From positions 186,001 to 250,000 of the IMG/VR virus record IMGVR_UViG_3300042540_001399: a stretch of DNA of 64,000 bases. The stretch is one strand, 5' to 3'. The position numbers were made by a program, and so were the translations under genes. Of this stretch, positions 1 to 64,000 are shown one piece after another. Numbering within the stretch: position 1 is the first letter of the stretch; the number at the start of each line of letters is the position of its first letter. Source of the stretch: a virus. The notes beneath the pieces were generated by a model. That model was not told the origin of the DNA, did no database searches, and saw only the letters and a program-made list of their open reading frames with translations.

Positions 1-93
1 CGTTGGTCACAAAAATACAAAAGATCAATAGATTGTAATAACCCAAAGGGTTTTTCACAAAAAGCCCATTGTCAAGGTAGAAAAAAAAGATAA
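1..93 (+). CDS. C-terminal end of a truncated phage protein
   Basis: Frame 1 is open from the window edge to a TAA at 91-93. The 30 residues end in a Cys/Lys-rich tail containing CNNPKGFSQKAHCQGRKK. I recall similar tails on other phage proteins, but the function of this gene cannot be read from the fragment. A rho-independent terminator follows at once, so this closes a transcription unit. Confidence 0.6.
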   Translation, partial: RWSQKYKRSIDCNNPKGFSQKAHCQGRKKR

Positions 94-96
94 ACC

Positions 97-127
97 AAAC
101 CCCGCGTTAATGTGGGGTTTTATTTTT
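97..127 (+). terminator. rho-independent terminator
   Basis: AAACCCCGC pairs with GTGGGGTTT around a short loop and is followed by a T-rich tract. It separates the truncated upstream gene from the gene at 154. Confidence 0.8.
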
Positions 128-132
128 ATGTA

Positions 133-141
133 ATATTTATA
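133..141 (+). promoter_or_regulatory. candidate phage late promoter motif ATATTTATA
   Basis: ATATTTATA lies 12 nt before the ATG at 154. The same nonamer or a one-base variant recurs before more than 25 genes in this window, in reverse complement before minus-strand genes. Confidence 0.5.
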
Positions 142-153
142 AAATAAAAAATT

Positions 154-1056
154 ATGAAAAAAGTATTTAAAAAAATTAGTAAGTTGTTTTCCAAAAACAA
201 AACGGTATCGGTAGATCCAAATACAATCGAAGGTGTGATTGTAAGCACACTTAACACAATTATTCAATCACCACAAGTACAGGACATGACATTCAAAGTG
301 TCTTCGTCTTGTGATAAAACATCTGTTTTAAACGACATTGAATTTTGTAACGAAGTTTATGTTCACGATAAATATACTTGGAGTGTTGTTGATGATGCTT
401 GTATTGATGCTTGTAATGTGGCATATGACATTTGTCATGGCGGATGCTCTGCGATAGATTGGACATGTAATAACTGTTGTACTAAAGAATGTAAACAAGG
501 AAGAGATGCTTGTAAAAGTCTTTGTGGTTATTTAGATATGACAGGAGGTTACGAGTTCAGACTTATGAACATAAAAGGTGTTGGTGGTATTCAAGTAACA
601 AATGTATATGATATGATACCAAAGTCTGATGTAGATAACGTATTTAGTATTACTATGGATTTAAATGTTCCAAAAGTTACCGCTCAGGCATATTATAAGA
701 TTTGGCAAGACCCTATTCCTGCTATGACTGGAACAATTCCTGTGGTTGCATCTAATGTTACAGGAAAAGCAACCGGAACTTTAATTATTTCTTGTGATGA
801 AAATAATCCTTCTGAATCAGGTTACTATTTACATATTGACACAATAGAAATTAACATACCTAAAAATGTATTTGATTCAAATATTTTATTAACTGCGGTG
901 TCTATCTTTGGAATGGACATTCAATACTTAACAGGTGGTATTGTTGATCTTGATCAAATGTTGTTAGATTTAGCGGACGGTGAGTTGGCAGATGTTGTTG
1001 TTGATGTCTTAAACGATATTTTGGATGATTATAAATTAATGGATGCAAATTGTTGA
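154..1056 (+). CDS. cysteine-rich protein of unknown function
   Basis: 300 aa. The N-terminus is basic (MKKVFKKISKLFSKNK) with no hydrophobic signal peptide. Residues about 75-125 form a Cys-dense block (spacings such as CIDACNVAYDICHGGC and CNNCC) that could bind metal or form disulfides. The last 170 residues are beta-rich with alternating hydrophobics and end in an acidic helix. No family recognised. Start chosen at the ATG just after the ATATTTATA motif. The next gene begins 4 nt after the stop, so the two are co-transcribed. Confidence 0.85.
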   Translation: MKKVFKKISKLFSKNKTVSVDPNTIEGVIVSTLNTIIQSPQVQDMTFKVSSSCDKTSVLNDIEFCNEVYVHDKYTWSVVDDACIDACNVAYDICHGGCSAIDWTCNNCCTKECKQGRDACKSLCGYLDMTGGYEFRLMNIKGVGGIQVTNVYDMIPKSDVDNVFSITMDLNVPKVTAQAYYKIWQDPIPAMTGTIPVVASNVTGKATGTLIISCDENNPSESGYYLHIDTIEINIPKNVFDSNILLTAVSIFGMDIQYLTGGIVDLDQMLLDLADGELADVVVDVLNDILDDYKLMDANC

Positions 1057-1059
1057 TAA

Positions 1060-1548
1060 ATGAAATCCAAATTAGAAAGTCTAAATGATACTAGTTTATC
1101 AAGATATCTTAATTATGTAAAAAACGCATTATCTAATGTTGTTGATATTGAAACGATAGAATTCACTGAATTTTATGAAAAATTAACTTATGATCTTGAT
1201 TTAGAAAGAAAAATTTTTTCCCCAATAAGAGGTGGTGATAGGTATGATGTAGAATACATCTTTGCATGTTTTTCATTAAATAATTACGGAAATAATAATT
1301 TCGACCCGAATGATTTAATGAGACCTGATCAGAAAGGGTTTACAGTTAACTATATGCTAGATGAAAGAGAATTAACTAGACGAACCTACAGGATAAAGAT
1401 GGAAACTTATCTTACGCGAAGAGATTTTGACACATCATATCTTTGGCAACTTAAAAATGAAGACGAAATCGATCCATGGTCATGGGAACATGTTGACACA
1501 GATTATTTGGATAGTGATTTTGTGGATGATGATTTTGATATACATTAA
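1060..1548 (+). CDS. hypothetical acidic protein
   Basis: 162 aa, unrecognised. It is helical at the N-terminus and has a strongly acidic, aromatic C-terminal tail (repeated D/Y/F, ending DDDFDIH). It follows the Cys-rich gene by 3 nt and precedes a leader-bearing gene by 12 nt, in one operon. Confidence 0.75.
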   Translation: MKSKLESLNDTSLSRYLNYVKNALSNVVDIETIEFTEFYEKLTYDLDLERKIFSPIRGGDRYDVEYIFACFSLNNYGNNNFDPNDLMRPDQKGFTVNYMLDERELTRRTYRIKMETYLTRRDFDTSYLWQLKNEDEIDPWSWEHVDTDYLDSDFVDDDFDIH

Positions 1549-1559
1549 AATTTTATATT

Positions 1560-2111
1560 ATGAAGTTTATTATAAATGAAAACCAATTTGCCGGATTAAG
1601 ACAGAAACTTAGAAATTCAATTGAAACGGTAGGTGTATACGAAACTTTGAGAAGGTATAATATTACATTAAATATTTTATCGGTAATCTTCGATGGGAAC
1701 ATGCCTGACACATCTTGTTATGATTTGTATGAATTAATTAGAGTATATCTAAGACAAAAAAAGTTCAAAGAAAAAACTTATAAAAATTTGACATTTAAGT
1801 TTAGCTTCGATTCTATGGGTGGGGTTTTAGAATTTGAATGTGAAGATAAAATAAAAAATGATTTTGTAACAGCGTTTGCTACACCATATTGGGATGGAGA
1901 GTGTCACCTTCCAATAGATTTTCAATATTTTGGTTTTATTGGTGGAGGACCAGAATCCGAATTTGAAATAAGTGGTGATTATTTCTACATTGAAGATTTA
2001 CCAAATAAATTTAACAGTTTCAACGATGTAATAAAATGGCTAAATGAAGACTATTTAATAATACTTTACGATAAGTGTAAAGAAGTTTTTGAATATATGA
2101 GAGAACAATGA
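1560..2111 (+). CDS. hypothetical protein with (I/L)xE-type N-terminal leader
   Basis: 183 aa. It begins MKFIINENQFAGLRQKLRN, one variant of the short helical N-terminal segment shared by about 20 unrelated proteins in this window. The remainder is a mixed alpha/beta globular domain that I do not recognise. Its stop overlaps the next ATG by 4 nt, so translation is coupled. Confidence 0.8.
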   Translation: MKFIINENQFAGLRQKLRNSIETVGVYETLRRYNITLNILSVIFDGNMPDTSCYDLYELIRVYLRQKKFKEKTYKNLTFKFSFDSMGGVLEFECEDKIKNDFVTAFATPYWDGECHLPIDFQYFGFIGGGPESEFEISGDYFYIEDLPNKFNSFNDVIKWLNEDYLIILYDKCKEVFEYMREQ

Positions 2112-2965
2112 AAATAATAATTTCTGAAAAACAATATAGAGCACTTAAGAGTAAATTTCTAAACGAAAATGAAGAACTCAATCAGTATGGATTAACTGAC
2201 AGTGAAATGCGTGAAGTTGAAAAGGTTGCCGAAGAAGAAACTAATGATAGTATTGAAAGATTAAAAAATAATATAAAAGAGTTGGAGGATGAGGTTAAAT
2301 TCTATTCAAATTATGACTTTTCTAATATTGATGATGAAAAAGTTAAAGAACATATTATTAAAAACTGGATTGAGCCAAAGAAAAAAGAGTTAGTAAAATT
2401 AAAAAAGAGTCTTGATGAATTTAATTTTGAAGATTGGAAACAAAGAGTTATGCAGTGGCATTTATATAGTGCTGGAGGTGTGGGATATTCTTTTAGATAT
2501 GAAAGATATAAGAACGAGGCTTTAAATAGAAATTTAACTAAAGAAGATATAATTGATCTATTTGTTACCGCATTAGAAGGTGGATCTAACTATTGGTATT
2601 ATATGGACTTACCTGACAACATAAAAAGTTATGGTCAGTATATATCTGAAGCCGTAGGTGAATACATTCTACAGGGAGGTAAAATATATTTTTACGATGA
2701 TGAATTAAGGTCTGAAGTAATGTATAACTTAAGAAAGGGCGAGTATAAGATAGAAGGAGATATAATTGACCAAAAAAGATTTGATGAAGACATAGAAGAA
2801 ACATATTTAGGATATGTTGATATGGATAAAATTTTAGATGCAATATCTCTAATAAAAAAAGAATATCCAAACATTTGGGAAAATATATTATTAGAACAAA
2901 GTGATGCGGGTGACGCTGACGTTTTTTTACAACTTAGTGTTATGGGTGAAGTGGTTTTTGGGTGA
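2108..2965 (+). CDS. hypothetical protein with N-terminal leader and coiled coil
   Basis: 285 aa, starting MKIIISEKQYRALKSKFLNE (ISE and NE leader signature). A charged coiled coil covers about residues 35-105 and is followed by an acidic alpha/beta region. No catalytic motif seen. Translationally coupled to the preceding leader gene; both probably enter the same particle or compartment. Confidence 0.8.
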   Translation: MKIIISEKQYRALKSKFLNENEELNQYGLTDSEMREVEKVAEEETNDSIERLKNNIKELEDEVKFYSNYDFSNIDDEKVKEHIIKNWIEPKKKELVKLKKSLDEFNFEDWKQRVMQWHLYSAGGVGYSFRYERYKNEALNRNLTKEDIIDLFVTALEGGSNYWYYMDLPDNIKSYGQYISEAVGEYILQGGKIYFYDDELRSEVMYNLRKGEYKIEGDIIDQKRFDEDIEETYLGYVDMDKILDAISLIKKEYPNIWENILLEQSDAGDADVFLQLSVMGEVVFG

Positions 2966-3020
2966 TAAAAACCATTAAAAAATTAATTTGTGTTTGAAAT
3001 TATTTTATTTTAAACATTCA

Positions 3021-3029
3021 ATATTTATA
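3021..3029 (+). promoter_or_regulatory. candidate phage late promoter motif ATATTTATA
   Basis: Exact nonamer, 12 nt before the ATG at 3042. It lies between two leader-bearing genes and supports the internal start chosen for the next gene. Confidence 0.5.
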
Positions 3030-3041
3030 AATAAAACATCT

Positions 3042-4073
3042 ATGAAAAGATTACTGATAAACGAACAGGAAAAACTAAGGATATTAAATCTTTATGGTAC
3101 ATCAAAAAATATAATAAAAGAAGAAGTTGTAATCCCATTTTCACAACAATCTGTTTATGATTCAGGTTCATCCGATCCTGCAAAATTTATAAATGACTTT
3201 GTAACAAACTTAATAAAAAAAATTGACGCAGACCCAACGGCAAAAACAATGAGATTAAGTGGTCAAATGGTATTAAGTCGAGGTACTTTTGCCGCAGGTG
3301 CAAGTAATTCTTGGGGTAAGTCCGCAACGGGTTTTGATAGAACGAATGACATGAAACCGGCAAAACCAAGTGAAACGGTTTTGTATCAAAAAAATTATGA
3401 TTTGGCATTAGAAAGGGCTAATAAATTTGAAGAAGCTTTATGGCCAATATTAGACAAATATAAAATAAAAAAATCAACCGATCTTTCTGAAGTTAAAACA
3501 CTGGCATATGTTGTTGACACTGGAGGAAAAAGTGATTCTGCTAGAGACACCACCAAATACCCAAATCCAGGTCAAAAAATAAATGTAAACTTAGTTTTTG
3601 AATATTCACAAAAACTTGAAGAAAATAAAGACGCAACTAAGATCACATCTTTGAATCAATTTAGAAAAAACTTTGTTTTAACTGGTTCTTACTACTGTAA
3701 TGGTAAAAATGGTCTTGGTGTTAGTGCAAATGTTGATACTTATTCTAACCAATGTGCCAAACTACCAGCAAACCTAAAAGATGGGAACCACATTTCCGCA
3801 TGGGAAATAAAATGGAATCCAAACGTAATGAAAAATCCATATACTGTACCTCTATATCGATGGAATTTTTATTGGGGTGCTGACGGAAAAATAAAATCTA
3901 TAGTTGGACAACAATTCAATAACGAAGCAAAATATCCGGTAAATAAAATATTTCCACCATCACAAAATGTTTCTAAAGATGACAAAACACTATTATATAT
4001 GATGGGACTAAATGATAATCAAACGGCGACTGGCGGTGCTTTATATACTAAATTGATAAAACCTTACATTTAA
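3042..4073 (+). CDS. leader-bearing protein with a possible OmpA-like C-terminal fold
   Basis: 343 aa from the ATG at 3042; an upstream in-frame ATG at 2988 is rejected because the promoter motif and the leader MKRLLINEQEKLRILNLYG point to 3042. The leader ends ...IIKEE near residue 27. Residues about 110-190 (YDLALERANKFEEALWPIL followed by INVNLVFEYS) faintly recall the alpha/beta pattern of OmpA-type peptidoglycan-binding domains, but this is weak. The C-terminal 130 residues are unrecognised. It converges on the CAP gene with a 4 nt overlap of the two ends. Confidence 0.8.
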   Translation: MKRLLINEQEKLRILNLYGTSKNIIKEEVVIPFSQQSVYDSGSSDPAKFINDFVTNLIKKIDADPTAKTMRLSGQMVLSRGTFAAGASNSWGKSATGFDRTNDMKPAKPSETVLYQKNYDLALERANKFEEALWPILDKYKIKKSTDLSEVKTLAYVVDTGGKSDSARDTTKYPNPGQKINVNLVFEYSQKLEENKDATKITSLNQFRKNFVLTGSYYCNGKNGLGVSANVDTYSNQCAKLPANLKDGNHISAWEIKWNPNVMKNPYTVPLYRWNFYWGADGKIKSIVGQQFNNEAKYPVNKIFPPSQNVSKDDKTLLYMMGLNDNQTATGGALYTKLIKPYI

Positions 4074-4636
4074 AAGTAACCTACAGTAACAAAATTTACT
4101 GTTGTGTATATTTTATTTGATTTAGACTTTTTTACTGAACAACTTATCATACCTGAAAATCCATTCGGATCTTTAAACATTGATTCGATTGTTAATTTGT
4201 GATTCTTTGAGGATAACCAACCGTTAAAAATTGATTTTGACAAATCATCATAAGTCAAAAAATTACCTTCGGCCATTGAAATTATTTCTGCCGATTGATC
4301 GATGAAAAGTATACTCGGATTTTTTGAACCACATTTCCCATTTGTAAAATTAAATAATTCTGAGTACAACATTGTGTTCAATCCTTCGTTATTCACATCC
4401 ATTTCCAAATGAAAGGGACTATCTTGTTTAGAATTCAAAGTTGAAGTTTTATCAGAAACACTGTCTCTAAGAGTTTTGGATGAATAAAGTTCACAAAGAC
4501 CAAGTGATTTTCTATATGTATTAATTTGATAAAGTACTTTTGTTTCTAACAAGGTGAAATTGAAATTATTGTAGTCAATTTTTTGTGATAAAGTTGTAAA
4601 TGATAATAAAAAACAAAATAACAAGATCGACTTCAT
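4070..4636 (-). CDS. secreted CAP/SCP-superfamily protein (1)
   Basis: 188 aa with a clear signal peptide (MKSILLFCFLLSFTTLSQ, the FSQ/LSQ cleavage style common in Bacteroidota). The mature part resembles a CAP/PR-1/SCP domain: INTYRKSLGL helix, later SAEIISMA, a central IFNGWLSSKNHK stretch and a C-terminal VNFVTVGYF strand. CAP proteins are secreted and often bind lipids or peptides; no active site is assigned here. On the minus strand a TATCTTTG box lies about 20 nt before the ATG, a host-type promoter unlike those of neighbouring late genes. A second CAP-like gene lies at 6694. Confidence 0.75.
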   Translation of the reverse strand: MKSILLFCFLLSFTTLSQKIDYNNFNFTLLETKVLYQINTYRKSLGLCELYSSKTLRDSVSDKTSTLNSKQDSPFHLEMDVNNEGLNTMLYSELFNFTNGKCGSKNPSILFIDQSAEIISMAEGNFLTYDDLSKSIFNGWLSSKNHKLTIESMFKDPNGFSGMISCSVKKSKSNKIYTTVNFVTVGYF

Positions 4637-4725
4637 AACAATTTTAATATATACAAAGATAGTGTTTTTTAATATCGCTAACTAATTATAACTAAAAAAA
4701 TATACAGATTTTTTTCTGTTGGTTG

Positions 4726-4734
4726 ATATTTATA
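4726..4734 (+). promoter_or_regulatory. candidate phage late promoter motif ATATTTATA
   Basis: Exact nonamer, 14 nt before the ATG at 4749. It falls inside the longer open frame that begins at a TTG at 4719, which argues for the downstream start. Confidence 0.5.
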
Positions 4735-4748
4735 ATAAAAATAATTTT

Positions 4749-6665
4749 ATGAACAAAAGTTATAGCAAGATTAGGCACATCCAAGAATTAAACCGAAGAC
4801 TGGATGAAAGTCGTAATGAAAAAAATGAAGAAAAATATTTGTTTGAAAGTTTTGGAACAAAAAACGAAAAAAACATATATCTTGATCTAATAGAAAAACA
4901 AAGAATTTTGGAAGAAAATTTAAAATTTGGTAATAAAAATTTTTTATTTGAAGCCGAAGAAGAAATTGATGTCGAAGATGAAAATTTAGATGACGAGTCT
5001 GGTTTGGAAACTGAAGCAGATTATGACGAAATGATTAAATTATATCCTAATGAATTTAAAGAGTTTTTACAAGATTTTATAAAACAAGTTGAAGCTTCGC
5101 CTGAAGCTAATGAACCAGAATCTTTGTCTGAATCATTACTCGATGATAATCAAGCTTTATTAATTTTGGAAAGGTGTTGTGCGTTTGGTGATAACTGTTA
5201 TTTGGCAGACTGTTTCAAAAAAAATACCAAATTCAAAAGATGGATGAGAAGGCAAAAAAGTGATCTAAGACAATTTAACACGAGACTCAAAAGAAAATTC
5301 AGAGATTGGATGCGTAATATTAAAGACATAGACTTAGATATTGAATTCAAAAAACATAAAAAAAGAAAGAAAAAGAAATCCCGAATACAAAGTAAGAGAC
5401 CAAAAAGTTTACAAAAAACATGGGCAAAAAACAAAAGAGGTACCATCAAAATAGGAAGGGCCAGATGGTTAACATTTGGTAAAGGAAAAGGTTCTGAATA
5501 TGAAGAATTTGATTCTGAAGAAAGTCAAGAACCATCAATTCCTGAAGAACAATGGGCAAGCTATTTACAAGAAAATGACGGAAAAATGGTAAGTCTTATG
5601 ACAAAAGTTTCGAAACAAAATTGGAATACATTAAAAACTGATCCTGATGATATTGGATATGCAGTTGCCGTTTTAGAAAGATTCAATGACACTTATGAAG
5701 AAAAGAAATGGAAAAAAGTAGGGGTTGGTTTGGATGTAAATACTTTCAAACAAGAAATTGAACAGGATCCAATAATAAGTGATATTGAAGGTGAAACACA
5801 AGATTATCCTTACCAAACTTTTGACTTTCCATTTGATATGGCTGCAGAACCAAATTTATTTGTTAATAACCAATGGACAGAACAATATGCCACAGTATTT
5901 TCACAACAAGTTGATACATTAGTTAGTCAGGTTAGTGAAGTATTAAAAGGTTTGAACCCACCAGAAGGTAAACCTAAAGGTTATATTAAGGCATTATATT
6001 TAGAGTCTTCAGCGTCAAGATTCAGAAATGGTGGTTTGGCTAGTGATCTTTCTTTTTTAGAGTTATCAAATAAAAGATTAGATACCGCAAAACAAATCAT
6101 TTATAATAAATTGAATGCAGTTGGTGTTGGGTCAGATGCCCAAACATTAGTAAGTTTCAAACCGGAAGGTGCTAATGGGGATGGTTCATCTGGACCAAAT
6201 CCACCATTGAAATATGGTTATGTACCTAAAGGAAATGTAAAAATGGAACCTTTTTGTGCTAGTGGAAAACAAGAATGTACAATAGGTGGAAAGGTTGTTA
6301 AAAGAAATGAACTTGGAGAACCACACGCCACCGAAAAAGAGTACGATAAATACAAATATATCAGAGGTACTATCGTAATAGTCTTTAACGATACGGTTAA
6401 AAAAGATCCTGATGTCACGCCACCAAAACAAGATCCGAAGGAATTTGAGCCTGATTTTGAAATAATTGAAACAGATACTTATCCAATTTATTTCTACGCA
6501 CCTGGTAAAAAACCTTTTAGGATACCAATTCCAGGTATCAGAATTAAATGGAAGAAGTTATTTGAAAAAAGATCATTCGTGAGACGTGGTATACCAACTT
6601 ACGGACCACCTAATAAAAAACCAGGATCAACGAAATGTGAATTTTTTGGTGAAAACGGAAGATAA
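4749..6665 (+). CDS. large acidic/basic leader-bearing virion-type protein
   Basis: 638 aa from the ATG at 4749. The helical N-terminus (MNKSYSKIRHIQELNRRLDE) is a longer leader variant followed by several further (I/L)xE-like sites. An acidic stretch (residues about 85-120) precedes a very basic block (about 175-245, KKHKKRKKKKSR) that could bind nucleic acid. The C-terminal half (KPKGYIKALYLESSASRFR, later RLDTAKQIIYNKL) may be an OmpA-like module; this is uncertain. It ends in a Cys-containing basic tail. Confidence 0.8.
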   Translation: MNKSYSKIRHIQELNRRLDESRNEKNEEKYLFESFGTKNEKNIYLDLIEKQRILEENLKFGNKNFLFEAEEEIDVEDENLDDESGLETEADYDEMIKLYPNEFKEFLQDFIKQVEASPEANEPESLSESLLDDNQALLILERCCAFGDNCYLADCFKKNTKFKRWMRRQKSDLRQFNTRLKRKFRDWMRNIKDIDLDIEFKKHKKRKKKKSRIQSKRPKSLQKTWAKNKRGTIKIGRARWLTFGKGKGSEYEEFDSEESQEPSIPEEQWASYLQENDGKMVSLMTKVSKQNWNTLKTDPDDIGYAVAVLERFNDTYEEKKWKKVGVGLDVNTFKQEIEQDPIISDIEGETQDYPYQTFDFPFDMAAEPNLFVNNQWTEQYATVFSQQVDTLVSQVSEVLKGLNPPEGKPKGYIKALYLESSASRFRNGGLASDLSFLELSNKRLDTAKQIIYNKLNAVGVGSDAQTLVSFKPEGANGDGSSGPNPPLKYGYVPKGNVKMEPFCASGKQECTIGGKVVKRNELGEPHATEKEYDKYKYIRGTIVIVFNDTVKKDPDVTPPKQDPKEFEPDFEIIETDTYPIYFYAPGKKPFRIPIPGIRIKWKKLFEKRSFVRRGIPTYGPPNKKPGSTKCEFFGENGR

Positions 6666-6668
6666 AAA

Positions 6669-6695
6669 ATAAAAGGGGACTAAGTCCCCTTTTTT
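6669..6695. terminator. bidirectional terminator
   Basis: AAAAGGGGACT and AGTCCCCTTTT form a perfect stem with A/T tracts on both sides, between convergent genes ending at 6665 (+) and 6694 (-). Confidence 0.8.
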
Positions 6696-7245
6696 ATTTA
6701 GTAGATCTAATACAGATATTAAATGAAGATTTATTTTGATAAACCCCAAATCCGTAAGTTGTATGTTCACTATTTAACAACATATTCATGTGGGAATCAG
6801 AACTAATAAAGATATCAAAAATACAATCAGCGATTACTTTGTTTACATCGGTACTATTGTAGTCAATTTTACTAATTAAAATAAAATTAATAGTTGCAAT
6901 TACCTCATCTTCGTTTTCTGATAAATTCACATCATGACAAAAACTTTCAGAAAGTTTTTTTGCGTAAGATTTTGATTGTTTTGTCATTTCTTTATTTTCA
7001 GTAACAGATGGCTTACCATAATCAGATCTGAAATTATTAAATGATGTCAAAAGATAACCATTAATTTTTAATGTATCAATTTTAGATAACATTTCTGATG
7101 ATGGGTAAGAAAAATTTCCACCATTTATTGGTGTTATTCTTTTTGTGGTTTTTGAAAAAGACCAAACATTAGAATACAAATCAAATGTTTGTGAAAAACA
7201 GTTAAAGTAAAAAATTAAGGAAAATAAAATAGAAAAAAATTTCAT
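6694..7245 (-). CDS. secreted CAP/SCP-superfamily protein (2)
   Basis: 183 aa, signal peptide MKFFSILFSLIFYFNCFSQ. The mature domain carries a CAP-like layout: SFNNFRSDYG helix, SESFCHDV, acidic ENEDEVIATI, DSHMNMLLNSEHTTYGFGVY and a terminal beta strand. It is diverged from the copy at 4070 but has the same architecture. On the minus strand TATATTTG lies upstream of the start. Both CAP genes are inserted against the local gene direction, so each may have been acquired as an accessory cassette. Confidence 0.75.
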   Translation of the reverse strand: MKFFSILFSLIFYFNCFSQTFDLYSNVWSFSKTTKRITPINGGNFSYPSSEMLSKIDTLKINGYLLTSFNNFRSDYGKPSVTENKEMTKQSKSYAKKLSESFCHDVNLSENEDEVIATINFILISKIDYNSTDVNKVIADCIFDIFISSDSHMNMLLNSEHTTYGFGVYQNKSSFNICIRSTK

Positions 7246-7288
7246 TTTGTTTTTTTTTGGTTATAACACAAATATACAAGATTTTATG

Positions 7289-7297
7289 ATATTTATA
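7289..7297 (+). promoter_or_regulatory. candidate phage late promoter motif ATATTTATA
   Basis: Exact nonamer, 18 nt before the ATG at 7316. It supports that start over the upstream in-frame codon at 7247. Confidence 0.5.
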
Positions 7298-7315
7298 ATA
7301 AAAAACAAAAAAATT

Positions 7316-7636
7316 ATGAAAAGAATAGTTAGATTGACAGAATCAGACCTTACAAGAATTGTAAGAAGAGTGATTTCAGAACAAGAAGAAGCCTTTATCG
7401 AACAAATTGATTCGGAATTAGATTCTGTTCCTGAAGAAGGGGAAGATCCTGGTTTATTAGAAAGAATTATAAATAAAATTCAAGATGCCGGTCACGATGT
7501 GGAAATGATTATTAGAAGATTGAAAAGAAACGGTAGAAAATTCAAAAAACACATTTCTAGACATTTCCAACAAGAAATGATACAAGGTAAAAAAATGTGG
7601 AGAAGAATCAGAAAGAAATTAAATAGAATGTTTTAA
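7316..7636 (+). CDS. short basic protein with canonical ESDLTRIVRRVISE leader
   Basis: 106 aa. It opens with MKRIVRLTESDLTRIVRRVI then SEQ, the strongest form of the shared leader; the first 25 residues are almost identical to those at 54736. The leader is followed by an acidic linker (residues about 25-55) and a basic C-terminal region rich in Arg/Lys helices. The small size, leader and basic body are what one expects of an internal head protein, but that is inference. Confidence 0.8.
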   Translation: MKRIVRLTESDLTRIVRRVISEQEEAFIEQIDSELDSVPEEGEDPGLLERIINKIQDAGHDVEMIIRRLKRNGRKFKKHISRHFQQEMIQGKKMWRRIRKKLNRMF

Positions 7637-7671
7637 GTTCCGAAGTATAATTCCATTATACATCCACTACT

Positions 7672-7701
7672 AAACCCCAATTTTTTTGGGGTTTTTTTGT
7701 T
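7672..7701 (+). terminator. rho-independent terminator
   Basis: AAACCCCAA and TTGGGGTTT form a tight hairpin followed by a T run, closing the transcription unit of the gene at 7316. Confidence 0.85.
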
Positions 7702-7707
7702 TAATTT

Positions 7708-7716
7708 ATATTTATA
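7708..7716 (+). promoter_or_regulatory. candidate phage late promoter motif ATATTTATA
   Basis: Exact nonamer, 5 nt before the ATG at 7722 and right after a terminator, as expected for the start of a new unit. Confidence 0.5.
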
Positions 7717-7721
7717 AGAAT

Positions 7722-8381
7722 ATGGAAAAAAGAATTTCAGATAAAAAAAGTAGAAACTTTATATTCAGAAGATATGGGTACATTAGACCAATAATCGATA
7801 GGGAAAAAAAAGACCAAGAACCTTGTTATTATAAAGATAAATATGGTGAGTTTGAAGGGTTCAAATACTACATGGAAACCGTTTCCACATCGGTTGTTGA
7901 GTTTATAATGTATTCTTTACCTGACTTTCATGATATGGATTCTGATGAAGAAGAAAATATGGTTGATAGTCTTTTAGGAGCCTTTGACGATATGTTTTTT
8001 AATGAAATCGAAGAATATTATTTTAATTTTGATTGTGGTGAATATTTTCAAAACTTGTCCACAATATACGAATCGGTTTCACATCAAGTTTTAAGAAGAC
8101 TTAGAAGGATCCAAGAAGTTAGAGACACAATAGAATTCCAAATGGAAATCCAAGACCCGTGTGATTTTGAAGATAGTGAAGAATTTGCCGATTTTTGTAT
8201 TGGTGAAGGCCTAAGTTTTTTTTATGGTGATGAAAACTATGAAAGAGAAGATGATATATTTGCAGATGAAAATGATAATGAAGATAGTGGTAGGGAAGAA
8301 ATAGAACAAATGATGTATGAAGAATATTTTGACAAATTAGTTAAGTTTTGGGATGAAATTGTTAAATACGGTAACTGTTAA
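7722..8381 (+). CDS. hypothetical acidic protein
   Basis: 219 aa from the ATG at 7722 (an earlier frame start at 7686 lies upstream of the promoter motif and is rejected). Strongly acidic, with D/E clusters at about residues 75-90 and 175-205. No motif recognised. It is followed 2 nt later by another small acidic protein, suggesting a pair. Confidence 0.75.
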   Translation: MEKRISDKKSRNFIFRRYGYIRPIIDREKKDQEPCYYKDKYGEFEGFKYYMETVSTSVVEFIMYSLPDFHDMDSDEEENMVDSLLGAFDDMFFNEIEEYYFNFDCGEYFQNLSTIYESVSHQVLRRLRRIQEVRDTIEFQMEIQDPCDFEDSEEFADFCIGEGLSFFYGDENYEREDDIFADENDNEDSGREEIEQMMYEEYFDKLVKFWDEIVKYGNC

Positions 8382-8383
8382 TT

Positions 8384-8668
8384 ATGAAAATGGATCCACA
8401 ACTTTTACGAAGATATGTTTTGATTAAAGAATTAATTGATAATTCATATGATGTCTTAAGATCCGAAGTTTGTGATTATGCTTTTTCTGATTTTTTAGAA
8501 GAAGTTTGTTGGCAAGTTTCAGACCATTTGGATTTAGAAACTGTTGACTCAATTGAAAAAATACATAGATGGGTTAGAAATAATTTTAACGACTACATTA
8601 GAGAAAATTTCAATAATTTATTAAATGAAGAAAATTGTGATGATGATTTCTATGATGATGTAGATTGA
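8384..8668 (+). CDS. small acidic hypothetical protein
   Basis: 94 aa, mostly helical, ending in an acidic tail (DDDFYDDVD). It begins 2 nt after the stop of the preceding acidic gene and is probably its partner. Unrecognised. Confidence 0.7.
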   Translation: MKMDPQLLRRYVLIKELIDNSYDVLRSEVCDYAFSDFLEEVCWQVSDHLDLETVDSIEKIHRWVRNNFNDYIRENFNNLLNEENCDDDFYDDVD

Positions 8669-8761
8669 TTATTCATCATTATTTTTTTTTGTATTTAAAA
8701 AACAAAAACCAATTATCAACCAACCAACAACTAAAGTAAAAACTAATTTGAATATCATCAT
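8669..8761 (-). CDS. 30-residue single-pass membrane peptide (candidate)
   Basis: On the minus strand MMIFKLVFTLVVGWLIIGFC... gives a membrane helix followed by a short Lys/Asn/Asp tail and a stop that abuts the convergent gene exactly. Too short to identify; the composition argues against a chance frame, but no promoter was seen. Confidence 0.4.
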   Translation of the reverse strand: MMIFKLVFTLVVGWLIIGFCFLNTKKNNDE

Positions 8762-8767
8762 CTAAGT

Positions 8768-8776
8768 ATATTTATA
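8768..8776 (+). promoter_or_regulatory. candidate phage late promoter motif ATATTTATA
   Basis: Exact nonamer, 5 nt before the ATG at 8782. Confidence 0.5.
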
Positions 8777-8781
8777 AGTAT

Positions 8782-9237
8782 ATGTTAACAAAAAAACAAA
8801 TTCAAGGATTCAAAATTCTCAATAATATTGTATGTACTGAATTTCCATACATAAAAAAAGTTGAGCCAGTACTTTCAGAAATTGATAGATATCAATTTTC
8901 TTTAAATGTTTTAGTGCATGTTGATGTTTTTGAAGTCAAAGATACTTTGAATTTAGAATTTAGATCGGACTTATCAGATAAAAAAAAGGAAAATCTTGTA
9001 GAATATATTTTAAGTATGAATGATTGGGGATATAATTATTTATTTACTATTTTTGATAAAAAGTTTGAAGAAAAAACCAATCGAAACTTCAATATCAAAA
9101 TTGAAACCTTTATGAATAGAGTGTACCATCAATTACCAAAAGATATGGTAGTTTTGGAAGACTATGAGTCTCTATTAAAAATTAAAGAACCTAAAGATCT
9201 TGAAATTAAAACTCTTATTTTTGTAGTCAAAAAATAA
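8782..9237 (+). CDS. hypothetical protein
   Basis: 151 aa starting MLTKKQIQGFKILNNIV, alpha/beta composition with a Lys-rich C-terminus. No leader with an xE site and no recognised motif. It has a late-type promoter motif immediately upstream and stands alone before the M23 peptidase gene. Confidence 0.75.
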   Translation: MLTKKQIQGFKILNNIVCTEFPYIKKVEPVLSEIDRYQFSLNVLVHVDVFEVKDTLNLEFRSDLSDKKKENLVEYILSMNDWGYNYLFTIFDKKFEEKTNRNFNIKIETFMNRVYHQLPKDMVVLEDYESLLKIKEPKDLEIKTLIFVVKK

Positions 9238-9253
9238 TTTTATTCTTTTTTTG

Positions 9254-9262
9254 ATATTTATA
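9254..9262 (+). promoter_or_regulatory. candidate phage late promoter motif ATATTTATA
   Basis: Exact nonamer, 15 nt before the ATG at 9278. It supports the internal start of the M23 peptidase gene. Confidence 0.5.
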
Positions 9263-9277
9263 AAGAAACATTTTTAT

Positions 9278-10015
9278 ATGAAAAGAATTATTATTTCTGA
9301 AGAAGAAAGAAATCATATTTTAAAATCCCATGGTTTGAACGAATCATTGCCAGAACTTGATGTTTTTCCAATTCAGGGTGGTAAGTATAATATTGGATAC
9401 GACCCAAAATGGGACGACTTCAACAACCCTATGGGTACCGCAAACAGTGACTACTCAAGACAAGCAACCCATGCTGGCGCTGGTGGACATTTACATGGTC
9501 ATATAGGGGTAGATATTTTTGGACCCAAAGGTACACCTATTTTAGCGCCTGTTGATGGTAAAGTTAAATATGGTGGTAACGGTTTAACTGTGATAATAGA
9601 AGATCCCGAAACAGGATATTCACATTGGTTAGGTCACTTGGATACACGTACAGTAAATGAAGGTGATTTTGTATTTGCAGGTCAACAAGTGGGTACTTTA
9701 GGTAATACAGGAAACGCACAGGGAACAGCACCTCACCTACATTACAATATTTACAGTACTAACGCAGGATTTTATTCAGGCGAAGATCCTTTAAACATAT
9801 TAAAAGGGGCGATCAATAAGACACCCAAAAAACCACAAGAAGTAGAGTATGAAGATTTAGGTACGAAATTTAAAAGCGCCTTCAAAAAAATATTTGGATC
9901 CGAAGAAAAAGATGAAAAAGGAAACGTCAAAGCTGAAGATGAACATGATCTTTGGGATAAAATGAAAATTGCTGGAAGTGTTTTCTTTGATAAAATTAAA
10001 AATATCTTTGATTAG
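9278..10015 (+). CDS. M23 (LytM-type) zinc endopeptidase with leader
   Basis: 245 aa. Leader MKRIIISEEERNHILKSHGL then NES, followed by a complete M23 domain: HIGVD (HxxxD zinc ligands) at about residue 80, APVDGKV, and HLHYNI (HxH) near residue 155. M23 enzymes cut peptide cross-links in peptidoglycan. In a phage this may help DNA entry or release; the leader suggests packaging in the particle rather than use as the free endolysin. The C-terminal 60 residues are charged. It starts an operon with the next four leader or hydrolase genes. Confidence 0.88.
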   Translation: MKRIIISEEERNHILKSHGLNESLPELDVFPIQGGKYNIGYDPKWDDFNNPMGTANSDYSRQATHAGAGGHLHGHIGVDIFGPKGTPILAPVDGKVKYGGNGLTVIIEDPETGYSHWLGHLDTRTVNEGDFVFAGQQVGTLGNTGNAQGTAPHLHYNIYSTNAGFYSGEDPLNILKGAINKTPKKPQEVEYEDLGTKFKSAFKKIFGSEEKDEKGNVKAEDEHDLWDKMKIAGSVFFDKIKNIFD

Positions 10016-10016
10016 T

Positions 10017-10304
10017 ATGGGACATATTAGAATTTCTGAAAGAGAACTTATAAATACAATCAAAAAAATTATAAATGAAAATAGTGATTTTGTTACAGGT
10101 ATTTCTGCATCAGAAAGAGCTGAATTAGTTGACGATGTTATAAACAGAATAAATGAATTTGGGGACGAGTATATTATTGCGTTGAATAAATTGAATTATG
10201 AATTTCAACCAAAAAGAATTAAAAGAATGGAAAGACCTAGATCTATGGACGATGTAGAACTACCTAAAGGAATAAAAATTAGTAAAAGTATTTTTCCACG
10301 GTGA
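10017..10304 (+). CDS. small protein with IRISERELINTIKKIINE leader
   Basis: 95 aa from the ATG at 10017, one base after the M23 gene; an upstream start at 9969 would overlap that gene. The leader (MGHIRISERELINTIKKIIN then EN) aligns with the ESDLTRIVRRVISE class: short strand, SE, helix, hydrophobic-x-E. The rest is short and charged. Overlaps the next gene by 4 nt. Confidence 0.75.
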   Translation: MGHIRISERELINTIKKIINENSDFVTGISASERAELVDDVINRINEFGDEYIIALNKLNYEFQPKRIKRMERPRSMDDVELPKGIKISKSIFPR

Positions 10305-10984
10305 AAAAAGAACAATTCAACATATTAGAAATTGAAAAAAGAAGGATTCTTGAAATGCATAATTTCAAAGGGAGTTACATTTCTGAAGAAAAAAAACCTA
10401 CTTTTTTGGTTTTGGAACAAGAAGAAGAAAATCCTGTTACAACTAACACAACAAGTATACCACCCGAAGTAAATCTCAACTCAAACAATGAAGATTTACC
10501 TACTATGGAGCCACTTAAACCTGAAAAAATAGATGTCACTCTACCATCACCGGAAATTGTGGAAATTGGTAAACAGTATTTAGGTAAACCATATGTCTAT
10601 GGTGCCCAAGGACCAAATAAATTTGATTGTAGTGGTTATGTAAGATATTTACTATCCAAAACGGGTTTATTGACAGATATAAACGACACATCTAAACTTC
10701 CTAGAACTGCTTCAGGAATGTATTCATCACCATCATTAACCAAAGTTAGTATGGAGGAAATAAAACCCGGTGACTTAGTTTTTTTTAAATCAGGATCAAA
10801 AATTAGTCACGTAGGTTTGATTTCCAAAGTCGATCAGGATGAAAAAAATGAAAAAATATTTCATATGTTACACGCGTCTTCATCATCGGGAACCCAAGAT
10901 ACAGAACAAACTCAATATACAAAAAAAGGTGTAAATAAAACCCCATATTGGGCACCAAAGATCGCCGGTTTCGGAAGAGTTTAA
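10301..10984 (+). CDS. NlpC/P60-family cysteine peptidase with leader
   Basis: 227 aa, GTG start overlapping the upstream stop. The leader (residues 1-30, ...KRRILEMHNF...ISEE) and a Pro/Thr/Asn linker precede an NlpC/P60 domain from about residue 85: GKPYVYGAQGPNKFDCSGY (catalytic Cys), GDLVFF, SHVGLI (His) and LHAS. The family hydrolyses stem-peptide bonds in cell walls. Together with the M23 gene it makes a two-enzyme wall-degrading set sharing the same leader type. Confidence 0.88.
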   Translation: MKKEQFNILEIEKRRILEMHNFKGSYISEEKKPTFLVLEQEEENPVTTNTTSIPPEVNLNSNNEDLPTMEPLKPEKIDVTLPSPEIVEIGKQYLGKPYVYGAQGPNKFDCSGYVRYLLSKTGLLTDINDTSKLPRTASGMYSSPSLTKVSMEEIKPGDLVFFKSGSKISHVGLISKVDQDEKNEKIFHMLHASSSSGTQDTEQTQYTKKGVNKTPYWAPKIAGFGRV

Positions 10985-10987
10985 ACT

Positions 10988-11302
10988 ATGAAAAAATTGT
11001 TTATAAATAGAATTTTAAAAGAGTATGTAATGACCGAGTCATTAATTTACGATGATAATTCGTTTATTGATGAAATTGATCAGATAAAAAGACTTTCTGA
11101 ACAAGATCCTGAATTTGAAAACAAACTTGATAAAATTTGGAACACTTTAGAAATTAAAGTTAAAAAAAGTGGTGGTGATATGTCAAACATTAAAACAAGC
11201 GTGAATACTTTGTTAAAAATGTTCGTTGAAAAACTAAAAGATAAAAGTAAAAATCCAGCTGTTTGGATAAGGAGATATAATGTTTGTAAATTATGGAAAT
11301 GA
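10988..11302 (+). CDS. small leader-bearing hypothetical protein
   Basis: 104 aa, beginning MKKLFINRILKEYVMTESL; the two E sites (LKE, TE) resemble the leader class. The body is helical and Lys-rich. It starts 3 nt after the NlpC/P60 gene and overlaps the next gene by 10 nt. Unrecognised. Confidence 0.7.
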   Translation: MKKLFINRILKEYVMTESLIYDDNSFIDEIDQIKRLSEQDPEFENKLDKIWNTLEIKVKKSGGDMSNIKTSVNTLLKMFVEKLKDKSKNPAVWIRRYNVCKLWK

Positions 11303-11814
11303 CCAAAAATGTAAATGTTGATAATATTTATTCTGACAGTTTGGAAAGAATCAAATTGTTGTATTCTGAATTCAAGAACTCTAAGGCAATAGTGTATGAA
11401 TATTATCGTAGATTACACTTAGACATAACAAATAGTACTTTTGGTAAAGTTAGAAAAGAACTTATAGAAATTATAGATAACGCCAAATCAGGAATTGTTG
11501 ATTTAAAAACTGAAATAGTTAAGTACTTTAAAAAAAATAAAAGTTTAGTAACTAAATATTCTTTTGAAAGTGCATTTTCATTCGTAAAAAAAATTGATTA
11601 TATAAAAAACCAAAATGCTAAAACCTTGTTACCATCAATAAACAAGGTTATAGTTAGATTAACTAATTTAGAATTTGCAGATAAAAACAAATTTAAAAAA
11701 CTGATAAATAAATTTTATTTTATTTTGAATAACTATATCAAAATATTAGTACCATCAGATAAAAGTGATTTTTTGATGGGATGGGTACTTGGAAAAGTTA
11801 ATCCCCAAAATTAA
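11293..11814 (+). CDS. hypothetical helical basic protein
   Basis: 173 aa, all-helical with many Lys and Asn, no recognised motif and no leader. Last gene of the M23/NlpC operon, ending just before a bidirectional terminator. Confidence 0.7.
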   Translation: MEMTKNVNVDNIYSDSLERIKLLYSEFKNSKAIVYEYYRRLHLDITNSTFGKVRKELIEIIDNAKSGIVDLKTEIVKYFKKNKSLVTKYSFESAFSFVKKIDYIKNQNAKTLLPSINKVIVRLTNLEFADKNKFKKLINKFYFILNNYIKILVPSDKSDFLMGWVLGKVNPQN

Positions 11815-11828
11815 TTGGGGATTTTTTT
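11801..11828. terminator. bidirectional terminator
   Basis: AATCCCCAA pairs with TTGGGGATT and is followed by a T run on the plus strand and A/T on the other, between convergent genes. Confidence 0.8.
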
Positions 11829-12252
11829 AATTAACTTCCAAAACTTCAAGATCAAAGATTAATTTTTTACCCGCTAATGGGTGATTACCATCCAATTTAA
11901 CATTTTCATCACCAACCTCAATAACTCTAAAATTTATTGGACCCATTGGTGTATTTGCTTGTAACATGTGACCAACAACAACACCTTCAGGGACTTTGTC
12001 TTTAGGAACTTCTTGAATCATATTTTCGTTGTATTGACCATAAGCCATATCGGACTCAATTTCAATTGTTTTCTTGTGACCAACTTCCATGTCGATCAAA
12101 CCGTCTTCGAACCCTTTTATAAGTTGTCCTTGACCTAAAGTGACCGTCAATGGATCTCTTCCTTCATTTAAAGAAGAATCGAATACGGTACCGTCTTCTA
12201 ATTTACCCGTGTAGTTTACAGTCACGGTGCTGTTGTTTGTAATTTTTACCAT
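11827..12252 (-). CDS. FKBP-type (SlyD-like) peptidyl-prolyl isomerase
   Basis: 141 aa. FKBP fold signatures: VTVNYTGKLEDGTVFDSS, GQGQLIKGFEDGLIDMEVG, and a SlyD-type IF insert with AYGQYNENMIQEVP, ending in the beta strand of the FKBP core (HPLAGKKLIFDLEVLEV). The His/Cys-rich metal tail of SlyD is absent. The family catalyses proline isomerisation and has chaperone activity. It lies on the minus strand downstream of a small membrane protein. Possible role: folding of phage or host proteins. Confidence 0.92.
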   Translation of the reverse strand: MVKITNNSTVTVNYTGKLEDGTVFDSSLNEGRDPLTVTLGQGQLIKGFEDGLIDMEVGHKKTIEIESDMAYGQYNENMIQEVPKDKVPEGVVVGHMLQANTPMGPINFRVIEVGDENVKLDGNHPLAGKKLIFDLEVLEVN

Positions 12253-12297
12253 AATTTTTTTCTTTTAAAAATAATTAAATGAAATCGAAATGTAAAA

Positions 12298-12468
12298 TCA
12301 AAAAAACAGCAACAATATAAAAAACACGATATTTACTAAAATTCTTATTATATATAACCAAAGAAATAACCCCATAAACTTGAATATGATGTCTTCTTTT
12401 TTAAATTTTAATAGGTCAAATAAAAAATTTTTTATTGACGGCCAATATGACTTGATTAAGTTTAACAT
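12298..12468 (-). CDS. 56-residue membrane protein
   Basis: Minus-strand frame MLNLIKSYWPSIKNFLFD... with an amphipathic N-terminal half and a hydrophobic C-terminal half (LVNIVFFILLLFF) ending at the stop. It sits 45 nt upstream of the FKBP gene on the same strand, so the pair may form an operon. Unrecognised. Confidence 0.55.
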   Translation of the reverse strand: MLNLIKSYWPSIKNFLFDLLKFKKEDIIFKFMGLFLWLYIIRILVNIVFFILLLFF

Positions 12469-12503
12469 AACCAAATTATATTATTTTTTTTTTATTAATC
12501 AAT

Positions 12504-12512
12504 ATATTTATA
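12504..12512 (+). promoter_or_regulatory. candidate phage late promoter motif ATATTTATA
   Basis: Exact nonamer, 6 nt before the ATG at 12519. Confidence 0.5.
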
Positions 12513-12518
12513 AGTAAT

Positions 12519-13154
12519 ATGAAAAAAGTTATCTCAGAAGAATTGAATTATATCAAATATTTGTTTGATTATAAAAAAGGTGTTGTTATTTCAGAACAAT
12601 CGGTAGTCACTGATACTACAACTTTAGACCCAAGTAATAAAACTAAATCAACGATAAATCAAACAAAATCTGCTAATTTACCTGTGGTTGACGAGCCAGA
12701 ACCAAGTCCTTCAAAACCAACAATTTCAACAACACAAACAGTTTCAACTACTAATGTTAATACTGTTGAACTTGAATCACAAAAAAAACAATTAGAAACG
12801 CAACTAAGTAGTATCCAATCAAGTTTGGACGTACTTAATAGAAAAAATGAAACTGAAGAAAGACAAAGAATAGAATCTTCAATTATTAAAAAAATAGAAG
12901 ACTTAGACACTTATCTTAGATCAAACTGTGGAAAGAAAATGACAAAACTCTGTAAAGAATACTTGAAAGAAAAAAATTCATATAACCAACAAATGGCAAC
13001 CCTTAGAAATCTTACAACAAAAGAAGGTCCAGGTATGGAAAAAAATGAAAAGGATGCCGCGGACAAAACACAAAAATGGATTACAGTAGTTAACAATATC
13101 ATTGGGTTATTTACAAGTGCAATCGCAGCAACAAAATTGACTAAAACACAGTAA
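12519..13154 (+). CDS. leader-bearing coiled-coil protein
   Basis: 211 aa. Leader MKKVISEELNYIKYLFDYKK then GVVISEQ; a Thr/Ser/Pro-rich linker (residues about 30-80); a long coiled coil (about 85-165) and a C-terminal hydrophobic helix (WITVVNNIIGLFTSAIAA). The domain order suggests a fibre-like or membrane-contacting structural protein. No enzyme motif. Confidence 0.75.
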   Translation: MKKVISEELNYIKYLFDYKKGVVISEQSVVTDTTTLDPSNKTKSTINQTKSANLPVVDEPEPSPSKPTISTTQTVSTTNVNTVELESQKKQLETQLSSIQSSLDVLNRKNETEERQRIESSIIKKIEDLDTYLRSNCGKKMTKLCKEYLKEKNSYNQQMATLRNLTTKEGPGMEKNEKDAADKTQKWITVVNNIIGLFTSAIAATKLTKTQ

Positions 13155-13157
13155 ATT

Positions 13158-13370
13158 ATGAAATTTCTTAAGTTTCTAATAATTGAGCTTATGAATAAGT
13201 ATGGTTCGTTTATGTGGTTTGGAACTCATTTATCTATGACTCAAACAGATTGGCACTATCTACTTGAAACTTTTTTATGTCTTTTAGTTAACCTTTTAGT
13301 TATTTTTTCCTTATATTTGCAATACAAAGAAAAGGAAGATGAAAAATTACAAAAAACTAATAATACCTAA
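13158..13370 (+). CDS. small membrane protein
   Basis: 70 aa with an N-terminal amphipathic helix and one long hydrophobic helix (LLETFLCLLVNLLVIFSLYL) before a charged tail. It overlaps the next gene by 32 nt and its 3' end contains a TATATTTG box that could help transcribe that gene. Unrecognised. Confidence 0.6.
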   Translation: MKFLKFLIIELMNKYGSFMWFGTHLSMTQTDWHYLLETFLCLLVNLLVIFSLYLQYKEKEDEKLQKTNNT

Positions 13371-13929
13371 AGATTCTGCATGGAATAGGAAAGGAATCTT
13401 ACCATTATTATGGCGAAACACACATTGGAGATTAAGATACTTTCTTGGAGGTATTAAAAACATTTTCAGATGGATGCCAACTTTATATAAAGATAAAGAT
13501 TGGGATGATTGGTACATATTCACAATTCTTCAGAAAAAAATAGAATTTCAGCGTAAGGAAATAATCTACGCTAATCGCCATATGGAGGTTGATCGTGATA
13601 ATCGTGATATGACTATAGTTTTAAATTTAATAGAAAGAGTTAAAGAAGAATATTATGGTACTGAATATCTTGACTATTCAGAAACTAAATTCAGGTTTGA
13701 ACCTATTGAGGGGGATGATGATCATTATTCATTAGAACAAGATTTAATTTCAGAAAATTACGATGAGTATCTAAGAAAGTACCCGTCAAGTGTTCGTAAA
13801 GTATCAAAAGAAAAACCTGATTTAAATAAAAGAGATTTATGTTTTTGGGTTGCAAAACATAACGAAGAAAAGGCACATAATTTATTGTTCAGAATTTTAA
13901 AAGAAAGAATGAGATGGTGGTGGGATTAA
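13339..13929 (+). CDS. conserved-looking hypothetical protein rich in Trp/Arg
   Basis: 196 aa: basic N-terminus with several Trp (WRNTHWRLRYFLGGIKN), a central acidic segment and a C-terminal WWWD tail. I have the impression of similar phage proteins but cannot name a function. It overlaps the genes on both sides (32 nt and 16 nt). Confidence 0.7.
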   Translation: MKNYKKLIIPKDSAWNRKGILPLLWRNTHWRLRYFLGGIKNIFRWMPTLYKDKDWDDWYIFTILQKKIEFQRKEIIYANRHMEVDRDNRDMTIVLNLIERVKEEYYGTEYLDYSETKFRFEPIEGDDDHYSLEQDLISENYDEYLRKYPSSVRKVSKEKPDLNKRDLCFWVAKHNEEKAHNLLFRILKERMRWWWD

Positions 13930-14108
13930 AAGTCTATAAAGTAAAAGATAAAGAAACGTATAATCACTTACATACTGTTCTTTCTGGTTGGTGTTTTTTT
14001 AGAAATGAAAATCAAAATTATTATATCAAAGCTCCCGTTAACAAAACAATTCTTAATTTGATTGAAATGGGGCTTATTCAGGAAGAAGATCAAAAGAAGA
14101 TTGAATAA
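13914..14108 (+). CDS. small hypothetical protein
   Basis: 64 aa, starting inside the end of the previous gene in another frame. Its YKVKDKETYNHLHTVLSGW pattern looks like a small alpha/beta domain. The 3' end overlaps the convergent gene at 14074 by 35 nt. Confidence 0.6.
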   Translation: MVVGLKVYKVKDKETYNHLHTVLSGWCFFRNENQNYYIKAPVNKTILNLIEMGLIQEEDQKKIE

Positions 14109-14391
14109 TAATTTCTTTTCTTGAACCAACAACACTCCAAGCCATTTTTATCAATGAATTCAATGAAGTGGGGTACAAAATTTCAAAATCATCAAGACTA
14201 GATACAAACAAAGTAACGTTCAATAAATAGGAGTCTTTACTTCTAATGTAACTTATATTGTTTATTGATATTTTACTATTTTTTCCAAACATTTCAGATA
14301 AGTCTTTTTTTAGTTGGGTGTCTAAAAACATTTGTAAAATTTCCTTTCTGTTCATACGATAAAAAATAGTTATTGTATACTCATTTGACAA
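14074..14391 (-). CDS. hypothetical minus-strand protein
   Basis: 105 aa, alpha/beta composition with a central strand-rich part (ISINNISYIRSKDSYLLNV). No motif recognised. Its upstream end faces the T9SS-type gene divergently. Confidence 0.6.
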   Translation of the reverse strand: MSNEYTITIFYRMNRKEILQMFLDTQLKKDLSEMFGKNSKISINNISYIRSKDSYLLNVTLFVSSLDDFEILYPTSLNSLIKMAWSVVGSRKEIIIQSSFDLLPE

Positions 14392-14435
14392 GTCAAAGTA
14401 TAGACATAACCAATAATTATTACTATTTATTTTAT

Positions 14436-16892
14436 ATGAAAAAAATATTTTTAATTTTTATACTTTTAGTTAACTTTGTGTATTCACAATATTGTCCTTA
14501 TATTGGACCGGATTTAACCTTACCTTGTGGTGTCAACTCAACAACTTTGACCGCTGATCTATCACAATGTGGTCAAGGAGCACTTCCTCAAGGAACCTCT
14601 AATTATGGAGTTACTAACATACCTTATGTTGCTCAAGTAAATAACGGAACATTGGTTCAACTTGGGGACGATTCACAATCTGGTGTATTTAATATTGGTT
14701 TTACTTTTTGTTATTACGGATCAACTTACACACAGTTTCGTATAGGATCTAACGGATGGGTTTCGTTAGGTGCAGGTGCTCAACCAACAACGTTCACATC
14801 TGCGGCAATTCCAAATGCAGGATTTAACATACCTAAAAATTGTATTATGGGCCCATGGCAAGATTGGAACCCTGGAATTGGAGGTCAAATTAGATATCAA
14901 GTACAAGGAACAGCTCCGTGTCGTAAATTAGTAGTTAGTTGGATAGGTGTTCCTATGTTTTCTTGTACAAACCTTCAGGGCACTTTTCATATTATACTTT
15001 ATGAATCCACAAATGTTATAGAAAATCATATTGCAAATAAACCAAACTGTCTTCAATGGGCTGGAGGAACTGCAGTACAGGGTATACATAACCTTTTAGG
15101 AAACGCTGCCGTAACAGTTGTAGGACGAAACTCAACTCAATGGACTACTGTTAACAATGCTTATCGTTGGACACCAAACGGTGGAGTGATCCAACCAACT
15201 TGGACATGGTATCAGGTAGGAAATCCAAACCCAATTGGTACAGGATTGAGTATCACTGTCAATCCCCCCATCGGAGGAGCCTATTATACCTGTCAACCAG
15301 TATTCCCTTCTTGTAACGCAGGATGGGCAACATGTAATATTGGTGGTGGTAATTTAGGTCCCGACACCATTTTAGTAACACCAACACCAAATTTACCACC
15401 ACCCACAGTTACTCCAACAGATCCTTTATGTAATAATGGTTGTAATGGATCAATAGTTGTGACTCCTGTTGGTGGATTAGCCCCTTATGTTATTAATTGG
15501 GCTAATGGATCAAACACTCTAACTTTAAATAACTTGTGTTCAGGGACATATAATTTTTCTTTAACCGATGCAAATGGGTGTGTGTACAATGGAACTTCCA
15601 CTTTATTGAACCCACCACCATTACAATTACCAATAGTAACGTCAACTAACCCAACTTGTTTTGGTTATTGTGACGGATCATCAATTGTCAATCCTATAGA
15701 TGGACTTGCACCATACACATACCTTTGGAATGATGGTCAAACCACTCAAACGGCAACTAATTTATGTTCGGGAAACTATTCTGTAACTGTTACAGACGCA
15801 AATAACTGTCCTGCAACTCAAACTACAACGTTAGTTGATCCTCCACTTGTAACAATCAACCCGATTACAGGATCAGACACAGTTTGTTTTAACTCTACAG
15901 GTAATTTATACAATGTTTCAAGTGTTTTTCCTAACCTAAACTACGTATGGACTAATACGATAGGAAATATCTCGTCAGGACAAGGTACAAATCAAATAAA
16001 CTTGGACGTAACTGGCGTGAATAATGGTCTTTACACTAATACTTTATCGGTTATTGGTGTAAATCAGGTAGGTTGTCAGTCACAACCTCAAACTTTTTCT
16101 ATAGTTGTGTTAAATATTTTTCCTGTGATCACACCAGTTGGACCTTTTTGCGAATACGACAACTGTATCAACCTAATTGCGACTCCTCCTAACGGTAGTT
16201 TTAGTGGATCTAACGTAATTGGTGATCAATATTGTCCAAGTAATGGTTATATTGGTCTTGATGAGGTTACGTATACTTATATTCAGTCAGGATGTTTGTT
16301 TGATACCTCAATATTTGTTCAAACTTACTCAAGACCATCAATAATTCCTGTCACAAATGGTATTGTAGGTGAAAATACTGAGTATCATCAGATATGTGAA
16401 GGAGATACGGTACAAGATTCCTTCACGTTGAACACACCGAGTGGTGGTTTTAACGAATGGTATGTGTTTGGTGACACAACACAGACACAAAACCTGTCAA
16501 TTACATGGAATATTGATGGAATCTACACATTTCAAGGGGTAAGATGGGACAATGGATGTGTTTCTAACCCCCAAACGTTCACTGTAACGTTAGAATTGTG
16601 TCCAAATGACATATTTTACATACCAAACGCCTTTACACCCGATGGAGACGAAAAAAACAACGTATTTAAACCCATAATTACATCAGGAGTTGACATTTTT
16701 AACTACAGTTTTGTTATATTCAACCGTTGGGGACAGATAATATGGGAATCAATGAACACAAATACAGGTTGGGACGGTACATATGACAACAAACCATGTC
16801 AAGATGGAGTTTATACGTGGAAATTGAAGTATAAAAATCCTAAAAATGATGAAATTCGTGAGTTTTATGGAAATTTCTCATTAATTAAGTAA
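14436..16892 (+). CDS. secreted surface protein with SprB-like repeats and T9SS type B sorting domain
   Basis: 818 aa from the ATG at 14436 (signal peptide MKKIFLIFILLVNFVYSQ). The mature protein has an N-terminal beta-sandwich with Cys pairs (residues about 19-280), two SprB-like repeats (about 320-392 and 395-470; each has DPLCNNGCNGSI or NPTCFGYCDGSS, then GLAPY, W, LCSG.Y, DANGC), further Ig-like segments, and a C-terminal domain from about 722: PNAFTPDGDEKNNVFKP, FNRWGQIIWES, GWDGTYDNKPCQDGVYTWKL. The last domain closely matches the gliding-motility-associated type B sorting domain that sends proteins through the type IX secretion system to the cell surface. T9SS is known only in Bacteroidota. 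A phage carrying an intact cargo may alter the host surface. A TATTTAT element precedes the start. Confidence 0.92.
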   Translation: MKKIFLIFILLVNFVYSQYCPYIGPDLTLPCGVNSTTLTADLSQCGQGALPQGTSNYGVTNIPYVAQVNNGTLVQLGDDSQSGVFNIGFTFCYYGSTYTQFRIGSNGWVSLGAGAQPTTFTSAAIPNAGFNIPKNCIMGPWQDWNPGIGGQIRYQVQGTAPCRKLVVSWIGVPMFSCTNLQGTFHIILYESTNVIENHIANKPNCLQWAGGTAVQGIHNLLGNAAVTVVGRNSTQWTTVNNAYRWTPNGGVIQPTWTWYQVGNPNPIGTGLSITVNPPIGGAYYTCQPVFPSCNAGWATCNIGGGNLGPDTILVTPTPNLPPPTVTPTDPLCNNGCNGSIVVTPVGGLAPYVINWANGSNTLTLNNLCSGTYNFSLTDANGCVYNGTSTLLNPPPLQLPIVTSTNPTCFGYCDGSSIVNPIDGLAPYTYLWNDGQTTQTATNLCSGNYSVTVTDANNCPATQTTTLVDPPLVTINPITGSDTVCFNSTGNLYNVSSVFPNLNYVWTNTIGNISSGQGTNQINLDVTGVNNGLYTNTLSVIGVNQVGCQSQPQTFSIVVLNIFPVITPVGPFCEYDNCINLIATPPNGSFSGSNVIGDQYCPSNGYIGLDEVTYTYIQSGCLFDTSIFVQTYSRPSIIPVTNGIVGENTEYHQICEGDTVQDSFTLNTPSGGFNEWYVFGDTTQTQNLSITWNIDGIYTFQGVRWDNGCVSNPQTFTVTLELCPNDIFYIPNAFTPDGDEKNNVFKPIITSGVDIFNYSFVIFNRWGQIIWESMNTNTGWDGTYDNKPCQDGVYTWKLKYKNPKNDEIREFYGNFSLIK

Positions 16893-16948
16893 ATAAATTG
16901 ACTTTTTTAAAAAAAAATAGTATTAATTAGTATAAAATTATAAAAATT

Positions 16949-17179
16949 ATGTTATTAAACGCACTTTTAATCATTTTTACACTAGTTTTGATCGTAATTG
17001 CGGTCGGAATGGTCATTTGGTGGAAAAAATTTGGTAAATCTTTCTTTGAAATGTCAAAAAATCTTTCAAAAATGAACCAAAACATGTTAAAAAACCAAAA
17101 AATAGGTAATTTGGGGGATTTTACCAAAGATTTTGATGAACAAATGAAGATAATTCAACAATTTATGAAGAAAAAATAA
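16949..17179 (+). CDS. small membrane-anchored protein
   Basis: 76 aa with one N-terminal membrane helix (LLIIFTLVLIVIAVGMVIWW) followed by a Lys/Met/Asn-rich cytoplasmic amphipathic region. Resembles small membrane anchors; function unknown. Ends just before a shared terminator. Confidence 0.65.
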   Translation: MLLNALLIIFTLVLIVIAVGMVIWWKKFGKSFFEMSKNLSKMNQNMLKNQKIGNLGDFTKDFDEQMKIIQQFMKKK

Positions 17180-17204
17180 CAAATTACTATCAAAAATGCG
17201 ACAA

Positions 17205-17231
17205 AAAAGGGTATTATTTACCCTTTTTTTG
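17205..17231. terminator. bidirectional terminator
   Basis: AAAAAGGGTA pairs with TACCCTTTTT and continues into a T run on the plus strand. It overlaps the 3' end of the convergent 50-residue gene. Confidence 0.75.
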
Positions 17232-17366
17232 TTTAATTTCGACTTCATATGGACCTGTAGTTGTCTTATGGTTATCGTATTTCCATATTACAATACAATC
17301 TTCATGATCAACAATTCTTTCATATTTCTTTCGTTCTGGTAGTTTTTTTTCTTTTTTACTTGACAT
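17214..17366 (-). CDS. 50-residue basic protein with host-type promoter
   Basis: Minus-strand frame MSSKKEKKLPERKKYERIVD... ending EVEIKQKKGK. The product is Lys-rich with a WKYDNHKTTTGPY core. It is supported by a perfect Bacteroidota promoter 7 nt before the ATG. Unrecognised; likely an early accessory protein. Confidence 0.65.
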   Translation of the reverse strand: MSSKKEKKLPERKKYERIVDHEDCIVIWKYDNHKTTTGPYEVEIKQKKGK

Positions 17367-17372
17367 ATTTTA

Positions 17373-17404
17373 CAAATATAGTCTTTTTATCAGTAATTTA
17401 CAAA
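17373..17404 (-). promoter_or_regulatory. Bacteroidota host-type promoter
   Basis: Read on the minus strand: TTTG, 20 nt, TATATTTG, then a short leader to the ATG at 17366. It matches the -33 TTTG / -7 TAnnTTTG consensus of the Bacteroidota primary sigma factor. Confidence 0.75.
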
Positions 17405-17466
17405 TTTTTTTATCTAACTATCAAAAATAATTACACAAATTACTAAAAAGTTATTTTGATATTAAA

Positions 17467-17493
17467 TAAAAACCCCACTTTTCAAGGTGGGGC
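17467..17493 (-). terminator. rho-independent terminator
   Basis: On the minus strand CCCCAC pairs with GTGGGG and is followed by TTTTTATT, downstream of the gene at 17520. Confidence 0.8.
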
Positions 17494-17519
17494 TAGTAAA
17501 AAATTTAAAAAAATGAAAA

Positions 17520-17783
17520 TTAACCTTCTGTAATTTCTTCAGAATCTGAACCGTGTTTTTTGTGAATAAATTTATCAACAGAACCTATCGCGAATGACCC
17601 TAAAACCAATATTAAAAATGAATTGAATATAAATTCATTAATTACTAATGGTGCCCCCATAAATCCTGTTACAATATCCGCACAAGCAAATATACACATC
17701 ATAATAAATGCGATAAAACCAACAACAGATTTTTCATTGATAGAATTGTTGTCACAAAATAGTTCTTTTAAAAATTTTTTCAT
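17520..17783 (-). CDS. two-helix membrane protein (holin-like)
   Basis: 87 aa. Charged N-terminus (MKKFLKELFCDNNS), two hydrophobic helices (VVGFIAFIMMCIFACADIV and FIFNSFLILVLGSFAIG), and a charged C-terminal tail. Size and topology fit a class II holin, but it is not next to the endolysin; another holin-like gene at 49604 is. An AATATTTATAT motif lies upstream on the minus strand. Confidence 0.6.
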   Translation of the reverse strand: MKKFLKELFCDNNSINEKSVVGFIAFIMMCIFACADIVTGFMGAPLVINEFIFNSFLILVLGSFAIGSVDKFIHKKHGSDSEEITEG

Positions 17784-17868
17784 AATTAATTGTTTTTTAT
17801 ATAAATATTTAATAAAAAGTAAAAAAACTATTTACTTTTTTTATTTGTATACATTGTGTTTGTAGACC

Positions 17869-17903
17869 AAAAAAAAAAAGGGACAGTAGCGAATTGTCCC
17901 TTT
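17869..17903 (-). terminator. rho-independent terminator
   Basis: On the minus strand AAAGGGACA pairs with TGTCCCTTT and is followed by ten T. It closes the leader-bearing gene at 17942. Confidence 0.85.
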
Positions 17904-17941
17904 CATTGTTACCAATAACGGTAACGATCCTAAGCAAAAAT

Positions 17942-18472
17942 TTATTGGCCCTTAACCAAATTAATACATTGTTTTAGATATTCTTTAGCTCTTGGTGACG
18001 GAGTATATTCGTCTTCCCTAGTTTGAAGATTTAAAACTCTTTCGATATCTTTGACAAGTTCCGTACCATGTTCATTTTCTTTATATAATTCTATTATTTT
18101 GTCCATAGCTCGGTGACAATCACCAGTAGTTTCATCGTAATAGTTTTTGTTTCGAAACCTATTCAAATTGTTCATCATTTCATATGCCAAATGTGAACCA
18201 CCATCTTTGATATCTTTAAAAAGTCTCAGATTATTTAATATACCTAAAGTATCTACCATAGAGTTAACCCCTGATTGTCTTTTTGTAATACCAGGTGAAT
18301 ATTTTCCATATTCTTCAGCTCTACCTACTATTTCATCAAGAGGGATCATATTTTCTCGAACACATCTTGGTTTCACTTCACCTTTTTTTCTTTTTGTTTC
18401 TGAATCCTCCTCATTTAAAACTTTTCTTGCAATTCTTCTAATGTCTGATTCTGAAATTTTAAACACTTTCAT
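17942..18472 (-). CDS. leader-bearing protein (ISESDIRRIARKVLNE)
   Basis: 176 aa. The leader MKVFKISESDIRRIARKVLN then EE is a minus-strand member of the ESDLTRIVRRVISE class. The body is helical, with Cys at three sites and a DCHRAMDKIIELY helix; unrecognised. Upstream on the minus strand is a TATATTTATC motif, so both leader and promoter association hold regardless of strand. Confidence 0.8.
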   Translation of the reverse strand: MKVFKISESDIRRIARKVLNEEDSETKRKKGEVKPRCVRENMIPLDEIVGRAEEYGKYSPGITKRQSGVNSMVDTLGILNNLRLFKDIKDGGSHLAYEMMNNLNRFRNKNYYDETTGDCHRAMDKIIELYKENEHGTELVKDIERVLNLQTREDEYTPSPRAKEYLKQCINLVKGQ

Positions 18473-18546
18473 ATTTTTTATTTTTTAGATAAATATATTA
18501 AAATAAGTGAATTTTCACATATTTATACTAATAAATATCAACTACC

Positions 18547-18921
18547 ATGATCAACGAATCAACTATAAAAAAATTAATACATAAAATTATAAATGAAGAG
18601 TTTAATAATTTTATATATCGTGACATTTATGGATCAGTAGAAAATGCTGATTTTATATTAGAAGCAGAATATCAAGGACGAAAAGTCCAACTTGGTAAAA
18701 TAATGCAAGGTGATATTAAAAAATTTAAAGTTTATGTTAAAAATGACAAAGGAAAGGTTGTTAAAGTAAACTTTGGTTTTGGTGGAAAATCTGCAAAAGG
18801 TAAAAGGATGGTTATAAAGAAAAATAACCCCGAAAGAAGAAGATCTTTCAGGGCAAGACATAATTGTGACAATCCTGGCCCAAGATGGAAACCGAGATAT
18901 TGGGCTTGTAGAACTTGGTAA
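18547..18921 (+). CDS. leader-bearing protein with Cys/aromatic C-terminal motif
   Basis: 124 aa. Leader MINESTIKKLIHKIINEE. The C-terminal 30 residues (RRRSFRARHNCDNPGPRW, then ARYW-like PRYWACRTW) form a Cys/Trp motif that I have seen at the ends of phage virion-type proteins. The middle contains a basic beta region. It ends one base before the convergent GMP reductase gene. Confidence 0.75.
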   Translation: MINESTIKKLIHKIINEEFNNFIYRDIYGSVENADFILEAEYQGRKVQLGKIMQGDIKKFKVYVKNDKGKVVKVNFGFGGKSAKGKRMVIKKNNPERRRSFRARHNCDNPGPRWKPRYWACRTW

Positions 18922-19887
18922 TTATTTGATAACAAATTTAACGGAATTCAAACAATTTAAATTACTCGGGTTAGAACCTGCGTATGATATTGCACTTTGT
19001 AAAGATTCTTCTATTTCAACAAGTTTCGAAAAAATTGACAAATCCTTGTATTCAACTAATTTTTTAATACCCTCAATTCGGTTTGTTTTTCCTGATTGAG
19101 ATGAAGATGCACTTCCCCAAAATTCCTTGTACCAAGAATTGTCTATCATGTTTTTAACCTTTTTACCTGGAGATTCCTGATAACCCGATAACATACCGCC
19201 AACCATAACCATCGAAGCTCCTAAAACTAAACTTTTTACAATATCACAATGTTGTTTAATTGATCCATCGGCAATTATAGGTACTTTTGAAACTTCAACA
19301 CAGTTTCTTATCATAGACGCCTGCCAACCCCTATTACCAAAACCTGTTGAGTGATATGTAGTACAGGCAGATCCACCGCCAATACCACATTTGATTGCAT
19401 CACATCCCCATTCAGTTAGATCGGTTACCGCTTCAGGTGTACAAACATTACCTCCAATTAAAAAAACATCTGGCATTCTGTTTTTAACGTAATTAACCAT
19501 TTTTTTCATTTTGATTGAATGTCCGTGAGCAATATCTATTGTGATAAAGTTAGGGATGTAGTTTTTTGTCACCAACTCGTCTATAAGTTGGTATGAATCT
19601 TCGTTAACTCCGATTGAAATTGACAACATTAGGTCCAAATCAATTATTTTTTTACAGAAATTAATTATGTCAATGTTAAATCTGTGCATAATATAAAAAT
19701 AACCTTTTTCTGCCAACTTGATTGCAAGATCTTCGTCAATAATACTTTCCATGTTGGCGGGTACAATTGGTAGGTTGAATTTAAATTTACCAAATTTACA
19801 AGATGCGTCACATTCAGACCTACTATTAGCGTAACTAAAAGTTGGTAAAAGAGTTATATCGTCAAAATCAAAAACTTTATTGTTCAT
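18922..19887 (-). CDS. guaC: GMP reductase (IMPDH/GMPR family)
   Basis: 321 aa, a full-length single-domain member of the IMPDH/GMP reductase family. Seen: FDDITLLPTFS near the start, IDIAHGHS, GGNVCTPEAV, GIGGGSACTT (catalytic Cys) followed by TGFG, IIADGSI, and GGMLSGYQESPGK. There is no CBS insert, which favours GMP reductase (GMP to IMP with NADPH) over IMP dehydrogenase. It overlaps the thioesterase gene by 11 nt on the same strand. Likely adjusts purine nucleotide pools during infection. Confidence 0.88.
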   Translation of the reverse strand: MNNKVFDFDDITLLPTFSYANSRSECDASCKFGKFKFNLPIVPANMESIIDEDLAIKLAEKGYFYIMHRFNIDIINFCKKIIDLDLMLSISIGVNEDSYQLIDELVTKNYIPNFITIDIAHGHSIKMKKMVNYVKNRMPDVFLIGGNVCTPEAVTDLTEWGCDAIKCGIGGGSACTTYHSTGFGNRGWQASMIRNCVEVSKVPIIADGSIKQHCDIVKSLVLGASMVMVGGMLSGYQESPGKKVKNMIDNSWYKEFWGSASSSQSGKTNRIEGIKKLVEYKDLSIFSKLVEIEESLQSAISYAGSNPSNLNCLNSVKFVIK

Positions 19888-20290
19888 ATTCTATTGTTTC
19901 TATTAGTGTTGTTATTCTACGTTTAGCTTTTTCACCTAAAGGTATTGGATTTCCTCCTTCATCGATTTGTACAAATGTGATTTGGGTTTTTAATACCAAG
20001 TCTTGTTTTCCAGTATAAACATTATGAGCTCGAGCTTCCATATATAAAGTCATTGATGTGTTCCCAACTTTTGTTGGTTTACCATAAATTTTTAATAACT
20101 GACTTTCTTTTGCCGGTCTTTCAAAATTACATTTATCTATTGATACTGTAACCATTCTTGGTGTATCACATAATTGCATTGAATATCCGGCCGCTGAAGC
20201 ATCTATCCATGCAAGTAATTTACCACCAAATAAATTACCGTGGAAACCTAAATCAGATTTTTTGATTGGGTGGGTATTTAATAAATCCAT
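19877..20290 (-). CDS. hotdog-fold acyl-CoA thioesterase
   Basis: 137 aa. HGNLFGGKLLAWIDASAA is the hallmark helix and loop of YciA/BACH-type acyl-CoA hydrolases, and VSIDKCNFERPAKES and GNTSMTLYMEARA fit the following strands. These enzymes hydrolyse acyl-CoA to free acid and CoA. Upstream partner of the GMP reductase gene; the two are co-transcribed. Possible role in membrane-lipid or acyl-CoA turnover. Confidence 0.88.
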   Translation of the reverse strand: MDLLNTHPIKKSDLGFHGNLFGGKLLAWIDASAAGYSMQLCDTPRMVTVSIDKCNFERPAKESQLLKIYGKPTKVGNTSMTLYMEARAHNVYTGKQDLVLKTQITFVQIDEGGNPIPLGEKAKRRITTLIETIEYEQ

Positions 20291-20354
20291 TTCTTTAACT
20301 TTTTAAAAAAAATACATATTATTGAAAATACAATCAATACTAATATTTATCATT

Positions 20355-20954
20355 ATGGATTTTGAGCAAATTTTGTTAGAAGACGGTAGAAGAAGACAAG
20401 TAATAAGAGCTATTGTTAGGGATATAATAACAGTTTATAAAAAAGAAGATGAAGGGGAATTTTATTTACCAAATCACATTGAAAAAGATGATGACTATTA
20501 TAATTTTACGAATTTTGACCATAATTTAATTGTAGAATTAATAATAATTGAAAACTATGACATAGAAGACTTTATTGTTGACGCTAACTATTGGAGAGAC
20601 GAAGAAATAATTGAAATTATAATTGATTACAATCCTGATCGTAAATTCGAAACTTTATACGATTTAGTTGGTGAACTTAACCAAATTGTCGCCCACGAAA
20701 TCAGACATATTGACCAAAAACATAAAGGTACACACGATCTTGATCAAGAAGAAGAGTATGACCCATTTAAGTATTACAGTCAACCACATGAAGTTGACGC
20801 TCAAGTCTTTGGTTTTAATCGACTTTCCAAACTTACAAAAAAACCGTATGAAGCCGTGGTACGAAGTTGGTTTGAAAAAAATAAAGATATTCATAGACTT
20901 AATGAAAAAGAAAAAGAAGAAATTATAAAAATTTTACTTAATTATAAAAATTAA
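20355..20954 (+). CDS. HExxH zinc-metallopeptidase-like protein
   Basis: 199 aa from the ATG at 20355 (the frame opens earlier, but an AATATTTATC element precedes this ATG). AHEIRHIDQKH at about residues 113-123 is an HExxH zinc motif, and PHEVDAQVFG about 30 residues later supplies a candidate third ligand Glu. The acidic N-terminal half contains a MDFEQILLEDGRRRQVIRAI helix. Probable metallopeptidase acting on an unknown protein. Confidence 0.75.
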   Translation: MDFEQILLEDGRRRQVIRAIVRDIITVYKKEDEGEFYLPNHIEKDDDYYNFTNFDHNLIVELIIIENYDIEDFIVDANYWRDEEIIEIIIDYNPDRKFETLYDLVGELNQIVAHEIRHIDQKHKGTHDLDQEEEYDPFKYYSQPHEVDAQVFGFNRLSKLTKKPYEAVVRSWFEKNKDIHRLNEKEKEEIIKILLNYKN

Positions 20955-20955
20955 T

Positions 20956-21360
20956 ATGGCTAAAAGGTACCCACAAAAGTATGAAGAAAAATTATTAGTA
21001 ATAAAAAAGTTAATTTCATTAAAAAGTAAGTTACTTTCGGAATACAATAGAGATTTTACAATCGAACTTGATGATTATGATTATAGTGAACAAGATGACG
21101 AATTCAACGAATTAGTTTTTGAAATCAGAATAAAAAATGTTGAATGTCCTGATTGTGATTTTGAAATCGATGGTCTGAGCCATGATTTACAAACAATAAA
21201 AGATAAAATATTGAATGGATCGTCGTTCAATTTATCCAAAAAATTAAATATAACTGCTGGTAACTCAACTACAAGGGGTGTACTATTAGGTGAACTTGAT
21301 TACAGATTTAGTTACATCCAATCAGTAGTTTTTCATCTATTTATAGATCCAGAAGGTTAA
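20956..21360 (+). CDS. hypothetical protein
   Basis: 134 aa, alpha/beta, with a CPDCDFEI motif that might hold a metal. It starts 1 nt after the metallopeptidase stop and converges with the membrane gene at 21357. Unrecognised. Confidence 0.7.
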   Translation: MAKRYPQKYEEKLLVIKKLISLKSKLLSEYNRDFTIELDDYDYSEQDDEFNELVFEIRIKNVECPDCDFEIDGLSHDLQTIKDKILNGSSFNLSKKLNITAGNSTTRGVLLGELDYRFSYIQSVVFHLFIDPEG

Positions 21361-21977
21361 GATCTAAACCTGTCAACAATTTTTCTTACCAATTCTTTTA
21401 CCATAACACCCGAAACAGTCAACGCACCAAAAGAAATTATTCTTTTAACAACATCATCTAACGCAACTTCCGAAAAATCCTTTGTGGCAATTTTGTAAAT
21501 TTCAGGAAGAACTGGTATTAAAAAGGCATATGCTATCATATTACTTACTTTGTGTGTCGTAATACCTAAACTATCAATGAAAGAAAGAAATGTTTTTTCT
21601 AATTTTTCAGTTTTGGTTAAAACTTCGTCAAAAATTTTAACTAAACCTTTTTCTTTAATCATAACCAATATTTTATGTAAAAACTTTTTGTTTGATGTAA
21701 AATAAGTTAAAATTATTCCAGTTAGAATCAAATCTATTTCTGTACCACTAATTTTTATGGGTTGGTTTTCAATAAAGTCAGAAATAGGTCCGATGAATCC
21801 CCCTATTGTTGTTCCCCAGGTTAATAAAAAAGTTAAGTCCAAACCGGCTTGTGTTTTTGCCGATTTAATTATTCTAGTTACAATTGAAGATTGATCTTCT
21901 AAAGTTTTAGAAATACTTTTTTTAGATTCTTCTAATAGAATATATTTATATTGTGATTCTGTAATTATTATATTCAT
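21357..21977 (-). CDS. leader-bearing membrane protein
   Basis: 206 aa from the ATG at 21977. Leader MNIIITESQYKYILLEES, then several hydrophobic helices (LDLTFLLTWGTTIGGFIG, EIDLILTGIILTYF, VSNMIAYAFLIPVLPEIY, IISFGALTVSGVMV). A leader on a polytopic membrane protein is notable. On the minus strand ATATATTTATT precedes the start, back to back with the motif of the divergent gene at 22013. Confidence 0.7.
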   Translation of the reverse strand: MNIIITESQYKYILLEESKKSISKTLEDQSSIVTRIIKSAKTQAGLDLTFLLTWGTTIGGFIGPISDFIENQPIKISGTEIDLILTGIILTYFTSNKKFLHKILVMIKEKGLVKIFDEVLTKTEKLEKTFLSFIDSLGITTHKVSNMIAYAFLIPVLPEIYKIATKDFSEVALDDVVKRIISFGALTVSGVMVKELVRKIVDRFRS

Positions 21978-22012
21978 GATCAATTAATAAATATATTGTA
22001 ATATTTATTTAT

Positions 22013-22717
22013 ATGGGAAAGAAAAGATTATTAAACGCTCCTTTAAAAAAGGGTGATACCGTACAATTAATAAGTATGTCAGATCGTGATAAAGTTAGTT
22101 CCGGTATGTTTGGGACTGTAACATCTGTAAACAACATACAAGGTACAGTTTTATATGGTGTGGAATGGAGAACACCTGGTGGTAATAAGTTACGTGATTT
22201 AGCCCTGATAGATGGTATAGACCCTGAAACTAACAAAAGATTGGATCAATGGTTTAAAATTGTGGACGAAGATATGGATGATTCGGAAAATATGATGGAA
22301 AATAAATTTTTAACACTCACTAAAGGACAAATTTTAAGTGAATCTAAAAAAAAAACTCCTGAGGAATTCACAAGACTTTCAGACCTATATGATATCGCAG
22401 AAATATACAAATATTTAGAAGCTTTAAGATTATCAGGAATCATTAACATGTTTGGAGCTTCACCTTACCTTTATATGGGTAGAGATAGAATTTACCACCA
22501 ACATTATTACGAAGACTTTGGGGACGAAGAAAGGGAATCTAATTATAACTATGTTTTGGATAATGCTGAAAAAATAAAAAACATTATGATAAGTGGGGCT
22601 TATTCTTCATTAGGTGGTGATAATATGAGATCCTTAGAAAGAAAAATACAAAAAGACGCAACTGATTTACTGATGTTATTTACCAAAATGAAGGGTGGTA
22701 GTAAATTTATGCGTTGA
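22013..22717 (+). CDS. hypothetical protein with SH3-like N-terminal domain
   Basis: 234 aa. The first 70 residues (LKKGDTVQLISMSDRDKVSSG, GTVTSVN, YGVEWRTPGG) have a KOW/SH3-like beta-barrel pattern. The C-terminal part is helical. No enzyme motif. An ATATTTATT element lies 3 nt before the ATG. Confidence 0.65.
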   Translation: MGKKRLLNAPLKKGDTVQLISMSDRDKVSSGMFGTVTSVNNIQGTVLYGVEWRTPGGNKLRDLALIDGIDPETNKRLDQWFKIVDEDMDDSENMMENKFLTLTKGQILSESKKKTPEEFTRLSDLYDIAEIYKYLEALRLSGIINMFGASPYLYMGRDRIYHQHYYEDFGDEERESNYNYVLDNAEKIKNIMISGAYSSLGGDNMRSLERKIQKDATDLLMLFTKMKGGSKFMR

Positions 22718-22744
22718 TAAACTATTTATAAAAAAAATAAAAAA

Positions 22745-23194
22745 ATGGCAAATTACTTTTTAAACATCACAAAACAAGATAAAGAAAACATTCTTAATAA
22801 ACATCGTACCGTTTATGATGGATTTGTCACACAATACGGACAATCTATCAATAATCAACCACTTTATGTACAAGACTTTGCAAATGACAAAAATGGGATC
22901 ACAGTATCCAATAAAGGAGTGGTTAAAAATTATACAAATGTTAATATCAACGAATCTATGATACCTATTGACAATATTAATAGTTCAAATAAAATTACAT
23001 TAGATATTAAACCTGAAAAAAAAATAGAAAGGGGTGATTGGGTAGATGAATTGATGTCAAATCAAGAAGAAGTTGACGAAATTTATAATGAGCAAGAATT
23101 TTTTGAAGGGATGGACCAAGATGATGTTTTGAATTTAGAAAATAAGTTACAAGAGTCTTTAGATATGTTCAAAAGATTTAAAAAATACAATTAA
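22745..23194 (+). CDS. leader-like N-terminus protein, start of large operon
   Basis: 149 aa. It starts MANYFLNITKQDKENILNKH, which resembles the helical leader class (ENILNKH, cf. RNHILKSHG of the M23 protein). Acidic helical C-terminus. It is the first of seven genes that overlap or nearly touch through 32105. Confidence 0.65.
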   Translation: MANYFLNITKQDKENILNKHRTVYDGFVTQYGQSINNQPLYVQDFANDKNGITVSNKGVVKNYTNVNINESMIPIDNINSSNKITLDIKPEKKIERGDWVDELMSNQEEVDEIYNEQEFFEGMDQDDVLNLENKLQESLDMFKRFKKYN

Positions 23195-23499
23195 TGGAAA
23201 TAAAAGAAATTATATCGTACTACTTTGATCAAGACACAAAACGAATAGATGTTTCATTTAGATTAACAATTGATTCTGACGATGAAGTCAGAAGTGATAT
23301 CGTTAAAGTTGAAGAAGCTAAAGAATTTGGTTATGATATAATTACTGAAGAAATTGATATTTTTGATTTTAGTGACGATGAAGATTATGAAGATGATGAC
23401 GATGATTTTGTTACCGTTGATGAAGATATTTTACTTTCATATCTAAATGAATATTATATCGTTTATCCAAATAAATTACCAAAGTCAGATGTGTTTTGA
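23194..23499 (+). CDS. small acidic protein
   Basis: 101 aa, very acidic (a D/E tract near residues 60-77). It starts at the last base of the preceding stop and overlaps the next gene by 4 nt. Unrecognised. Confidence 0.65.
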   Translation: MEIKEIISYYFDQDTKRIDVSFRLTIDSDDEVRSDIVKVEEAKEFGYDIITEEIDIFDFSDDEDYEDDDDDFVTVDEDILLSYLNEYYIVYPNKLPKSDVF

Positions 23500-23735
23500 A
23501 CGAATATAATCACATAATAAAACTTATGTCAGATTTTACATTTGAAGACACAAGTAATGAAGAACTTGGTGAACAAGACGCACCTGCTGGTGGGGGGTCC
23601 GCAGCAGCACCTTACCCTACAGTGACAAAGTGGGAAACAGGACTTACTAGAAGCGTTGCTAATCAAATTGATAGTAAAGCAAAGTGGAAGGAATTATATA
23701 AAATAACAAGAGGAAAGGCTAACACACTTATATGA
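23496..23735 (+). CDS. small leader-bearing protein
   Basis: 79 aa, non-ATG (TTG) start at the overlap. The N-terminus NEYNHIIKLMSDFTFEDTSN then EELGE resembles the leader class. A Gly/Ala/Pro segment follows, then a short conserved-looking helical tail. It precedes a large gene with a 4 nt overlap. Confidence 0.55.
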   Translation: MNEYNHIIKLMSDFTFEDTSNEELGEQDAPAGGGSAAAPYPTVTKWETGLTRSVANQIDSKAKWKELYKITRGKANTLI

Positions 23736-25930
23736 AAGATATTGATAATATAATTCTTAAATCGCTAAATCTAATCAGTTATGATAGGTCAAAACATGTA
23801 ACAGAACAGGTTGTCCCAAAACAACCTGGATTAAACACATTTACATTTAACCCAAAAACCGGTCGTTTTGAACCACCAAAATCCCCATTTGATACTATTA
23901 TTAAGACACCATCAATAGACGATTTTATAAAGAGTCAACAACCTAAAAGGGAAAAAATAAATGATGAAGATGCAATTCCATATTCAACATTTAAAAGTGT
24001 GGTGAATAATAAAAATATTTATTTACCAAGTAGGATAGTAAAACAAAAAGGTAAGACTAAATTTGTCACACCAAACATAATTAAAAAAGTAACTACAAGT
24101 GAGTCATATGACCCCAAATTAGCAGAAGAATATTTTGGTTCACAATGTTCTAAATTATCAGGAAATCACCCAAAATATAACGTTGGGTACTATAAACAAT
24201 TAGATTATTATATTGATGATTCAGGAAATCAATGTACTCCTATACCCTACAAAGTAATATCAAAAGAAGTTGTTAAAAAAGGTCAAAAAACACCAAGCGT
24301 CATAGAGACAGACGTTTGGCAAAATGATTTATCTAAACCGATAACTTTAAAAAATGGTAGTACCATTCAAAAAAGTAAGTATAAATATCCTCAAGGTTGT
24401 AAACCAATACCTTATGATACCTGTCTTAGATATTCTTGGAAAAATTTACATTCATTTGGAGCACAAAATGATGGAATTTTAGAGTTTGAAAAAGAAACTT
24501 ATGATGGAGGTTCATCTAAAGGATCTGTTGGAGGTTTTGAGCCAACAAGAACAAATACAACCAAAATAAGTTATGGTGCTTGTTTAAGTGATGATTGGTT
24601 TCCGTGGTTATCAAATTTTGTCGGGTACTTACCAAAGACCCAAATAAAAGTACAGACAGATTCTGCCGGTAAAAAACAGATTACTAAATGTATTAGAAGA
24701 AATTATTCAACAACCGGAGTTGATTTAGTTGAAAATAATTTAAAATCATATAATTTAAGTTCGGGGGTTGGTACTCTTTTACCTGTTCCATACGATAATG
24801 TTCTTCAATTTCCATTAGATTTAGCAGTAAAAGAATCTACAGGTTCGGCATACAAAATAAATGCTAACTACATAGACTACACGATAGATTTAAATCAATG
24901 GTTTGTTTGGGGTAACGCCGACTATAAAACATATAAAGTAGATGCTAACATAGATTTCCAAGAATACTTGAATAAAGGTGGTAGTGAAAAAGATATATAT
25001 GATGATTATTTGAAAGATTTATATGGGGATAGTAAAACTTACAAATTCTTTGGAAAAGAATTTAATCTATTTGGTAAAGAAGAACTTGGTATTGACGGAT
25101 TGGAAAAAATGATCAATGATGAAAAAACTGTCGATGGTTTAGAGTCAAAATACAAAGATGTATCGGAAAGATTTATAGGTAAAGAAGATTATGTCGGGTA
25201 TTTGGTGCAATTGTCCACAGATTACAATACTGAAAAGGCAAAACCAAGACCAAATGAAGTTGTAACATCTTTTTTAGAATTACAATGGAACACAACATTA
25301 TCGATAATAAGAATGTCTTTAGTTTATCCAATTTACAAAAGATTGGTCCCCGATGCAACAATAGATGAATTTACGATTTCTTACCTTTCATATTTATTTG
25401 GCATAATATCCGATGATAATGCGGCGAAAGAAAGTGTTAAAACATCACGAACCACCCCAAGTTTTCTAAGTAAAACGGCTATTGGAATAAACAAACAATT
25501 GAATCCTTCGAATGATTCTGAAACGGCAAAAACTAATGATTATTACGCGTCTTTTTTGATGAACGAAAAAGGAATATGGGAAACTATTAAAAAGTATCCA
25601 CTTATGGTCCCAAGTGATTATGCACAATACAACAAAAAAAATGTTAAACCTGTCACAATTCTTGACGCCAAAGACAGGGCAAAATCTGACGGTAAAACTA
25701 ATGGTTATTTATGGAATACACAAACTGTACAAGACGTACAAGCGGGAACTCCGGTTGAAATGAATAATTTTTTATATAAAAGTTTATACTCAGATGGATC
25801 TCAATCTCAGTCAAGTGGTAGTGGTGAATTAAGTGACGCGGACATTCAAACCATGATAGATGCTTATGAATCTTTTGACAAACAAATAGAATCTATAATA
25901 AAAAATACAATTGTTTTAATGGGTAGATAA
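23732..25930 (+). CDS. large leader-bearing protein A of unknown function
   Basis: 732 aa. Leader MKDIDNIILKSLNLISYDRS then VTEQ. Pro/Thr-rich linker to about residue 70; a Cys-containing beta-rich central part; acidic, soluble C-terminus ending in a helix. No catalytic motif found. It is the first of four consecutive very large leader genes; all four may be particle-internal proteins delivered with DNA (inference from leader and clustering). Confidence 0.75.
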   Translation: MKDIDNIILKSLNLISYDRSKHVTEQVVPKQPGLNTFTFNPKTGRFEPPKSPFDTIIKTPSIDDFIKSQQPKREKINDEDAIPYSTFKSVVNNKNIYLPSRIVKQKGKTKFVTPNIIKKVTTSESYDPKLAEEYFGSQCSKLSGNHPKYNVGYYKQLDYYIDDSGNQCTPIPYKVISKEVVKKGQKTPSVIETDVWQNDLSKPITLKNGSTIQKSKYKYPQGCKPIPYDTCLRYSWKNLHSFGAQNDGILEFEKETYDGGSSKGSVGGFEPTRTNTTKISYGACLSDDWFPWLSNFVGYLPKTQIKVQTDSAGKKQITKCIRRNYSTTGVDLVENNLKSYNLSSGVGTLLPVPYDNVLQFPLDLAVKESTGSAYKINANYIDYTIDLNQWFVWGNADYKTYKVDANIDFQEYLNKGGSEKDIYDDYLKDLYGDSKTYKFFGKEFNLFGKEELGIDGLEKMINDEKTVDGLESKYKDVSERFIGKEDYVGYLVQLSTDYNTEKAKPRPNEVVTSFLELQWNTTLSIIRMSLVYPIYKRLVPDATIDEFTISYLSYLFGIISDDNAAKESVKTSRTTPSFLSKTAIGINKQLNPSNDSETAKTNDYYASFLMNEKGIWETIKKYPLMVPSDYAQYNKKNVKPVTILDAKDRAKSDGKTNGYLWNTQTVQDVQAGTPVEMNNFLYKSLYSDGSQSQSSGSGELSDADIQTMIDAYESFDKQIESIIKNTIVLMGR

Positions 25931-25931
25931 A

Positions 25932-28439
25932 ATGAAGAATAGTTTAGAACTAAAAATATTGAAAGAAAATAAACAAGCCATCAACGAAATTGCTCCATTA
26001 GTTTGGGGCGCAATAGTTGTAGGTGGCGCATTGGCGAGTTATTTGGGATATAATGCGGCGACAAAAAGTCATGAAGATCAGGAAATGATAAAAAATGACA
26101 AAGGTTTTTTTGTTGATGAAATGTGGGTTGGTGAAAATTTTAAGATAACATATTATACAGGAAGTGAAGAACCATATCAGTTAATGAGTTTCCCACCAAA
26201 CGTTAAGGGTTGGGAAGTTTTTGGTGATGATTATGGGACTTATATAAAGATAAAAGGTAGTTCACCAAATGCGGAGAATGATCTAAGAGTATATCTTCCA
26301 AAAAAAGAATGGTTTAATCAATTTAAGGGTAAAATTAAAACTATTACAGATTACAAAGCAGGATCAGAAGAATCAAACACTTACAGTCTTTGTTTTTATC
26401 TGAAGAACCCACAAAAAGCAATTAAAACCAAGGTTTTGAGACCAGATGGGTCAACATTTTTTGGTCCACCTGACGAAGCTTTAAATATTAGTAAAACAGA
26501 AAGTATTGACGATCCAAGTCGTGGTTGGGCGGTATTAGAAACATATAAACAAAGTGGTTACTTTTCTATGAAAGGTGATGTTTTTTCTGATTTGGCAGAA
26601 TCAAAAACCCCTCCCAACAATTTAGTGACTGAATCAAATATTTTTGAAGAAACTGGTTCTGTCTCATATTATTCCGCCTTTCCAGAAAAATATCAAGAAA
26701 AGAAAGATAAAGAAGCACGTGAATCTTATTCGAATTCTTTAAAACAAAAACTTACTGATTTGTCGGCTAATCCACCAAGTGGACTACAGGAATATCAATG
26801 GAATACATATGGTCAAAAATACGCTGGAAGTGAATTTGATAATTGGTATGATAGTTCATCAGGCACTTTTGTTGTAATTGGTATGCAAATTTGTGCTTCT
26901 ATCGCATTTGCCCCATTGGCCGAATATTTTGCCTTAAGAGCAACAAGTGCTGCGGCATATGCCGCTTGGAACATAGGTGTTCAAGTGGCCGGTGAATTAA
27001 TATTTAGTGTGTGGGAAGCGATATATCTGTACAATCGTGGTTTAACAAGTCAAGCGGGGCTGATCATGTTTTGTTGTTTACTTCCCGTTTTTTCAGAAAG
27101 CATGATGTTTGGTAAATTAATAGGAAGACCACCAGGATTTGATGACGCTATAAAAGATTTGGCCTATAAATTTGGATCAGGTTCTTTTAGTAGTCCAGCA
27201 GACTTCAAAAGGTGGTTCAAAGCTTTAGATCCGGCTTTACAGAAAGAATTACAAATGTCTATGACATTAGCGTCACAATATTATAGTAAAGCAAGTACTA
27301 AAAGTATTGCAAAACAACTTGGTGAATCCATGGCTAAGGCGATTGACGACATTGAAAAAACAGGTATAAAAGGGGAAGTAGATTTAATGAAAAATTGGGA
27401 CATAGGTCTTAGTGGTGTTGAGTTATTAAAAAAGAACCCAACTATAAAAAAATATTTAGTAGCAAAATCATCATTGAAGGATCTTAAGAATTTAGCCGCT
27501 ATAGTTGGAGGATATTCAAAAGGAAAAAATTTATTATTAAAAGGTTTAGGTTTGAACTTATTAATGGTTGGTGGTGTTATATTTCCAATATGTACATTTG
27601 CAATAAAAGACAATGAAGAATTTATAAAAGATCCACAAGGTATATTAAATGGTGCTGAAATGGGTATTGCGTCTTTCAAGAATCAAAGCCCTAAAAACGC
27701 TAAGAAATTTGAAGATCAAGTCACTGCATTTGTTAATAAAATGAAAGATGAAAAAGATGTTGACAAGGCTTTACAATACGCAAAAGAATACATCCAAATT
27801 TTGGTAGAATTAGATTTCATAAGTAAAAACGGTAGTTGGGGTGATAAAAAGAAACAATATCACAAATTTATTGAAAATTATAAAAAGGTTGTTTTGGCTG
27901 AAAATCAGGCATTATACTACCAAGGTTTACAAGAAAATAATCGTGATAAAACAGTTAATTCATTAAAGGTTTTAGAAAATATTAGTGTTGACACAAAAAA
28001 TAAAACTGTTCTTGCAATAATTAATGGAACACCAAGTTCTTATAAAAAAGTACAAAGTGGTTATATAGATTCAGAAGGTGTAAATCACGTACCAAACAAT
28101 GATGAACTTATAAAGTTTTTTGAATGGTTTTCAGGGTACAATATTAAAACCAAATCAATAACTAATTCAAACCCATATCAAGTTTCAAACAACGTAACAT
28201 TTACTGCAAAATTCACTTTTCAAAAACCTGACGGTACTCCCATGGAAAAAACAAGGGAATTCAATAACCAACTTCTGATCAATATGTGTCAGTCGTCATT
28301 TAATAACCCAACCCCTGGTTTTAATTTAGATGTGAACTTTGGTGATCCAGCGTCTAGTAATTATTGGGGTAATATATATTTTGTTAGAAAAATTTTTACA
28401 GACTATTATGATGATTATTTGTTAAGTAAAAAAAAGTAG
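25932..28439 (+). CDS. large leader-bearing protein B with membrane-like segments
   Basis: 835 aa, starting MKNSLELKILKENKQAINEI. A hydrophobic segment follows immediately (PLVWGAIVVGGALASYLGY), and further ones lie in the middle (GTFVVIGMQICASIAFAPL, AGLIMFCCLLPVF, LLMVGGVIFPICTF). An amphipathic central region and a C-terminal soluble domain complete it. The layout could suit a protein that enters the host envelope. Unrecognised. Confidence 0.75.
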   Translation: MKNSLELKILKENKQAINEIAPLVWGAIVVGGALASYLGYNAATKSHEDQEMIKNDKGFFVDEMWVGENFKITYYTGSEEPYQLMSFPPNVKGWEVFGDDYGTYIKIKGSSPNAENDLRVYLPKKEWFNQFKGKIKTITDYKAGSEESNTYSLCFYLKNPQKAIKTKVLRPDGSTFFGPPDEALNISKTESIDDPSRGWAVLETYKQSGYFSMKGDVFSDLAESKTPPNNLVTESNIFEETGSVSYYSAFPEKYQEKKDKEARESYSNSLKQKLTDLSANPPSGLQEYQWNTYGQKYAGSEFDNWYDSSSGTFVVIGMQICASIAFAPLAEYFALRATSAAAYAAWNIGVQVAGELIFSVWEAIYLYNRGLTSQAGLIMFCCLLPVFSESMMFGKLIGRPPGFDDAIKDLAYKFGSGSFSSPADFKRWFKALDPALQKELQMSMTLASQYYSKASTKSIAKQLGESMAKAIDDIEKTGIKGEVDLMKNWDIGLSGVELLKKNPTIKKYLVAKSSLKDLKNLAAIVGGYSKGKNLLLKGLGLNLLMVGGVIFPICTFAIKDNEEFIKDPQGILNGAEMGIASFKNQSPKNAKKFEDQVTAFVNKMKDEKDVDKALQYAKEYIQILVELDFISKNGSWGDKKKQYHKFIENYKKVVLAENQALYYQGLQENNRDKTVNSLKVLENISVDTKNKTVLAIINGTPSSYKKVQSGYIDSEGVNHVPNNDELIKFFEWFSGYNIKTKSITNSNPYQVSNNVTFTAKFTFQKPDGTPMEKTREFNNQLLINMCQSSFNNPTPGFNLDVNFGDPASSNYWGNIYFVRKIFTDYYDDYLLSKKK

Positions 28440-28485
28440 CCTACAAATAAACCATATTTAAGATATATTTATTTAAAAAAAAAAG

Positions 28486-30579
28486 ATGGAAAACAAAGCT
28501 TTAGAAATTTTAAAAATTAAAAAACTGATGGGTCTTACATCGAAACTAAATGAAGGTTTTTATGGGACCAACAAATTACTATTGATGGAAGAAACTGGTT
28601 ATGGTGAAGCCATGGATATATATAAAAGATTACTTAGAAAAACCACACAAGCACTTTCAGAAGAAGAAAAAAGATATCTAAAATCACTTATAGATGAATA
28701 TAACGCAAGATTTGCAGATGAAGCCGGAAGTATCAATTTCGAAGGTAAAATGACACCTGACATCAGACTAAGATTAAATGGGTTTTTGGCTGCTGAAACT
28801 TCAGACATGATTACAAATGTGTTTGATGGTGCCATAAGAAGAGCTGAAAGACAACTTGTAAGTCAAAATGCTATTGATCAGATGAAACTAGCAAATGATT
28901 TTTACGAAGACATTATGGGAAGACCGATAAGTGACGATGTATTGAATGCTGATGGATCACCAATAAGCATATTAGATACTTTAAAATTTATTTATCAAAA
29001 AGGTGGGGTTAGAAACTCATCGCTACCCTTAGACTTTCAAACAATACTAAGAAATGAATTGGCAGCAATTTCCCCTATGTTGGATGAAGTTACGCCTGTA
29101 AGAAAGTATGTCGATGATGTAATTGATCAAATTGATGAAATAGAAGATCCATCAACTGTAAGATTGGCTCCGGCAGAAGAAATTGCCGTTATTACTAATA
29201 ACATAAGCGGAATCAAAAACTCATTAGAAAATCCAATTGAGCAAGTTACATTAGATTTAACAGATGATTGGAGAATATCGTTTGACGAGGATGACCTTGG
29301 TTTAGGAAGAACACCTAACGAAGTAAGGAAACAAGCAATTGATGCTGTCATGAGAGACATGGAATCCAAATGTAAAGTAGGATTTTGTAAAACTATGGTC
29401 GCTTATTATAAAAAAGACAGTAAAAAATTTAATGATATGTGGGCTTACATATATCAAAAACTTGAGAGTGGGATTAAACCAGTTGCAAGAGCGGAATTCG
29501 AAGCGGGTGCACCTGCGGCTTTGATAAACGAATATGAACTTATTTTAAAACAATTCGAAAAACTTGACACACCTTTAACACCTAATGATTATATTAAGTT
29601 AGGTGAAGAAATTTATACTAAAATGAAAGAGACTGGACAGTTGGGTGTTTTCGGTGGTACTTTTTCACCTCTAACATCAGATATAAGGGTTTTTACGAGT
29701 AAAGACATGTTATATCGAACTCTTGGATATGTTACATTAGGATCAGACCCATTTAAGGGTGGGTGGACTTTCCAAGGGATGTGGTCCAGATGGTGGAAAA
29801 TGAACCTTATATGGTTCCCAATAATATTTACAAAAAATTTAATCGATGCTGGTAAAGGTAGTGATGATCCTACAGAAACTGCGTTAGAACAGTTTGGTGA
29901 ATTACTTTTGAATACCGCCAAAAACACGGCATTATTAGGTTTAGCACCAGGACCAAGAGTATTTTTTGAAGGCACAATATATTTCTTAAATCAAAAAATG
30001 AAGGGTTCAAAATACGTTGATTACCCAACTCTTGTTGATTATTTAAACAAACAACATGGTTGGACTGAAAATCAAGTTTATGATAATTTAATTAATAAAG
30101 GGTTAGTTAGGACATTCAGAGATAGAACTCCAGCTTACACACAAATTAGTGGGGCAACGGATGTATATGCTGTTGCTAATGGGAAATATGAAATTGTTAA
30201 TGAAACATATGTTGGCGGAATCATAAATCCAAAAATTGTATTTACACCTGAAGGTCAATTAACACCAAAAAAAGAAGAAAAAACCGCAAAAATTGATAGA
30301 GAGGCAAGAACAGAAATAAAAGAACTAATTGCAAATGAATCATTCATATCTGATTCCATAGGTTTAACATTACTTAAAAAGAAAAATATAGATTTTGATC
30401 GTCAAGAAACTGTTGATGATGGAGGAACCAAAGTAACAATTTTAGTTTATAAAGCGGTAAACACCCAAGATGCAAAGGCAGAAATTAGTATCAATTATGA
30501 TGCTTGGATTGCAGCTCAAAAACCAGAAATTAAAACTGAAGAAAATTTCAATAAATACGTCAAGATAAAATTAATATAA
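28486..30579 (+). CDS. large leader-bearing protein C
   Basis: 697 aa. The leader region MENKALEILKIKKLMGLTSK then LNE is of the class, and an AGATATATTTATT motif lies upstream. The N-terminal half is helical, the middle has two short hydrophobic stretches, and the C-terminal part is charged. No motif recognised. It overlaps the next gene start by 1 nt. Confidence 0.75.
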   Translation: MENKALEILKIKKLMGLTSKLNEGFYGTNKLLLMEETGYGEAMDIYKRLLRKTTQALSEEEKRYLKSLIDEYNARFADEAGSINFEGKMTPDIRLRLNGFLAAETSDMITNVFDGAIRRAERQLVSQNAIDQMKLANDFYEDIMGRPISDDVLNADGSPISILDTLKFIYQKGGVRNSSLPLDFQTILRNELAAISPMLDEVTPVRKYVDDVIDQIDEIEDPSTVRLAPAEEIAVITNNISGIKNSLENPIEQVTLDLTDDWRISFDEDDLGLGRTPNEVRKQAIDAVMRDMESKCKVGFCKTMVAYYKKDSKKFNDMWAYIYQKLESGIKPVARAEFEAGAPAALINEYELILKQFEKLDTPLTPNDYIKLGEEIYTKMKETGQLGVFGGTFSPLTSDIRVFTSKDMLYRTLGYVTLGSDPFKGGWTFQGMWSRWWKMNLIWFPIIFTKNLIDAGKGSDDPTETALEQFGELLLNTAKNTALLGLAPGPRVFFEGTIYFLNQKMKGSKYVDYPTLVDYLNKQHGWTENQVYDNLINKGLVRTFRDRTPAYTQISGATDVYAVANGKYEIVNETYVGGIINPKIVFTPEGQLTPKKEEKTAKIDREARTEIKELIANESFISDSIGLTLLKKKNIDFDRQETVDDGGTKVTILVYKAVNTQDAKAEISINYDAWIAAQKPEIKTEENFNKYVKIKLI

Positions 30580-32105
30580 TGTCATCATTTAAACTTTCCA
30601 AATTGATACTCGAAAGAGATGCTAAACAAAAACCAAGTACTTGTGGATCAAATGCTGCCGTAGAAACCAATCAGACAAATTTTGGTACTTACCAGATGAA
30701 ATCAACAGAGTATATTACATGGAAAGAAAATGAAGGATTTACTGTTTATTACTATTATTGTAAAAAACCATCAGGTTCTAATCCACCTGTAGTACCACCT
30801 GTAGTACCACCTGCGGGTGAAAAATGTCCAGAAGACGAAGGTTATGTTACAAAAGAATTTCAAGAATGGGTATGGAAAGTTAAAAATGGATTTTTAGAAA
30901 CTGATAAAAAAAAGACAAAACTTTGTGGAGGCGCAAAATGTGACTATAAAACTGCGGTTGATGGTGATTGTGGTCCTAGTACAAAAACACTATGGAAAGA
31001 TGAAACGTTAAAACAGGAATTTATTTCTTACAAAAAACAAAATCCTGTCATAACACCTGACCCAATCGTACAACCAAATACTGAAGAACAAAAAATCGCC
31101 GCATGTAAAACTAAAAATTTAGAATACGATAAAGCAACCGATCAATGTGTTGTCCCAAAACAAGAATTAGATCCTGATGCACAACTATTAAAAGATCAGA
31201 TGCAAATTTATAGAAATATTCTTAATAGATTTACTGACTCAAAAGGATGGACTAATGTGGATTCTTTATCACCGGGAAAATATATACCGGCTAATTTAGA
31301 TATTAACATGTTGGAACAAATAACAAACCAAATTGTTTCATTAATCAAAAGAAAATCACGGTCAAAAGATTATGGTTTGTTTAAAAAATTAATGTCATCT
31401 CTATCAACGGCTTATAATGTTGAAAAGTACAAAGATTTCTTTTCAAAACAAATTGATCCTGAATCAACAGGTGATGTTTTTGAAAAAATTAAAGGATTTA
31501 TCGCTAAAATTGATACACAAGCTCAAGAAACCCAAGACGCATATAATTTTGATCCATTAACAAATCCTGAAGAAGTTGATGTTAGAAATTTTATTTATAC
31601 AGGACAATTTTTAAGCGTTTACAAAGTTGGATCATTAAATCTTATGATGATGGTTTATTTCTATAATAGCGATCAACGTGTAAAAGGTAGTAAGGTCGGT
31701 TTTGACAAACTGTGGCAACCAAAAGAAGATTATTGGAATGAAAAACCTGAAGTTTTGAAAAAGGTTTATGATATTTATAAAACAGTACATGGTAGTTATA
31801 CTTTTGATAATTGTAAAAAAATATTGGGGGCTTACAAAGATACTATAAACAGTATTGAAGATAGAAAATTATATTCTGAATCACCAAGACTAAAAGAACA
31901 TGTTAAATATGAAATTCAAAAATGTTGGTGTGCGGATCAGTACAAAGAATTAGGTAAATTGGGTGTAAAAAACATGTTTGACGTTGAAATGAAAAAAGAT
32001 AGAAAAGAACTTATAAAATTTTTGAATTCGTTAGGTGGAGCAACATGGGGAGATTTTGGTATAGATTTTTCAACTGCCTGTGGTGAGTTTGAAGATTACA
32101 AGTAA
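30579..32105 (+). CDS. large leader-bearing protein D with Cys-rich, PG-binding-like segment
   Basis: 508 aa. Leader MSSFKLSKLILERDAKQ. A short Pro-Val repeat (VVPPVVPP) near residue 70 precedes a segment (VTKEFQEWVWKVKNGFLE, CGGAKCDYKTAVDGDCGPST) resembling a divergent peptidoglycan-binding repeat. The remainder is helical with a few Cys. Last gene of the operon, followed by a terminator. Confidence 0.7.
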   Translation: MSSFKLSKLILERDAKQKPSTCGSNAAVETNQTNFGTYQMKSTEYITWKENEGFTVYYYYCKKPSGSNPPVVPPVVPPAGEKCPEDEGYVTKEFQEWVWKVKNGFLETDKKKTKLCGGAKCDYKTAVDGDCGPSTKTLWKDETLKQEFISYKKQNPVITPDPIVQPNTEEQKIAACKTKNLEYDKATDQCVVPKQELDPDAQLLKDQMQIYRNILNRFTDSKGWTNVDSLSPGKYIPANLDINMLEQITNQIVSLIKRKSRSKDYGLFKKLMSSLSTAYNVEKYKDFFSKQIDPESTGDVFEKIKGFIAKIDTQAQETQDAYNFDPLTNPEEVDVRNFIYTGQFLSVYKVGSLNLMMMVYFYNSDQRVKGSKVGFDKLWQPKEDYWNEKPEVLKKVYDIYKTVHGSYTFDNCKKILGAYKDTINSIEDRKLYSESPRLKEHVKYEIQKCWCADQYKELGKLGVKNMFDVEMKKDRKELIKFLNSLGGATWGDFGIDFSTACGEFEDYK

Positions 32106-32180
32106 TGAAGATACTTATCGATCGTAGTTGATCGGTAGGGATAAACCATCTAAAGAAAGGGGAGGTGTTCATTATCTAGC

Positions 32181-32211
32181 AAAATGGGAACTTAGGTTCC
32201 CATTTTGTTTT
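32181..32211 (+). terminator. rho-independent terminator
   Basis: AAAATGGGAAC pairs with GTTCCCATTTT (11 bp), followed by GTTTTG. It ends the 22.7-32.1 kb operon. The 75 nt before it hold a short CGATC/GATCG hairpin and no gene. Confidence 0.85.
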
Positions 32212-32216
32212 GTTGT

Positions 32217-32225
32217 ATATTTATA
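32217..32225 (+). promoter_or_regulatory. candidate phage late promoter motif ATATTTATA
   Basis: Exact nonamer, 14 nt before the ATG at 32240. It opens the glycosyltransferase block right after a terminator. Confidence 0.5.
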
Positions 32226-32239
32226 ATTAAATAATTTTT

Positions 32240-32920
32240 ATGAAACACATCATTGTTACAAGATGTAAATTTGGAAATGACGAAAGTTTTCAAAAATATT
32301 TCCAAGTTATGAAAAAAACCTATATTCCATCTATAAATTCACAAACAAACAAGAACTTTTCAATTGCTCTTATAGTCAATCCCAAACACTATGATTTAAT
32401 TAGAAATGAAATAAACAAGGATATTGAAATTGTTAAATTTACAAGTCAAAATGAAGAATATAAAGATTTGGAAATAAGACAAAAAATAGATTTAATTCCA
32501 TTTTCAGATACAAAAAAAGATTACAGGGATTATGTAATTAAAAACAATATTACAATACAAACAAGACATGATTGTGATGATATAATGTTACCAAATTACG
32601 TCAATAAAATTCAAAAGCTTTATTCTGAAAATAAAAACAAACATGACGATTTTATTTTAAATTTTCACCCAACCAAACTTATTGTAGAATCAGGTAAAGA
32701 GTATACCCATAGTAGAGATTATAGTAGAGTATGTTCTATGTTTTCAACATTAGTACAAAAAAAAGTAAAACATGGGATCATGGATGTTATGCATGATCAT
32801 TTAGTAAGAATAACAAAAAATGTGATTTATATTCCTGAAACATTTGTTAAATTAGGAATACATGGTAATAACACAACATCTAAACTTAGGGAAACTGATA
32901 AATTAATAAGAAATTCATGA
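32240..32920 (+). CDS. putative glycosyltransferase (rhamnosyltransferase-like)
   Basis: 226 aa. The N-terminal strand (KHIIVTRCKFG) followed by TRHDCDDIMLPNYV gives a DxD-like metal site (HDCDD) and the aligned Pro/Asn of the putative rhamnosyl-transferase family. The C-terminal part (HGNNTTSKL) is also consistent. It probably adds sugar to a phage or host surface glycan. First of four genes, overlapping the next by 4 nt. Confidence 0.75.
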   Translation: MKHIIVTRCKFGNDESFQKYFQVMKKTYIPSINSQTNKNFSIALIVNPKHYDLIRNEINKDIEIVKFTSQNEEYKDLEIRQKIDLIPFSDTKKDYRDYVIKNNITIQTRHDCDDIMLPNYVNKIQKLYSENKNKHDDFILNFHPTKLIVESGKEYTHSRDYSRVCSMFSTLVQKKVKHGIMDVMHDHLVRITKNVIYIPETFVKLGIHGNNTTSKLRETDKLIRNS

Positions 32921-33669
32921 TCAAAAATTATACTTTAAAAGAAATTCAACAGGAAATAAAAAAAAACTACAAGTTTGGTGATACCATAGACATTTGTATT
33001 GTAACATTCAATAGATTGGAATACTTAAAAAAATGTGTTACAAGTATTATTGCATCCACATCAATTAAATTTCGAATTTTTGTAATTGATGATGGATCAA
33101 CTGACGGAACTAAGGAATGGTTACAGAAACAAAAAAAAAGAGGATTAATTTTTGATATAATACTAAATAAAAAAAATTTAGGAACGGCAACAAACTTTAA
33201 TCTTGTAATTGACAAGAGTGATAGTCCATTTTTTGTGATGTGTAATGACGATATGTATTTTCACAGATATTGGGACTTTGCAATTATGGATATTATAAAT
33301 AAATTTGACGATTGCGGTATAGTTTCATTTTATGATTACACAAGATATGGTCTTGACGAAGGTGTTTCAACTATTGACGATACAACAATTAAAGTTCCAA
33401 GAACTGGTTTGGGAGCTGCGGCGATTAACAGAGAACTATTCAATTTATCAGGAAAATTTATACTACCTGAAGGTGCAAAGATGGGATTTTTTGCGACCCC
33501 ATTTTGTTCAAGATGTTATAACACAAATATAAAAAGAAATACACATTATGCGACAGTACCCAATTATGTTACAAATATGGATGTGTCTTATTGTAAATTA
33601 AACGAGAATGACAATTTACAAGAATATGGGTTAATGAGGAAAAAAGAAAAACGAGGCTGGGGTAAATAA
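32917..33669 (+). CDS. family 2 glycosyltransferase
   Basis: 250 aa. A GT-A fold at the N-terminus after a short helix: DICIVTFNRLEYLKKCVTSI, FVIDDGSTDGTKEWL, and a DxD-like site (CNDDMYF, about residue 109). A C-terminal HYATVPNYVTNMD segment completes the domain. It transfers sugars from nucleotide donors. Translationally coupled to the first transferase. Confidence 0.88.
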   Translation: MIKNYTLKEIQQEIKKNYKFGDTIDICIVTFNRLEYLKKCVTSIIASTSIKFRIFVIDDGSTDGTKEWLQKQKKRGLIFDIILNKKNLGTATNFNLVIDKSDSPFFVMCNDDMYFHRYWDFAIMDIINKFDDCGIVSFYDYTRYGLDEGVSTIDDTTIKVPRTGLGAAAINRELFNLSGKFILPEGAKMGFFATPFCSRCYNTNIKRNTHYATVPNYVTNMDVSYCKLNENDNLQEYGLMRKKEKRGWGK

Positions 33670-33687
33670 ATTAAAAAAAAAATAATT

Positions 33688-34281
33688 ATGTTGTTAAACG
33701 AGCTGGCAAAAAAATATGGTACAGATAAAAAAATTCCAGATGGTATAAAATGTCAAAATGGTCTTTTAGGTCATGGATACACCGTACACTACGAAAAAAT
33801 ATTAAAAAACAGAAACATCAAAACTATGTTAGAAATAGGGGTTTCTTTTGGTGGATCTATTAAAATGTGGAATGAATACTTCAAAGGGAAATGTCACATT
33901 ACAGGAATTGATATTAACGAGAAAAGATTTAGAAAAAAAGACTTAGAAAATAAGAACATAAGGATCAAACTTGGTAGTCAAAACGATGTTAAATTTTTGA
34001 AGTCGTTATGTGATATTAAATATGATTTTATAGTTGATGATGGAAGTCATAAAAGTGGGGATCAAATAATATCCTTTAATAATTTATTTAACAATATGAA
34101 TAGTGGTGGTGTCTATATTATCGAAGATCTTCATGTTGCAAAAAAAACGGAACATATTTTTGAATCTATTAACACTAACGATGAATTTTATAAATTACAT
34201 TTAGATGAAACAGTAATAAAAAATATTAAATCTGTTGAATTTTATGAATCAAATAAATTGTGTGTTATTTATAGGAAATGA
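33688..34281 (+). CDS. class I SAM-dependent methyltransferase (CmcI/TylF-like)
   Basis: 197 aa. MLEIGVSFGGSIKMWNEYF is motif I (SAM-binding), GIDINEKRF motif II, IVDDGSHKSGDQI the acidic post-II motif, and GGVYIIEDLHVA the later strand of this family, which includes sugar methyltransferases. Between two glycosyltransferases it likely caps or modifies a glycan. Confidence 0.85.
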   Translation: MLLNELAKKYGTDKKIPDGIKCQNGLLGHGYTVHYEKILKNRNIKTMLEIGVSFGGSIKMWNEYFKGKCHITGIDINEKRFRKKDLENKNIRIKLGSQNDVKFLKSLCDIKYDFIVDDGSHKSGDQIISFNNLFNNMNSGGVYIIEDLHVAKKTEHIFESINTNDEFYKLHLDETVIKNIKSVEFYESNKLCVIYRK

Positions 34282-35339
34282 TATCAATAATAGTCACCGC
34301 ATATAATAATAAAAATTACATTCATGAATGTTTACAAAGCATTATAGAATCTTGTGGTGATGTAGATTTTGAAATTTTGTTGGGTATTGATAATTGTACA
34401 TCAACTTTGAAATCCGTGTTTCAAAAACACAAAAAATACAAAAATTTAAAAATACTCTTTTTCAAAAATAGAGTCGGAACTTACATTATAAGAAATAGTC
34501 TTGTGCCAATTTCAAAGTATGATAATATTTTATTTTTTGATTCTGATGACATCATGAAAAAAAATATGATTAATGATTTATTGTATAATATAAAAAAATA
34601 TGACTGTGTTAAACCTATGTTTTCTGGATTTAAAGATGGAGATGATATTACTTTACCCAAATTTAACACACAAAAAAACACATTTGGTGAAGGGGTATTT
34701 GCAATAAAGAAAAATGTTTTTAACGAAATGAACGGGTTTGAGCCATGGGTCTGTGCGGCAGATTCAGAGTTCAATTGGAGGTTGAGAATGAACAACAAAA
34801 CTTTTAAATACATAGAAAGGGTTTGTTTTTATTATAGAAGACATTCTACAAGTTTAACAACAAATCAAGAAACTGGAATGAGATCTAAATTGAGAATGAA
34901 ATATCATATTTTAACTAAAAACAAAAAAAATACTAAATCATTCTCACCATTGGATGAGATGGTTGTTTCGAAATTCATAGAAATAACTAACCATAATATT
35001 GATAATTTTTTAATAGACCAATTAAACCCTTCATTTGAAATACCTGAAGATAAAGGTCCCTTAGATGTTAACAATAATGAAAATGTAATTTCATTGATTT
35101 TTAATAAAACACCCAAGAAAGTTGTAGAACCAAATAAAAAACCAAAAGTTCAAATAGTTTCTAATAATCCAATAAATAATATATTAGTTAGAAAACCGAA
35201 AGTTGTTGATAAAGATAAAATCACTAAACAAAGACAAAATATTATTAACATAAAACAAAAAACTAATAGAGAAGTTTTTAACGAAATACACCCATCAAAA
35301 CCAAACCGAAGATTGGATCTTCCAAATATTAGGTTATAA
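34278..35339 (+). CDS. family 2 glycosyltransferase with C-terminal extension
   Basis: 353 aa. GT2 features: ISIIVTAYNNKNYIHECLQS, ILLGIDNCTS, FFDSDDIMKKN (DxD), and the AADSEFNWRLRM acceptor/catalytic segment, then a long Lys/Asn/Pro-rich tail (residues about 225-353) not typical of the family and possibly a tether. It overlaps the methyltransferase gene by 4 nt. Confidence 0.87.
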   Translation: MISIIVTAYNNKNYIHECLQSIIESCGDVDFEILLGIDNCTSTLKSVFQKHKKYKNLKILFFKNRVGTYIIRNSLVPISKYDNILFFDSDDIMKKNMINDLLYNIKKYDCVKPMFSGFKDGDDITLPKFNTQKNTFGEGVFAIKKNVFNEMNGFEPWVCAADSEFNWRLRMNNKTFKYIERVCFYYRRHSTSLTTNQETGMRSKLRMKYHILTKNKKNTKSFSPLDEMVVSKFIEITNHNIDNFLIDQLNPSFEIPEDKGPLDVNNNENVISLIFNKTPKKVVEPNKKPKVQIVSNNPINNILVRKPKVVDKDKITKQRQNIINIKQKTNREVFNEIHPSKPNRRLDLPNIRL

Positions 35340-35381
35340 ATTTACATTTTGATTTTTATTTTTTATTTTTAAAATAAAAAA

Positions 35382-35561
35382 ATGTACGTTATAATCAAAC
35401 ATGTTAAAATGTCCGATAATAAAAAAAGGATACCTGTGATAATTCTTGATAGCCAAAATGAAATTTGGGAGTTTGAAGATTATGAAGAAGCTAAAAAAAT
35501 GAAAGATATTTTTGAAACTAATTCTGATTCTGGTCACATATATGAAGTAAAAAAAATATAA
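35382..35561 (+). CDS. small hypothetical protein
   Basis: 59 aa, MYVIIKHVKMSDNKKRIPVI... then an acidic C-terminus with YEEAKKMKDIFE. This pattern is a small alpha/beta domain common in phage proteins that repeat such YxxA helices. One base before the next small gene. Confidence 0.6.
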   Translation: MYVIIKHVKMSDNKKRIPVIILDSQNEIWEFEDYEEAKKMKDIFETNSDSGHIYEVKKI

Positions 35562-35562
35562 A

Positions 35563-35679
35563 ATGGAAGATATTCTATATGAAATACATAATGAATTTGT
35601 AAATTCTGAAGATTTTGACAAAATGTTATATGAAATGTTAATTTATTCAGAAAAGTATTGTCAATTAAAAAAAGATTAG
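35563..35679 (+). CDS. 38-residue acidic hypothetical protein
   Basis: MEDILYEIHNEFVNSEDF..., acidic helix, directly after the previous small gene. Its 3' end overlaps the promoter of the tRNA region. Too small to classify. Confidence 0.5.
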   Translation: MEDILYEIHNEFVNSEDFDKMLYEMLIYSEKYCQLKKD

Positions 35680-35687
35680 TATATTTG
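35657..35687 (+). promoter_or_regulatory. Bacteroidota host-type promoter before the tRNA array
   Basis: TTG at 35658-35660, 19 nt, TATATTTG at 35680-35687. It points into the 35.7-36 kb region and probably starts the transcript upstream of the first tRNA. Confidence 0.7.
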
Positions 35688-35733
35688 TAAAGGAATTAGA
35701 ACTTTTTAAAAAAACTGTATAATTATAATAAAA

Positions 35734-35838
35734 TGAAAAATACACTCAGACATATGGTCATTTGTAACAAGCCGAGCAATCAGTGGTCGTTTAGCTATAT
35801 TACGCGTAATCAGTCAAGGGTATTTTCACTTATGAGTT
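35734..35838 (+). CDS. 34-residue candidate peptide in tRNA leader transcript
   Basis: MKNTLRHMVICNKPSNQWSF... then a stop at 35838, between a host-type promoter and a terminator. It could be a small protein, but the transcript (about 35694-35904) may equally be a non-coding RNA that contains this frame. Confidence 0.35.
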
Positions 35839-35872
35839 AAAAACGTTTAACTAACATAATAGAAGGAATGTA

Positions 35873-35904
35873 AAACCCGAGACTTAAAAATCTCGGGTTT
35901 TTTG
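35873..35904 (+). terminator. rho-independent terminator
   Basis: AAACCCGAGA pairs with TCTCGGGTTT and is followed by TTTTTG. It lies just 5' of the tRNA-Thr gene. Confidence 0.85.
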
Positions 35905-35914
35905 TTTTATATTA

Positions 35915-35986
35915 GCTCTGTAAGCATTGTTGGAGATGCGCCTGACTTGTAATCAGGAGAAATCAGTTCGATTCTGGTACGGAGCT
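35915..35986 (+). tRNA. tRNA-Thr (anticodon TGT)
   Basis: GCTCTGT/ACGGAGC acceptor stem, D stem GCAT/ATGC, anticodon stem CCTGA/TCAGG with loop CTTGTAA, T loop TTCGATT. No CCA encoded. Confidence 0.93.
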
Positions 35987-36019
35987 CAAAAAGGTTCTTT
36001 GACATATTGGTCTTTATAG

Positions 36020-36090
36020 TGTTCCCTCGTCTAATGGCAGGACACGCGGTTTTGGTCCGTGGAATTGGGGTTCGAGTCCCTGGGGAACAA
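36020..36090 (+). tRNA. tRNA-Gln (anticodon TTG)
   Basis: TGTTCCC/GGGAACA acceptor, D stem GTCT/GGAC, anticodon loop TTTTGGT, T loop TTCGAGT. The TTG anticodon reads CAA. Confidence 0.93.
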
Positions 36091-36096
36091 CAATAA

Positions 36097-36180
36097 GGAA
36101 GAGTAATCACAACGGCTTGTGACTCCGTCTTGAAAACGGCAGGTACTGAAAGGTATGGGGATCGACACCTCACTCTTCCT
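36097..36180 (+). tRNA. tRNA-Ser (anticodon TGA)
   Basis: GGAAGAG/CTCTTCC acceptor, anticodon stem CCGT/ACGG with loop CTTGAAA, long variable arm typical of Ser. The T loop is ATCGACA (A54). Confidence 0.88.
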
Positions 36181-36189
36181 CAACAATAA

Positions 36190-36262
36190 CTAGGTGTAGC
36201 TCAGATGGTAGAGCGGGTGGTTTGGGACCATCAGGCCGCAGGTTCGATCCCTGTCACTTAGA
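36190..36262 (+). tRNA. tRNA-Pro (anticodon TGG)
   Basis: CTAGGTG/CACTTAG acceptor, GCTC/GAGC D stem, anticodon stem GGTGG/CCATC with loop TTTGGGA, T loop TTCGATC. Confidence 0.93.
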
Positions 36263-36266
36263 CAAC

Positions 36267-36342
36267 GTCTTCGTAGCTCAGTTGGTTTTAGAGCACCTCA
36301 CTTTTAATGAGGGGGTCACAGGTTCGAGCCCTGTCGGGGACA
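36267..36342 (+). tRNA. tRNA-Lys (anticodon TTT)
   Basis: GTCTTCG/CGGGGAC acceptor, anticodon stem CCTCA/TGAGG with loop CTTTTAA, T loop TTCGAGC. Confidence 0.93.
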
Positions 36343-36409
36343 CAAAAATTTAGTAAAACTGAGCGATTTATACCAAAAAATGGTTATATTTGCGTAAATA
36401 AACTAAAAA

Positions 36410-36483
36410 ACACTCTTAGCTCAGATGGTAGTAGCGGTTGTCTTACATACAACAGGTCACAGGTTCGATCCCTGTAGGGTGTA
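36410..36483 (+). tRNA. tRNA-Val (anticodon TAC)
   Basis: ACACTCT/AGGGTGT acceptor, anticodon stem GTTGT/ACAAC with loop CTTACAT, T loop TTCGATC. A TATATTTG box about 25 nt upstream may be a weak internal host-type promoter. Confidence 0.9.
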
Positions 36484-36489
36484 CAATAA

Positions 36490-36575
36490 GGGAGAGTTGA
36501 GCAATTGGTTGGCTCAGCAGACTGTAAATCTGTCGTCGTAAGACCTTGGGGGTTCGAGTCCCTCCTCTCCCACCA
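36490..36575 (+). tRNA. tRNA-Tyr (anticodon GTA)
   Basis: GGGAGAG/CTCTCCC acceptor, anticodon CAGA/TCTG with loop CTGTAAA, long variable arm, and an encoded CCA. One of the few tRNAs here with an encoded CCA. Confidence 0.93.
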
Positions 36576-36581
36576 CAAAAA

Positions 36582-36654
36582 GGACAAGTAGCTCAATTGG
36601 TAGAGCACCGCACTGTTAATGCGGGGGTTACAGGATCGTACCCTGTCTTGTCCG
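36582..36654 (+). tRNA. tRNA-Asn (anticodon GTT)
   Basis: GGACAAG/CTTGTCC acceptor, anticodon stem CCGCA/TGCGG with loop CTGTTAA. The T loop is ATCGTAC: A54 and T58 replace T54 and A58. Confidence 0.9.
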
Positions 36655-36660
36655 CAATAA

Positions 36661-36733
36661 GTTCACGTAGCTCAATTGGTAGAGCGCCGATCTGATACGT
36701 CGGAGGTAATGGGATCGTAACCCGTCGTGAACA
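36661..36733 (+). tRNA. tRNA-Ile (anticodon GAT)
   Basis: GTTCACG/CGTGAAC acceptor, D stem GCTC/GAGC, anticodon stem CCGAT/GTCGG with loop CTGATAC. The T loop ATCGTAA again has A54/T58. Confidence 0.9.
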
Positions 36734-36737
36734 CTAC

Positions 36738-36821
36738 GGAAGATAAACCTTGATGGCGATAGGGTCCGCCTGCTAAGCGAGATGTACCTTTGGGTATTTG
36801 GTTCGATTCCAATGTCTTCCG
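36738..36821 (+). tRNA. tRNA-Ser (anticodon GCT)
   Basis: GGAAGAT/GTCTTCC acceptor with discriminator G, anticodon loop CTGCTAA, long variable arm, T loop TTCGATT. The anticodon stem has one mismatch. Confidence 0.85.
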
Positions 36822-36827
36822 CAAAAC

Positions 36828-36897
36828 GCCGATAGGAAAGGTTTCCGATCCGGGCTCATATCCTGGATGTCATTGGGTTCGATACCCTTTATCGGTA
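36828..36897 (+). tRNA. tRNA with CAT anticodon (Met or Ile2)
   Basis: GCCGATA/TATCGGT acceptor, anticodon stem CCGGG/CCTGG with loop CTCATAT, T arm GGG/CCC with TTCGATA. The D arm is short. CAT could read AUG, or AUA after lysidine modification; the body cannot decide. Confidence 0.8.
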
Positions 36898-36904
36898 CTA
36901 CATG

Positions 36905-36977
36905 GTGTATGTAGCTCAGTTGGCAGAGTGCTTGATTGTGGTTCAAGAGGTCATGGGTTCGACCCCCATCATACACA
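36905..36977 (+). tRNA. tRNA-His (anticodon GTG)
   Basis: GTGTATG/CATACAC acceptor preceded by an encoded G (36904) that can serve as G-1, anticodon stem CTTGA/TCAAG with loop TTGTGGT, T loop TTCGACC. Confidence 0.92.
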
Positions 36978-36980
36978 CAA

Positions 36981-37073
36981 ATAGTTCACAACGGACAAGG
37001 CTTAGGCTCAAAGTGTGAGGTTATAATTCCTTATATTCCCTGAGGTGGGTGGCGAGTGGTTGACCAGAACTAT
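36981..37073 (+). ncRNA. unknown folded RNA A in tRNA array
   Basis: ATAGTTC at the 5' end pairs perfectly with GAACTAT at the 3' end, like an acceptor stem, but no T arm or anticodon arm is present. Inside is a CTCA/TGAG hairpin and the string ACAACGGACA shared with RNA B. It starts 3 nt after tRNA-His and ends 4 nt before tRNA-Arg, so tRNA processing would release it. Confidence 0.5.
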
Positions 37074-37077
37074 TTAT

Positions 37078-37149
37078 ACCTTCGTAGCTTAATGGAAAAG
37101 CCTCAGAATACGAATCTGATGATTGGGAGTTCGACCCTCTCCGAAGGTA
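37078..37149 (+). tRNA. tRNA-Arg (anticodon ACG)
   Basis: ACCTTCG/CGAAGGT acceptor, anticodon stem TCAGA/TCTGA with loop ATACGAA, T loop TTCGACC. A34 would need deamination to inosine to read CGC/CGA. Confidence 0.92.
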
Positions 37150-37150
37150 C

Positions 37151-37283
37151 AAAAGATGATAGGAAGCGTAGAACAACGGACACGGAGGGGTGTTCGCAAG
37201 GGTACACACTAAGAATATATTTCTCTCTAAGGGTGTGTGAAGTCATACGATGGGATTCCTGATAAAGTTGTTCATCATCTTTT
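37151..37283 (+). ncRNA. unknown folded RNA B in tRNA array
   Basis: A ten-base closing stem AAAAGATGAT/ATCATCTTTT; GAACAAC pairs with GTTGTTC just inside it, while AGGAA/TTCCT would cross that helix (pseudoknot or alternative pairing). A GTGT/ACAC and a CACAC/GTGTG hairpin lie in the middle. It shares ACAACGGACA with RNA A. It ends 4 nt before tRNA-Arg(TCT). Confidence 0.5.
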
Positions 37284-37287
37284 ATTT

Positions 37288-37359
37288 ACCCCTTTCGTAT
37301 AATGGAAGTACAACACTCTTCTAAGGTGTCAGGTTGGAGTTCGAATCTCTGAGGGGGTA
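37288..37359 (+). tRNA. tRNA-Arg (anticodon TCT), copy 1
   Basis: ACCCCTT/AGGGGGT acceptor, anticodon stem ACACT/GGTGT with loop CTTCTAA, T loop TTCGAAT. Reads AGA, a frequent codon in these genes. Confidence 0.92.
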
Positions 37360-37370
37360 CAACAAAATAC

Positions 37371-37441
37371 GCGTCTCTGGTGTAATGGTAGCATGATGGA
37401 TTCCAAACCCATCGGTCAGGGTTCGAGCCCTTGGGGACGCG
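37371..37441 (+). tRNA. tRNA-Trp (anticodon CCA)
   Basis: GCGTCTC/GGGACGC acceptor, anticodon stem ATGG/CCAT with loop TTCCAAA (one mismatch at 31-39), T loop TTCGAGC. Confidence 0.9.
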
Positions 37442-37449
37442 CTAATTAA

Positions 37450-37522
37450 GGACAGGTAGCTCAGTTGGTAGAGCGTTGGACTGAAGATCCAAGCGTCGGG
37501 GGTTCAATTCCCTCCCTGTCCA
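37450..37522 (+). tRNA. tRNA-Phe (anticodon GAA)
   Basis: GGACAGG/CCTGTCC acceptor, anticodon stem TTGGA/TCCAA with loop CTGAAGA, T loop TTCAATT. Confidence 0.93.
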
Positions 37523-37532
37523 CAAAATAAAA

Positions 37533-37564
37533 TTTGTAATTTCTAACAAAAACCATTATCTTTG
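37533..37564 (+). promoter_or_regulatory. Bacteroidota host-type promoter
   Basis: TTTG (37533-37536), 20 nt, TATCTTTG (37557-37564), 4 nt before the ATG at 37569. The transcript is nearly leaderless. Confidence 0.78.
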
Positions 37565-37568
37565 TATA

Positions 37569-38063
37569 ATGAAACATTTACCATACGAAGCTACAGGAAA
37601 GGCAATTAAGGGATATTCTGAATCAGAAACCGCTAGACGTGAAACAAATGACTGTGTGGTTAGAGCATTTGCATCGTCATTTGAAGTGTCTTATGATTAT
37701 GCCCATAAGTTTGTTGCGGATGAATTTGGTAGAAGACCAAGAAAAGGAACTTACGGAACTGTATCAAAACTTGTCAAAATGGCCGACAGTTTATTTAAAG
37801 TTAATGGTAAAAAAGTTTGTCCTGTTGGTATTAGACACAACGATAATATGTTAAGATCTTTGATGTATGATGTTAAAGTGAAAGGGGAAATTAAAAAAAG
37901 AAATATGACTGTTGGGACATTTGTTAAACAAAATCCAAAAGGAACTTTTTTTGTTTTGGTTAGACGACACGCATTTACAATCAAAGATGGTGTTGTAATT
38001 GGTAATTGGGATGACGCTATAAAAACAAAAAGACCAATGAGATGTGCCTTCAGAATTAAATAA
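37569..38063 (+). CDS. papain-like cysteine-protease-fold protein
   Basis: 164 aa. NDCVVRAFASSF (Cys at about residue 29) starts a helix in C39/papain-like style; FVLVRRHAFTIKDG supplies His and VVIGNWDDA a following Asn/Asp. The Cys-His-Asn/Asp order fits the papain-like fold; activity is not proven. Host-type promoter, embedded in the tRNA region. Confidence 0.65.
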   Translation: MKHLPYEATGKAIKGYSESETARRETNDCVVRAFASSFEVSYDYAHKFVADEFGRRPRKGTYGTVSKLVKMADSLFKVNGKKVCPVGIRHNDNMLRSLMYDVKVKGEIKKRNMTVGTFVKQNPKGTFFVLVRRHAFTIKDGVVIGNWDDAIKTKRPMRCAFRIK

Positions 38064-38075
38064 AAAAATAAAAAA

Positions 38076-38531
38076 ATGAACCGTGTATTTAGAACGGTGG
38101 AAGGGGTTTCTATACCTGATATTGTAAAACATACTATTGATATTCTTAAAGAATGTCCATATGCTGAAATACACATTGGTACAGACTCACAAAACCATAG
38201 AAGATCAACCGTGTATGTTACGGCAATAGCATATAGATATGGTAACCGTGGGGTTCACTACATTTATCATAAACAAAAAATTAAAAAAATTCGTGATAAG
38301 TGGACAAGATTATGGAATGAAGCTGATTATTCGATCGAAGTTGCAAATTGGTTGACAAATAAAATAAAGGTTCAAGTTGAAATAGACCTTGATTACAATT
38401 ATCAAGAAAAGTACTTCAGTTCGAAGTTAGTTGGTCCAGCGGTTGGGTGGGTACAATCGTTAGGTTATAAGGCAAATATAAAACCAAATAATCAAATTGC
38501 AACAAGAGCGGCAGACCACCACTGTCGTTAA
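38076..38531 (+). CDS. DUF458-type RNase H-like protein
   Basis: 151 aa. HIGTDSQNH, VTAIAYRYG, VEIDLDYNYQEKYFSSKL, GWVQSLGYKANIKPN and ATRAADHHC match the DUF458 (RNase H-like) pattern with conserved Asp residues at positions expected of metal ligands. Family function is uncharacterised; perhaps a nuclease. It follows the papain-like gene by 12 nt. Confidence 0.8.
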   Translation: MNRVFRTVEGVSIPDIVKHTIDILKECPYAEIHIGTDSQNHRRSTVYVTAIAYRYGNRGVHYIYHKQKIKKIRDKWTRLWNEADYSIEVANWLTNKIKVQVEIDLDYNYQEKYFSSKLVGPAVGWVQSLGYKANIKPNNQIATRAADHHCR

Positions 38532-38533
38532 TT

Positions 38534-38605
38534 GGTCGGGTGTCTGATGGGTAAAGTCTCGGTCTGCAAAACCGTAGTATGTGGGTTCGAATCCCACCCC
38601 GACCT
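38534..38605 (+). tRNA. tRNA-Cys (anticodon GCA)
   Basis: GGTCGGG/CCCGACC acceptor, anticodon stem CGGT/ACCG with loop CTGCAAA, T loop TTCGAAT. Confidence 0.92.
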
Positions 38606-38614
38606 CAACAAAAT

Positions 38615-38688
38615 GCCCCTATGGCGGAATTGGTATACGCGTGTGACTTAGGATCACAATCTTGCAGGTTCGAGTCCTGCTGGGGGTA
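38615..38688 (+). tRNA. tRNA-Leu (anticodon TAG)
   Basis: GCCCCTA/TGGGGGT acceptor, anticodon stem TGTGA/TCACA with loop CTTAGGA, T stem GCAGG/CCTGC. The variable region is short for a Leu tRNA. Confidence 0.88.
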
Positions 38689-38705
38689 CAAATATTTTTA
38701 TTAGT

Positions 38706-38714
38706 ATATTTATA
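38706..38714 (+). promoter_or_regulatory. candidate phage late promoter motif ATATTTATA
   Basis: Exact nonamer, 13 nt before the ATG at 38728. It marks a late-type gene inside the otherwise host-promoter-driven tRNA region. Confidence 0.5.
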
Positions 38715-38727
38715 CTAAAAGATTATT

Positions 38728-39318
38728 ATGAAAAAGATTATAAGACTTACTGAATCAGATCTCGCTCGTATAGTTGGACGAGTTATTAAAGAAGAATATG
38801 ATGAAGATGATGAAGTGGAGGTTACACCTGAAATGATTATCAAAATGCTTATGGATAGTGCCGAATCAACCCCACAAGAAAATTATGATGACCTATATGA
38901 TTGGATGCAAGATGTATTTTCACCGGTTGAAAGTGAACTTGAGGATATGGGGTATGATATTGACGACCTTCGTATGACATATGATGATGTTATAATGAGT
39001 TTATGGGATGATAATGATGAAGATGATGAGGAATCATTATATGAATCAGATCTCGCTCGTATCGTTAAACAAGTTATTAGTGAATCTAAAAAGAATCTTA
39101 GTAAATCTGAAATATTGAAGATGTCAAAAGATGAGCTAAAAGATGTTTATGGTGAATTGGAAGTAAAAGGTGAGTATCACGGAAACAAAGGAACATTCCA
39201 CCACTTCAAAAGAACTGCAATCGGAGATATTGTCTGTAGTTTTAGAACTGATGACTCAACACCATCAGGATTGAAAAGAAATACTCAAGGAATTAAAGTC
39301 AAAAATTTAGATTTTTAA
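38728..39318 (+). CDS. protein with two tandem leader copies (apparent fusion)
   Basis: 196 aa. N-terminal leader MKKIIRLTESDLARIVGRVI then KEE, an acidic region, then near residue 108 a second copy (YESDLARIVKQVISES) followed by a separate C-terminal domain (EVKGEYHGNKGTFHHFKRT...). The two leader copies share an exact 20 nt stretch. The likeliest history is fusion of two leader-bearing genes by loss of the first stop. Confidence 0.8.
   Translation: MKKIIRLTESDLARIVGRVIKEEYDEDDEVEVTPEMIIKMLMDSAESTPQENYDDLYDWMQDVFSPVESELEDMGYDIDDLRMTYDDVIMSLWDDNDEDDEESLYESDLARIVKQVISESKKNLSKSEILKMSKDELKDVYGELEVKGEYHGNKGTFHHFKRTAIGDIVCSFRTDDSTPSGLKRNTQGIKVKNLDF
38752..38771 (+). repeat. 20 nt direct repeat, copy 1
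   Basis: gaatcagatctcgctcgtat within the first leader; the second copy is at 39043-39062 inside the same gene. Confidence 0.9.
39043..39062 (+). repeat. 20 nt direct repeat, copy 2
   Basis: Identical to 38752-38771. It encodes the internal ESDLARIV segment of the same protein. Confidence 0.9.
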
Positions 39319-39378
39319 TAAAACTTGACACTTTTGAAATTATTAGTATATTTATAAAACAAATTAAAAAACCGCAAA

Positions 39379-39447
39379 TGAAAAATTTACACATATTATT
39401 GATAGGGGGCGATTTAGCTGAAGCAACTTTCAAGAAGAGGGTGTAAT
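39379..39447 (+). CDS. 22-residue candidate peptide
   Basis: MKNLHILLIGGDLAEATFKKRV between an AT-rich promoter-like region (TTGACA, later TATATTTATAA at about 39351) and a terminator. It could instead be part of a small RNA (about 39360-39500). Confidence 0.3.
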
Positions 39448-39469
39448 ATTTTATACATTTAATATTTAG

Positions 39470-39500
39470 AACCCCTCTTCCAAAAAAGAGGGGTTTTTTG
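39470..39500 (+). terminator. rho-independent terminator
   Basis: AACCCCTCTT pairs with AAGAGGGGTT, then a T run. It ends the small transcript that begins near 39360. Confidence 0.85.
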
Positions 39501-39530
39501 TTTTAGGTTCTTTGAAATAATGGTAATAAT

Positions 39531-39615
39531 GGTTCGGTGGTGGAATTGGCAATACACGACAGGTTTAAGCCCTGTTTCCCATTGAGGATTGTGGGTTCGA
39601 GTCCCACCCGGACTA
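39531..39615 (+). tRNA. tRNA-Leu (anticodon TAA)
   Basis: GGTTCGG/CCGGACT acceptor, anticodon stem ACAGG/CCTGT with loop TTTAAGC, long variable arm, T stem GTGGG/CCCAC. Reads UUA, a very common codon in this AT-rich genome. Confidence 0.9.
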
Positions 39616-39619
39616 CAAC

Positions 39620-39717
39620 AAAAACACATAAACTTTGGTTCCCACACAGCGGTGAGACGGGGTAAGTTATATACAATTTCTCGGGGCTGGAAGTAGAAAG
39701 CCAAAGAATGTGTTTTT
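39620..39717 (+). ncRNA. unknown folded RNA C in tRNA array
   Basis: Closing stem AAAAACACAT/ATGTGTTTTT, next helix CTTTGG/CCAAAG, with inner hairpins CCC/GGG and TTTCT/AGAAA: a multi-branch fold of about 98 nt. It starts 5 nt after the discriminator of tRNA-Leu. No tRNA arms, no reading frame. Confidence 0.5.
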
Positions 39718-39738
39718 TTAAAAAAAACTTTACAAAGT

Positions 39739-39770
39739 ATTTGGTAGAACAAAATAAAAAATTTAATTTT
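39739..39770 (+). promoter_or_regulatory. Bacteroidota host-type promoter
   Basis: TTTG (39739-39742), 20 nt, TAATTTTG (39763-39770), 7 nt before the ATG at 39778. Confidence 0.75.
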
Positions 39771-39777
39771 GTAATAA

Positions 39778-39894
39778 ATGAAGACAATTGAAGTTACATA
39801 TCAAGAAATCAAAATGGCAACAAGGCCAAATGTGTATAAAAATAAAAAAAAATACACAAGAAAAGAAAAACATAAAAAAGATTTGGTAGATTAA
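39778..39894 (+). CDS. 38-residue very basic protein
   Basis: MKTIEVTYQEIKMATRPNVY then a Lys-rich tail. It is preceded by a perfect host-type promoter and overlaps the next promoter. It could bind nucleic acid; unrecognised. Confidence 0.55.
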   Translation: MKTIEVTYQEIKMATRPNVYKNKKKYTRKEKHKKDLVD

Positions 39895-39913
39895 AAAAAA
39901 TCTTATATCTTTG
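39882..39913 (+). promoter_or_regulatory. Bacteroidota host-type promoter
   Basis: TTTG (39882-39885), 20 nt, TATCTTTG (39906-39913). It drives the block of RNAs D and E and the following tRNAs. Confidence 0.78.
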
Positions 39914-39924
39914 TTAAACAAATG

Positions 39925-39965
39925 ACGGGGGTAGGAAAATTAGTGTTGTGGATTCCTACTCCCGT
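39925..39965 (+). ncRNA. long 5' leader hairpin D
   Basis: ACGGGGGTAGGAA pairs with TTCCTACTCCCGT (13 bp with one G-U) around a 15 nt loop. It begins about 10 nt downstream of the promoter at 39906-39913, so it is probably the 5' end of the transcript. No T run, so not a terminator. Confidence 0.55.
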
Positions 39966-39984
39966 GTAAAAGGGAAGAAAGTTC

Positions 39985-40092
39985 TTTGATTTAAAATATT
40001 GTGGTTGTAAGCAATGGGAAACTCGTTAAGTACATCAACCAGTTGGCTCAAGATGGTGAAACGAGAGTGTGAGTCAACTACTAAATCACAAA
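39985..40092 (+). ncRNA. unknown three-way-junction RNA E with kissing loops
   Basis: Closing helix TTTG-ATTTA with TAAAT-(CA)-CAAA; hairpin 1 TGGTTG (40002-40007)/CAACCA (40036-40041); hairpin 2 AGTTGGCTCA (40041-40050)/TGAGTCAACT (40070-40079). The loop of hairpin 1 holds CTCGTT and the loop of hairpin 2 AACGAG, a perfect six-base loop-loop match. A strong sign of a real tertiary fold. Confidence 0.55.
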
Positions 40093-40103
40093 AAAAATGA
40101 AAT

Positions 40104-40228
40104 AGGCAAGTGGCGGAATTTATGGCAGACGCTTAGGTTGATTCCCCGTAAGAAGTCACCGAGATATAGCTGGGGATGTCTCTTGAAAAGGGAACTATAT
40201 CGTACAGGTTCGAATCCTGTTTTGCCTA
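40104..40228 (+). tRNA. aberrant tRNA-Leu-like gene with about 50 nt extra
   Basis: AGGCAAG/TTTGCCT acceptor, GTGGCGGAATT...GCAGAC D arm and CAGG-TTCGAAT-CCTG T arm are those of a Leu tRNA, but the central part is 125 nt long overall. It contains CTTA/TAAG, CCCC/GGGG and GATATAG/CTATATC pairings, so the anticodon cannot be assigned with confidence. Either a tRNA with an insert in the anticodon/variable region or a tRNA-like RNA. Confidence 0.6.
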
Positions 40229-40233
40229 CACAT

Positions 40234-40306
40234 CGCGGGATGTGGAAGATGGTTATCCGCTCGGTCTCATAAGCCGAGATCGCCGGTTCGAGTCCGGCTC
40301 CCGCAA
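40234..40306 (+). tRNA. initiator tRNA-fMet (anticodon CAT)
   Basis: CGCGGGA pairs with TCCCGCA leaving the C1-A72 mismatch that marks bacterial initiator tRNA. The anticodon loop is CTCATAA; its stem keeps two of the three G-C pairs and has T-G at the third. T stem GCCGG/CCGGC. Confidence 0.9.
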
Positions 40307-40311
40307 CTTAA

Positions 40312-40371
40312 AGGGTGGATAGGTGGAAGGGCCTTTCCTGAAAGACGGTTTACTAGGCCCGTGTCCACCCT
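40312..40371 (+). ncRNA. small folded RNA F in tRNA array
   Basis: AGGGTGGA/TCCACCCT closing stem, GGGCC/GGCCC, then CTTTC/GAAAG hairpin: a nearly continuous 60 nt rod with internal loops. No anticodon or T arm. It lies directly 3' of the initiator tRNA. Confidence 0.5.
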
Positions 40372-40382
40372 ACTGAATTTAT

Positions 40383-40462
40383 GCTGACGTACCAGTGGAT
40401 GCTTATATCATCTATACCTGTAGCGGTAAGTTGAAAACGTTGGTTCGAATCCAACCGTCAGT
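40383..40462 (+). tRNA. D-armless tRNA-like gene (anticodon possibly TAT)
   Basis: GCTGACG/CGTCAGT acceptor and a perfect GTTGG-TTCGAAT-CCAAC T arm. Only seven bases separate the acceptor from a GGATG/CATCT hairpin with loop CTTATAT (TAT, Ile AUA), leaving no room for a D arm. A long variable arm (TACC/GGTA) follows. Either a minimal tRNA or a decoy. Confidence 0.5.
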
Positions 40463-40464
40463 AC

Positions 40465-40612
40465 GGGAGTGTATGCAGTAGAGATCTGCTTATGATGGTA
40501 GGGACAAACACTTTAAAAAAGGGTCCCAAAGAGATAAGCCGTTTAGTAGTTTTGGTCGATAAAAACTAACGGATTTTATAGTAATGGTTCACCGATCGAA
40601 ACCAATACTCAT
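40465..40612 (+). ncRNA. unknown folded RNA G in tRNA array
   Basis: GAGT/ACTC can close the element. Inside are hairpins GCAG/CTGC, GGGAC/GTCCC, CCGTT-AGT/ACTAACGG and AGTA-TGGTT/AACCA-TACT. TCGAT in one loop could pair with ATCGA in another. No reading frame; a terminator follows at 40652. Confidence 0.45.
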
Positions 40613-40651
40613 GATGTCAGAAAGGTTGATCACCTAATTCATGTAAACACC

Positions 40652-40681
40652 GTGACAACACCCCAAAGTTGTCACACTTTT
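40652..40681 (+). terminator. rho-independent terminator
   Basis: GTGACAAC pairs with GTTGTCAC and is followed by ACTTTT, just before tRNA-Gly. Confidence 0.75.
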
Positions 40682-40757
40682 GCGGGAGTAGCTCAATTGG
40701 TAGAGTTCCAGCCTTCCAAGCTGGCTGTTGAGGGTTCGAATCCCTTCTCCCGCTCCA
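40682..40757 (+). tRNA. tRNA-Gly (anticodon TCC)
   Basis: GCGGGAG/CTCCCGC acceptor, anticodon stem CCAGC/GCTGG with loop CTTCCAA, T loop TTCGAAT, followed by an encoded CCA. Confidence 0.93.
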
Positions 40758-40761
40758 AGTT

Positions 40762-40834
40762 GGGCCTGATGCCGACGGCAGGTCGAGTGGTTTGCAACCA
40801 CATCGTTTGGGTTCGATTCCCACAGTGTCCACCA
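40762..40834 (+). tRNA. tRNA-Ala (anticodon TGC), atypical body
   Basis: Anticodon stem GTGG/CCAC with loop TTTGCAA (TGC), T arm TGGG/CCCA, encoded CCA. The acceptor GGGCCTG/AGTGTCC has two mismatches but retains the G3-U70 pair that defines alanine tRNAs. The D arm is short. Confidence 0.75.
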
Positions 40835-40858
40835 AATAAACAAAAAAACAAAGTAGTG

Positions 40859-41014
40859 ATGAAGGAAGTTTTGTCAGGAACTTTAAAATCAAGAAAAGTT
40901 AATTTTGTTCAGATTGAAAATAACAGTGATTTTTTAAGTTCTTTAAGAAAAAAAATAAAAAAAAGAATAAGTAATTTAAAAAAAACAATTAAATTTGTAA
41001 AAAAAAGAAGATGA
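40859..41014 (+). CDS. 51-residue basic protein
   Basis: MKEVLSGTLKSRKVNFVQIE... with a strongly basic C-terminal half (KKIKKRISNLKKTIKFVKKRR minus its ends). It lies between tRNA-Ala and RNA H; its stop codon is inside the closing stem of RNA H. Unrecognised; perhaps RNA-binding. Confidence 0.55.
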   Translation: MKEVLSGTLKSRKVNFVQIENNSDFLSSLRKKIKKRISNLKKTIKFVKKRR

Positions 41015-41086
41015 GTTTCCCTACATCCCGGATTAGTGAGAAACTTAAAGAGGGACAAAAGTGGTACACAAGTCCACGACTCATCT
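41010..41086 (+). ncRNA. three-way-junction-like RNA H
   Basis: AGATGAGT (41010-41017) pairs with ACTCATCT (41079-41086), eight perfect bases. Inner hairpins GTTTC/GAAAC and GTGG/CCAC complete a three-way junction of 77 nt, tRNA-sized but without tRNA signature arms. It ends 6 nt before tRNA-Glu. Confidence 0.5.
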
Positions 41087-41092
41087 TAATTT

Positions 41093-41164
41093 GGTCGGTT
41101 CATCTAGGGGTCAGGATACAAGGTTTTCATCCTTGTCACACGGGTTCGAATCCCGTACCGACTA
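41093..41164 (+). tRNA. tRNA-Glu (anticodon TTC)
   Basis: GGTCGGT/ACCGACT acceptor, anticodon stem CAAGG/CCTTG with loop TTTTCAT, T stem CGGG/CCCG with TTCGAAT. Confidence 0.93.
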
Positions 41165-41189
41165 CAAACCTGTCAAGGTAGTACAGGAA

Positions 41190-41305
41190 GGTCAGGAGTG
41201 TAATGAGGCACGGTGCCAAGTCCTAAAGACACCACGGTCCAAGAGCAATTTGGACGCGAGAAGTTATAAGGTTGCTCATTGTAGGTTCGAATCCTACCCT
41301 GACTT
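41190..41305 (+). tRNA. aberrant tRNA-like gene with embedded pseudoknot
   Basis: GGTCAGG/CCTGACT acceptor and a perfect GTAGG-TTCGAAT-CCTAC T arm, but 116 nt long. The central insert has GTCCAA/TTGGAC with GAGCAA in its loop, and GAGCAA can pair with TTGCTC further on: a classical H-type pseudoknot. An anticodon cannot be assigned. It shares this extended-tRNA design with the gene at 40104. Confidence 0.55.
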
Positions 41306-41307
41306 CA

Positions 41308-41451
41308 CGGTTCGGATCATCACCGAATAGTATGCCCAATACGATGAGAAATGAGGTGATACCTCATATGGGACTTCTGATAGATAAAGGATCTATTCGG
41401 TTTGACTAACCGCGGGAAATATCAAAGAGGGTTGAAGAACTACGTACCCTC
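41308..41451 (+). ncRNA. unknown folded RNA I in tRNA array
   Basis: Nested helices CGGTT/AACCG, CCGAATAG/CTATTCGG, GCCCA/TGGG and GAGGT/ACCTC (loop GAT), followed by a GAGGGT/ACCCTC hairpin. It ends about 10 nt before tRNA-Asp. No reading frame. Confidence 0.5.
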
Positions 41452-41461
41452 GAGTCCAATT

Positions 41462-41536
41462 GGTCCATTGGTGTAGTGGCTAACATTCATCCCTGTCACG
41501 GATGAGCCGCGAGTTCGATTCTCGCATGGACCGCCA
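41462..41536 (+). tRNA. tRNA-Asp (anticodon GTC)
   Basis: GGTCCAT/ATGGACC acceptor, anticodon stem CATCC/GGATG with loop CTGTCAC, T loop TTCGATT, discriminator G and encoded CCA. Confidence 0.93.
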
Positions 41537-41558
41537 AACTTATTAAAAATTAACCATT

Positions 41559-41828
41559 ATGAAAACTTTTCAAGACTTGGAATTTATAAAAATAAATGAT
41601 GCACCGTTTATGGTTGGTAAAAAATCCCGTATGCATTTTGATAATGGGTTCGGTGTATCTGTTGTATCACACTCTTATTCATATGGGGGTCGTGATGGTC
41701 TTTATGAAGTCGCGGTCCTTGACTCTGACGACAATCTTACCTACGATACTCCAATAACCAATGATGTAATGGGTTACTTAACTGAACAAGATGTTACTAA
41801 TGTCATGAAACAAGTTCAAGAGCTATAA
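41559..41828 (+). CDS. small hypothetical protein
   Basis: 89 aa: MKTFQDLEFIKINDAPFMVG, GVSVVSHSYSYGGRDGLYEV, then a C-terminal helix. The pattern is familiar from phage genomes but function is unknown. Between tRNA-Asp and tRNA-Met. Confidence 0.75.
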   Translation: MKTFQDLEFIKINDAPFMVGKKSRMHFDNGFGVSVVSHSYSYGGRDGLYEVAVLDSDDNLTYDTPITNDVMGYLTEQDVTNVMKQVQEL

Positions 41829-41831
41829 AAG

Positions 41832-41900
41832 ATGACAGTTTTTTTATTCATAACATTTTTAACGACACTTTTTTTGTTGAGAAAAAAAAGAAAGTTTTAA
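41832..41900 (+). CDS. 22-residue membrane peptide (candidate)
   Basis: MTVFLFITFLTTLFLLRKKR with a short tail: one hydrophobic helix and a positive C-terminus, directly after the previous gene. Uncertain. Confidence 0.35.
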   Translation: MTVFLFITFLTTLFLLRKKRKF

Positions 41901-41913
41901 GTAGATAAAAAAA

Positions 41914-41987
41914 GGTCTCTTAGCTCATTAGGTTAGAGCAACTGACTCATAATCAGTAGGTGGTTGGTTCGATCCCAACAGGGACCA
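41914..41987 (+). tRNA. tRNA-Met (anticodon CAT)
   Basis: GGTCTCT/AGGGACC acceptor, GCTC/GAGC D stem, anticodon stem ACTGA/TCAGT with loop CTCATAA. Lacks the C1-A72 initiator mark, so elongator Met, or Ile2 after modification. Confidence 0.88.
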
Positions 41988-42032
41988 CAAAAGTATTGAA
42001 TATTTTAAAACAGAAATTATTATTTATAATAT

Positions 42033-42106
42033 GCACCCGTAGCTCAGCTGGATAGAGCAACTGCCTTCTAAGCAGTAGGTCAATGGTTCGAATCCATTCG
42101 GGTGTA
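42033..42106 (+). tRNA. tRNA-Arg (anticodon TCT), copy 2
   Basis: GCACCCG/CGGGTGT acceptor, anticodon stem ACTGC/GCAGT with loop CTTCTAA, T loop TTCGAAT. The body differs from copy 1 at 37288. A TATTTATAA element lies just upstream. Confidence 0.92.
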
Positions 42107-42124
42107 CTTTTTTTTTATTTTTTT

Positions 42125-42155
42125 TTTGGAAATCAAAAAGTTTCCTGTATCTTTG
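42125..42155 (+). promoter_or_regulatory. Bacteroidota host-type promoter
   Basis: TTTG (42125-42128), 19 nt, TATCTTTG (42148-42155), 23 nt before the ATG at 42179. Confidence 0.75.
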
Positions 42156-42178
42156 TTGAAATAAATAACGATAAAGAT

Positions 42179-42928
42179 ATGACAACAGACATCACAGCAC
42201 AGGTAAAAAATTACAACGGTAAAAATTCATTCATTTTGAAAATGAAAGACGCAATTAGTAAATATGGATCACTTACTGTGAACCAAAAATCTGCAGTAGA
42301 AAAAATTTTTAAGAATGTTGATGAAGTAAAGTCAGTTGAAATGACTGAAGATCTTAAGAAAATTGCATCCTATGACGGGCCAAATTCTTTTGTTTTGGAT
42401 ATTAAAAATAAACTTACTCAATATGGTAAACTTTCTGAAAAACAAATTTCGGCTGGTTTGAAGCAAATCGACAAAGAACAAAACAAAACTGTTGTTCGTA
42501 AAGTTAATGTACCAGCAATTGGTGATACTATCAAAGTTGGTAGAAAAATTGGTCAACAACTTAAAGAAAAATACGGTCTTAATTTTAACCCAATTTTGTT
42601 GGACATCACAAAAGTTTTATCGTTTTCTGCTAAAGCTGTAAAATTTTCAGGTAAAATGACCGTAAAACGTGGTGACGTTTGTGTGTGTTGTGCAAAAACT
42701 CTTACCGATGAGTTTTCAATGTTAACTAAAATGGGTAAGACATGTGCGAAACACATGGGTGTTGAGTACATCACAGACGCAAGTGAGGCGGATAAATTCC
42801 GTGAAGAGTACCTACGTCGTGTTGAAGAAATTGGTGAAATGGAATTTTGGGTTCCAAATTCCCAAATTAAATCTTGGGAAGGAGACACTAATGTTCTTCA
42901 AAAAATGTCACACCTTTGGTTCAAATAA
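42179..42928 (+). CDS. protein with duplicated helical module and Cys cluster
   Basis: 249 aa from the ATG at 42179. Two copies of a 35-residue module (NSFILKMKDAISKYGSLT and NSFVLDIKNKLTQYGKLS, each followed by a helix) precede a C-terminal region with CVCCAKTL and CAKHMG, a possible zinc site. Unrecognised but probably nucleic-acid-related. Host-type promoter and own terminator. Confidence 0.75.
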   Translation: MTTDITAQVKNYNGKNSFILKMKDAISKYGSLTVNQKSAVEKIFKNVDEVKSVEMTEDLKKIASYDGPNSFVLDIKNKLTQYGKLSEKQISAGLKQIDKEQNKTVVRKVNVPAIGDTIKVGRKIGQQLKEKYGLNFNPILLDITKVLSFSAKAVKFSGKMTVKRGDVCVCCAKTLTDEFSMLTKMGKTCAKHMGVEYITDASEADKFREEYLRRVEEIGEMEFWVPNSQIKSWEGDTNVLQKMSHLWFK

Positions 42929-42935
42929 AAAAAAA

Positions 42936-42980
42936 GTGGGGTTTGTTCATCAATAGAACGGCCCCACTCATTTTGTATTT
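42936..42980 (+). terminator. rho-independent terminator
   Basis: GTGGGG pairs with CCCCAC around a 20 nt loop, followed by TCATTTTG and T-rich sequence, downstream of the gene at 42179. Confidence 0.7.
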
Positions 42981-43023
42981 TTTTGTTAAAATTTTTTATT
43001 ATTTATATTATAAACATCATCAC

Positions 43024-43113
43024 ATGGACAACTCAATCATAGCGGCAATATTAACACCAATAGTTCTATTTGGTATTTTTCTTTATTTCTACTTTACAGA
43101 TAAAGAATACTAA
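43024..43113 (+). CDS. 29-residue membrane peptide
   Basis: MDNSIIAAILTPIVLFGIFL then YFYFTDKEY: one transmembrane helix, acidic N-terminus. A TTATTTATAT motif lies upstream. It may be a small lysis or membrane-modifying peptide; unproven. Confidence 0.5.
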   Translation: MDNSIIAAILTPIVLFGIFLYFYFTDKEY

Positions 43114-43117
43114 AGTT

Positions 43118-43726
43118 TTATTTTATATCGGTAGACTCTAAAAGTGTGTAAGAAAATTTGTTACCATGGATTTTTGCCGCTTTTTTACATATTGACATAA
43201 ATTCATCAAAATCTTTAACTCTTTTAAATACCTGACATCCTTCGGACCAATTTTCAACCCAAGTCGAGTCCTGACCGGCTTTGTGTATGTTAATACCAAA
43301 CATTCCTGTGTCTGTTTTAGTTTCTTCAAAAATTAAATCTTTATTAGAATCTCTCCAAACTGTTACATTACCTAATCTTTGGCAAAGAGCGTCGTATTTC
43401 CCTTGATGTTTATCAATTTTCCAAACACCTCGATACTGGCCGGGTACTAATCTTGCAACGCCATTTTTGTTGTGAAATTCCATGACCCCTTTTTTACCAG
43501 GATCACATGTTGCCATCCAACAATGAAATTTCCAACTGCCTGTTTCGTCTTTATAAGTTATCGTTAGACAATCATCAAAAACATTTGTGACTTTGTCAGC
43601 AACACTTGGTTCATTATTTCTAACACCAACAATATTTACATCATAACCTTTGTTAGATGCGTCGTCAAACCATTTAAAATTTTTTGATTTGACAGTAGTT
43701 TCTATTTGTTCTTTTGTATAACACAT
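43118..43726 (-). CDS. L,D-transpeptidase (YkuD)-like protein
   Basis: 202 aa. The C-terminal part INIHKAGQ...WSEGCQVF matches the H...SxGC(R/Q) catalytic pattern of YkuD L,D-transpeptidases, with the Cys in SEGCQV as nucleophile. FHCWMATCDPGK and GVMEFHNKNGVARLVPGQY are consistent with the beta core. No signal peptide. Probable peptidoglycan enzyme. A TATATTTATAA motif precedes it on the minus strand. Confidence 0.65.
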   Translation of the reverse strand: MCYTKEQIETTVKSKNFKWFDDASNKGYDVNIVGVRNNEPSVADKVTNVFDDCLTITYKDETGSWKFHCWMATCDPGKKGVMEFHNKNGVARLVPGQYRGVWKIDKHQGKYDALCQRLGNVTVWRDSNKDLIFEETKTDTGMFGINIHKAGQDSTWVENWSEGCQVFKRVKDFDEFMSICKKAAKIHGNKFSYTLLESTDIK

Positions 43727-43779
43727 AATATATTTTTTTTTATAAATATAAAGTTTTTCAAAAAGTAAATAGTTTGATA

Positions 43780-43788
43780 ATATTTATT
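43780..43788 (+). promoter_or_regulatory. candidate phage late promoter motif ATATTTATT
   Basis: ATATTTATT lies 3 nt before the ATG at 43792. It would start the histidine-kinase and lysis operon. Confidence 0.5.
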
Positions 43789-43791
43789 AAT

Positions 43792-45549
43792 ATGTCAAAA
43801 TTGTCTAAAGTATCTTTTTTTATTTCGATAGTGATTATGTCAATTTATTTTGTGACACAATCTTTACTTGTGACAGGAAACATAAGTTATAGTAAAAATA
43901 TCGGTTATGCTGGATATATATGTTTTTTACTTTTTGTATCTTTTTTTGGGATTTACATTTATGAATATTTGAAAAAAAACAAAAAAATAAAAAAAAGAAG
44001 TGATTACGTTAAAAAATTAAATGAAACATTAATATATCAATCATTAAATTCTTCTTTTTTCGAAGGTAACACGTCAGAAGGCGCTAAAGTTCTAACTAAA
44101 GAAGTCAGTAATTCAATCAATGCTGACAGATGCTCAGTTTGGTTGTACAATACAGACAGAACTTCAATTATTTGTCAACAATTGTATTCCAAAAAAACTG
44201 ACAGCTGGGAACAAAATTATGAATTATTAAAAGAAGATTATAAACCTTATTTTTTATCTCTTTTATTAAATCCTATCATAGTTGCAAATGATGCAAGAAA
44301 TCATAGTGCAACATCATGTTTTAAAGACACTTATCTTGACCCATTGGGTATTAAATCTATGCTTGATGTTCCCATTTCCTACAAGGGAGACACTATTGGG
44401 GTAATATGTATTGAAAATTTTGATTTTAGAATTTGGGACCAAGTTGAAATTGATTTTGCTCAAATGTTATCAGCATTATATTCATTTGCATATTCAATAA
44501 AAGAAAATAATAATGTTAATAAGACAATTGATGATATTGAAGGATTTATAGATCATTCGGTATTAGTAAGTAAAACGGATTCTAAGGGTAAGATAGTTTA
44601 TGTGAATAAAAAGTTTGAAGATGTTTCTGGTTGGAAACTTAGTCAGGTAATAGGAAAAGATCATAACATTGTTAATTCAGGAAAACATACCAAAAATTTT
44701 TGGAAAGACATGTATAAAACAACAGTAGAAAAAAGAAAGATTTGGAACCAAATAGTTACAAATAAAACAAAAAAAGGTGAACTTTATTGGGTTGATTCTT
44801 ATATAATGGCAGAATTTGACGAACAAGATTGTTTAAAAGGGTTTATGTCTATAAGGTATGATGTTACAGATTTGATAAAAAAAACTGAAGAAATAGCGAA
44901 GAAAAATGTTTATTTGGAACATGCCGCAAAAATATTAAGACATGATATGCATTCAGGAATTAATACTTACATACCAAGAGGGATAAGTTCGTTAGAAAGA
45001 AGATTGAGTGATAACCAAATTCAAGAATATAAATTGGAAGCCCCTTTGAAAATGTTGAAAGAAGGTCTCAAACACGCTCAGAAAGTTTATAAAGGTGTTT
45101 ATGAATTTACTAATTTAGTAAAAAAAGATTCAGTGCTCAACAAAACTAAAGTAAACTTAAAAGAAATATTAGAAAGTTACCTATCAACAACATCATATAA
45201 ATCACAAGTTGTAATTGATACTTTAGAAGACCATGAAGTTAATGAACCTTTATTTTGTACCGCCATCGATAATTTAATTAGAAATGGCCTCAAATATAAT
45301 GACAATGATAACAAATTTGTACATTTATATATGGAAGATTTTCAGTTGGTAATTCAGGATAATGGAAGGGGGCTGTCACAAGAAGAATTTGACAATTTAT
45401 CGAAACCATACGTAAGAAAAGAAAACCAAAAAGAAAGTGGTAGTGGTTTAGGTTTAAATATATGTTTAGCAATACTCAAAGAACACGGATTCAGCGTTTC
45501 TTGTGAAAAAAACCATATAGGCACTAAAATTAAAATTAAATTCAAATGA
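43792..45549 (+). CDS. membrane sensor histidine kinase (GAF-PAS-DHp-HATPase)
   Basis: 585 aa. Two membrane helices (about residues 5-60), a GAF-like domain (about 75-235), a PAS domain (about 250-360: SKGKIVYVNKKFEDVSGWK), a coiled coil, a dimerisation His box ILRHDMHSGINTYIPRGISS (His near residue 384), and a HATPase domain with N box NLIRNGLKYND, G1 DNGRGLS, G2 GSGLGLN. All ATP-binding boxes are intact. Autophosphorylates on His and passes phosphate to a receiver. The stop overlaps the next ATG. Its His box is nearly identical to that at 46150. Confidence 0.92.
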   Translation: MSKLSKVSFFISIVIMSIYFVTQSLLVTGNISYSKNIGYAGYICFLLFVSFFGIYIYEYLKKNKKIKKRSDYVKKLNETLIYQSLNSSFFEGNTSEGAKVLTKEVSNSINADRCSVWLYNTDRTSIICQQLYSKKTDSWEQNYELLKEDYKPYFLSLLLNPIIVANDARNHSATSCFKDTYLDPLGIKSMLDVPISYKGDTIGVICIENFDFRIWDQVEIDFAQMLSALYSFAYSIKENNNVNKTIDDIEGFIDHSVLVSKTDSKGKIVYVNKKFEDVSGWKLSQVIGKDHNIVNSGKHTKNFWKDMYKTTVEKRKIWNQIVTNKTKKGELYWVDSYIMAEFDEQDCLKGFMSIRYDVTDLIKKTEEIAKKNVYLEHAAKILRHDMHSGINTYIPRGISSLERRLSDNQIQEYKLEAPLKMLKEGLKHAQKVYKGVYEFTNLVKKDSVLNKTKVNLKEILESYLSTTSYKSQVVIDTLEDHEVNEPLFCTAIDNLIRNGLKYNDNDNKFVHLYMEDFQLVIQDNGRGLSQEEFDNLSKPYVRKENQKESGSGLGLNICLAILKEHGFSVSCEKNHIGTKIKIKFK

Positions 45550-46148
45550 AAAAAATTTTTTTATTATTCAACTTTTTATTTATAACTTTTTTGTTACACG
45601 GACAAAATTCTTACCCAATCCAAACAATTTTAAAGGGTGATTCAGTTGTAATTTATACCACAGATCAATCAAATGATTTGAATTTGACAATAGAAAATCA
45701 AAGATTCTTATCATCTACTTATAAAACTAAACTTGAAGACTATAGTAAAAAAATTGACAGTTTAGAAAAAAACATAAATAATAAACAGATGGTAATAGAT
45801 AGTTTATATTTAACACATAAAAATCAAGACAGTTTACAACAAAGATTATACGTACTTGAAAATTGGTTAATAAAAGCATCAATTGACAACTCTTACATTT
45901 ATATGTCATGGCCAGATCATACTATTAAATTTGTGGATTTAACATTATATACAGTTCATTGTAGTATGCAAAATGGTACTTTAAGAATGATTAGAAGAGG
46001 ACCAAATGATGAATTTGAAATTTGGAAAGGATTAAATTATATTAGAAAAGAAAGTCCAGAAATTGGTTGGGAAATGAAATATACTGAAGACGAACGACCA
46101 ATAGTAAAAAATCTACCAATAAACATAAAAATTAACGACTACAAATAA
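45546..46148 (+). CDS. secreted coiled-coil protein of the kinase operon
   Basis: 200 aa. Signal peptide MKKIFLLFNFLFITFLLHGQ, beta segment, coiled coil (about residues 55-105), then a C-terminal beta domain with YMSWPDHTIKFV. Probably periplasmic; placed between two sensor kinases, it may present or sense a signal. No family recognised. Overlaps the first kinase gene by 4 nt. Confidence 0.75.
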   Translation: MKKIFLLFNFLFITFLLHGQNSYPIQTILKGDSVVIYTTDQSNDLNLTIENQRFLSSTYKTKLEDYSKKIDSLEKNINNKQMVIDSLYLTHKNQDSLQQRLYVLENWLIKASIDNSYIYMSWPDHTIKFVDLTLYTVHCSMQNGTLRMIRRGPNDEFEIWKGLNYIRKESPEIGWEMKYTEDERPIVKNLPINIKINDYK

Positions 46149-46149
46149 G

Positions 46150-47604
46150 ATGAAAAAAATAATTTTTATTCTTTTAATATTGTTTTCATTCTACAATATA
46201 ACAATCGCACAAGGACTTATCAAAAATAAAAAAGAAATTACCGAGTCTATGTGGGATCAAGGAGTGCCTGTCTTACCTGAAGATGAATATATTTCATCTT
46301 TAATTGATAAAGTTGGATTCGATAACTTAAGACAAAGAAATAAAGCCGTTAACAAAGAAGAAGCTAAATTGTGTAGAGAAATTGGTATTGCTTTTTACAA
46401 TAGAGAAATGTATGAAGCTGCTGATTGGTATTTGGAAAGAGTACGAGGTTTTGTTGAAGTTGTTGAACTTGAACCTGAAATAGTTTTTGAAACTAAAAAA
46501 GAAGAAACCGAAGAACCTTCAGAAGATTTATCTGTGGAAGATTTGAAAAGTCTACAGTCAGACAAGGTTTTTTTACAAAACCTACCAAAAAGTTATGAAA
46601 ATGTTTCACCTACAGATATGAAAAAATTGGCAGAAGAAATTGAAGGTCAAATAGAAAAACTTATTAAAGAAAAGGAAGAATTACTAAAAAGACACGCTCC
46701 TAAAGAAGTGATAGATGCTAAAGATGCGACTATAGGGTCATTAGGAAAAGAAAAAAAAATCATAGACCTATCAATAGATAAAGACAAACTTAAAAATGAA
46801 ACAAAAGTTTTGGGTATTGAAAAAAGAAATTTGAAATTTTATTTAAATTGGGCAATAGCTATAGGTTTGATATTAATATTAATAATATTTGTTTTAATAC
46901 AGAGAAAAACTATCAAAGGACAGGATAAAGAAATTGATAAACAACTAAATGACATAAATACTAAAAACACGTATTTAGAACATGCGGCAAGAATAATCAG
47001 ACATGATATGCATTCTGGTATAAACACATATATTCCAAGGGGTATATCTTCTTTGGAAAAAAGGCTGACTGTCGACGACATGAAAAATCTTAAGATCGAA
47101 GGTCCAATAAAGATGATTCGTGAAGGTTTAAATCACACCCAAAAAGTTTATAAAAATGTTTATGAATTTACAAATTTAGTTAAACAAAATGTTGTTTTAG
47201 AAAAAACCAAACAAAATATAAAAAATACTTTAGAACAGTTTTTTGTAAAAACATCATACTATAATCAAATCAAAATAAAGAATCTCCCGACTTTAGAAAT
47301 TAATGAAGTTCTTTTTTGTGGGGCAATTGAAAACTTTGTGAAAAATGGTCTAAAATACAATAATAACGAAAATAAAGAAGTTTTAATTTTTGAAGAAGAT
47401 AATTATATAGTAGTACAAGATAATGGTATTGGTATGACATCAACTGAATTTGAAAAACAAATTAAAATAGTTTCTAAAGAAGATATTGGTGAAATCGGTT
47501 TAGGCTTAAATATTTCAATTGCCATTTTAAAAGAACACGGATTTAGTGTTGAATGTGAAAAAAATGAAATTGGAACTAAAATAAAAATTAAATTTAAAAG
47601 TTAA
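46150..47604 (+). CDS. second sensor histidine kinase with periplasmic domain
   Basis: 484 aa. Signal peptide (MKKIIFILLILFSFYNITIA), periplasmic acidic and coiled-coil region to about residue 230 (EAADWYLERVRG recalls a TPR), one membrane helix (about 233-252), His box IIRHDMHSGINTYIPRGISS (His near residue 285) and HATPase boxes NFVKNGLKYNN, DNGIGMT, GEIGLGLN. C-terminus GTKIKIKFK as in the first kinase. The pair probably arose by duplication and shuffling of sensors. Confidence 0.9.
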   Translation: MKKIIFILLILFSFYNITIAQGLIKNKKEITESMWDQGVPVLPEDEYISSLIDKVGFDNLRQRNKAVNKEEAKLCREIGIAFYNREMYEAADWYLERVRGFVEVVELEPEIVFETKKEETEEPSEDLSVEDLKSLQSDKVFLQNLPKSYENVSPTDMKKLAEEIEGQIEKLIKEKEELLKRHAPKEVIDAKDATIGSLGKEKKIIDLSIDKDKLKNETKVLGIEKRNLKFYLNWAIAIGLILILIIFVLIQRKTIKGQDKEIDKQLNDINTKNTYLEHAARIIRHDMHSGINTYIPRGISSLEKRLTVDDMKNLKIEGPIKMIREGLNHTQKVYKNVYEFTNLVKQNVVLEKTKQNIKNTLEQFFVKTSYYNQIKIKNLPTLEINEVLFCGAIENFVKNGLKYNNNENKEVLIFEEDNYIVVQDNGIGMTSTEFEKQIKIVSKEDIGEIGLGLNISIAILKEHGFSVECEKNEIGTKIKIKFKS

Positions 47605-47608
47605 AAAA

Positions 47609-48046
47609 ATGATTGATTCTATTTTATTAGTTGATGATGAGGATTTATTCCACTTGGTGTTTGAAGACGCTTGTTCTTTATTGGACATAAGTTTATCTTT
47701 AAAATCTATAAATAGTGCAGATGAAGCGGCATCAATGTTTAAAAAATGGTTAGAAGAAAAAACACCAGAAAGTAGACCTGAATGTGTTTTTGTTGATCTT
47801 AATATAATTGGTAGTTCATTTGATGGTATTGAACTTATAAGAAAAATAAATTTCGAATACGGAAATCATGTTGTAATAGGAATTATTTCATCATCTAACG
47901 AACCAGAAGAACAAGCTAAAGCACTACAAGCAGGTGCACAATTTTGGATTATAAAATCTGATGAAATTGAACCTAGACTTGAAGAATTCAAAAAAGATTA
48001 TGATCAGTATAAAAACAGAACCGCACCATTTAAAGTATACAAATGA
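47609..48046 (+). CDS. stand-alone response-regulator receiver domain
   Basis: 145 aa. VDDED at residues 8-12 (acidic pocket), phospho-acceptor Asp63 in VFVDLNI, Ser94/Ser95 in IISSSN, and Lys116 in WIIKSDE: a complete receiver. No output domain. It can therefore act as a phosphate sink or relay, or by binding a partner such as the coiled-coil membrane protein encoded next (4 nt overlap). Confidence 0.9.
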   Translation: MIDSILLVDDEDLFHLVFEDACSLLDISLSLKSINSADEAASMFKKWLEEKTPESRPECVFVDLNIIGSSFDGIELIRKINFEYGNHVVIGIISSSNEPEEQAKALQAGAQFWIIKSDEIEPRLEEFKKDYDQYKNRTAPFKVYK

Positions 48047-48720
48047 TTAAAATAGATAGTAATACTAAAAAAACTTTAATTGATCTTTATAACAAAAAGG
48101 GTATAGGTCTTGAAGGTAATATTACTAAACTTATAGATGTTGAAAACGACGAAGAGTTCAAAACGTATTTAAAAGAATGTAAGGCTAAAGACGAAGAAAA
48201 AAGAAAAAAACGTCTTGACATGACAAAAAAAATACAAAAACAAAATGAAGATTTGGTTGTTGCAAACACAGAAAACAATAGAATTATGGAGGAACTTCAA
48301 CAAAGTTTACTTGAAGTTGAAGAATCCAAAACAATTTTTGAAAACCAAAACAAAGAACTCAACGATTGGAAAAAAGAAAATTTAGAACTGACTGAAAAAT
48401 TACAAATTGAAATGTCAAACGCTGAAATGGCTAAGTTAGAAGCCTTGAAGGCTAAGGAAATGGCGGAAAATGATTTAGACTTGTTACAGAAAAAAAATCA
48501 AACAGAACTTATTTCTACTATAGTCAGAGTTGCTTTATGGGTAATTGTTGGTGTTGGTATAATTACTACTGGTGTTTATATGTTCACTTTATTATTAGGT
48601 AAAGACACACAGGTTATTAGTGCTGCGTGGTCAAATATTTTTGGTATTTTACTTACCAATGCATTTTCAATAGTGGGTACTATTATGGGGATTAAATATG
48701 CAACTGAAAATAAACAATAA
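48043..48720 (+). CDS. coiled-coil membrane protein of the kinase operon
   Basis: 225 aa. Long charged coiled coil (about residues 45-160) then two membrane helices (IVRVALWVIVGVGIITTGVY and SNIFGILLTNAFSIVGTIMG). It overlaps the receiver gene and lies 10 nt before the endolysin gene. The two-helix membrane part is holin-sized, so it may be the effector linking the receiver to membrane permeabilisation; inference from position only. Confidence 0.75.
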   Translation: MIKIDSNTKKTLIDLYNKKGIGLEGNITKLIDVENDEEFKTYLKECKAKDEEKRKKRLDMTKKIQKQNEDLVVANTENNRIMEELQQSLLEVEESKTIFENQNKELNDWKKENLELTEKLQIEMSNAEMAKLEALKAKEMAENDLDLLQKKNQTELISTIVRVALWVIVGVGIITTGVYMFTLLLGKDTQVISAAWSNIFGILLTNAFSIVGTIMGIKYATENKQ

Positions 48721-48730
48721 AAAATAGATT

Positions 48731-49567
48731 ATGTTACTTAAAGTAGGATCAGAAGGGGCTGATGTAAAAAAACTCCAAGAAAAATTAGGTGTTGAAACAA
48801 TAGGAAAGTTTGGACCTAAAACCGAAGCTGCGGTAAAAGCATGGCAAAAAGCAAATGGATTAAAAGATGATGGTATTGTTGGTGATGCAACTTGGAGCAA
48901 AATGTTTGGGGAATCTACCCCAAAAACAAATGTTATTAAAGAAGATGTTGTTATACCAAGTGGTGGTCCTTTAAATATTGAAAAGTTAAAAGGACACATA
49001 CCTGATTCTGTTTTGGCCCAAATTCCGGAAACCGCAAAAAAATTTAATATTACAAACAATTTAAGATTAGCACACTTTTTATCACAATGTGGTCATGAAT
49101 CTGGTGGATTCAAAGCTGTCAGTGAAAATTTAAATTATTCAGCCGATGGTTTAAAAAAGATTTTTGGAAAATACTTTCCGGGTAACCTGAATGAATCTTA
49201 CGCTCGTAAACCCGAAAAAATTGCGTCCCGTGTTTATGGTAACAGGATGGGAAATGGTGATGAGGCGTCAGGCGAAGGATATAAATTCAGAGGTAGGGGT
49301 TACATCCAACTTACAGGAAAAAGTAACTATACAAATTTTTCTAAATTTATAGGTGAAGATTGTGTTTCAAATCCTGATTTAGTTGCAACAAAATATCCTT
49401 TAGCGTCTGCGGCATTCTTTTTTGATTCAAATAAATTGTGGTCTATTTGTGACAAGGGAGCCGATGATGCCACTGTTACATCTGTAACCAAAAGAGTTAA
49501 TGGGGGAATTTTAGGTTTATCAGACAGAATTAAACACTTTAAAGAGTATTATAACCTTATTAAGTGA
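48731..49567 (+). CDS. endolysin: peptidoglycan-binding domain plus GH19 chitinase-like domain
   Basis: 278 aa. N-terminal PG-binding repeat (residues 1-60: GSEGADVKKLQEKLG, FGPKTEAAVKAWQ, GIVGDATW). The GH19 domain follows from about 80: LRLAHFLSQCGHESGGF (catalytic Glu), NRMGNGDEASGEG, FRGRGYIQLTGKSNY, ASAAFFF. GH19 enzymes of phages cut glycan strands. No signal peptide, so release needs a holin; holin-like genes lie on both sides. Confidence 0.93.
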   Translation: MLLKVGSEGADVKKLQEKLGVETIGKFGPKTEAAVKAWQKANGLKDDGIVGDATWSKMFGESTPKTNVIKEDVVIPSGGPLNIEKLKGHIPDSVLAQIPETAKKFNITNNLRLAHFLSQCGHESGGFKAVSENLNYSADGLKKIFGKYFPGNLNESYARKPEKIASRVYGNRMGNGDEASGEGYKFRGRGYIQLTGKSNYTNFSKFIGEDCVSNPDLVATKYPLASAAFFFDSNKLWSICDKGADDATVTSVTKRVNGGILGLSDRIKHFKEYYNLIK

Positions 49568-49575
49568 TATTTATA
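49567..49575 (+). promoter_or_regulatory. candidate phage late promoter motif ATATTTATA
   Basis: Exact nonamer overlapping the endolysin stop codon (49565-49567) and lying 28 nt before the holin-like gene. Confidence 0.45.
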
Positions 49576-49603
49576 ATAAAATAAACCATAAAAAACAAAT
49601 TTT

Positions 49604-49771
49604 ATGAAATTAACTAAAGAACAAATTATGGGAATTATCAGACACGGACTAACATTCGTAGGTGGTATTCTTATAATGAAAGGGCTTGTTACTGAGTCAG
49701 TCGTTGCAGACATAACTGGTGCACTTATGACTTTAACAGGTGCTATTTGGTCTATTGTTGATAAAAAATAA
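49604..49771 (+). CDS. holin-like small membrane protein
   Basis: 55 aa: MKLTKEQIMGIIRHGLTFVG, GILIMKGLVTESVVADITGA, then LMTLTGAIWSIVDKK. Two short hydrophobic helices separated by a TESVV turn, basic C-terminus. Size, topology and position right after the endolysin make it a holin candidate. Terminator follows. Confidence 0.7.
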   Translation: MKLTKEQIMGIIRHGLTFVGGILIMKGLVTESVVADITGALMTLTGAIWSIVDKK

Positions 49772-49788
49772 ATTGTGTAAATAGACTT

Positions 49789-49818
49789 AAAAACCCTCGA
49801 TAATTTCGGGGGTTTTTA
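49789..49818 (+). terminator. rho-independent terminator
   Basis: AAAACCCTCGA pairs with TCGGGGGTTTT. It ends the kinase-lysis operon that begins at 43792. Confidence 0.8.
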
Positions 49819-49854
49819 TTTTTGTAACATATTTATTATATAAAAATTAAATTT

Positions 49855-50511
49855 ATGAAAAAGTTGATAACTGAAAACGAAAAAAATAGAATTAGAAAAA
49901 TGAATTCTATTGATGAAAGTTTATTTTCAGATGTGTTGGCATCAATACAAAAATCAGAAACTTTTCAGGATCTTAAAAAGAAATTCAAGGAATTAACGGG
50001 TGTTGACTTTGAAGAAAAAGAAAAGTCGGGAGATGTAAGCAAAGATTTCAAAAATTATAAAATTACCGAACCTAATGATGATGACATCAAGTTTTATAAA
50101 AAAATACTTGAAAAATTGGACGCACCTAATACTAAAGAAAATTTAGCGTTTCTTTACGCGTGGAGACAAGCGGAGGGTGCAAAATCCGCCTTTAACCCTT
50201 TTAATACCACACAAGAAATGGATAGTTCAACATTTATGAACTGTCTGAAGAAAAAAGATAATAAGTGTATTGGGGGAGTTAGAAATTATAAATCTGAAAA
50301 AGATGGAATAGATGCTACAGTCAAAACTTTGAAAAATGGTAGATATGATTGTATTGTTAATGGTTTACAAAAAAATAAAGGGTCAAAAGATATCGCCAAA
50401 TGTAGTTCTTTAGATACTTGGGGAACAAAAGACGGTATTTTAAGAGTTTTAGATGGTGGTAAAATAAATCCACCTGAAATATCAAGATCCACAATAAAAA
50501 AAGTTGATTAA
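49855..50511 (+). CDS. leader-bearing lysozyme-like protein
   Basis: 218 aa. Leader MKKLITENEKNRIRKMNSID then ES. From about residue 80 the sequence (NLAFLYAWRQAEGAKSAFNP, then NYKSEKDGIDATVKTLKNG, RYDCIVNGLQ) resembles a lysozyme-fold hydrolase, with a candidate catalytic Glu in RQAEG. Probably particle-associated, given the leader. A motif ATATTTATT precedes it. Confidence 0.65.
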   Translation: MKKLITENEKNRIRKMNSIDESLFSDVLASIQKSETFQDLKKKFKELTGVDFEEKEKSGDVSKDFKNYKITEPNDDDIKFYKKILEKLDAPNTKENLAFLYAWRQAEGAKSAFNPFNTTQEMDSSTFMNCLKKKDNKCIGGVRNYKSEKDGIDATVKTLKNGRYDCIVNGLQKNKGSKDIAKCSSLDTWGTKDGILRVLDGGKINPPEISRSTIKKVD

Positions 50512-50512
50512 T

Positions 50513-51121
50513 ATGGAAGAATACGTAGGGATTATTATTGCGTTTATAACAGGTGTGTTGGGACCAATATTACTTTTATACTTGAAAAACAAATTAGAAA
50601 AAAAAGAAAAGCCAGACATGGTCAAAGACACTCTGAGAGTTGCTGAGTTGGTAAATAATAAAATTGAACATATTCGTGAAGAATTTAATGCCGATCGTGT
50701 TTGGGTTACACAATTTCATAATGGTGGTAATTTTTATCCTACAGGTAAATCAATGGCAAAATTTTCAATAATGTATGAAACAGTAAATTCTGGCGTTTCT
50801 TCAGTTCAAACTAATTTTCATAATATACCTGTTAACCTTTTTTCTAAGTCTATAAATCAATTATTAAATAACGATACTATTGAAATTGCCGACTACAAAG
50901 ATGAAACAATAGCAACTTACGGACTAAAATATATTGCTGAAGATACAGGTTGTAAATCAAGTTACTTATTTGCAATAAAAACAATTGATGAAAAGTTTAT
51001 TGGTACATTAGGTTTAGATTATACCAAAAGAAAAACTAAATTAGATATTGAATCTATAAATCATTTATTGGTTCACGCAACGTCTTTAGGTGGTGTTTTG
51101 ATGACACACTTGTCTGAATAA
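50513..51121 (+). CDS. membrane-anchored GAF-like protein
   Basis: 203 aa from the ATG at 50513. One N-terminal helix (YVGIIIAFITGVLGPILLLY), then a GAF-like domain (ADRVWVTQFHNGGNFYPTGK, later GCKSSYLFAIK and FIGTLGLDY). GAF domains bind small molecules; here it may sense a signal near the kinase operon. Confidence 0.7.
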   Translation: MEEYVGIIIAFITGVLGPILLLYLKNKLEKKEKPDMVKDTLRVAELVNNKIEHIREEFNADRVWVTQFHNGGNFYPTGKSMAKFSIMYETVNSGVSSVQTNFHNIPVNLFSKSINQLLNNDTIEIADYKDETIATYGLKYIAEDTGCKSSYLFAIKTIDEKFIGTLGLDYTKRKTKLDIESINHLLVHATSLGGVLMTHLSE

Positions 51122-51156
51122 TTTTTTATTACAAAAAAATTTATTATTTTTGTAGT

Positions 51157-51645
51157 ATGAATATTTTTTTTCTTGACTACGATACCCAAAAATGTGCACA
51201 ATATCATTGCGATAAACATGTGGTCAAGATGGTATTAGAAACTGCACAACTTTTATGTGGGGTTCATCATACAACCCCCCAAGTTACCCCCCAAGTTCCC
51301 TACAAGTTATCCCACAAAAATCACCCATGCGCAATATGGACTCGTGAAAGTTTATCAAACTACTTATATCTTTGTGATCTTGGTTTAGAATTATGTAATG
51401 AATATAGTTTTAGATATGGTAAAACACATAAGTCACAACAAGTAATCGAGTGGTGTCTTGATAATAAACCAAACATAGTTGATAAAGGTTTTACCACACC
51501 ACCAAAAGCAATGCCCGATGAATATAAAGTTTTTGACGTTATTGAATCTTATAGAAACTACTATCGTGGGGCAAAAAAAAGTTTTGCTTCATGGAAAAAT
51601 AGACAAATACCCGATTGGTTTCAAACTGATGAAGTATTTATATGA
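51157..51645 (+). CDS. conserved phage protein of the CDKHVVKM type
   Basis: 162 aa. MNIFFLDYDTQKCAQYHCDK, HVVKMVLETAQLL, HPCAIWTRES, NYLYLCDLGLELCNEYSFRYG, TPPKAMPD: a pattern I recognise as widespread in tailed phages but without an assured function; DNA-repair-like or nuclease roles are possible. A TATTTTTG box just upstream may be a weak host-type promoter. Confidence 0.75.
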   Translation: MNIFFLDYDTQKCAQYHCDKHVVKMVLETAQLLCGVHHTTPQVTPQVPYKLSHKNHPCAIWTRESLSNYLYLCDLGLELCNEYSFRYGKTHKSQQVIEWCLDNKPNIVDKGFTTPPKAMPDEYKVFDVIESYRNYYRGAKKSFASWKNRQIPDWFQTDEVFI

Positions 51646-51656
51646 TAAAATCATAT

Positions 51657-53183
51657 ATGAAAGGTTTATTAAATGAACATTTGACTAGAATAAGATCATT
51701 GATGTCTATCAATGAATCTTTAGTTGATGCATACCCAAAATTTTCGAAAAAAATATTTGATGAAGTAGACCCTACTTGGGGTGGTGGGCCAAATTCGCAT
51801 TCATCAAGACACCCTGATGCATCCGGCAAAGATTGGTTTAGTAATAACGCATACGACATCATGGCACCTGAAGGGACACCAATATATTCAATATCGGAAG
51901 GTTATGTTGATAAAATTACCGACAATCCACCAGGTTTAAGATCAGTTGGTGGTAAGAGAATTTATGGGGACAGTTTAACCATTAGAGGAACAGGGGGTGA
52001 TCCCGATGTTTTCTACACACATGTAACAAAAATTGTTGTTGAAGAGGGACAATACGTTGATAGGGGTCAATTATTAGCATTCATAATCAAAGGGGAGTTG
52101 GGTATACCTGAACACGTTCATGTTGCAGTAAAAGTTGGTGATGTGAAAGATTTCTTAGATGTTGATGGAAACATAAACAGAGTCAATATTGATTTAGTGG
52201 ATAGACTAAAAATCTTACCAACAAACAAGGAACTTGAAGTGACAACCGACCCAAAAACAATAATGGGCGCTGCGGCCGGTCTTACCGCATCAGCTATAAG
52301 TTCTTTAAATATTAATAGACCTGAGTCTGACATCAGTGGCATTGCAACAAGATTCGGTATTAAAGATACTGATGTTAACATGGATTCGGTATCAGGTGTT
52401 TTGAATAAAATAATATTATCTTCTGAAGGTCTTGGTACTGATGAAACTGGAATTCATGATGCAATAAAGAAATTAAAAAGTTGTTATGAACTTGATGAAA
52501 TTAACAAAATTGTAGAAAGAAAAGAAATCGACGGAAAAAAATACAAAGACATTTATGATTATATAAATAGTGAAATGAATTATGGTGATGAGCTGTTTGT
52601 AAAAAGTTTAGTAAAAACCATAAATAATATATGTCCTGATACCGTAACTGATAAAGGTACTCAAATAGTGAAAGTAACAAGATCATCATCTTTAGGATCT
52701 GGAATCGATAGAGTCAGTCCTATAAAATTATTAAATGATCTAAAATCATATGGATTATCTGATAAGGCCGCCAAAGGTGTTGTTGCGAATGCTTTTGGTG
52801 AAAGTGGGTTTAACGTTAAGGCTAAAGGAGATTCTGGACCCAACGCCGAAAACAACACAAGATCAATAAATATAGATGGTAAAAAATACTGTTCGTTTGG
52901 ATTGTGGCAATATAATGTCTGTGGTGGTATGGGGGTTTCTTATTTGAAGAACTATAATATAGATGTTGACAGATCAACAGACGCTGAAAAAATCAGGGTT
53001 CTATTTGATTATAATAAACAAATTGAATTTATGTCTAAAAGAATTAAAGAAGAACAATCCAAAAGCGAAAAAGATGTTAGAACATGGATTGATTGGATTG
53101 TTGATAATGTAGAAAGACCATCAGATAGATACGGTGCAAAAATGAAAAGACAAGAATTTGCAAAACAACAAGGTTGGTCTTAA
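51657..53183 (+). CDS. M23-like domain plus phage tail lysozyme, leader-bearing
   Basis: 508 aa from 51657; an in-frame ATG at 51642 overlaps the previous stop and cannot be excluded. Leader MKGLLNEHLTRIRSLMSINE. M23-like domain (residues about 45-170): NNAYDIMAPEGTPIYSISEG has Asn in place of the first zinc His, while HVHVAV keeps HxH. C-terminal lysozyme domain from about 345: GLSDKAAKGVVANAFGESGF (catalytic Glu in GESGF), SFGLWQYN. One half may be inactive; the lysozyme half looks intact. Confidence 0.82.
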   Translation: MKGLLNEHLTRIRSLMSINESLVDAYPKFSKKIFDEVDPTWGGGPNSHSSRHPDASGKDWFSNNAYDIMAPEGTPIYSISEGYVDKITDNPPGLRSVGGKRIYGDSLTIRGTGGDPDVFYTHVTKIVVEEGQYVDRGQLLAFIIKGELGIPEHVHVAVKVGDVKDFLDVDGNINRVNIDLVDRLKILPTNKELEVTTDPKTIMGAAAGLTASAISSLNINRPESDISGIATRFGIKDTDVNMDSVSGVLNKIILSSEGLGTDETGIHDAIKKLKSCYELDEINKIVERKEIDGKKYKDIYDYINSEMNYGDELFVKSLVKTINNICPDTVTDKGTQIVKVTRSSSLGSGIDRVSPIKLLNDLKSYGLSDKAAKGVVANAFGESGFNVKAKGDSGPNAENNTRSINIDGKKYCSFGLWQYNVCGGMGVSYLKNYNIDVDRSTDAEKIRVLFDYNKQIEFMSKRIKEEQSKSEKDVRTWIDWIVDNVERPSDRYGAKMKRQEFAKQQGWS

Positions 53184-53245
53184 TTTTTTTTTAGTACCTA
53201 TTGTTTTATAGTTTTATTATTTATATAATTAAAAAAAAAGAAAAA

Positions 53246-53389
53246 ATGGAAGATATCAATCAATTAGAAAATGAAATTTTTGCCTACATCAATGATAAAG
53301 GTCAAGAAGTTTTTACACCTAATTTTGAATTTGCGAACATCATGGCAAAAAAATATGGTACTTTAAAAGTTTTTGTACAAAAATTTTAA
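53246..53389 (+). CDS. small hypothetical protein
   Basis: 47 aa: MEDINQLENEIFAYINDKGQ, then FEFANIMAKKYGTLKVF. Late-type motif (TTATTTATATA) upstream. Unrecognised. Confidence 0.6.
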   Translation: MEDINQLENEIFAYINDKGQEVFTPNFEFANIMAKKYGTLKVFVQKF

Positions 53390-53408
53390 AAAAAAAATTA
53401 CAAAGTAC

Positions 53409-53439
53409 TTGACAGATACAAATAAATGTAGTAACTTTG
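53409..53439 (+). promoter_or_regulatory. Bacteroidota host-type promoter of the giant RNA
   Basis: TTG (53409-53411), 20 nt, TAACTTTG (53432-53439). It predicts a start near 53446. Confidence 0.78.
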
Positions 53440-53445
53440 TAAAAC

Positions 53446-54433
53446 AAATCAGGAAAAGACCTGAAACGTTCTTTGAAAAATAGATTATCCGTTCAGGAAA
53501 AGTTTTGTCAGATTCTATGACAAGTAATTGGAATGAAATTTCCATCTTTGAATGATAAAGATATTGGGCCGTGTATAGTCCATAAAATAAACTACGAAAG
53601 TAGGATAAAGTGAACCCTTAAGTGTGTTGGGTTTGCGGCTTCTTCGGGAGCTTGAGTACACAAGCGGGATACCATTTTGGCTTTAGTATTGAGGGCAACG
53701 CTGTAAAGAATAAGGCAAAATGATTTGGCGATGTGGGTCGTCTGATTGAGGTGGGAACACCAATAGGAATAACCCGTAGGAATATTGCAAGACTCAAAGT
53801 CATCCAACTTTAATATTGCGTTTTCCAATATAATAGGTTACTTAAAACCAAGTGGAAGGACCACAAGGTAAGATGTAGAACGAGTGGTGTCGCTAACATC
53901 CTTCACTCAGGTTTACCAAAACCCGGTGATGAAGTAGTCTAAAAATATGGAGGTAGGGATATCTCACGGAGTAGTTGAGTATCGACTCGTTCAAAAGATG
54001 GGTTGGCTCGGTTGGCGGACCACTACTTCGACAATCCACGACACAAAACTTATGACTATTGAATTAAGTCCATTAATTAATACATTAAGGAAAAGTGTCC
54101 GTCAGGTTTGGATGAAAGGTGACTACATAGTAATGAGCCGTTCATTGCACACAGAGATCCCAAGTCGATGTGTAATTATCCGAAAAACCTTTAGTCCCGC
54201 AAGGACGAGTTGGGAAGGCATTCTCGAAAAGAGTAGATTAGGATGAGAGTAATTCAAACCTTAAGGAGTGGTAAACCTAAAAGACCGTCACTGAGAAATA
54301 CTTCTCAAAAGGAAGTGGATAAGAGTAGAAACAATAATGACTCTAAAGGTTCTCACACAAACGTGTAATCTCAGCGTTTTATTTTAATGGAGCCACCGGT
54401 AAAGAACATTAGGGACTGATAGTCCCTTTTTTG
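53446..54433 (+). ncRNA. giant structured non-coding RNA (GOLLD/ROOL-like candidate)
   Basis: About 990 nt between a perfect host-type promoter and a terminator. Its base composition is clearly richer in G/C than the flanking genes. It contains many stable-loop hairpins (CTTCGG, CCGCAAGG and CTCAAAAGGAG types), no plausible protein frame, and short frames on both strands that lack phage-like codon use. Size, isolation and phage context fit the giant ornate phage RNAs GOLLD and ROOL. Class membership is inference; it may be a new class. Confidence 0.75.
54411..54433 (+). terminator. rho-independent terminator of the giant RNA
   Basis: AGGGACT and AGTCCCT around a GAT loop, then TTTTTTG. Confidence 0.85.
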
Positions 54434-54452
54434 TTTTATAATATTTATATAT

Positions 54453-54662
54453 ATGACAACAATTCACGAAGTCCAACAAGTTCTAACAGTAAACACTCCT
54501 TTTGGCGAAGCTCAAGTTTTATTTATTATTGATTATGGAATCCATAGAAATTCAATATGGGTATGTTCATCATTTGATGATGGTAAAATAAGACATTTTG
54601 ATACCAATCAGATATCTGTTACAATAAATCATACATTAAATTTCAATATGAAAGATAAATAA
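54453..54662 (+). CDS. small beta-rich hypothetical protein
   Basis: 69 aa: MTTIHEVQQVLTVNTPFGEA, VLFIIDYGIHRNSIWVCS, then FDTNQISV. It fits a small beta-barrel. An ATATTTATA motif lies immediately upstream. Unrecognised. Confidence 0.7.
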   Translation: MTTIHEVQQVLTVNTPFGEAQVLFIIDYGIHRNSIWVCSSFDDGKIRHFDTNQISVTINHTLNFNMKDK

Positions 54663-54683
54663 TTGCTTTTTCTGATTTATCAT

Positions 54684-54692
54684 ATATTTATT
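54684..54692 (+). promoter_or_regulatory. candidate phage late promoter motif ATATTTATT
   Basis: Variant nonamer, 43 nt before the ATG at 54736. Confidence 0.4.
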
Positions 54693-54735
54693 ATTAAAAA
54701 TATAATAAAATAATAAAAAAAACAAAATTAAAATT

Positions 54736-55197
54736 ATGAAAAGAATTGTTAGATTAACTGAGTCAGATCTTACTAGAATAGTAAGAAGAGTTATTAGCGA
54801 ACAAACAAAACCATCGGCTAAGGATTATTTTGTCAACGAAAATCAAACTTCAATGCCAGGAGGGACAAACTTTTTTGCCGTAACTTCGGTTGGAGCTCCT
54901 ACACCAATTAAAGATGGAAATTACAAAAGTTTCCAAGTAACTGTTTCAGGTGTCCAATATTATAAAAGTACTAGTGGTGAAGGATGGAAAAAAACAAGAA
55001 ATTTTACAGAAAAACTACAACACAGATGTGGAGCTAAAGCTAACTTTTGGGCCGCAGAGTGGAATGGTGGTATTCCTGAAGTAGATACGGGTTCTGCGGG
55101 ATATGTATCAAAAATGGGAGGTGGATTAGAGTCGACTTCAAATACGTACTGTAATTCAAAAGGAGCTAAGAACCAATCAAGTATTGGACTTATGTAA
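54736..55197 (+). CDS. leader-bearing protein, canonical ESDLTRIVRRVISE
   Basis: 153 aa. The first 22 residues are identical to those at 7316 although the rest of the two proteins is unrelated. The mature part is beta-rich with CGAKANFWAAEW and C-terminal CNSKGAK, suggesting a disulfide or metal pair. The unrelated bodies with an identical leader are the best single proof that the leader is a separate module. Confidence 0.82.
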   Translation: MKRIVRLTESDLTRIVRRVISEQTKPSAKDYFVNENQTSMPGGTNFFAVTSVGAPTPIKDGNYKSFQVTVSGVQYYKSTSGEGWKKTRNFTEKLQHRCGAKANFWAAEWNGGIPEVDTGSAGYVSKMGGGLESTSNTYCNSKGAKNQSSIGLM

Positions 55198-55216
55198 TCA
55201 AAATACAAACAAATAA

Positions 55217-55243
55217 AAAAACCCTCAATTGAGGGTTTTTTTA
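55217..55243 (+). terminator. rho-independent terminator
   Basis: AAAACCCTC pairs with GAGGGTTTT, followed by T-rich DNA. Also usable in the opposite direction by the gene at 55265. Confidence 0.82.
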
Positions 55244-55264
55244 TTTTATTAATATAGTTCTTGA

Positions 55265-55816
55265 TTATTTGTCAAAAACATTTGTATCACTATCGGTGAA
55301 CATTTCATTAAAATCCCTAGTATCTACAGAATATACCCCTTTGTAGTCATCACCATCCTTCCAAATAATTTGTAACTTAGGGTAGTTAGGATTATCTTTC
55401 AAATTGATGATCATTAATTTTTCTGTAATATCATTGTAATACCCTGTTTTATCTGTTACTGAAAAAAATGCAAAATCGGCGTTAGATTTAATCATTTTAA
55501 TATCTAAAGTGTATGTTTTATCAACGATAGAGTCATTTTGGTCGTAATCATAAAAATGATGACTTAATACGTTTTTATCAAAATCAAAAGTATAAATTTG
55601 AAATCCTTCAGTGATAGAATCACTAATTTTATTTTTGAATGAACCTACAGACATTGGGAAATCGGTATAATCAATCTGTTTTGTTGAATTAACAAAGATT
55701 TGTTTGGTCCCATCCAAAGGTTGTGATTTTGTCCCTGTGAATACTTCTTTAGTAACAAAAGATGAAAAAAGTACTATTGATAAAAGTACGAAGATGGATT
55801 TGAAGATTGTTTTCAT
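55265..55816 (-). CDS. secreted hypothetical protein
   Basis: 183 aa with an N-terminal signal peptide (MKTIFKSIFVLLSIVLFSSF). The mature part is beta-rich (FDFDKNVLSHHFYDYDQND, ADFAFFSVTDKTG). No family recognised. Third small secreted protein on the minus strand besides the two CAP proteins. Confidence 0.75.
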   Translation of the reverse strand: MKTIFKSIFVLLSIVLFSSFVTKEVFTGTKSQPLDGTKQIFVNSTKQIDYTDFPMSVGSFKNKISDSITEGFQIYTFDFDKNVLSHHFYDYDQNDSIVDKTYTLDIKMIKSNADFAFFSVTDKTGYYNDITEKLMIINLKDNPNYPKLQIIWKDGDDYKGVYSVDTRDFNEMFTDSDTNVFDK

Positions 55817-55938
55817 GGGTTTTTATTTTTTAGTTATTAAATTATTAATAATACAAATATATGTGGTTTTTTTTAATTTACAAACACAAAATTTGTTTTT
55901 TTTCTTTTTTCCCCATCAAATATGATGGGGATTTCAGA

Positions 55939-56329
55939 TGGTGGAGGCGGAGGGACTCGAACCCTCGTCCATAATATCCTGTCAGATAAGGACTACATGT
56001 TTAGGTTGATATTTTCTAATATCCCAAAATAGTTGATTTGTTCTTCACCATCGTAAATCAACAACCAATGGTCCCGAATCGGATTTAGAGAGCCATCCGG
56101 TGTGCTCTATCAAACTACGACTTCTGTTGCTAGGTTATATGTCTGCCGACCCCCCGTTTCCGTAAACTTCTTAAGCTACAGTAACTTCAGAACCTCTTAC
56201 TAATCCAAGAGTTTCCATTTTGTTTAGCACATTGCCAGTTGTTTTCTAAGTCAGTTTTTAAAGAGATTAACTCAGTCCCTACATGCCCTTATTCTTCAGC
56301 CAATACCTGTCAAATCCAAAAACGCCCCC
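55939..56329 (-). ncRNA. ssrA: transfer-messenger RNA (tmRNA)
   Basis: 391 nt on the minus strand. The 5' end GGGGGCG pairs with CGCCTCC before ACCA (with the Ala-defining G3-U70 pair); the 5' part has TTTTTGGATTTGACAGG, typical of tmRNA; the 3' part has GAGGG-TTCGAGT-CCCTC. CCA is encoded. A helix CTGAGT/ACTTAG ends ten bases before a GGC codon that fits the resume codon. The predicted tag is 21 residues (GNVLNK... ending SEVTVA) then TAA, at 56171-56236. It rescues stalled ribosomes and tags products for proteolysis. Confidence 0.93.
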
Positions 56330-56421
56330 ATATTTTCAATGAACTTTTAATATAAATATTATAAGTACAAATATAAGTACTATTTTAATTATATCCAAAT
56401 TTGGGTATATTTATTTTTAAG

Positions 56422-57501
56422 ATGTCTGAACACAGTGAAATATACGATTTTTTGAAAAAAGTTTCCAAAGGTGACACATCATTTATGCCATATAGTAGAT
56501 GGAATTTACCTTACCCAATTTATGATATAAAGTATAACAGCCAATCACCAGCGTCAAGTGTTATTTGGATTGAATTTGAAAATACCGAAAAATATTTAAA
56601 TGCCTTAGGGATCGATGATGATGAAGATATATTTGTTTGGAATAGATTTATGGAAAATTACTATTATGACGATTATGATTACTACCGTTATGAAGAAGAT
56701 TGGAAAGAAGGTTATATTATAAAAGATTTCAATCCTGAAAACATCCGATTAGTTGAAAATATACTTATGTTATCTAATCCTTCATTAAGTCTAGATATTA
56801 ATAATGATGAAAGTTGTTCTAATGTTTCCTTGTATTTGTCAAGAAGATTTGATGATATTGATTACATTATTAGTGAATTTGGTAATCTAAATGAAGATTG
56901 TAAACGAAGAGCGGTAGTTGACGTTTTAGATAATGAAACTAAAAATCCATTTCGTAAATTTGGTATCACTGAAATTTATAAAAGACACAGATTCAAAACT
57001 ACTGTTAATGTGTTATTACATTGGTATAACGTAATTGACAATAAAGAATTAGACCTAATTGAATTATTACAAGAACTACTGAAAAAATTTGATAATGAAA
57101 GTAGAGGTAATTGGTATGAGTTAGAATATAATGTTTGGTGTGATGATTTTGACAATGAATCGTTTCAAAAGGAAACAAAAAGAAACTTAGAAAAAATTAT
57201 AGAAAATTTGGAAGAAAGTATTGAAGGAAAGGTTGATCTTGAAACAATAAATTCCTTATATAATAAAGTCATAAGTTTGGGTGGGTTTGGTAGATGGATT
57301 AATATTAAAGAAAAGAAAGCTGAAGTTAACTTTAGAGATTTGGATACTAAAAAAGGGATACTAAAATTTTACTATAGAAGCCCACAAACCGGAAAGGCAA
57401 CTGAAGAAAGGTCTGTCAAAAATTTGGAAGAACTCAACTTATCACTTTATCAACCTGAGCTTTTTGAGCATGTAAAAAAAATCAAGAAAATTATATTGTA
57501 A
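56422..57501 (+). CDS. hypothetical protein
   Basis: 359 aa from the ATG at 56422, just after a GTATATTTATT motif. The N-terminal part is acidic and Tyr-rich, the middle helical, and the C-terminal 60 residues beta-rich and basic (ILKFYYRSPQTGKATEERSV). No motif recognised. Confidence 0.75.
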   Translation: MSEHSEIYDFLKKVSKGDTSFMPYSRWNLPYPIYDIKYNSQSPASSVIWIEFENTEKYLNALGIDDDEDIFVWNRFMENYYYDDYDYYRYEEDWKEGYIIKDFNPENIRLVENILMLSNPSLSLDINNDESCSNVSLYLSRRFDDIDYIISEFGNLNEDCKRRAVVDVLDNETKNPFRKFGITEIYKRHRFKTTVNVLLHWYNVIDNKELDLIELLQELLKKFDNESRGNWYELEYNVWCDDFDNESFQKETKRNLEKIIENLEESIEGKVDLETINSLYNKVISLGGFGRWINIKEKKAEVNFRDLDTKKGILKFYYRSPQTGKATEERSVKNLEELNLSLYQPELFEHVKKIKKIIL

Positions 57502-57526
57502 TTGTTAATTAATTTTCATAAATTTG
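57496..57526 (+). promoter_or_regulatory. Bacteroidota host-type promoter
   Basis: TTG (57496-57498), 20 nt, TAAATTTG (57519-57526), 4 nt before the ATG at 57531. Confidence 0.75.
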
Positions 57527-57530
57527 TATA

Positions 57531-58316
57531 ATGGAAAGAAATTATAATTTACTCAAAGAAGTTTTGTCGGTGCCGTCTAAGACTTATCAAGAAGATTTGT
57601 TAATACAATTTATTTGTGATTGGTTGGACCAAAACAATTTTGATTACTTTGTTGATGATTTATATAATATTTATGTAACTAAACAAACTGATGAATCTGT
57701 TGAGTTTTTTCCTTGTGTAGTTGCACACACAGATACTGTACACAACATAGATAAAATAAATGTAAAAGAAGAAATGTTACCTGACGCCCAAGGTAATGTA
57801 AAACTTTCTTTAAAAGCTTATAATGACGAAGGTAATCCTACAGGTATTGGTGGTGATGATAAGTGTGGTGTTTATGCTTGTTTAGAATTATTGAAAGAAA
57901 TACCCAATTTAAAAGCTGCTTTTTTTGTGGCTGAAGAAACGGGATGTAAAGGGTCTTTCAATGCGGATCCAAATTTCTTTTCAAATGTTGGTTATGTAAT
58001 TCAATTTGATGCTCCCGAAAACAACATGATTTCAGAATTCCTTATGAACAGACCAATGTTTGATAGAAATAGTGAATTTTTTAATGTTGGTGGTAAATTA
58101 ATTACTGAACATTTTCCAAGTGACACAAAATATCACAAACATCCTTACACGGACATTTATCCTTTGAACCAAAAATTTGGTATGTCATGTTTTAATGTTT
58201 CCATAGGTTACTACAATTACCACACAAAAAACGAATATGTTGTCGTAGATGACACCTATAATGGAATCAAGGTTGGTAAGTTAATGATTGAAGAATTAGG
58301 TTGTACTAAACATTAA
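57531..58316 (+). CDS. M20/M42-like metallopeptidase
   Basis: 261 aa. VVAHTDTVH (HxD metal site), GIGGDDKCGVYA (bridging Asp), VAEETGCKGS (general base and metal Glu), IQFDAPE (Asp ligand) and the C-terminal YHTKNEYV His: the full ligand set of aminopeptidase-like M20/M42 enzymes. It lacks the large dimerisation insert of many M20 members. Probably degrades peptides, possibly products of the nearby protease system. Host-type promoter, nearly leaderless transcript. Confidence 0.85.
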   Translation: MERNYNLLKEVLSVPSKTYQEDLLIQFICDWLDQNNFDYFVDDLYNIYVTKQTDESVEFFPCVVAHTDTVHNIDKINVKEEMLPDAQGNVKLSLKAYNDEGNPTGIGGDDKCGVYACLELLKEIPNLKAAFFVAEETGCKGSFNADPNFFSNVGYVIQFDAPENNMISEFLMNRPMFDRNSEFFNVGGKLITEHFPSDTKYHKHPYTDIYPLNQKFGMSCFNVSIGYYNYHTKNEYVVVDDTYNGIKVGKLMIEELGCTKH

Positions 58317-58345
58317 AAAAGGAGGACTTTTAATCCTCCTTTTTC
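58316..58345. terminator. bidirectional terminator
   Basis: AAAAAGGAGGA pairs with TCCTCCTTTTT between the convergent peptidase and ClpC-like genes. Confidence 0.82.
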
Positions 58346-60390
58346 TTTCTACCTTTTTTCTTGGGTTCAGGTTTAGATCTATCTTCTATACTTATTGTTT
58401 GTGTTTCTCCTTCTCCCTCAACAAATAACATATAATCAGTTCCTTCGACAACTTCGTTTGTTAGAATTTTTTCAGAAATAAGATCTTCTATTTTATCTTG
58501 TATTGCTCTTTTTATTGGTCTTGCACCATATTGGTCATCAAACCCAACTTTTGATATGAAATCAATGACAGAATTTTCATATGAAACTTTGTATTTCATA
58601 GATGATAATCTAGAAATGAGTTTATCAATTTCTAATTTAACAATTTTATCTATGTGATCTTTTTTAAGTGAATTAAAAATAATAACGTCATCAATTCTAT
58701 TTAAAAATTCAGGTGCAAAAAACTTACTTAATTCTTTTTTAAGAATGTCTCTTTTATATTCTTCTTGGATTGCATCACTATTATTATTTGTTTTAAAACC
58801 AACACCACTACCAAAATCCTGTAATTTCTTTACCCCAATATTTGATGTCATAATTATTAGGCAATTTTTGAAATTTATTTTTCTGCCTAATCCGTCAGTT
58901 AAATGGCCATCATCCAACAATTGAAGTAATGTGGAAAAAACATCTTTATTTGCCTTTTCAATTTCATCAAACAAAATTACAGAATAAGGTTTGTTCTTTA
59001 CTTGCTCTGTTAATTGACCCCCTTCTTCATGACCAACGTATCCTGGTGGTGATCCTATCAAACGTGAAATGGTATGTTTTTCTTGAAACTCACTCATATC
59101 TACCCTAATTAAACTATCTTCACTACCAAATATTTCTTTTGCCAATTGTTTTGCTAAAAAAGTTTTACCAACACCTGTTGATCCTAAAAATATAAAAGAA
59201 CCAATTGGTCTATTTGGATCTTTTATACCTACCCTATTTCTTCTTATAGATTTAGAAATTTTACCTACAGCTTCTTCCTGTCCAATTACATTTTTATTTA
59301 ATGTTGTTTCAAGATTGACTAAAGAATTTTTTTCATCAATGTTTATTTTACTAACAGGAATTTTAGTCATGTTGGACACAACTTCGTAAATTAGTTCTTC
59401 AGGTATACCCCTTTTACTATTTTTAAGGTCTTCTTCAAATTTCTTTTTTTCTTCTTCAAGTTTTAAGAGAATACTTCTTTCACGATCCCTAAGTTCTGCC
59501 GCTTGTTCATAATTTTGTTTTTTTATGACATTAAGTTTTTCTTGTTTAATTTCTTGGGCTTCTATTTTCAATTTTTCAATTGACTCGGGTAGTTTAATAT
59601 CTATTTGCATTCGTGACCCAACCTCATCTAAAATATCAAAAGCTTTATCTGGAAATTCCCGATCGGTAATATATCTATCCGCTAGCTCAACACATAACCA
59701 AAGTGAATCATCAGTGTAATTAACTTTGTGATGTTCTTCATACTTCGATTTACTTTGTTTCAGAATTTCAAAAGTTTCTTCTTTTGTTGATGGATCTACA
59801 ATAATTTTTTGAAACCGTCTTTCTAAAGCCCCATCTTTTTCGAAATGTTTTCTATACTCATCTAAAGTGGTTGCTCCAATACACTGTATTTCACCTCTTG
59901 AAAGTGCTGGTTTAAATATGTTTGATGCATCCAAAGAACCCGAGCTATTACCGGCACCAACCATAGTGTGAATTTCGTCGATAAAAAGAATAATGTTAGG
60001 CGTGTTTTGAAGTTCTTCTATTATAACTTTCATTCTTTCTTCAAACTGACCTCTATATTTTGTTCCAGCAACAATAGAATTTATATCTAAGGAAACTATC
60101 CTTTTATCTACTAAATTTTTTGGACAATCGCCACTATAAATCATCATTGCCAAACCTTCTGCAATTGCCGTTTTACCTGCACCTGGTTCTCCAATAATAA
60201 TAGGATTATTTTTCTTTCTTCTTGAAAGAACTTGAGCAATCCTAAAAATTTCTTTTTCTCTACCAATTACTGGATCTAATTTACCTTGTTCGGCAAGTTT
60301 AATTAAATCTTTACTAAAATTGTCTAAAACAGGCGTTCCACCATCTGTCTTTTTTTTGTTTTTTTCATTATCATCTACAAAATCTAACAT
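58330..60390 (-). CDS. ClpC-like AAA+ unfoldase without N-domain
   Basis: 686 aa. Two AAA+ modules: Walker A GEPGAGKTAI, Walker B ILFIDEIHTM; Walker A GSTGVGKTFL, Walker B VILFDEIEKA. Between them a UVR motif (YEQAAELRDRERSILLKLEE) as in ClpC. The double-Clp N-domain is absent. A VGF element (FGSGVGFKTNN) after the second module corresponds to the ClpP-docking loop of ClpA/ClpC/ClpX. It could therefore feed substrates to host ClpP. Acidic/Lys-rich tails at both ends. Faces a McsA-like gene divergently. Confidence 0.93.
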   Translation of the reverse strand: MLDFVDDNEKNKKKTDGGTPVLDNFSKDLIKLAEQGKLDPVIGREKEIFRIAQVLSRRKKNNPIIIGEPGAGKTAIAEGLAMMIYSGDCPKNLVDKRIVSLDINSIVAGTKYRGQFEERMKVIIEELQNTPNIILFIDEIHTMVGAGNSSGSLDASNIFKPALSRGEIQCIGATTLDEYRKHFEKDGALERRFQKIIVDPSTKEETFEILKQSKSKYEEHHKVNYTDDSLWLCVELADRYITDREFPDKAFDILDEVGSRMQIDIKLPESIEKLKIEAQEIKQEKLNVIKKQNYEQAAELRDRERSILLKLEEEKKKFEEDLKNSKRGIPEELIYEVVSNMTKIPVSKINIDEKNSLVNLETTLNKNVIGQEEAVGKISKSIRRNRVGIKDPNRPIGSFIFLGSTGVGKTFLAKQLAKEIFGSEDSLIRVDMSEFQEKHTISRLIGSPPGYVGHEEGGQLTEQVKNKPYSVILFDEIEKANKDVFSTLLQLLDDGHLTDGLGRKINFKNCLIIMTSNIGVKKLQDFGSGVGFKTNNNSDAIQEEYKRDILKKELSKFFAPEFLNRIDDVIIFNSLKKDHIDKIVKLEIDKLISRLSSMKYKVSYENSVIDFISKVGFDDQYGARPIKRAIQDKIEDLISEKILTNEVVEGTDYMLFVEGEGETQTISIEDRSKPEPKKKGRKKKED

Positions 60391-60549
60391 ATATAAAATT
60401 TTATTTTAAAAGTAATTATAAGAAAAGTACTAGTCAATACTTGTCTTTTTGTCAGGTTCTTTTAGTATTATATGACAAAATGTCATAGTTTAAACTTTGG
60501 CATATTTTTAATGTTAAAAAAATAAAATAAACTTATAAAAAATAAAAAA

Positions 60550-60927
60550 ATGTTTAATTGGAATAAATTTGACAAACTTTTTAATGAAATGTTTAATTCT
60601 TCTTTTGATGGGTTTTCTTTTGATGAAAATAAATGGCAAAAAAGAACCTATAAATCACCAGATGGAAGTATTTCTATGACTTACTTCACTCATTCACCTA
60701 AAGTAAGTAATCAATCTAATGAAATAGAATTACTTAAACAAAAACTTGATTTGGCGGTTGAAGAACAAAACTTTGAAGATGCCGTAAAATTACGTGATGA
60801 AATTAAAAATTTGGAAATTAATCAAGAAAAAATTTCAGAACTAAAAAATAAATTAGATGAATGTGTAAAAAATCAAGATTTTGAAAGTGCTATAGAATAT
60901 AGGGATCAAATAAAAAGCTTGAAATAA
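60550..60927 (+). CDS. McsA-like protein with two UVR motifs
   Basis: 125 aa. N-terminal part of unknown fold (residues 1-50), then two UVR motifs: LKQKLDLAVEEQNFEDAVKL and LKNKLDECVKNQDFESAIEY, each ending RD.IK. UVR motifs mediate contacts in UvrB/UvrC and in McsA, the adaptor of ClpC. The Cys4 zinc finger of McsA is absent. Divergent from the ClpC-like gene, which suggests it is its adaptor. Confidence 0.8.
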   Translation: MFNWNKFDKLFNEMFNSSFDGFSFDENKWQKRTYKSPDGSISMTYFTHSPKVSNQSNEIELLKQKLDLAVEEQNFEDAVKLRDEIKNLEINQEKISELKNKLDECVKNQDFESAIEYRDQIKSLK

Positions 60928-60930
60928 ATT

Positions 60931-60953
60931 ATCCACCGAAAGGTGGATTTTTT
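60931..60953 (+). terminator. rho-independent terminator
   Basis: ATCCACC pairs with GGTGGAT around GAAA, then a T run. Confidence 0.85.
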
Positions 60954-60985
60954 ATTTATATCAATTATTTTAATTAAAAAAAATT

Positions 60986-61228
60986 ATGGCAATACTAAAA
61001 GAAGAAATAATAGGAACAAAAATCATAAATGAAATCCAATCATCAAATTTAGTTAAAACAGAGTATGATGTTGAGACTAAAAAATTAATTGCTGAATTCA
61101 AAAACGGTATTAAGTATGTTTATGAAGATGTACCACATCAAAAATATACAGAATTCAGAATGGCGCCATCCCAAGGAACTTACTTTAACAAAAACATTTC
61201 AAAGGTTTTCAAATATTCAAAAGTGTAA
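60986..61228 (+). CDS. KTSC-domain protein
   Basis: 80 aa. LIAEFKNGIKYVYEDVPHQK and MAPSQGTYFNKNISKVFKYS match the KTSC domain, a small beta-rich domain found alone or fused to RNA or lysyl-tRNA synthetase-like proteins. Its function is unsettled. Start set by the ATG after a TTATTTATA motif. Confidence 0.88.
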   Translation: MAILKEEIIGTKIINEIQSSNLVKTEYDVETKKLIAEFKNGIKYVYEDVPHQKYTEFRMAPSQGTYFNKNISKVFKYSKV

Positions 61229-61247
61229 GTTCAAAGTATTTATTAGT

Positions 61248-61985
61248 ATGGATACTCAAGATATTATTAAAAGTTTTGATGCACAGGAAGAGCTTAATCC
61301 AAAAATTTGGGAAAAAAAAGGTAATGACTATACCATGAATCCTGAAGTTAGAACTAAACTTTTAGAAATCGCAGAACTTTTCATTGATTTTTTAGGGATT
61401 GATGTTTTAATAACTGACATTATAATGATCGGTTCATTGGTTAATTATAATTGGTCTAAATATTCAGATGTTGATCTTCACATTGTTGTAAATTATGGCC
61501 AGTTCCCTGACAATACAAAAGAACTCTACGTAGAATTTTTTGATTTAAAAAAGGTAGTTTTTAATGATAGACACGATATAAAAATATTTGGTTATGATGT
61601 CGAATGTTTTGTACAAGATGAAGTAGAAACAACTTTTAGTAGTGGTATATATTCATTATACTATGATATGTGGGTTAATGAACCAAAAAAAATAAGTACT
61701 AAAAATGTAGATTTAGATTTAGTAAAAGAAAAATCGGAACAATGGATGCGAGTAATTGATGGTGTTGTTGATAATTTAAAAGATGAAACACCTGATACTA
61801 TAAAATCATTAGTAAAAAAATACAAACAAAAACTAAAAAAATTTAGGAATTGTGGGTTAGAAAAAGGTGGAGAATTATCTGTAGAAAATTTAGTGTTTAA
61901 ACTTTTAAGAAGAAATGGATATATTAGTAAACTTTACGATATACCAACCGAAGTTGTTGATAAAAAATTATCCATGAATCAATAA
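61248..61985 (+). CDS. nucleotidyltransferase (pol-beta fold)
   Basis: 245 aa from the ATG at 61248 (the frame opens at 61089 inside the KTSC gene, but the GTATTTATT motif and spacing favour 61248). IMIGSLVNYNWSKYSDVDLH is the GS...DxD signature of this superfamily; the third Asp may be in DVECFVQDE. The C-terminal helical part resembles substrate-binding domains. It transfers a nucleotide to an unknown acceptor. Confidence 0.82.
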   Translation: MDTQDIIKSFDAQEELNPKIWEKKGNDYTMNPEVRTKLLEIAELFIDFLGIDVLITDIIMIGSLVNYNWSKYSDVDLHIVVNYGQFPDNTKELYVEFFDLKKVVFNDRHDIKIFGYDVECFVQDEVETTFSSGIYSLYYDMWVNEPKKISTKNVDLDLVKEKSEQWMRVIDGVVDNLKDETPDTIKSLVKKYKQKLKKFRNCGLEKGGELSVENLVFKLLRRNGYISKLYDIPTEVVDKKLSMNQ

Positions 61986-62019
61986 ATATTATTAAAACAA
62001 AACAATATCAAATATCGAT

Positions 62020-62028
62020 ATATTTATT
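62020..62028 (+). promoter_or_regulatory. candidate phage late promoter motif ATATTTATT
   Basis: Variant nonamer, 33 nt before the ATG at 62062. Confidence 0.4.
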
Positions 62029-62061
62029 TAATAAAAATAATTTAATCAAAAAAAGTATACT

Positions 62062-63378
62062 ATGGGAGGACTAAAACCTATTGGAAGCGAAAAATTAGGT
62101 GGTATGGATAAAATCCGCAGAATTATGGAAATTGCTAACTACAATCATCAACTACCTAATAATAATGTTGAATTGAAATCTACTGAATATAGACTAGGTT
62201 TAGCTGATGGTAATTCTTATGAAATTGTAAAAGAAAGACAAGGATATATCATTAAAAGAAATATTACTGAATCATATTCTGATTATATGGAACCTATGAA
62301 AAATAGAAGATATTATAGGTCATATTCTGAAGCTCTTAAGAAATTAAATTTGATGGCCAAGGAATTTAATGCTATTTATGAAAATGAAGAAGGTACGAAC
62401 TTATTTAGTGAACAAAAAAAGTTCAAATTAAAAGTTCCAAAACCTAAGTCAGATGTTGCTCCTGAAGCAGCACCAACATTACCTGAACCAGCGCCGGCAG
62501 AACCTGCTCCAGCAACACCCGCAACACCATCGGAACCGACAACTCCAAGTGCAGAAAGTCCTGAAGGTTCAACAGATGCGTCAATGGGACCTGAATCAGG
62601 TGGCGAATTAGATGATTTATTAGGTTCCACAGGTGATGAAGAGCCAACAGGTGATGAAGAACCAACAGGTGATGAAGAACCAACAGGTGATGAAAAAGAA
62701 TCTGGTGTATCTTTCAAATTAATTCAAAAACTTACAGGTAAACTATCACAAAAGATAAGAAAATATCTCAATAATGAAGAAATGGATTCTGATGATGTAA
62801 AATATGTTTTGAATTCAATTTTGTCCGCTTTAGATTTGTCTGTTTTAAATGATGAAGATGTTGAAGAAATAATTGATAGATTAGAAGGTGACGATGAAGA
62901 AGAAGGTGATGAAGATATGGGTGATGAAGATATGGGTGATGAAGGTGACGAGTCAACTGAACCTCCTGTTGAAAGTCCTGAACCACCTACAGGCGAAGAA
63001 GGTGAAGTGACAGAATATGGATATAGAAACAGAAATAGGATTAAAGTAGGACCTTTGGGTGTAAGAACAGAAAATATGTTTTCAGAATCCAAAGTGGATA
63101 GAATAATTGGAAATTATTTCAATGTTAGCGAAGAAGAAGAAAAAGAGTTAAAAATAAAAAAATCAATAAACGAAGAACTTATTAGAGAAAATGTTATGGT
63201 AAACGAAATGGAAATCAAAAGACTTTCATCAAGTATAGAACAACAAAGATCGGCTTTGAGGTTTTTGGAAAAAAACCCAAACGCAACTTTAATAGGGTCA
63301 ACTAACAAGAAAAATTTACTTTTCAAAGTAGGGTTAAAAGAACATAAGATTTCGGTTCACGGTAAAAGAATTTTATGA
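62062..63378 (+). CDS. acidic scaffold-like protein with Pro/Glu repeats
   Basis: 438 aa. The N-terminus (MGGLKPIGSEKLGGMDKIRR, then IMEIANYN) is a leader-like helix. A Pro/Ala/Glu linker (residues about 132-175), a TGDEEP repeat and an acidic MGDE segment follow. A helical C-terminal region contains further leader-like sites (ESKVDRIIGNYFNVSEEE, SINEEL). The composition suggests a prohead core or scaffold protein. It overlaps the next gene by 4 nt. Confidence 0.78.
   Translation: MGGLKPIGSEKLGGMDKIRRIMEIANYNHQLPNNNVELKSTEYRLGLADGNSYEIVKERQGYIIKRNITESYSDYMEPMKNRRYYRSYSEALKKLNLMAKEFNAIYENEEGTNLFSEQKKFKLKVPKPKSDVAPEAAPTLPEPAPAEPAPATPATPSEPTTPSAESPEGSTDASMGPESGGELDDLLGSTGDEEPTGDEEPTGDEEPTGDEKESGVSFKLIQKLTGKLSQKIRKYLNNEEMDSDDVKYVLNSILSALDLSVLNDEDVEEIIDRLEGDDEEEGDEDMGDEDMGDEGDESTEPPVESPEPPTGEEGEVTEYGYRNRNRIKVGPLGVRTENMFSESKVDRIIGNYFNVSEEEEKELKIKKSINEELIRENVMVNEMEIKRLSSSIEQQRSALRFLEKNPNATLIGSTNKKNLLFKVGLKEHKISVHGKRIL
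62629..62695 (+). repeat. 18 nt tandem repeat coding TGDEEP
   Basis: About three and a half near-identical copies of an 18 nt unit (aca ggt gat gaa gaa cca) inside the acidic protein. Likely variable in length between related phages. Confidence 0.85.
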
Positions 63379-63782
63379 ATTATTTAATTTACATAAATGG
63401 AATGGGGCCAAACTACAAAGGTGACAACATTTATGAATTTATTTTTTCTGACACCATAGAAGTATGGGGTGAAAATTGGGAATCAAAACCTGCAAATGGT
63501 TATCCTTCTCCCCCTGATTTTGAATATGTTAAAAAAGTTGGTACTCTCACCAATGGAGAAATTATATTAGAATTGGTTCAAGATTCTGATGTTTTTTCAA
63601 TGATAGACACGATGGACGGAGTTATATCGTTAGGTTGGGAAAAAGAAACTGAAGAAATTGATTTTTCTTTAATAAAAAGATTAGTTTTCAAATTTGGGGA
63701 AACTGAACAAGAAGTAAAAGATAAACTATATGAACGTGACATCGTTCTTGAATTTGATAAAAAAGTAGTCTATGAGAACTAA
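63375..63782 (+). CDS. hypothetical protein
   Basis: 135 aa, starting MNYLIYINGMGPNYKGDNIY, beta-rich with a WGENWESKPANGYPSPPDFE loop. Common-looking virion accessory protein; function unknown. Overlaps both neighbours by 4 and 11 nt. Confidence 0.72.
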   Translation: MNYLIYINGMGPNYKGDNIYEFIFSDTIEVWGENWESKPANGYPSPPDFEYVKKVGTLTNGEIILELVQDSDVFSMIDTMDGVISLGWEKETEEIDFSLIKRLVFKFGETEQEVKDKLYERDIVLEFDKKVVYEN

Positions 63783-64000
63783 AAATCACATTTTAACGTT
63801 ACTTGAAAGTGGGTTATCATTTAGTACTATCAGTACTATGAACGATAAACAAATCAAAGTTTTATCTGAAAAATTTTCCAAAAAAAATGAAACCAAAGAA
63901 GCTCAAGACATACAAACTAAAATTAGAAGATTTAGTGCTTCCGAAGTTTCCAACGCAAAAACTAAAGGTGAATCATTACCTGGAGGTAGAGCATTCAAAT
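63772..64000 (+). CDS. hypothetical protein, truncated by the window end
   Basis: 76 residues are visible from the ATG at 63772: MRTKNHILTLLESGLSFSTI, STMNDKQIKVLSEKF, then a Lys/Glu-rich helix. The N-terminal helix (TLLESG...VLSE) may be a leader variant. No stop within the window. Confidence 0.7.
   Translation, partial: MRTKNHILTLLESGLSFSTISTMNDKQIKVLSEKFSKKNETKEAQDIQTKIRRFSASEVSNAKTKGESLPGGRAFK

Follow-up and report, generated by a model that had tools for sequence, protein, structure and literature searches.

A kinase-receiver-membrane protein unit beside the lysis genes of uncultured phages and its proposed role in lysis timing

Two sensor histidine kinases (HK1 and HK2) and a lone receiver (REC) share one phage operon with an endolysin and a small holin, which raises the question of what signal such a phage would read and through which protein it would act. 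For a virulent phage, when to lyse is a main life-history decision, and the environmental inputs known to affect it are few. The window analyzed here is the 64,000-nucleotide stretch at positions 186,001 to 250,000 of the IMG/VR record IMGVR_UViG_3300042540_001399. The gene order, strand, and spacing given in a preliminary description of this DNA agree with the coordinates and Pfam domains (Table 1). Where scripts called genes, they made a greedy choice of open reading frames instead of using a trained gene finder. The terminator-like hairpin at 49788-49818 is the only site of its kind found on the plus strand between 43000 and 50000. The evidence set out below makes it more probable than not that a phage-encoded phosphorelay sets lysis timing through the membrane protein CC2TM.

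Table 1. Features of the operon and its upstream neighbor (positions within the window)
Feature	Coordinates	Strand	Description
Divergent gene upstream of HK1	43118..43726	-	phrog_3000 (unknown); weaker match to endolysin family phrog_33083
HK1	43792..45549	+	Two TM, GAF, FAD-type PAS (putative), His box RHDMHSGINTYIPRG, HATPase
GAF of HK1	44086..44487	+	Pfam GAF, residues 99-232
PAS of HK1, Aer/MmoS-like putative FAD redox sensor	44527..44895	+	
Secreted coiled-coil protein	45546..46148	+	4-bp overlap with HK1
HK2	46150..47604	+	Signal peptide, extracytoplasmic region, one TM (by reading), His box, HATPase
REC, lone receiver	47609..48046	+	Phospho-acceptor D63
CC2TM	48043..48720	+	4-bp overlap with REC; proposed output protein
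TM hairpin of CC2TM	48514..48708	+	Segment common to PAS-hairpin and GAF-hairpin proteins
GH19 endolysin with PG-binding domain	48731..49567	+	Pfam PG_binding_1, Glyco_hydro_19
Small holin, Pam3 gp28 family	49604..49771	+	Pfam Phage_holin_10 (PF23987)
Intrinsic terminator-like hairpin	49788..49818	+	13 pairs; closes operon

Pfam identified GAF, PAS, and HATPase_c domains in HK1, HATPase_c in HK2, which has no PAS, and Response_reg in REC. The His boxes of the two kinases had been described as nearly identical, and the 18-residue box is in fact the same in both, within kinase cores that share 61% identity over 223 residues. Residues D9, D10, D63, S94, and K116 of REC are invariant in 172/172 distinct sequences, including that of the window, and the N, G1, and G2 residues of the kinases likewise show no variation where a letter is aligned (219 to 223 of 226 kinases, chosen by their His box). 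The claim of a complete two-component system is supported, and its catalytic residues are conserved. The RECs, kinases, and PAS domains entering these conservation counts were prefiltered by score, length, or motif cutoffs, and the top-80 REC sample is biased toward the window.

The same gene order, put forward earlier as something to look for in related phages, recurs there for kinase and receiver: when loci were collected through the kinase His box only, REC comes next in 101 of 119, and the other 18 comprise 17 cut by the locus edge and a single exception, a kinase without REC (L248). Among 160 distinct CC2TM proteins with at least 1.2 kb of upstream sequence, REC lies there in 158 and HK in 157. 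One REC is accompanied by one or two kinases with the common His box, and HK, REC, and CC2TM form a conserved unit. Clustering of 55 REC loci left one REC and two CC2TM genes unassigned, owing to contig ends or gene calls. The secreted coiled-coil protein occurs in 14 of the 55 REC clusters; some relatives have it next to kinases of the HK2 type. The phrog_3000 gene is a neighbor in 11 of the 55; it possibly encodes a second wall enzyme, and its membership is uncertain. Two genes that encode both the N-terminal head and the membrane hairpin of CC2TM (head-hairpin genes, L332 and L429) lie in records with neither REC nor an HK core. PF00072 was unreliable as a receiver test in whole records, missing REC in L372 and L349, and was replaced because a custom profile and a REC search detect REC in both.

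The PAS domain of HK1 suggests what one of the kinases may sense. Searched as a profile against the PDB, it is closest to PAS-A of MmoS (7e-35), followed by Aer (3e-22) and NifL (4e-14), all three of which are FAD redox sensors, while Foldseek placed Aer at rank 1, NifL at ranks 2 to 4, and MmoS at rank 17 (RMSD 1.3). The flavin contacts of Aer, as given in the accessible part of the source, are H53, N85, and R115 (PMC9668731), and they are matched in HK1 by H291, N324, and R355 (585-amino-acid numbering, in which T262 and G266 are the other PAS residues located). These His, Asn, and Arg contacts, common to Aer and MmoS, are kept in type-1 PAS domains that have a letter there (96/97, 99/99, and 98/99, respectively), but, against this reading, Ala occupies the position of the FAD-contacting MmoS residue Thr103 in 60 of 96 type-1 domains. 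The HK1 PAS is thus a putative FAD redox domain of the Aer/MmoS type, judged by sequence and fold, and differs from Aer, MmoS, and NifL in its setting within a phage kinase, where binding of FAD is likewise putative. LOV domains also ranked high in the Foldseek search. A LOV photoreceptor was nevertheless set aside, as sequence and flavin contacts favor the redox group despite these fold matches; the LOV cysteine motif is presumably missing from HK1.

The proposed output protein, CC2TM, is composed of a LEGN head (residues 1 to 36), a long helix (residues 37 to 185), and a C-terminal membrane hairpin. Hydropathy gives two TM segments, the hairpin is present in a predicted model with a pTM of 0.32, and the topology, perhaps with both termini cytoplasmic as in a class II holin, was read from charges only. 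Neither CC2TM nor its hairpin significantly matched anything in Pfam, in PHROGs, or among the annotated phage records examined; this includes holin families in Pfam and PHROGs, and neither REC nor CC2TM matched any of 50,697 annotated phage records. Searches by fold returned no PDB match to CC2TM at an E value of ≤0.001 and one clear relative, an uncharacterized homologue (52%) from an uncultured phage.

The membrane hairpin of CC2TM was also found apart from HK and REC, in proteins where it is joined straight to a PAS (8 distinct proteins) or a GAF (3 distinct proteins) sensor. These fused hairpins are 76 to 83% identical to CC2TM hairpins and fall into two separate clades; the GAF of the GAF-hairpin proteins is homologous to that of HK1, which retrieves them in a phmmer search. 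In eight records with fused-hairpin proteins, neither REC nor an HK core was detectable, and both positive controls scored in both searches. Because the fused-sensor forms occur in such records, the hairpin appears to have an output of its own. On PAS-hairpin contigs, the gene directly downstream encodes an endolysin in 13/13 cases (Pfam on nine), which is of the GH19 type in L336 to L340 (4-bp overlap) and L343, M15 in L341 and L342, and GH24 in L344 to L348. GAF-hairpin genes are followed by a holin-like gene and GH19 (L413), lie one gene away from GH19 (L414), or have a holin-like neighbor with no recognized endolysin within the stretch (L412). Including their sensor or coil, hairpin-bearing proteins measure about 190 to 360 amino acids, and many have a separate holin-like gene nearby. 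The most fitting reading is that the hairpin acts on lysis, as an effector or as a regulator of the holin, and that its inputs can be exchanged, the input in the window being the putative phosphorelay.

For the two-component form, linkage of REC to an endolysin is strong but not universal. GH19 lies within 4 kb of REC in 13 of the 15 records with a strong GH19 match, where 1.2 would be expected under uniform placement, and in two records the endolysin is 26 and 34 kb from the module. Of 21 large records hand-picked from the REC loci, mostly for size, 6 gave no match or a weak one to the GH19 of the window, the only query used. When distinct head-hairpin loci with 4 kb of flanking sequence on either side were considered (62), 26 lacked a GH19-, M15-, or GH24-like gene, and 17 lacked both such a gene and a holin-like gene; most holin-like neighbors match no family. 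Contigs or distinct proteins were counted because several loci come from one contig (e.g., L298 and L336), and the near-lysis proportions refer to distinct proteins, not independent events. The association with lysis genes reported earlier is therefore far above chance, but the endolysin, distant or unrecognized in part of the relatives, was dropped as a member of the conserved unit.

This incomplete linkage, together with the lack of a holin family match for the hairpin, leaves some room for a module that governs another late membrane function, such as superinfection exclusion, membrane remodeling, or virion export, and that lies near lysis genes as one of a set of shared late envelope genes. 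That explanation is unlikely, since the PAS-hairpin gene directly precedes three unrelated endolysin families on every contig of its kind, and on five of them its end and the start of the endolysin gene overlap by 4 bp.

In the favored scheme, HK1 would read the redox or respiratory state of the host through its putative FAD-binding PAS, plus GAF, and HK2 would sense an envelope signal, perhaps with the secreted protein as a partner. Both kinases would phosphorylate the single REC at Asp63, and REC, probably in its phosphorylated form, would bind the LEGN head or the coiled coil of CC2TM. Binding would change the state of the two-TM hairpin and, in one direction or the other, the holin step. 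The hairpin would most likely be a signal-gated antiholin or holin cofactor, because the window has a separate small holin gene. In other phages, the fused PAS or GAF sensor would drive the same hairpin directly. The preliminary description pointed in the right direction with its suggestion of signal-controlled lysis, and it overlooked CC2TM as the output protein, the redox PAS, and the one-component relatives.

REC might instead feed regulatory or motility circuits of the host, hijacking a CheY-like pathway or phosphorelay, with CC2TM as a mere anchor or phosphatase for it. Bacterial lone receivers commonly pass their signal to other proteins. In a sample selected for similarity to REC, REC itself varies less than the kinases or CC2TM, and 46 of its 145 positions are invariant over 172 sequences, as if it faced a fixed partner. 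Its near-constant companion is nonetheless CC2TM, and the hairpin persists with fused sensors where no REC or HK is detectable, which makes a host-circuit role quite improbable.

Relatives of the module number hundreds of sequences, from metagenomes only; the phage collection searched held no cultured member. A scan of 84,980 species genomes for exact REC peptides returned a single relative, whose contig looks like phage DNA, and a survey of 245 genomes of one phylum found a relative in 1, the same genome. A plasmid search for the unit gave no match. A bacterial or plasmid origin of the unit was dropped on these grounds, and a distant bacterial ancestor may have existed, the bacterial searches being narrow. 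Phages pick up host genes, and the kinases and receiver could in principle be passengers that contribute nothing to the phage cycle. Phage phiCDHM1 offers a parallel in its agr genes, which are proposed to be host-derived (PMC3901668), but the intact catalytic residues and the near absence of relatives from bacterial genomes make this a very remote prospect. Among TerL relatives, REC was found in 1 of 36 records, which were taken from 80 mostly for large size and are mostly fragments, although they reach 187 kb; many close relatives may therefore lack the module or have it at another position. An anti-phage defense system was also considered and dropped, PADLOC giving weak matches only (best, 0.0012).

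T4 RI is believed to detect the DNA of superinfecting phages by direct contact in the periplasm. To our knowledge, T4 lysis inhibition involves no kinase, receiver, PAS, or GAF, whereas the operon in the window has all four, and Pfam and PHROGs searches of the operon matched none of the T4 lysis families RI, RIII, and T. The likeness lies in the proposed function: in T4, as described in the accessible parts of two sources, a phage regulator adjusts lysis by holin T to a signal through the antiholins RI and RIII (PMC11413866, PMC8385771). Of the two analogies drawn in the preliminary description, lysis inhibition is the better one; arbitrium, a peptide system for the lysis-lysogeny choice, found no support in what was examined. 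The Clostridioides phage phiCDHM1 likewise carries a histidine kinase, AgrC, in an agr cassette with an adjoining endolysin gene. That cassette is a peptide quorum-sensing set. Its authors report that they found no response regulator in the phage, its AgrC-like protein has no identified receptor domain, and the consulted portion of the report describes no receiver-membrane hairpin pair (PMC3901668).

LytST of Gram-positive bacteria, according to the part of the source at hand, is a two-component system tied to the holin-like LrgAB membrane proteins and to oxygenation (PMC3507848). It is bacterial and regulates lrgAB expression, whereas the phage REC lacks a DNA-binding domain and has a membrane protein as its partner. 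Like the lone receivers CheY and Spo0F, REC is a single domain with a full active site, but all copies found here come from uncultured phages, and CC2TM is almost always next to them. Receiver-like domains are also present in large phages as the divergent Rec domains of jumbo phages, which the accessible text of the study ties to NAD+/ADPr enzymes and never to histidine kinase systems (PMC7824862), in contrast to REC of the window, which belongs to an HK operon. In the open-license PMC literature, none of the matches listed described a phage system that links a kinase and a receiver with lysis, or a holin-like protein fused to PAS or GAF.

These results suggest that the phages with this module read host redox or envelope state to time their release. 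More tentatively, at close to even chances, uncultured phages may share a family of signal-gated lysis proteins whose hairpin controls the holin step, with a fused PAS or GAF or, in large phages, a redox-sensing phosphorelay as input, so that lysis would be timed by host respiration and envelope state without transcription. A role would thereby be proposed for a family, CC2TM and its hairpin, previously without a significant match in the collections searched. If so, hundreds of uncultured phage sequences would encode a dedicated pathway for sensing, with a membrane lysis protein as its output, and its inputs (redox PAS, GAF, and extracytoplasmic kinase) would be modular and exchanged between one- and two-component designs. 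Phage sensing of host energy state for lysis timing would also become directly testable.

Two short motifs bear on transcription of the region. TATAAATA is enriched (39 occurrences against 12.3 expected) and was not called a T4-like late promoter because its reverse orientation before start codons explains more of the enrichment (18 genes versus 5). TATTTATA is overrepresented before starts across the window and also lies 28 nt upstream of the holin gene, so an internal promoter ahead of the holin is possible.

The operon belongs to an IMG/VR virus record of 290,887 bases, of which the window covers positions 186001 to 250000. The gene order and close spacing on one strand given in the preliminary description were borne out, and the two histidine kinases, HK1 and HK2, agree at all 18 residues quoted of their His boxes (the phospho-acceptor motifs), which had been called nearly identical. 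Their kinase cores share 61% identity across 223 residues. HK1 has two N-terminal transmembrane (TM) segments, assigned by reading, followed by GAF, PAS and HATPase domains; in HK2 the kinase core is preceded by a signal peptide, an extracytoplasmic stretch and a single TM segment, also assigned by reading. A 13-pair terminator-like hairpin lies 3' of the holin gene and is the sole such site found on this strand between 43000 and 50000. The 36-bp gap preceding the holin, together with a TATTTATA motif 28 nt 5' of it, leaves room for an internal promoter. Across the window, this motif stands 0 to 60 nt (mostly 4 to 19) 5' of 18 start codons (18 of 75 ATG open reading frames [ORFs]) versus 1.8 expected, and may serve this phage, whose leaders would then be short, as a promoter or translation signal.

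Coordinates of features in the window and in related loci
Feature	Positions	Strand	Observation
tRNA cluster	35915-42107		22 tRNA genes, 5' of the operon
Divergent neighbor of HK1	43118-43726	-	phrog_3000 (unknown), weaker match to an endolysin family; gene type near the module in 11/55 REC clusters
Operon	43792-49818	one strand	HK1, secreted protein, HK2, REC, CC2TM, GH19 endolysin, small holin; genes overlap or lie a few bases apart
TATTTATA, examples	before 154, 8782, 22745, 34278; at 49568		49568 site 5' of the holin
Gene adjoining the operon	50504-51121		match to phrog_38864 (function not known); gene type near the module in 7/55 REC clusters
Gene just 3' of the operon	51642-53183		domains for M23 peptidase and phage tail lysozyme; probable wall enzyme of the virion
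L217 (contig shared with L053)	1736-2458		ORF of ~240 amino acids between HK2 and REC, with NUMOD3 motif as in homing endonucleases; similar gaps in L060, L070
L332	6579-7235		CC2TM-type protein; no HK or REC nearby; search of the record (74 kb) found neither REC nor HK core
L429	4824-5480		CC2TM-type protein; no HK or REC nearby; search of the record (178 kb) found neither REC nor HK core

The lone receiver, REC, has at least 587 relatives in IMG/VR. Among 50,697 annotated phage records, no relative of REC was found at an E value of 0.01, and no match to CC2TM, the coiled-coil two-TM protein encoded next to it. The first loci yielded 83 REC ORFs in 55 clusters at 97% nucleotide identity, with a homologous kinase in 51 and CC2TM in 53 by a greedy gene call; of the 81 loci with both genes, 80 show REC and CC2TM overlapping, by 4 or 1 bp. 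An independent scan with His box DNA alone, in which REC was not consulted, retrieved at least 119 loci. Among those listed, REC comes next in 101, 17 are cut by a locus edge and one (L248) is an exception; the kinase-receiver order, a search for which had been proposed earlier, is kept in relatives. CC2TM is also within the fetched stretch for 90 of these 101. After the set was widened by a scan for the CC2TM hairpin motif and two protein searches, 188 distinct CC2TM-type proteins were counted. Where at least 1.2 kb of upstream sequence was available (160 proteins), REC is present in 158 and a kinase in 157; REC is directly adjacent in 150 and separated by an insertion of 0.3 to 1.7 kb in 8 (L195, L199, L208, L214, L227, L243, L249, and L255), the module being otherwise intact. 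Kinase number (one or two) and kinase input domains vary among relatives; REC is constant: its 172 distinct sequences have a median pairwise identity of 77%, and 46 of its 145 positions never vary. Movement of the module between phages is suggested by two records, whose REC is 84 to 86% identical to that of the window and whose terminase matches the window's only in part, at 26 to 27% identity. L086, a contig assigned to a bacterial genome bin and phage-like by ORF reading, also carries the module, with a REC of 71% identity.

The proposed linkage of the module to lysis genes is strong in other records, though not universal. Of 21 large records, a strong match to the GH19 endolysin of the window exists in 15, and in 13 of these it lies within 4 kb of REC, versus 1.2 expected under uniform placement (10 of 11 versus 0.8 with sister records collapsed). 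Six of these records have a terminase match, and in each of them 14 kb or more separates terminase and endolysin, the largest distance spanning the ends of a linear record. Placement of the endolysin gene depends on the group: it can follow the module directly, follow it with small genes in between, or lie upstream of HK1 in divergent orientation, and the association thus recurs in several orders. Within 62 distinct loci flanked by 4 kb on each side, a GH19-, M15- or GH24-like gene is present in 36 (up to 6.5 kb away on the upstream side or 4 kb on the downstream side); such a gene or a holin-like one is present in 45, most holin-like neighbors being named by size and hydropathy with family support absent, and 17 have neither. 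This count speaks against a universal lysis linkage of the two-component form. Outside these 17, loci with no recognized endolysin but with another lysis candidate include five with spanin-like lipoproteins by a crude pattern (L204, L224, L238, L251, and L264) and one with Amidase_2 (L240).

The predicted structure of CC2TM (mean pLDDT of 84 but pTM of 0.32) consists of a small head (residues 1 to 36), one long helix (37 to 185) and a C-terminal membrane hairpin (190 to 222), in which the longest invariant run falls. The decisive observation on this output protein is that the hairpin occurs apart from kinase and receiver, joined through a coil to a PAS domain in 8 distinct proteins and to a GAF domain in 3. 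These hairpins are 76 to 83% identical to the nearest CC2TM hairpin and form two separate clades within CC2TM diversity (support of 0.89 and 0.99) when this short segment is put in a midpoint-rooted tree, a pattern suggesting two or more swaps of the input. Many kinases carry a PAS related to the fused one (kinase loci matched query residues 2 to 144), and the GAF of HK1 is a relative of the fused GAF; kinases and hairpin proteins have thus exchanged sensors. Searches of eight whole records with PAS- or GAF-hairpins, some of them short fragments and three of 47, 160 and 182 kb, found neither REC nor the kinase core; both full-module control records scored in each search.

An endolysin gene lies directly 3' of the PAS-hairpin gene in all 13 contigs (L336 to L348), and its family differs among them. 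It is a GH19 whose start falls in the final 4 bp of the hairpin gene in L336 to L340, a Peptidase_M15_3 in L341 and L342, a GH19 followed by a PF05105 holin in L343, and a GH24 phage lysozyme in L344 to L348, one truncated at the contig end; Pfam, run on nine of the 13, agrees with these families. Holin-like or spanin-like genes also adjoin PAS-hairpin genes. The GAF-hairpin genes are followed by a holin-like gene and then GH19 (L413), stand one gene away from GH19 (L414), or have a holin-like gene only (L412).

Sequence comparison establishes the parts and how they are conserved, and that one hairpin, found next to unrelated endolysins, has had its inputs exchanged. In the pathway that we propose, the kinases would signal to REC, REC would act on the head and coil of CC2TM, and their state would pass to the hairpin, which would modulate the holin; we infer all the physical contacts and the sign of the effect on the holin. 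The separate small holin in the cassette of the window and the holin-like genes beside many relatives make us lean to an antiholin or holin cofactor. The closest analogue would be T4 lysis inhibition in its working and LytST/LrgAB in its logic; by Pfam and PHROGs family matches, it is not a member of the T4 system. Among the matches listed from the open-licence literature, none described a kinase-receiver pair of a phage linked to lysis, or holin-like proteins fused to PAS or GAF. Two published neighbors differ: phage phiCDHM1 has the kinase gene agrC along with agrD and agrB but, according to its authors, no response regulator (PMC3901668), and the divergent Rec domain of a jumbo-phage survey is described there as never in histidine-kinase systems (PMC7824862). 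We therefore regard this as a new kind of system assembled from known parts, and consider a lysis function somewhat more probable than another role.

The input of HK1 is likely redox or respiratory. The best PDB match of its PAS is MmoS PAS-A (1.5e-19 with the whole protein and 7e-35 with a 14-sequence profile), followed by Aer and NifL, all three being FAD redox sensors. Foldseek ranks Aer first and NifL next for the PAS model (mean pLDDT of 93), with LOV domains nearly as good by fold, and the model superposes on MmoS at 1.3 Å. Flavin is contacted in Aer by H53, N85 and R115, equivalent to H132, N164 and R195 of MmoS, the His and Arg contacts being reported as somewhat uncommon among flavin-binding PAS domains (PMC9668731). 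HK1 has H291, N324 and R355 at these places, and among 99 PAS domains of this Aer/MmoS-like type the residues are kept in 96 of 97, 99 of 99 and 98 of 99, respectively, gaps set aside. The position of MmoS Thr103 is Thr in HK1 and Ala in 60 of 96 such domains. Of 226 distinct His-box kinases, 99 carry this PAS type and 58 have no recognized PAS, so that a redox-type input is likely common, and not universal, among kinases of the module.
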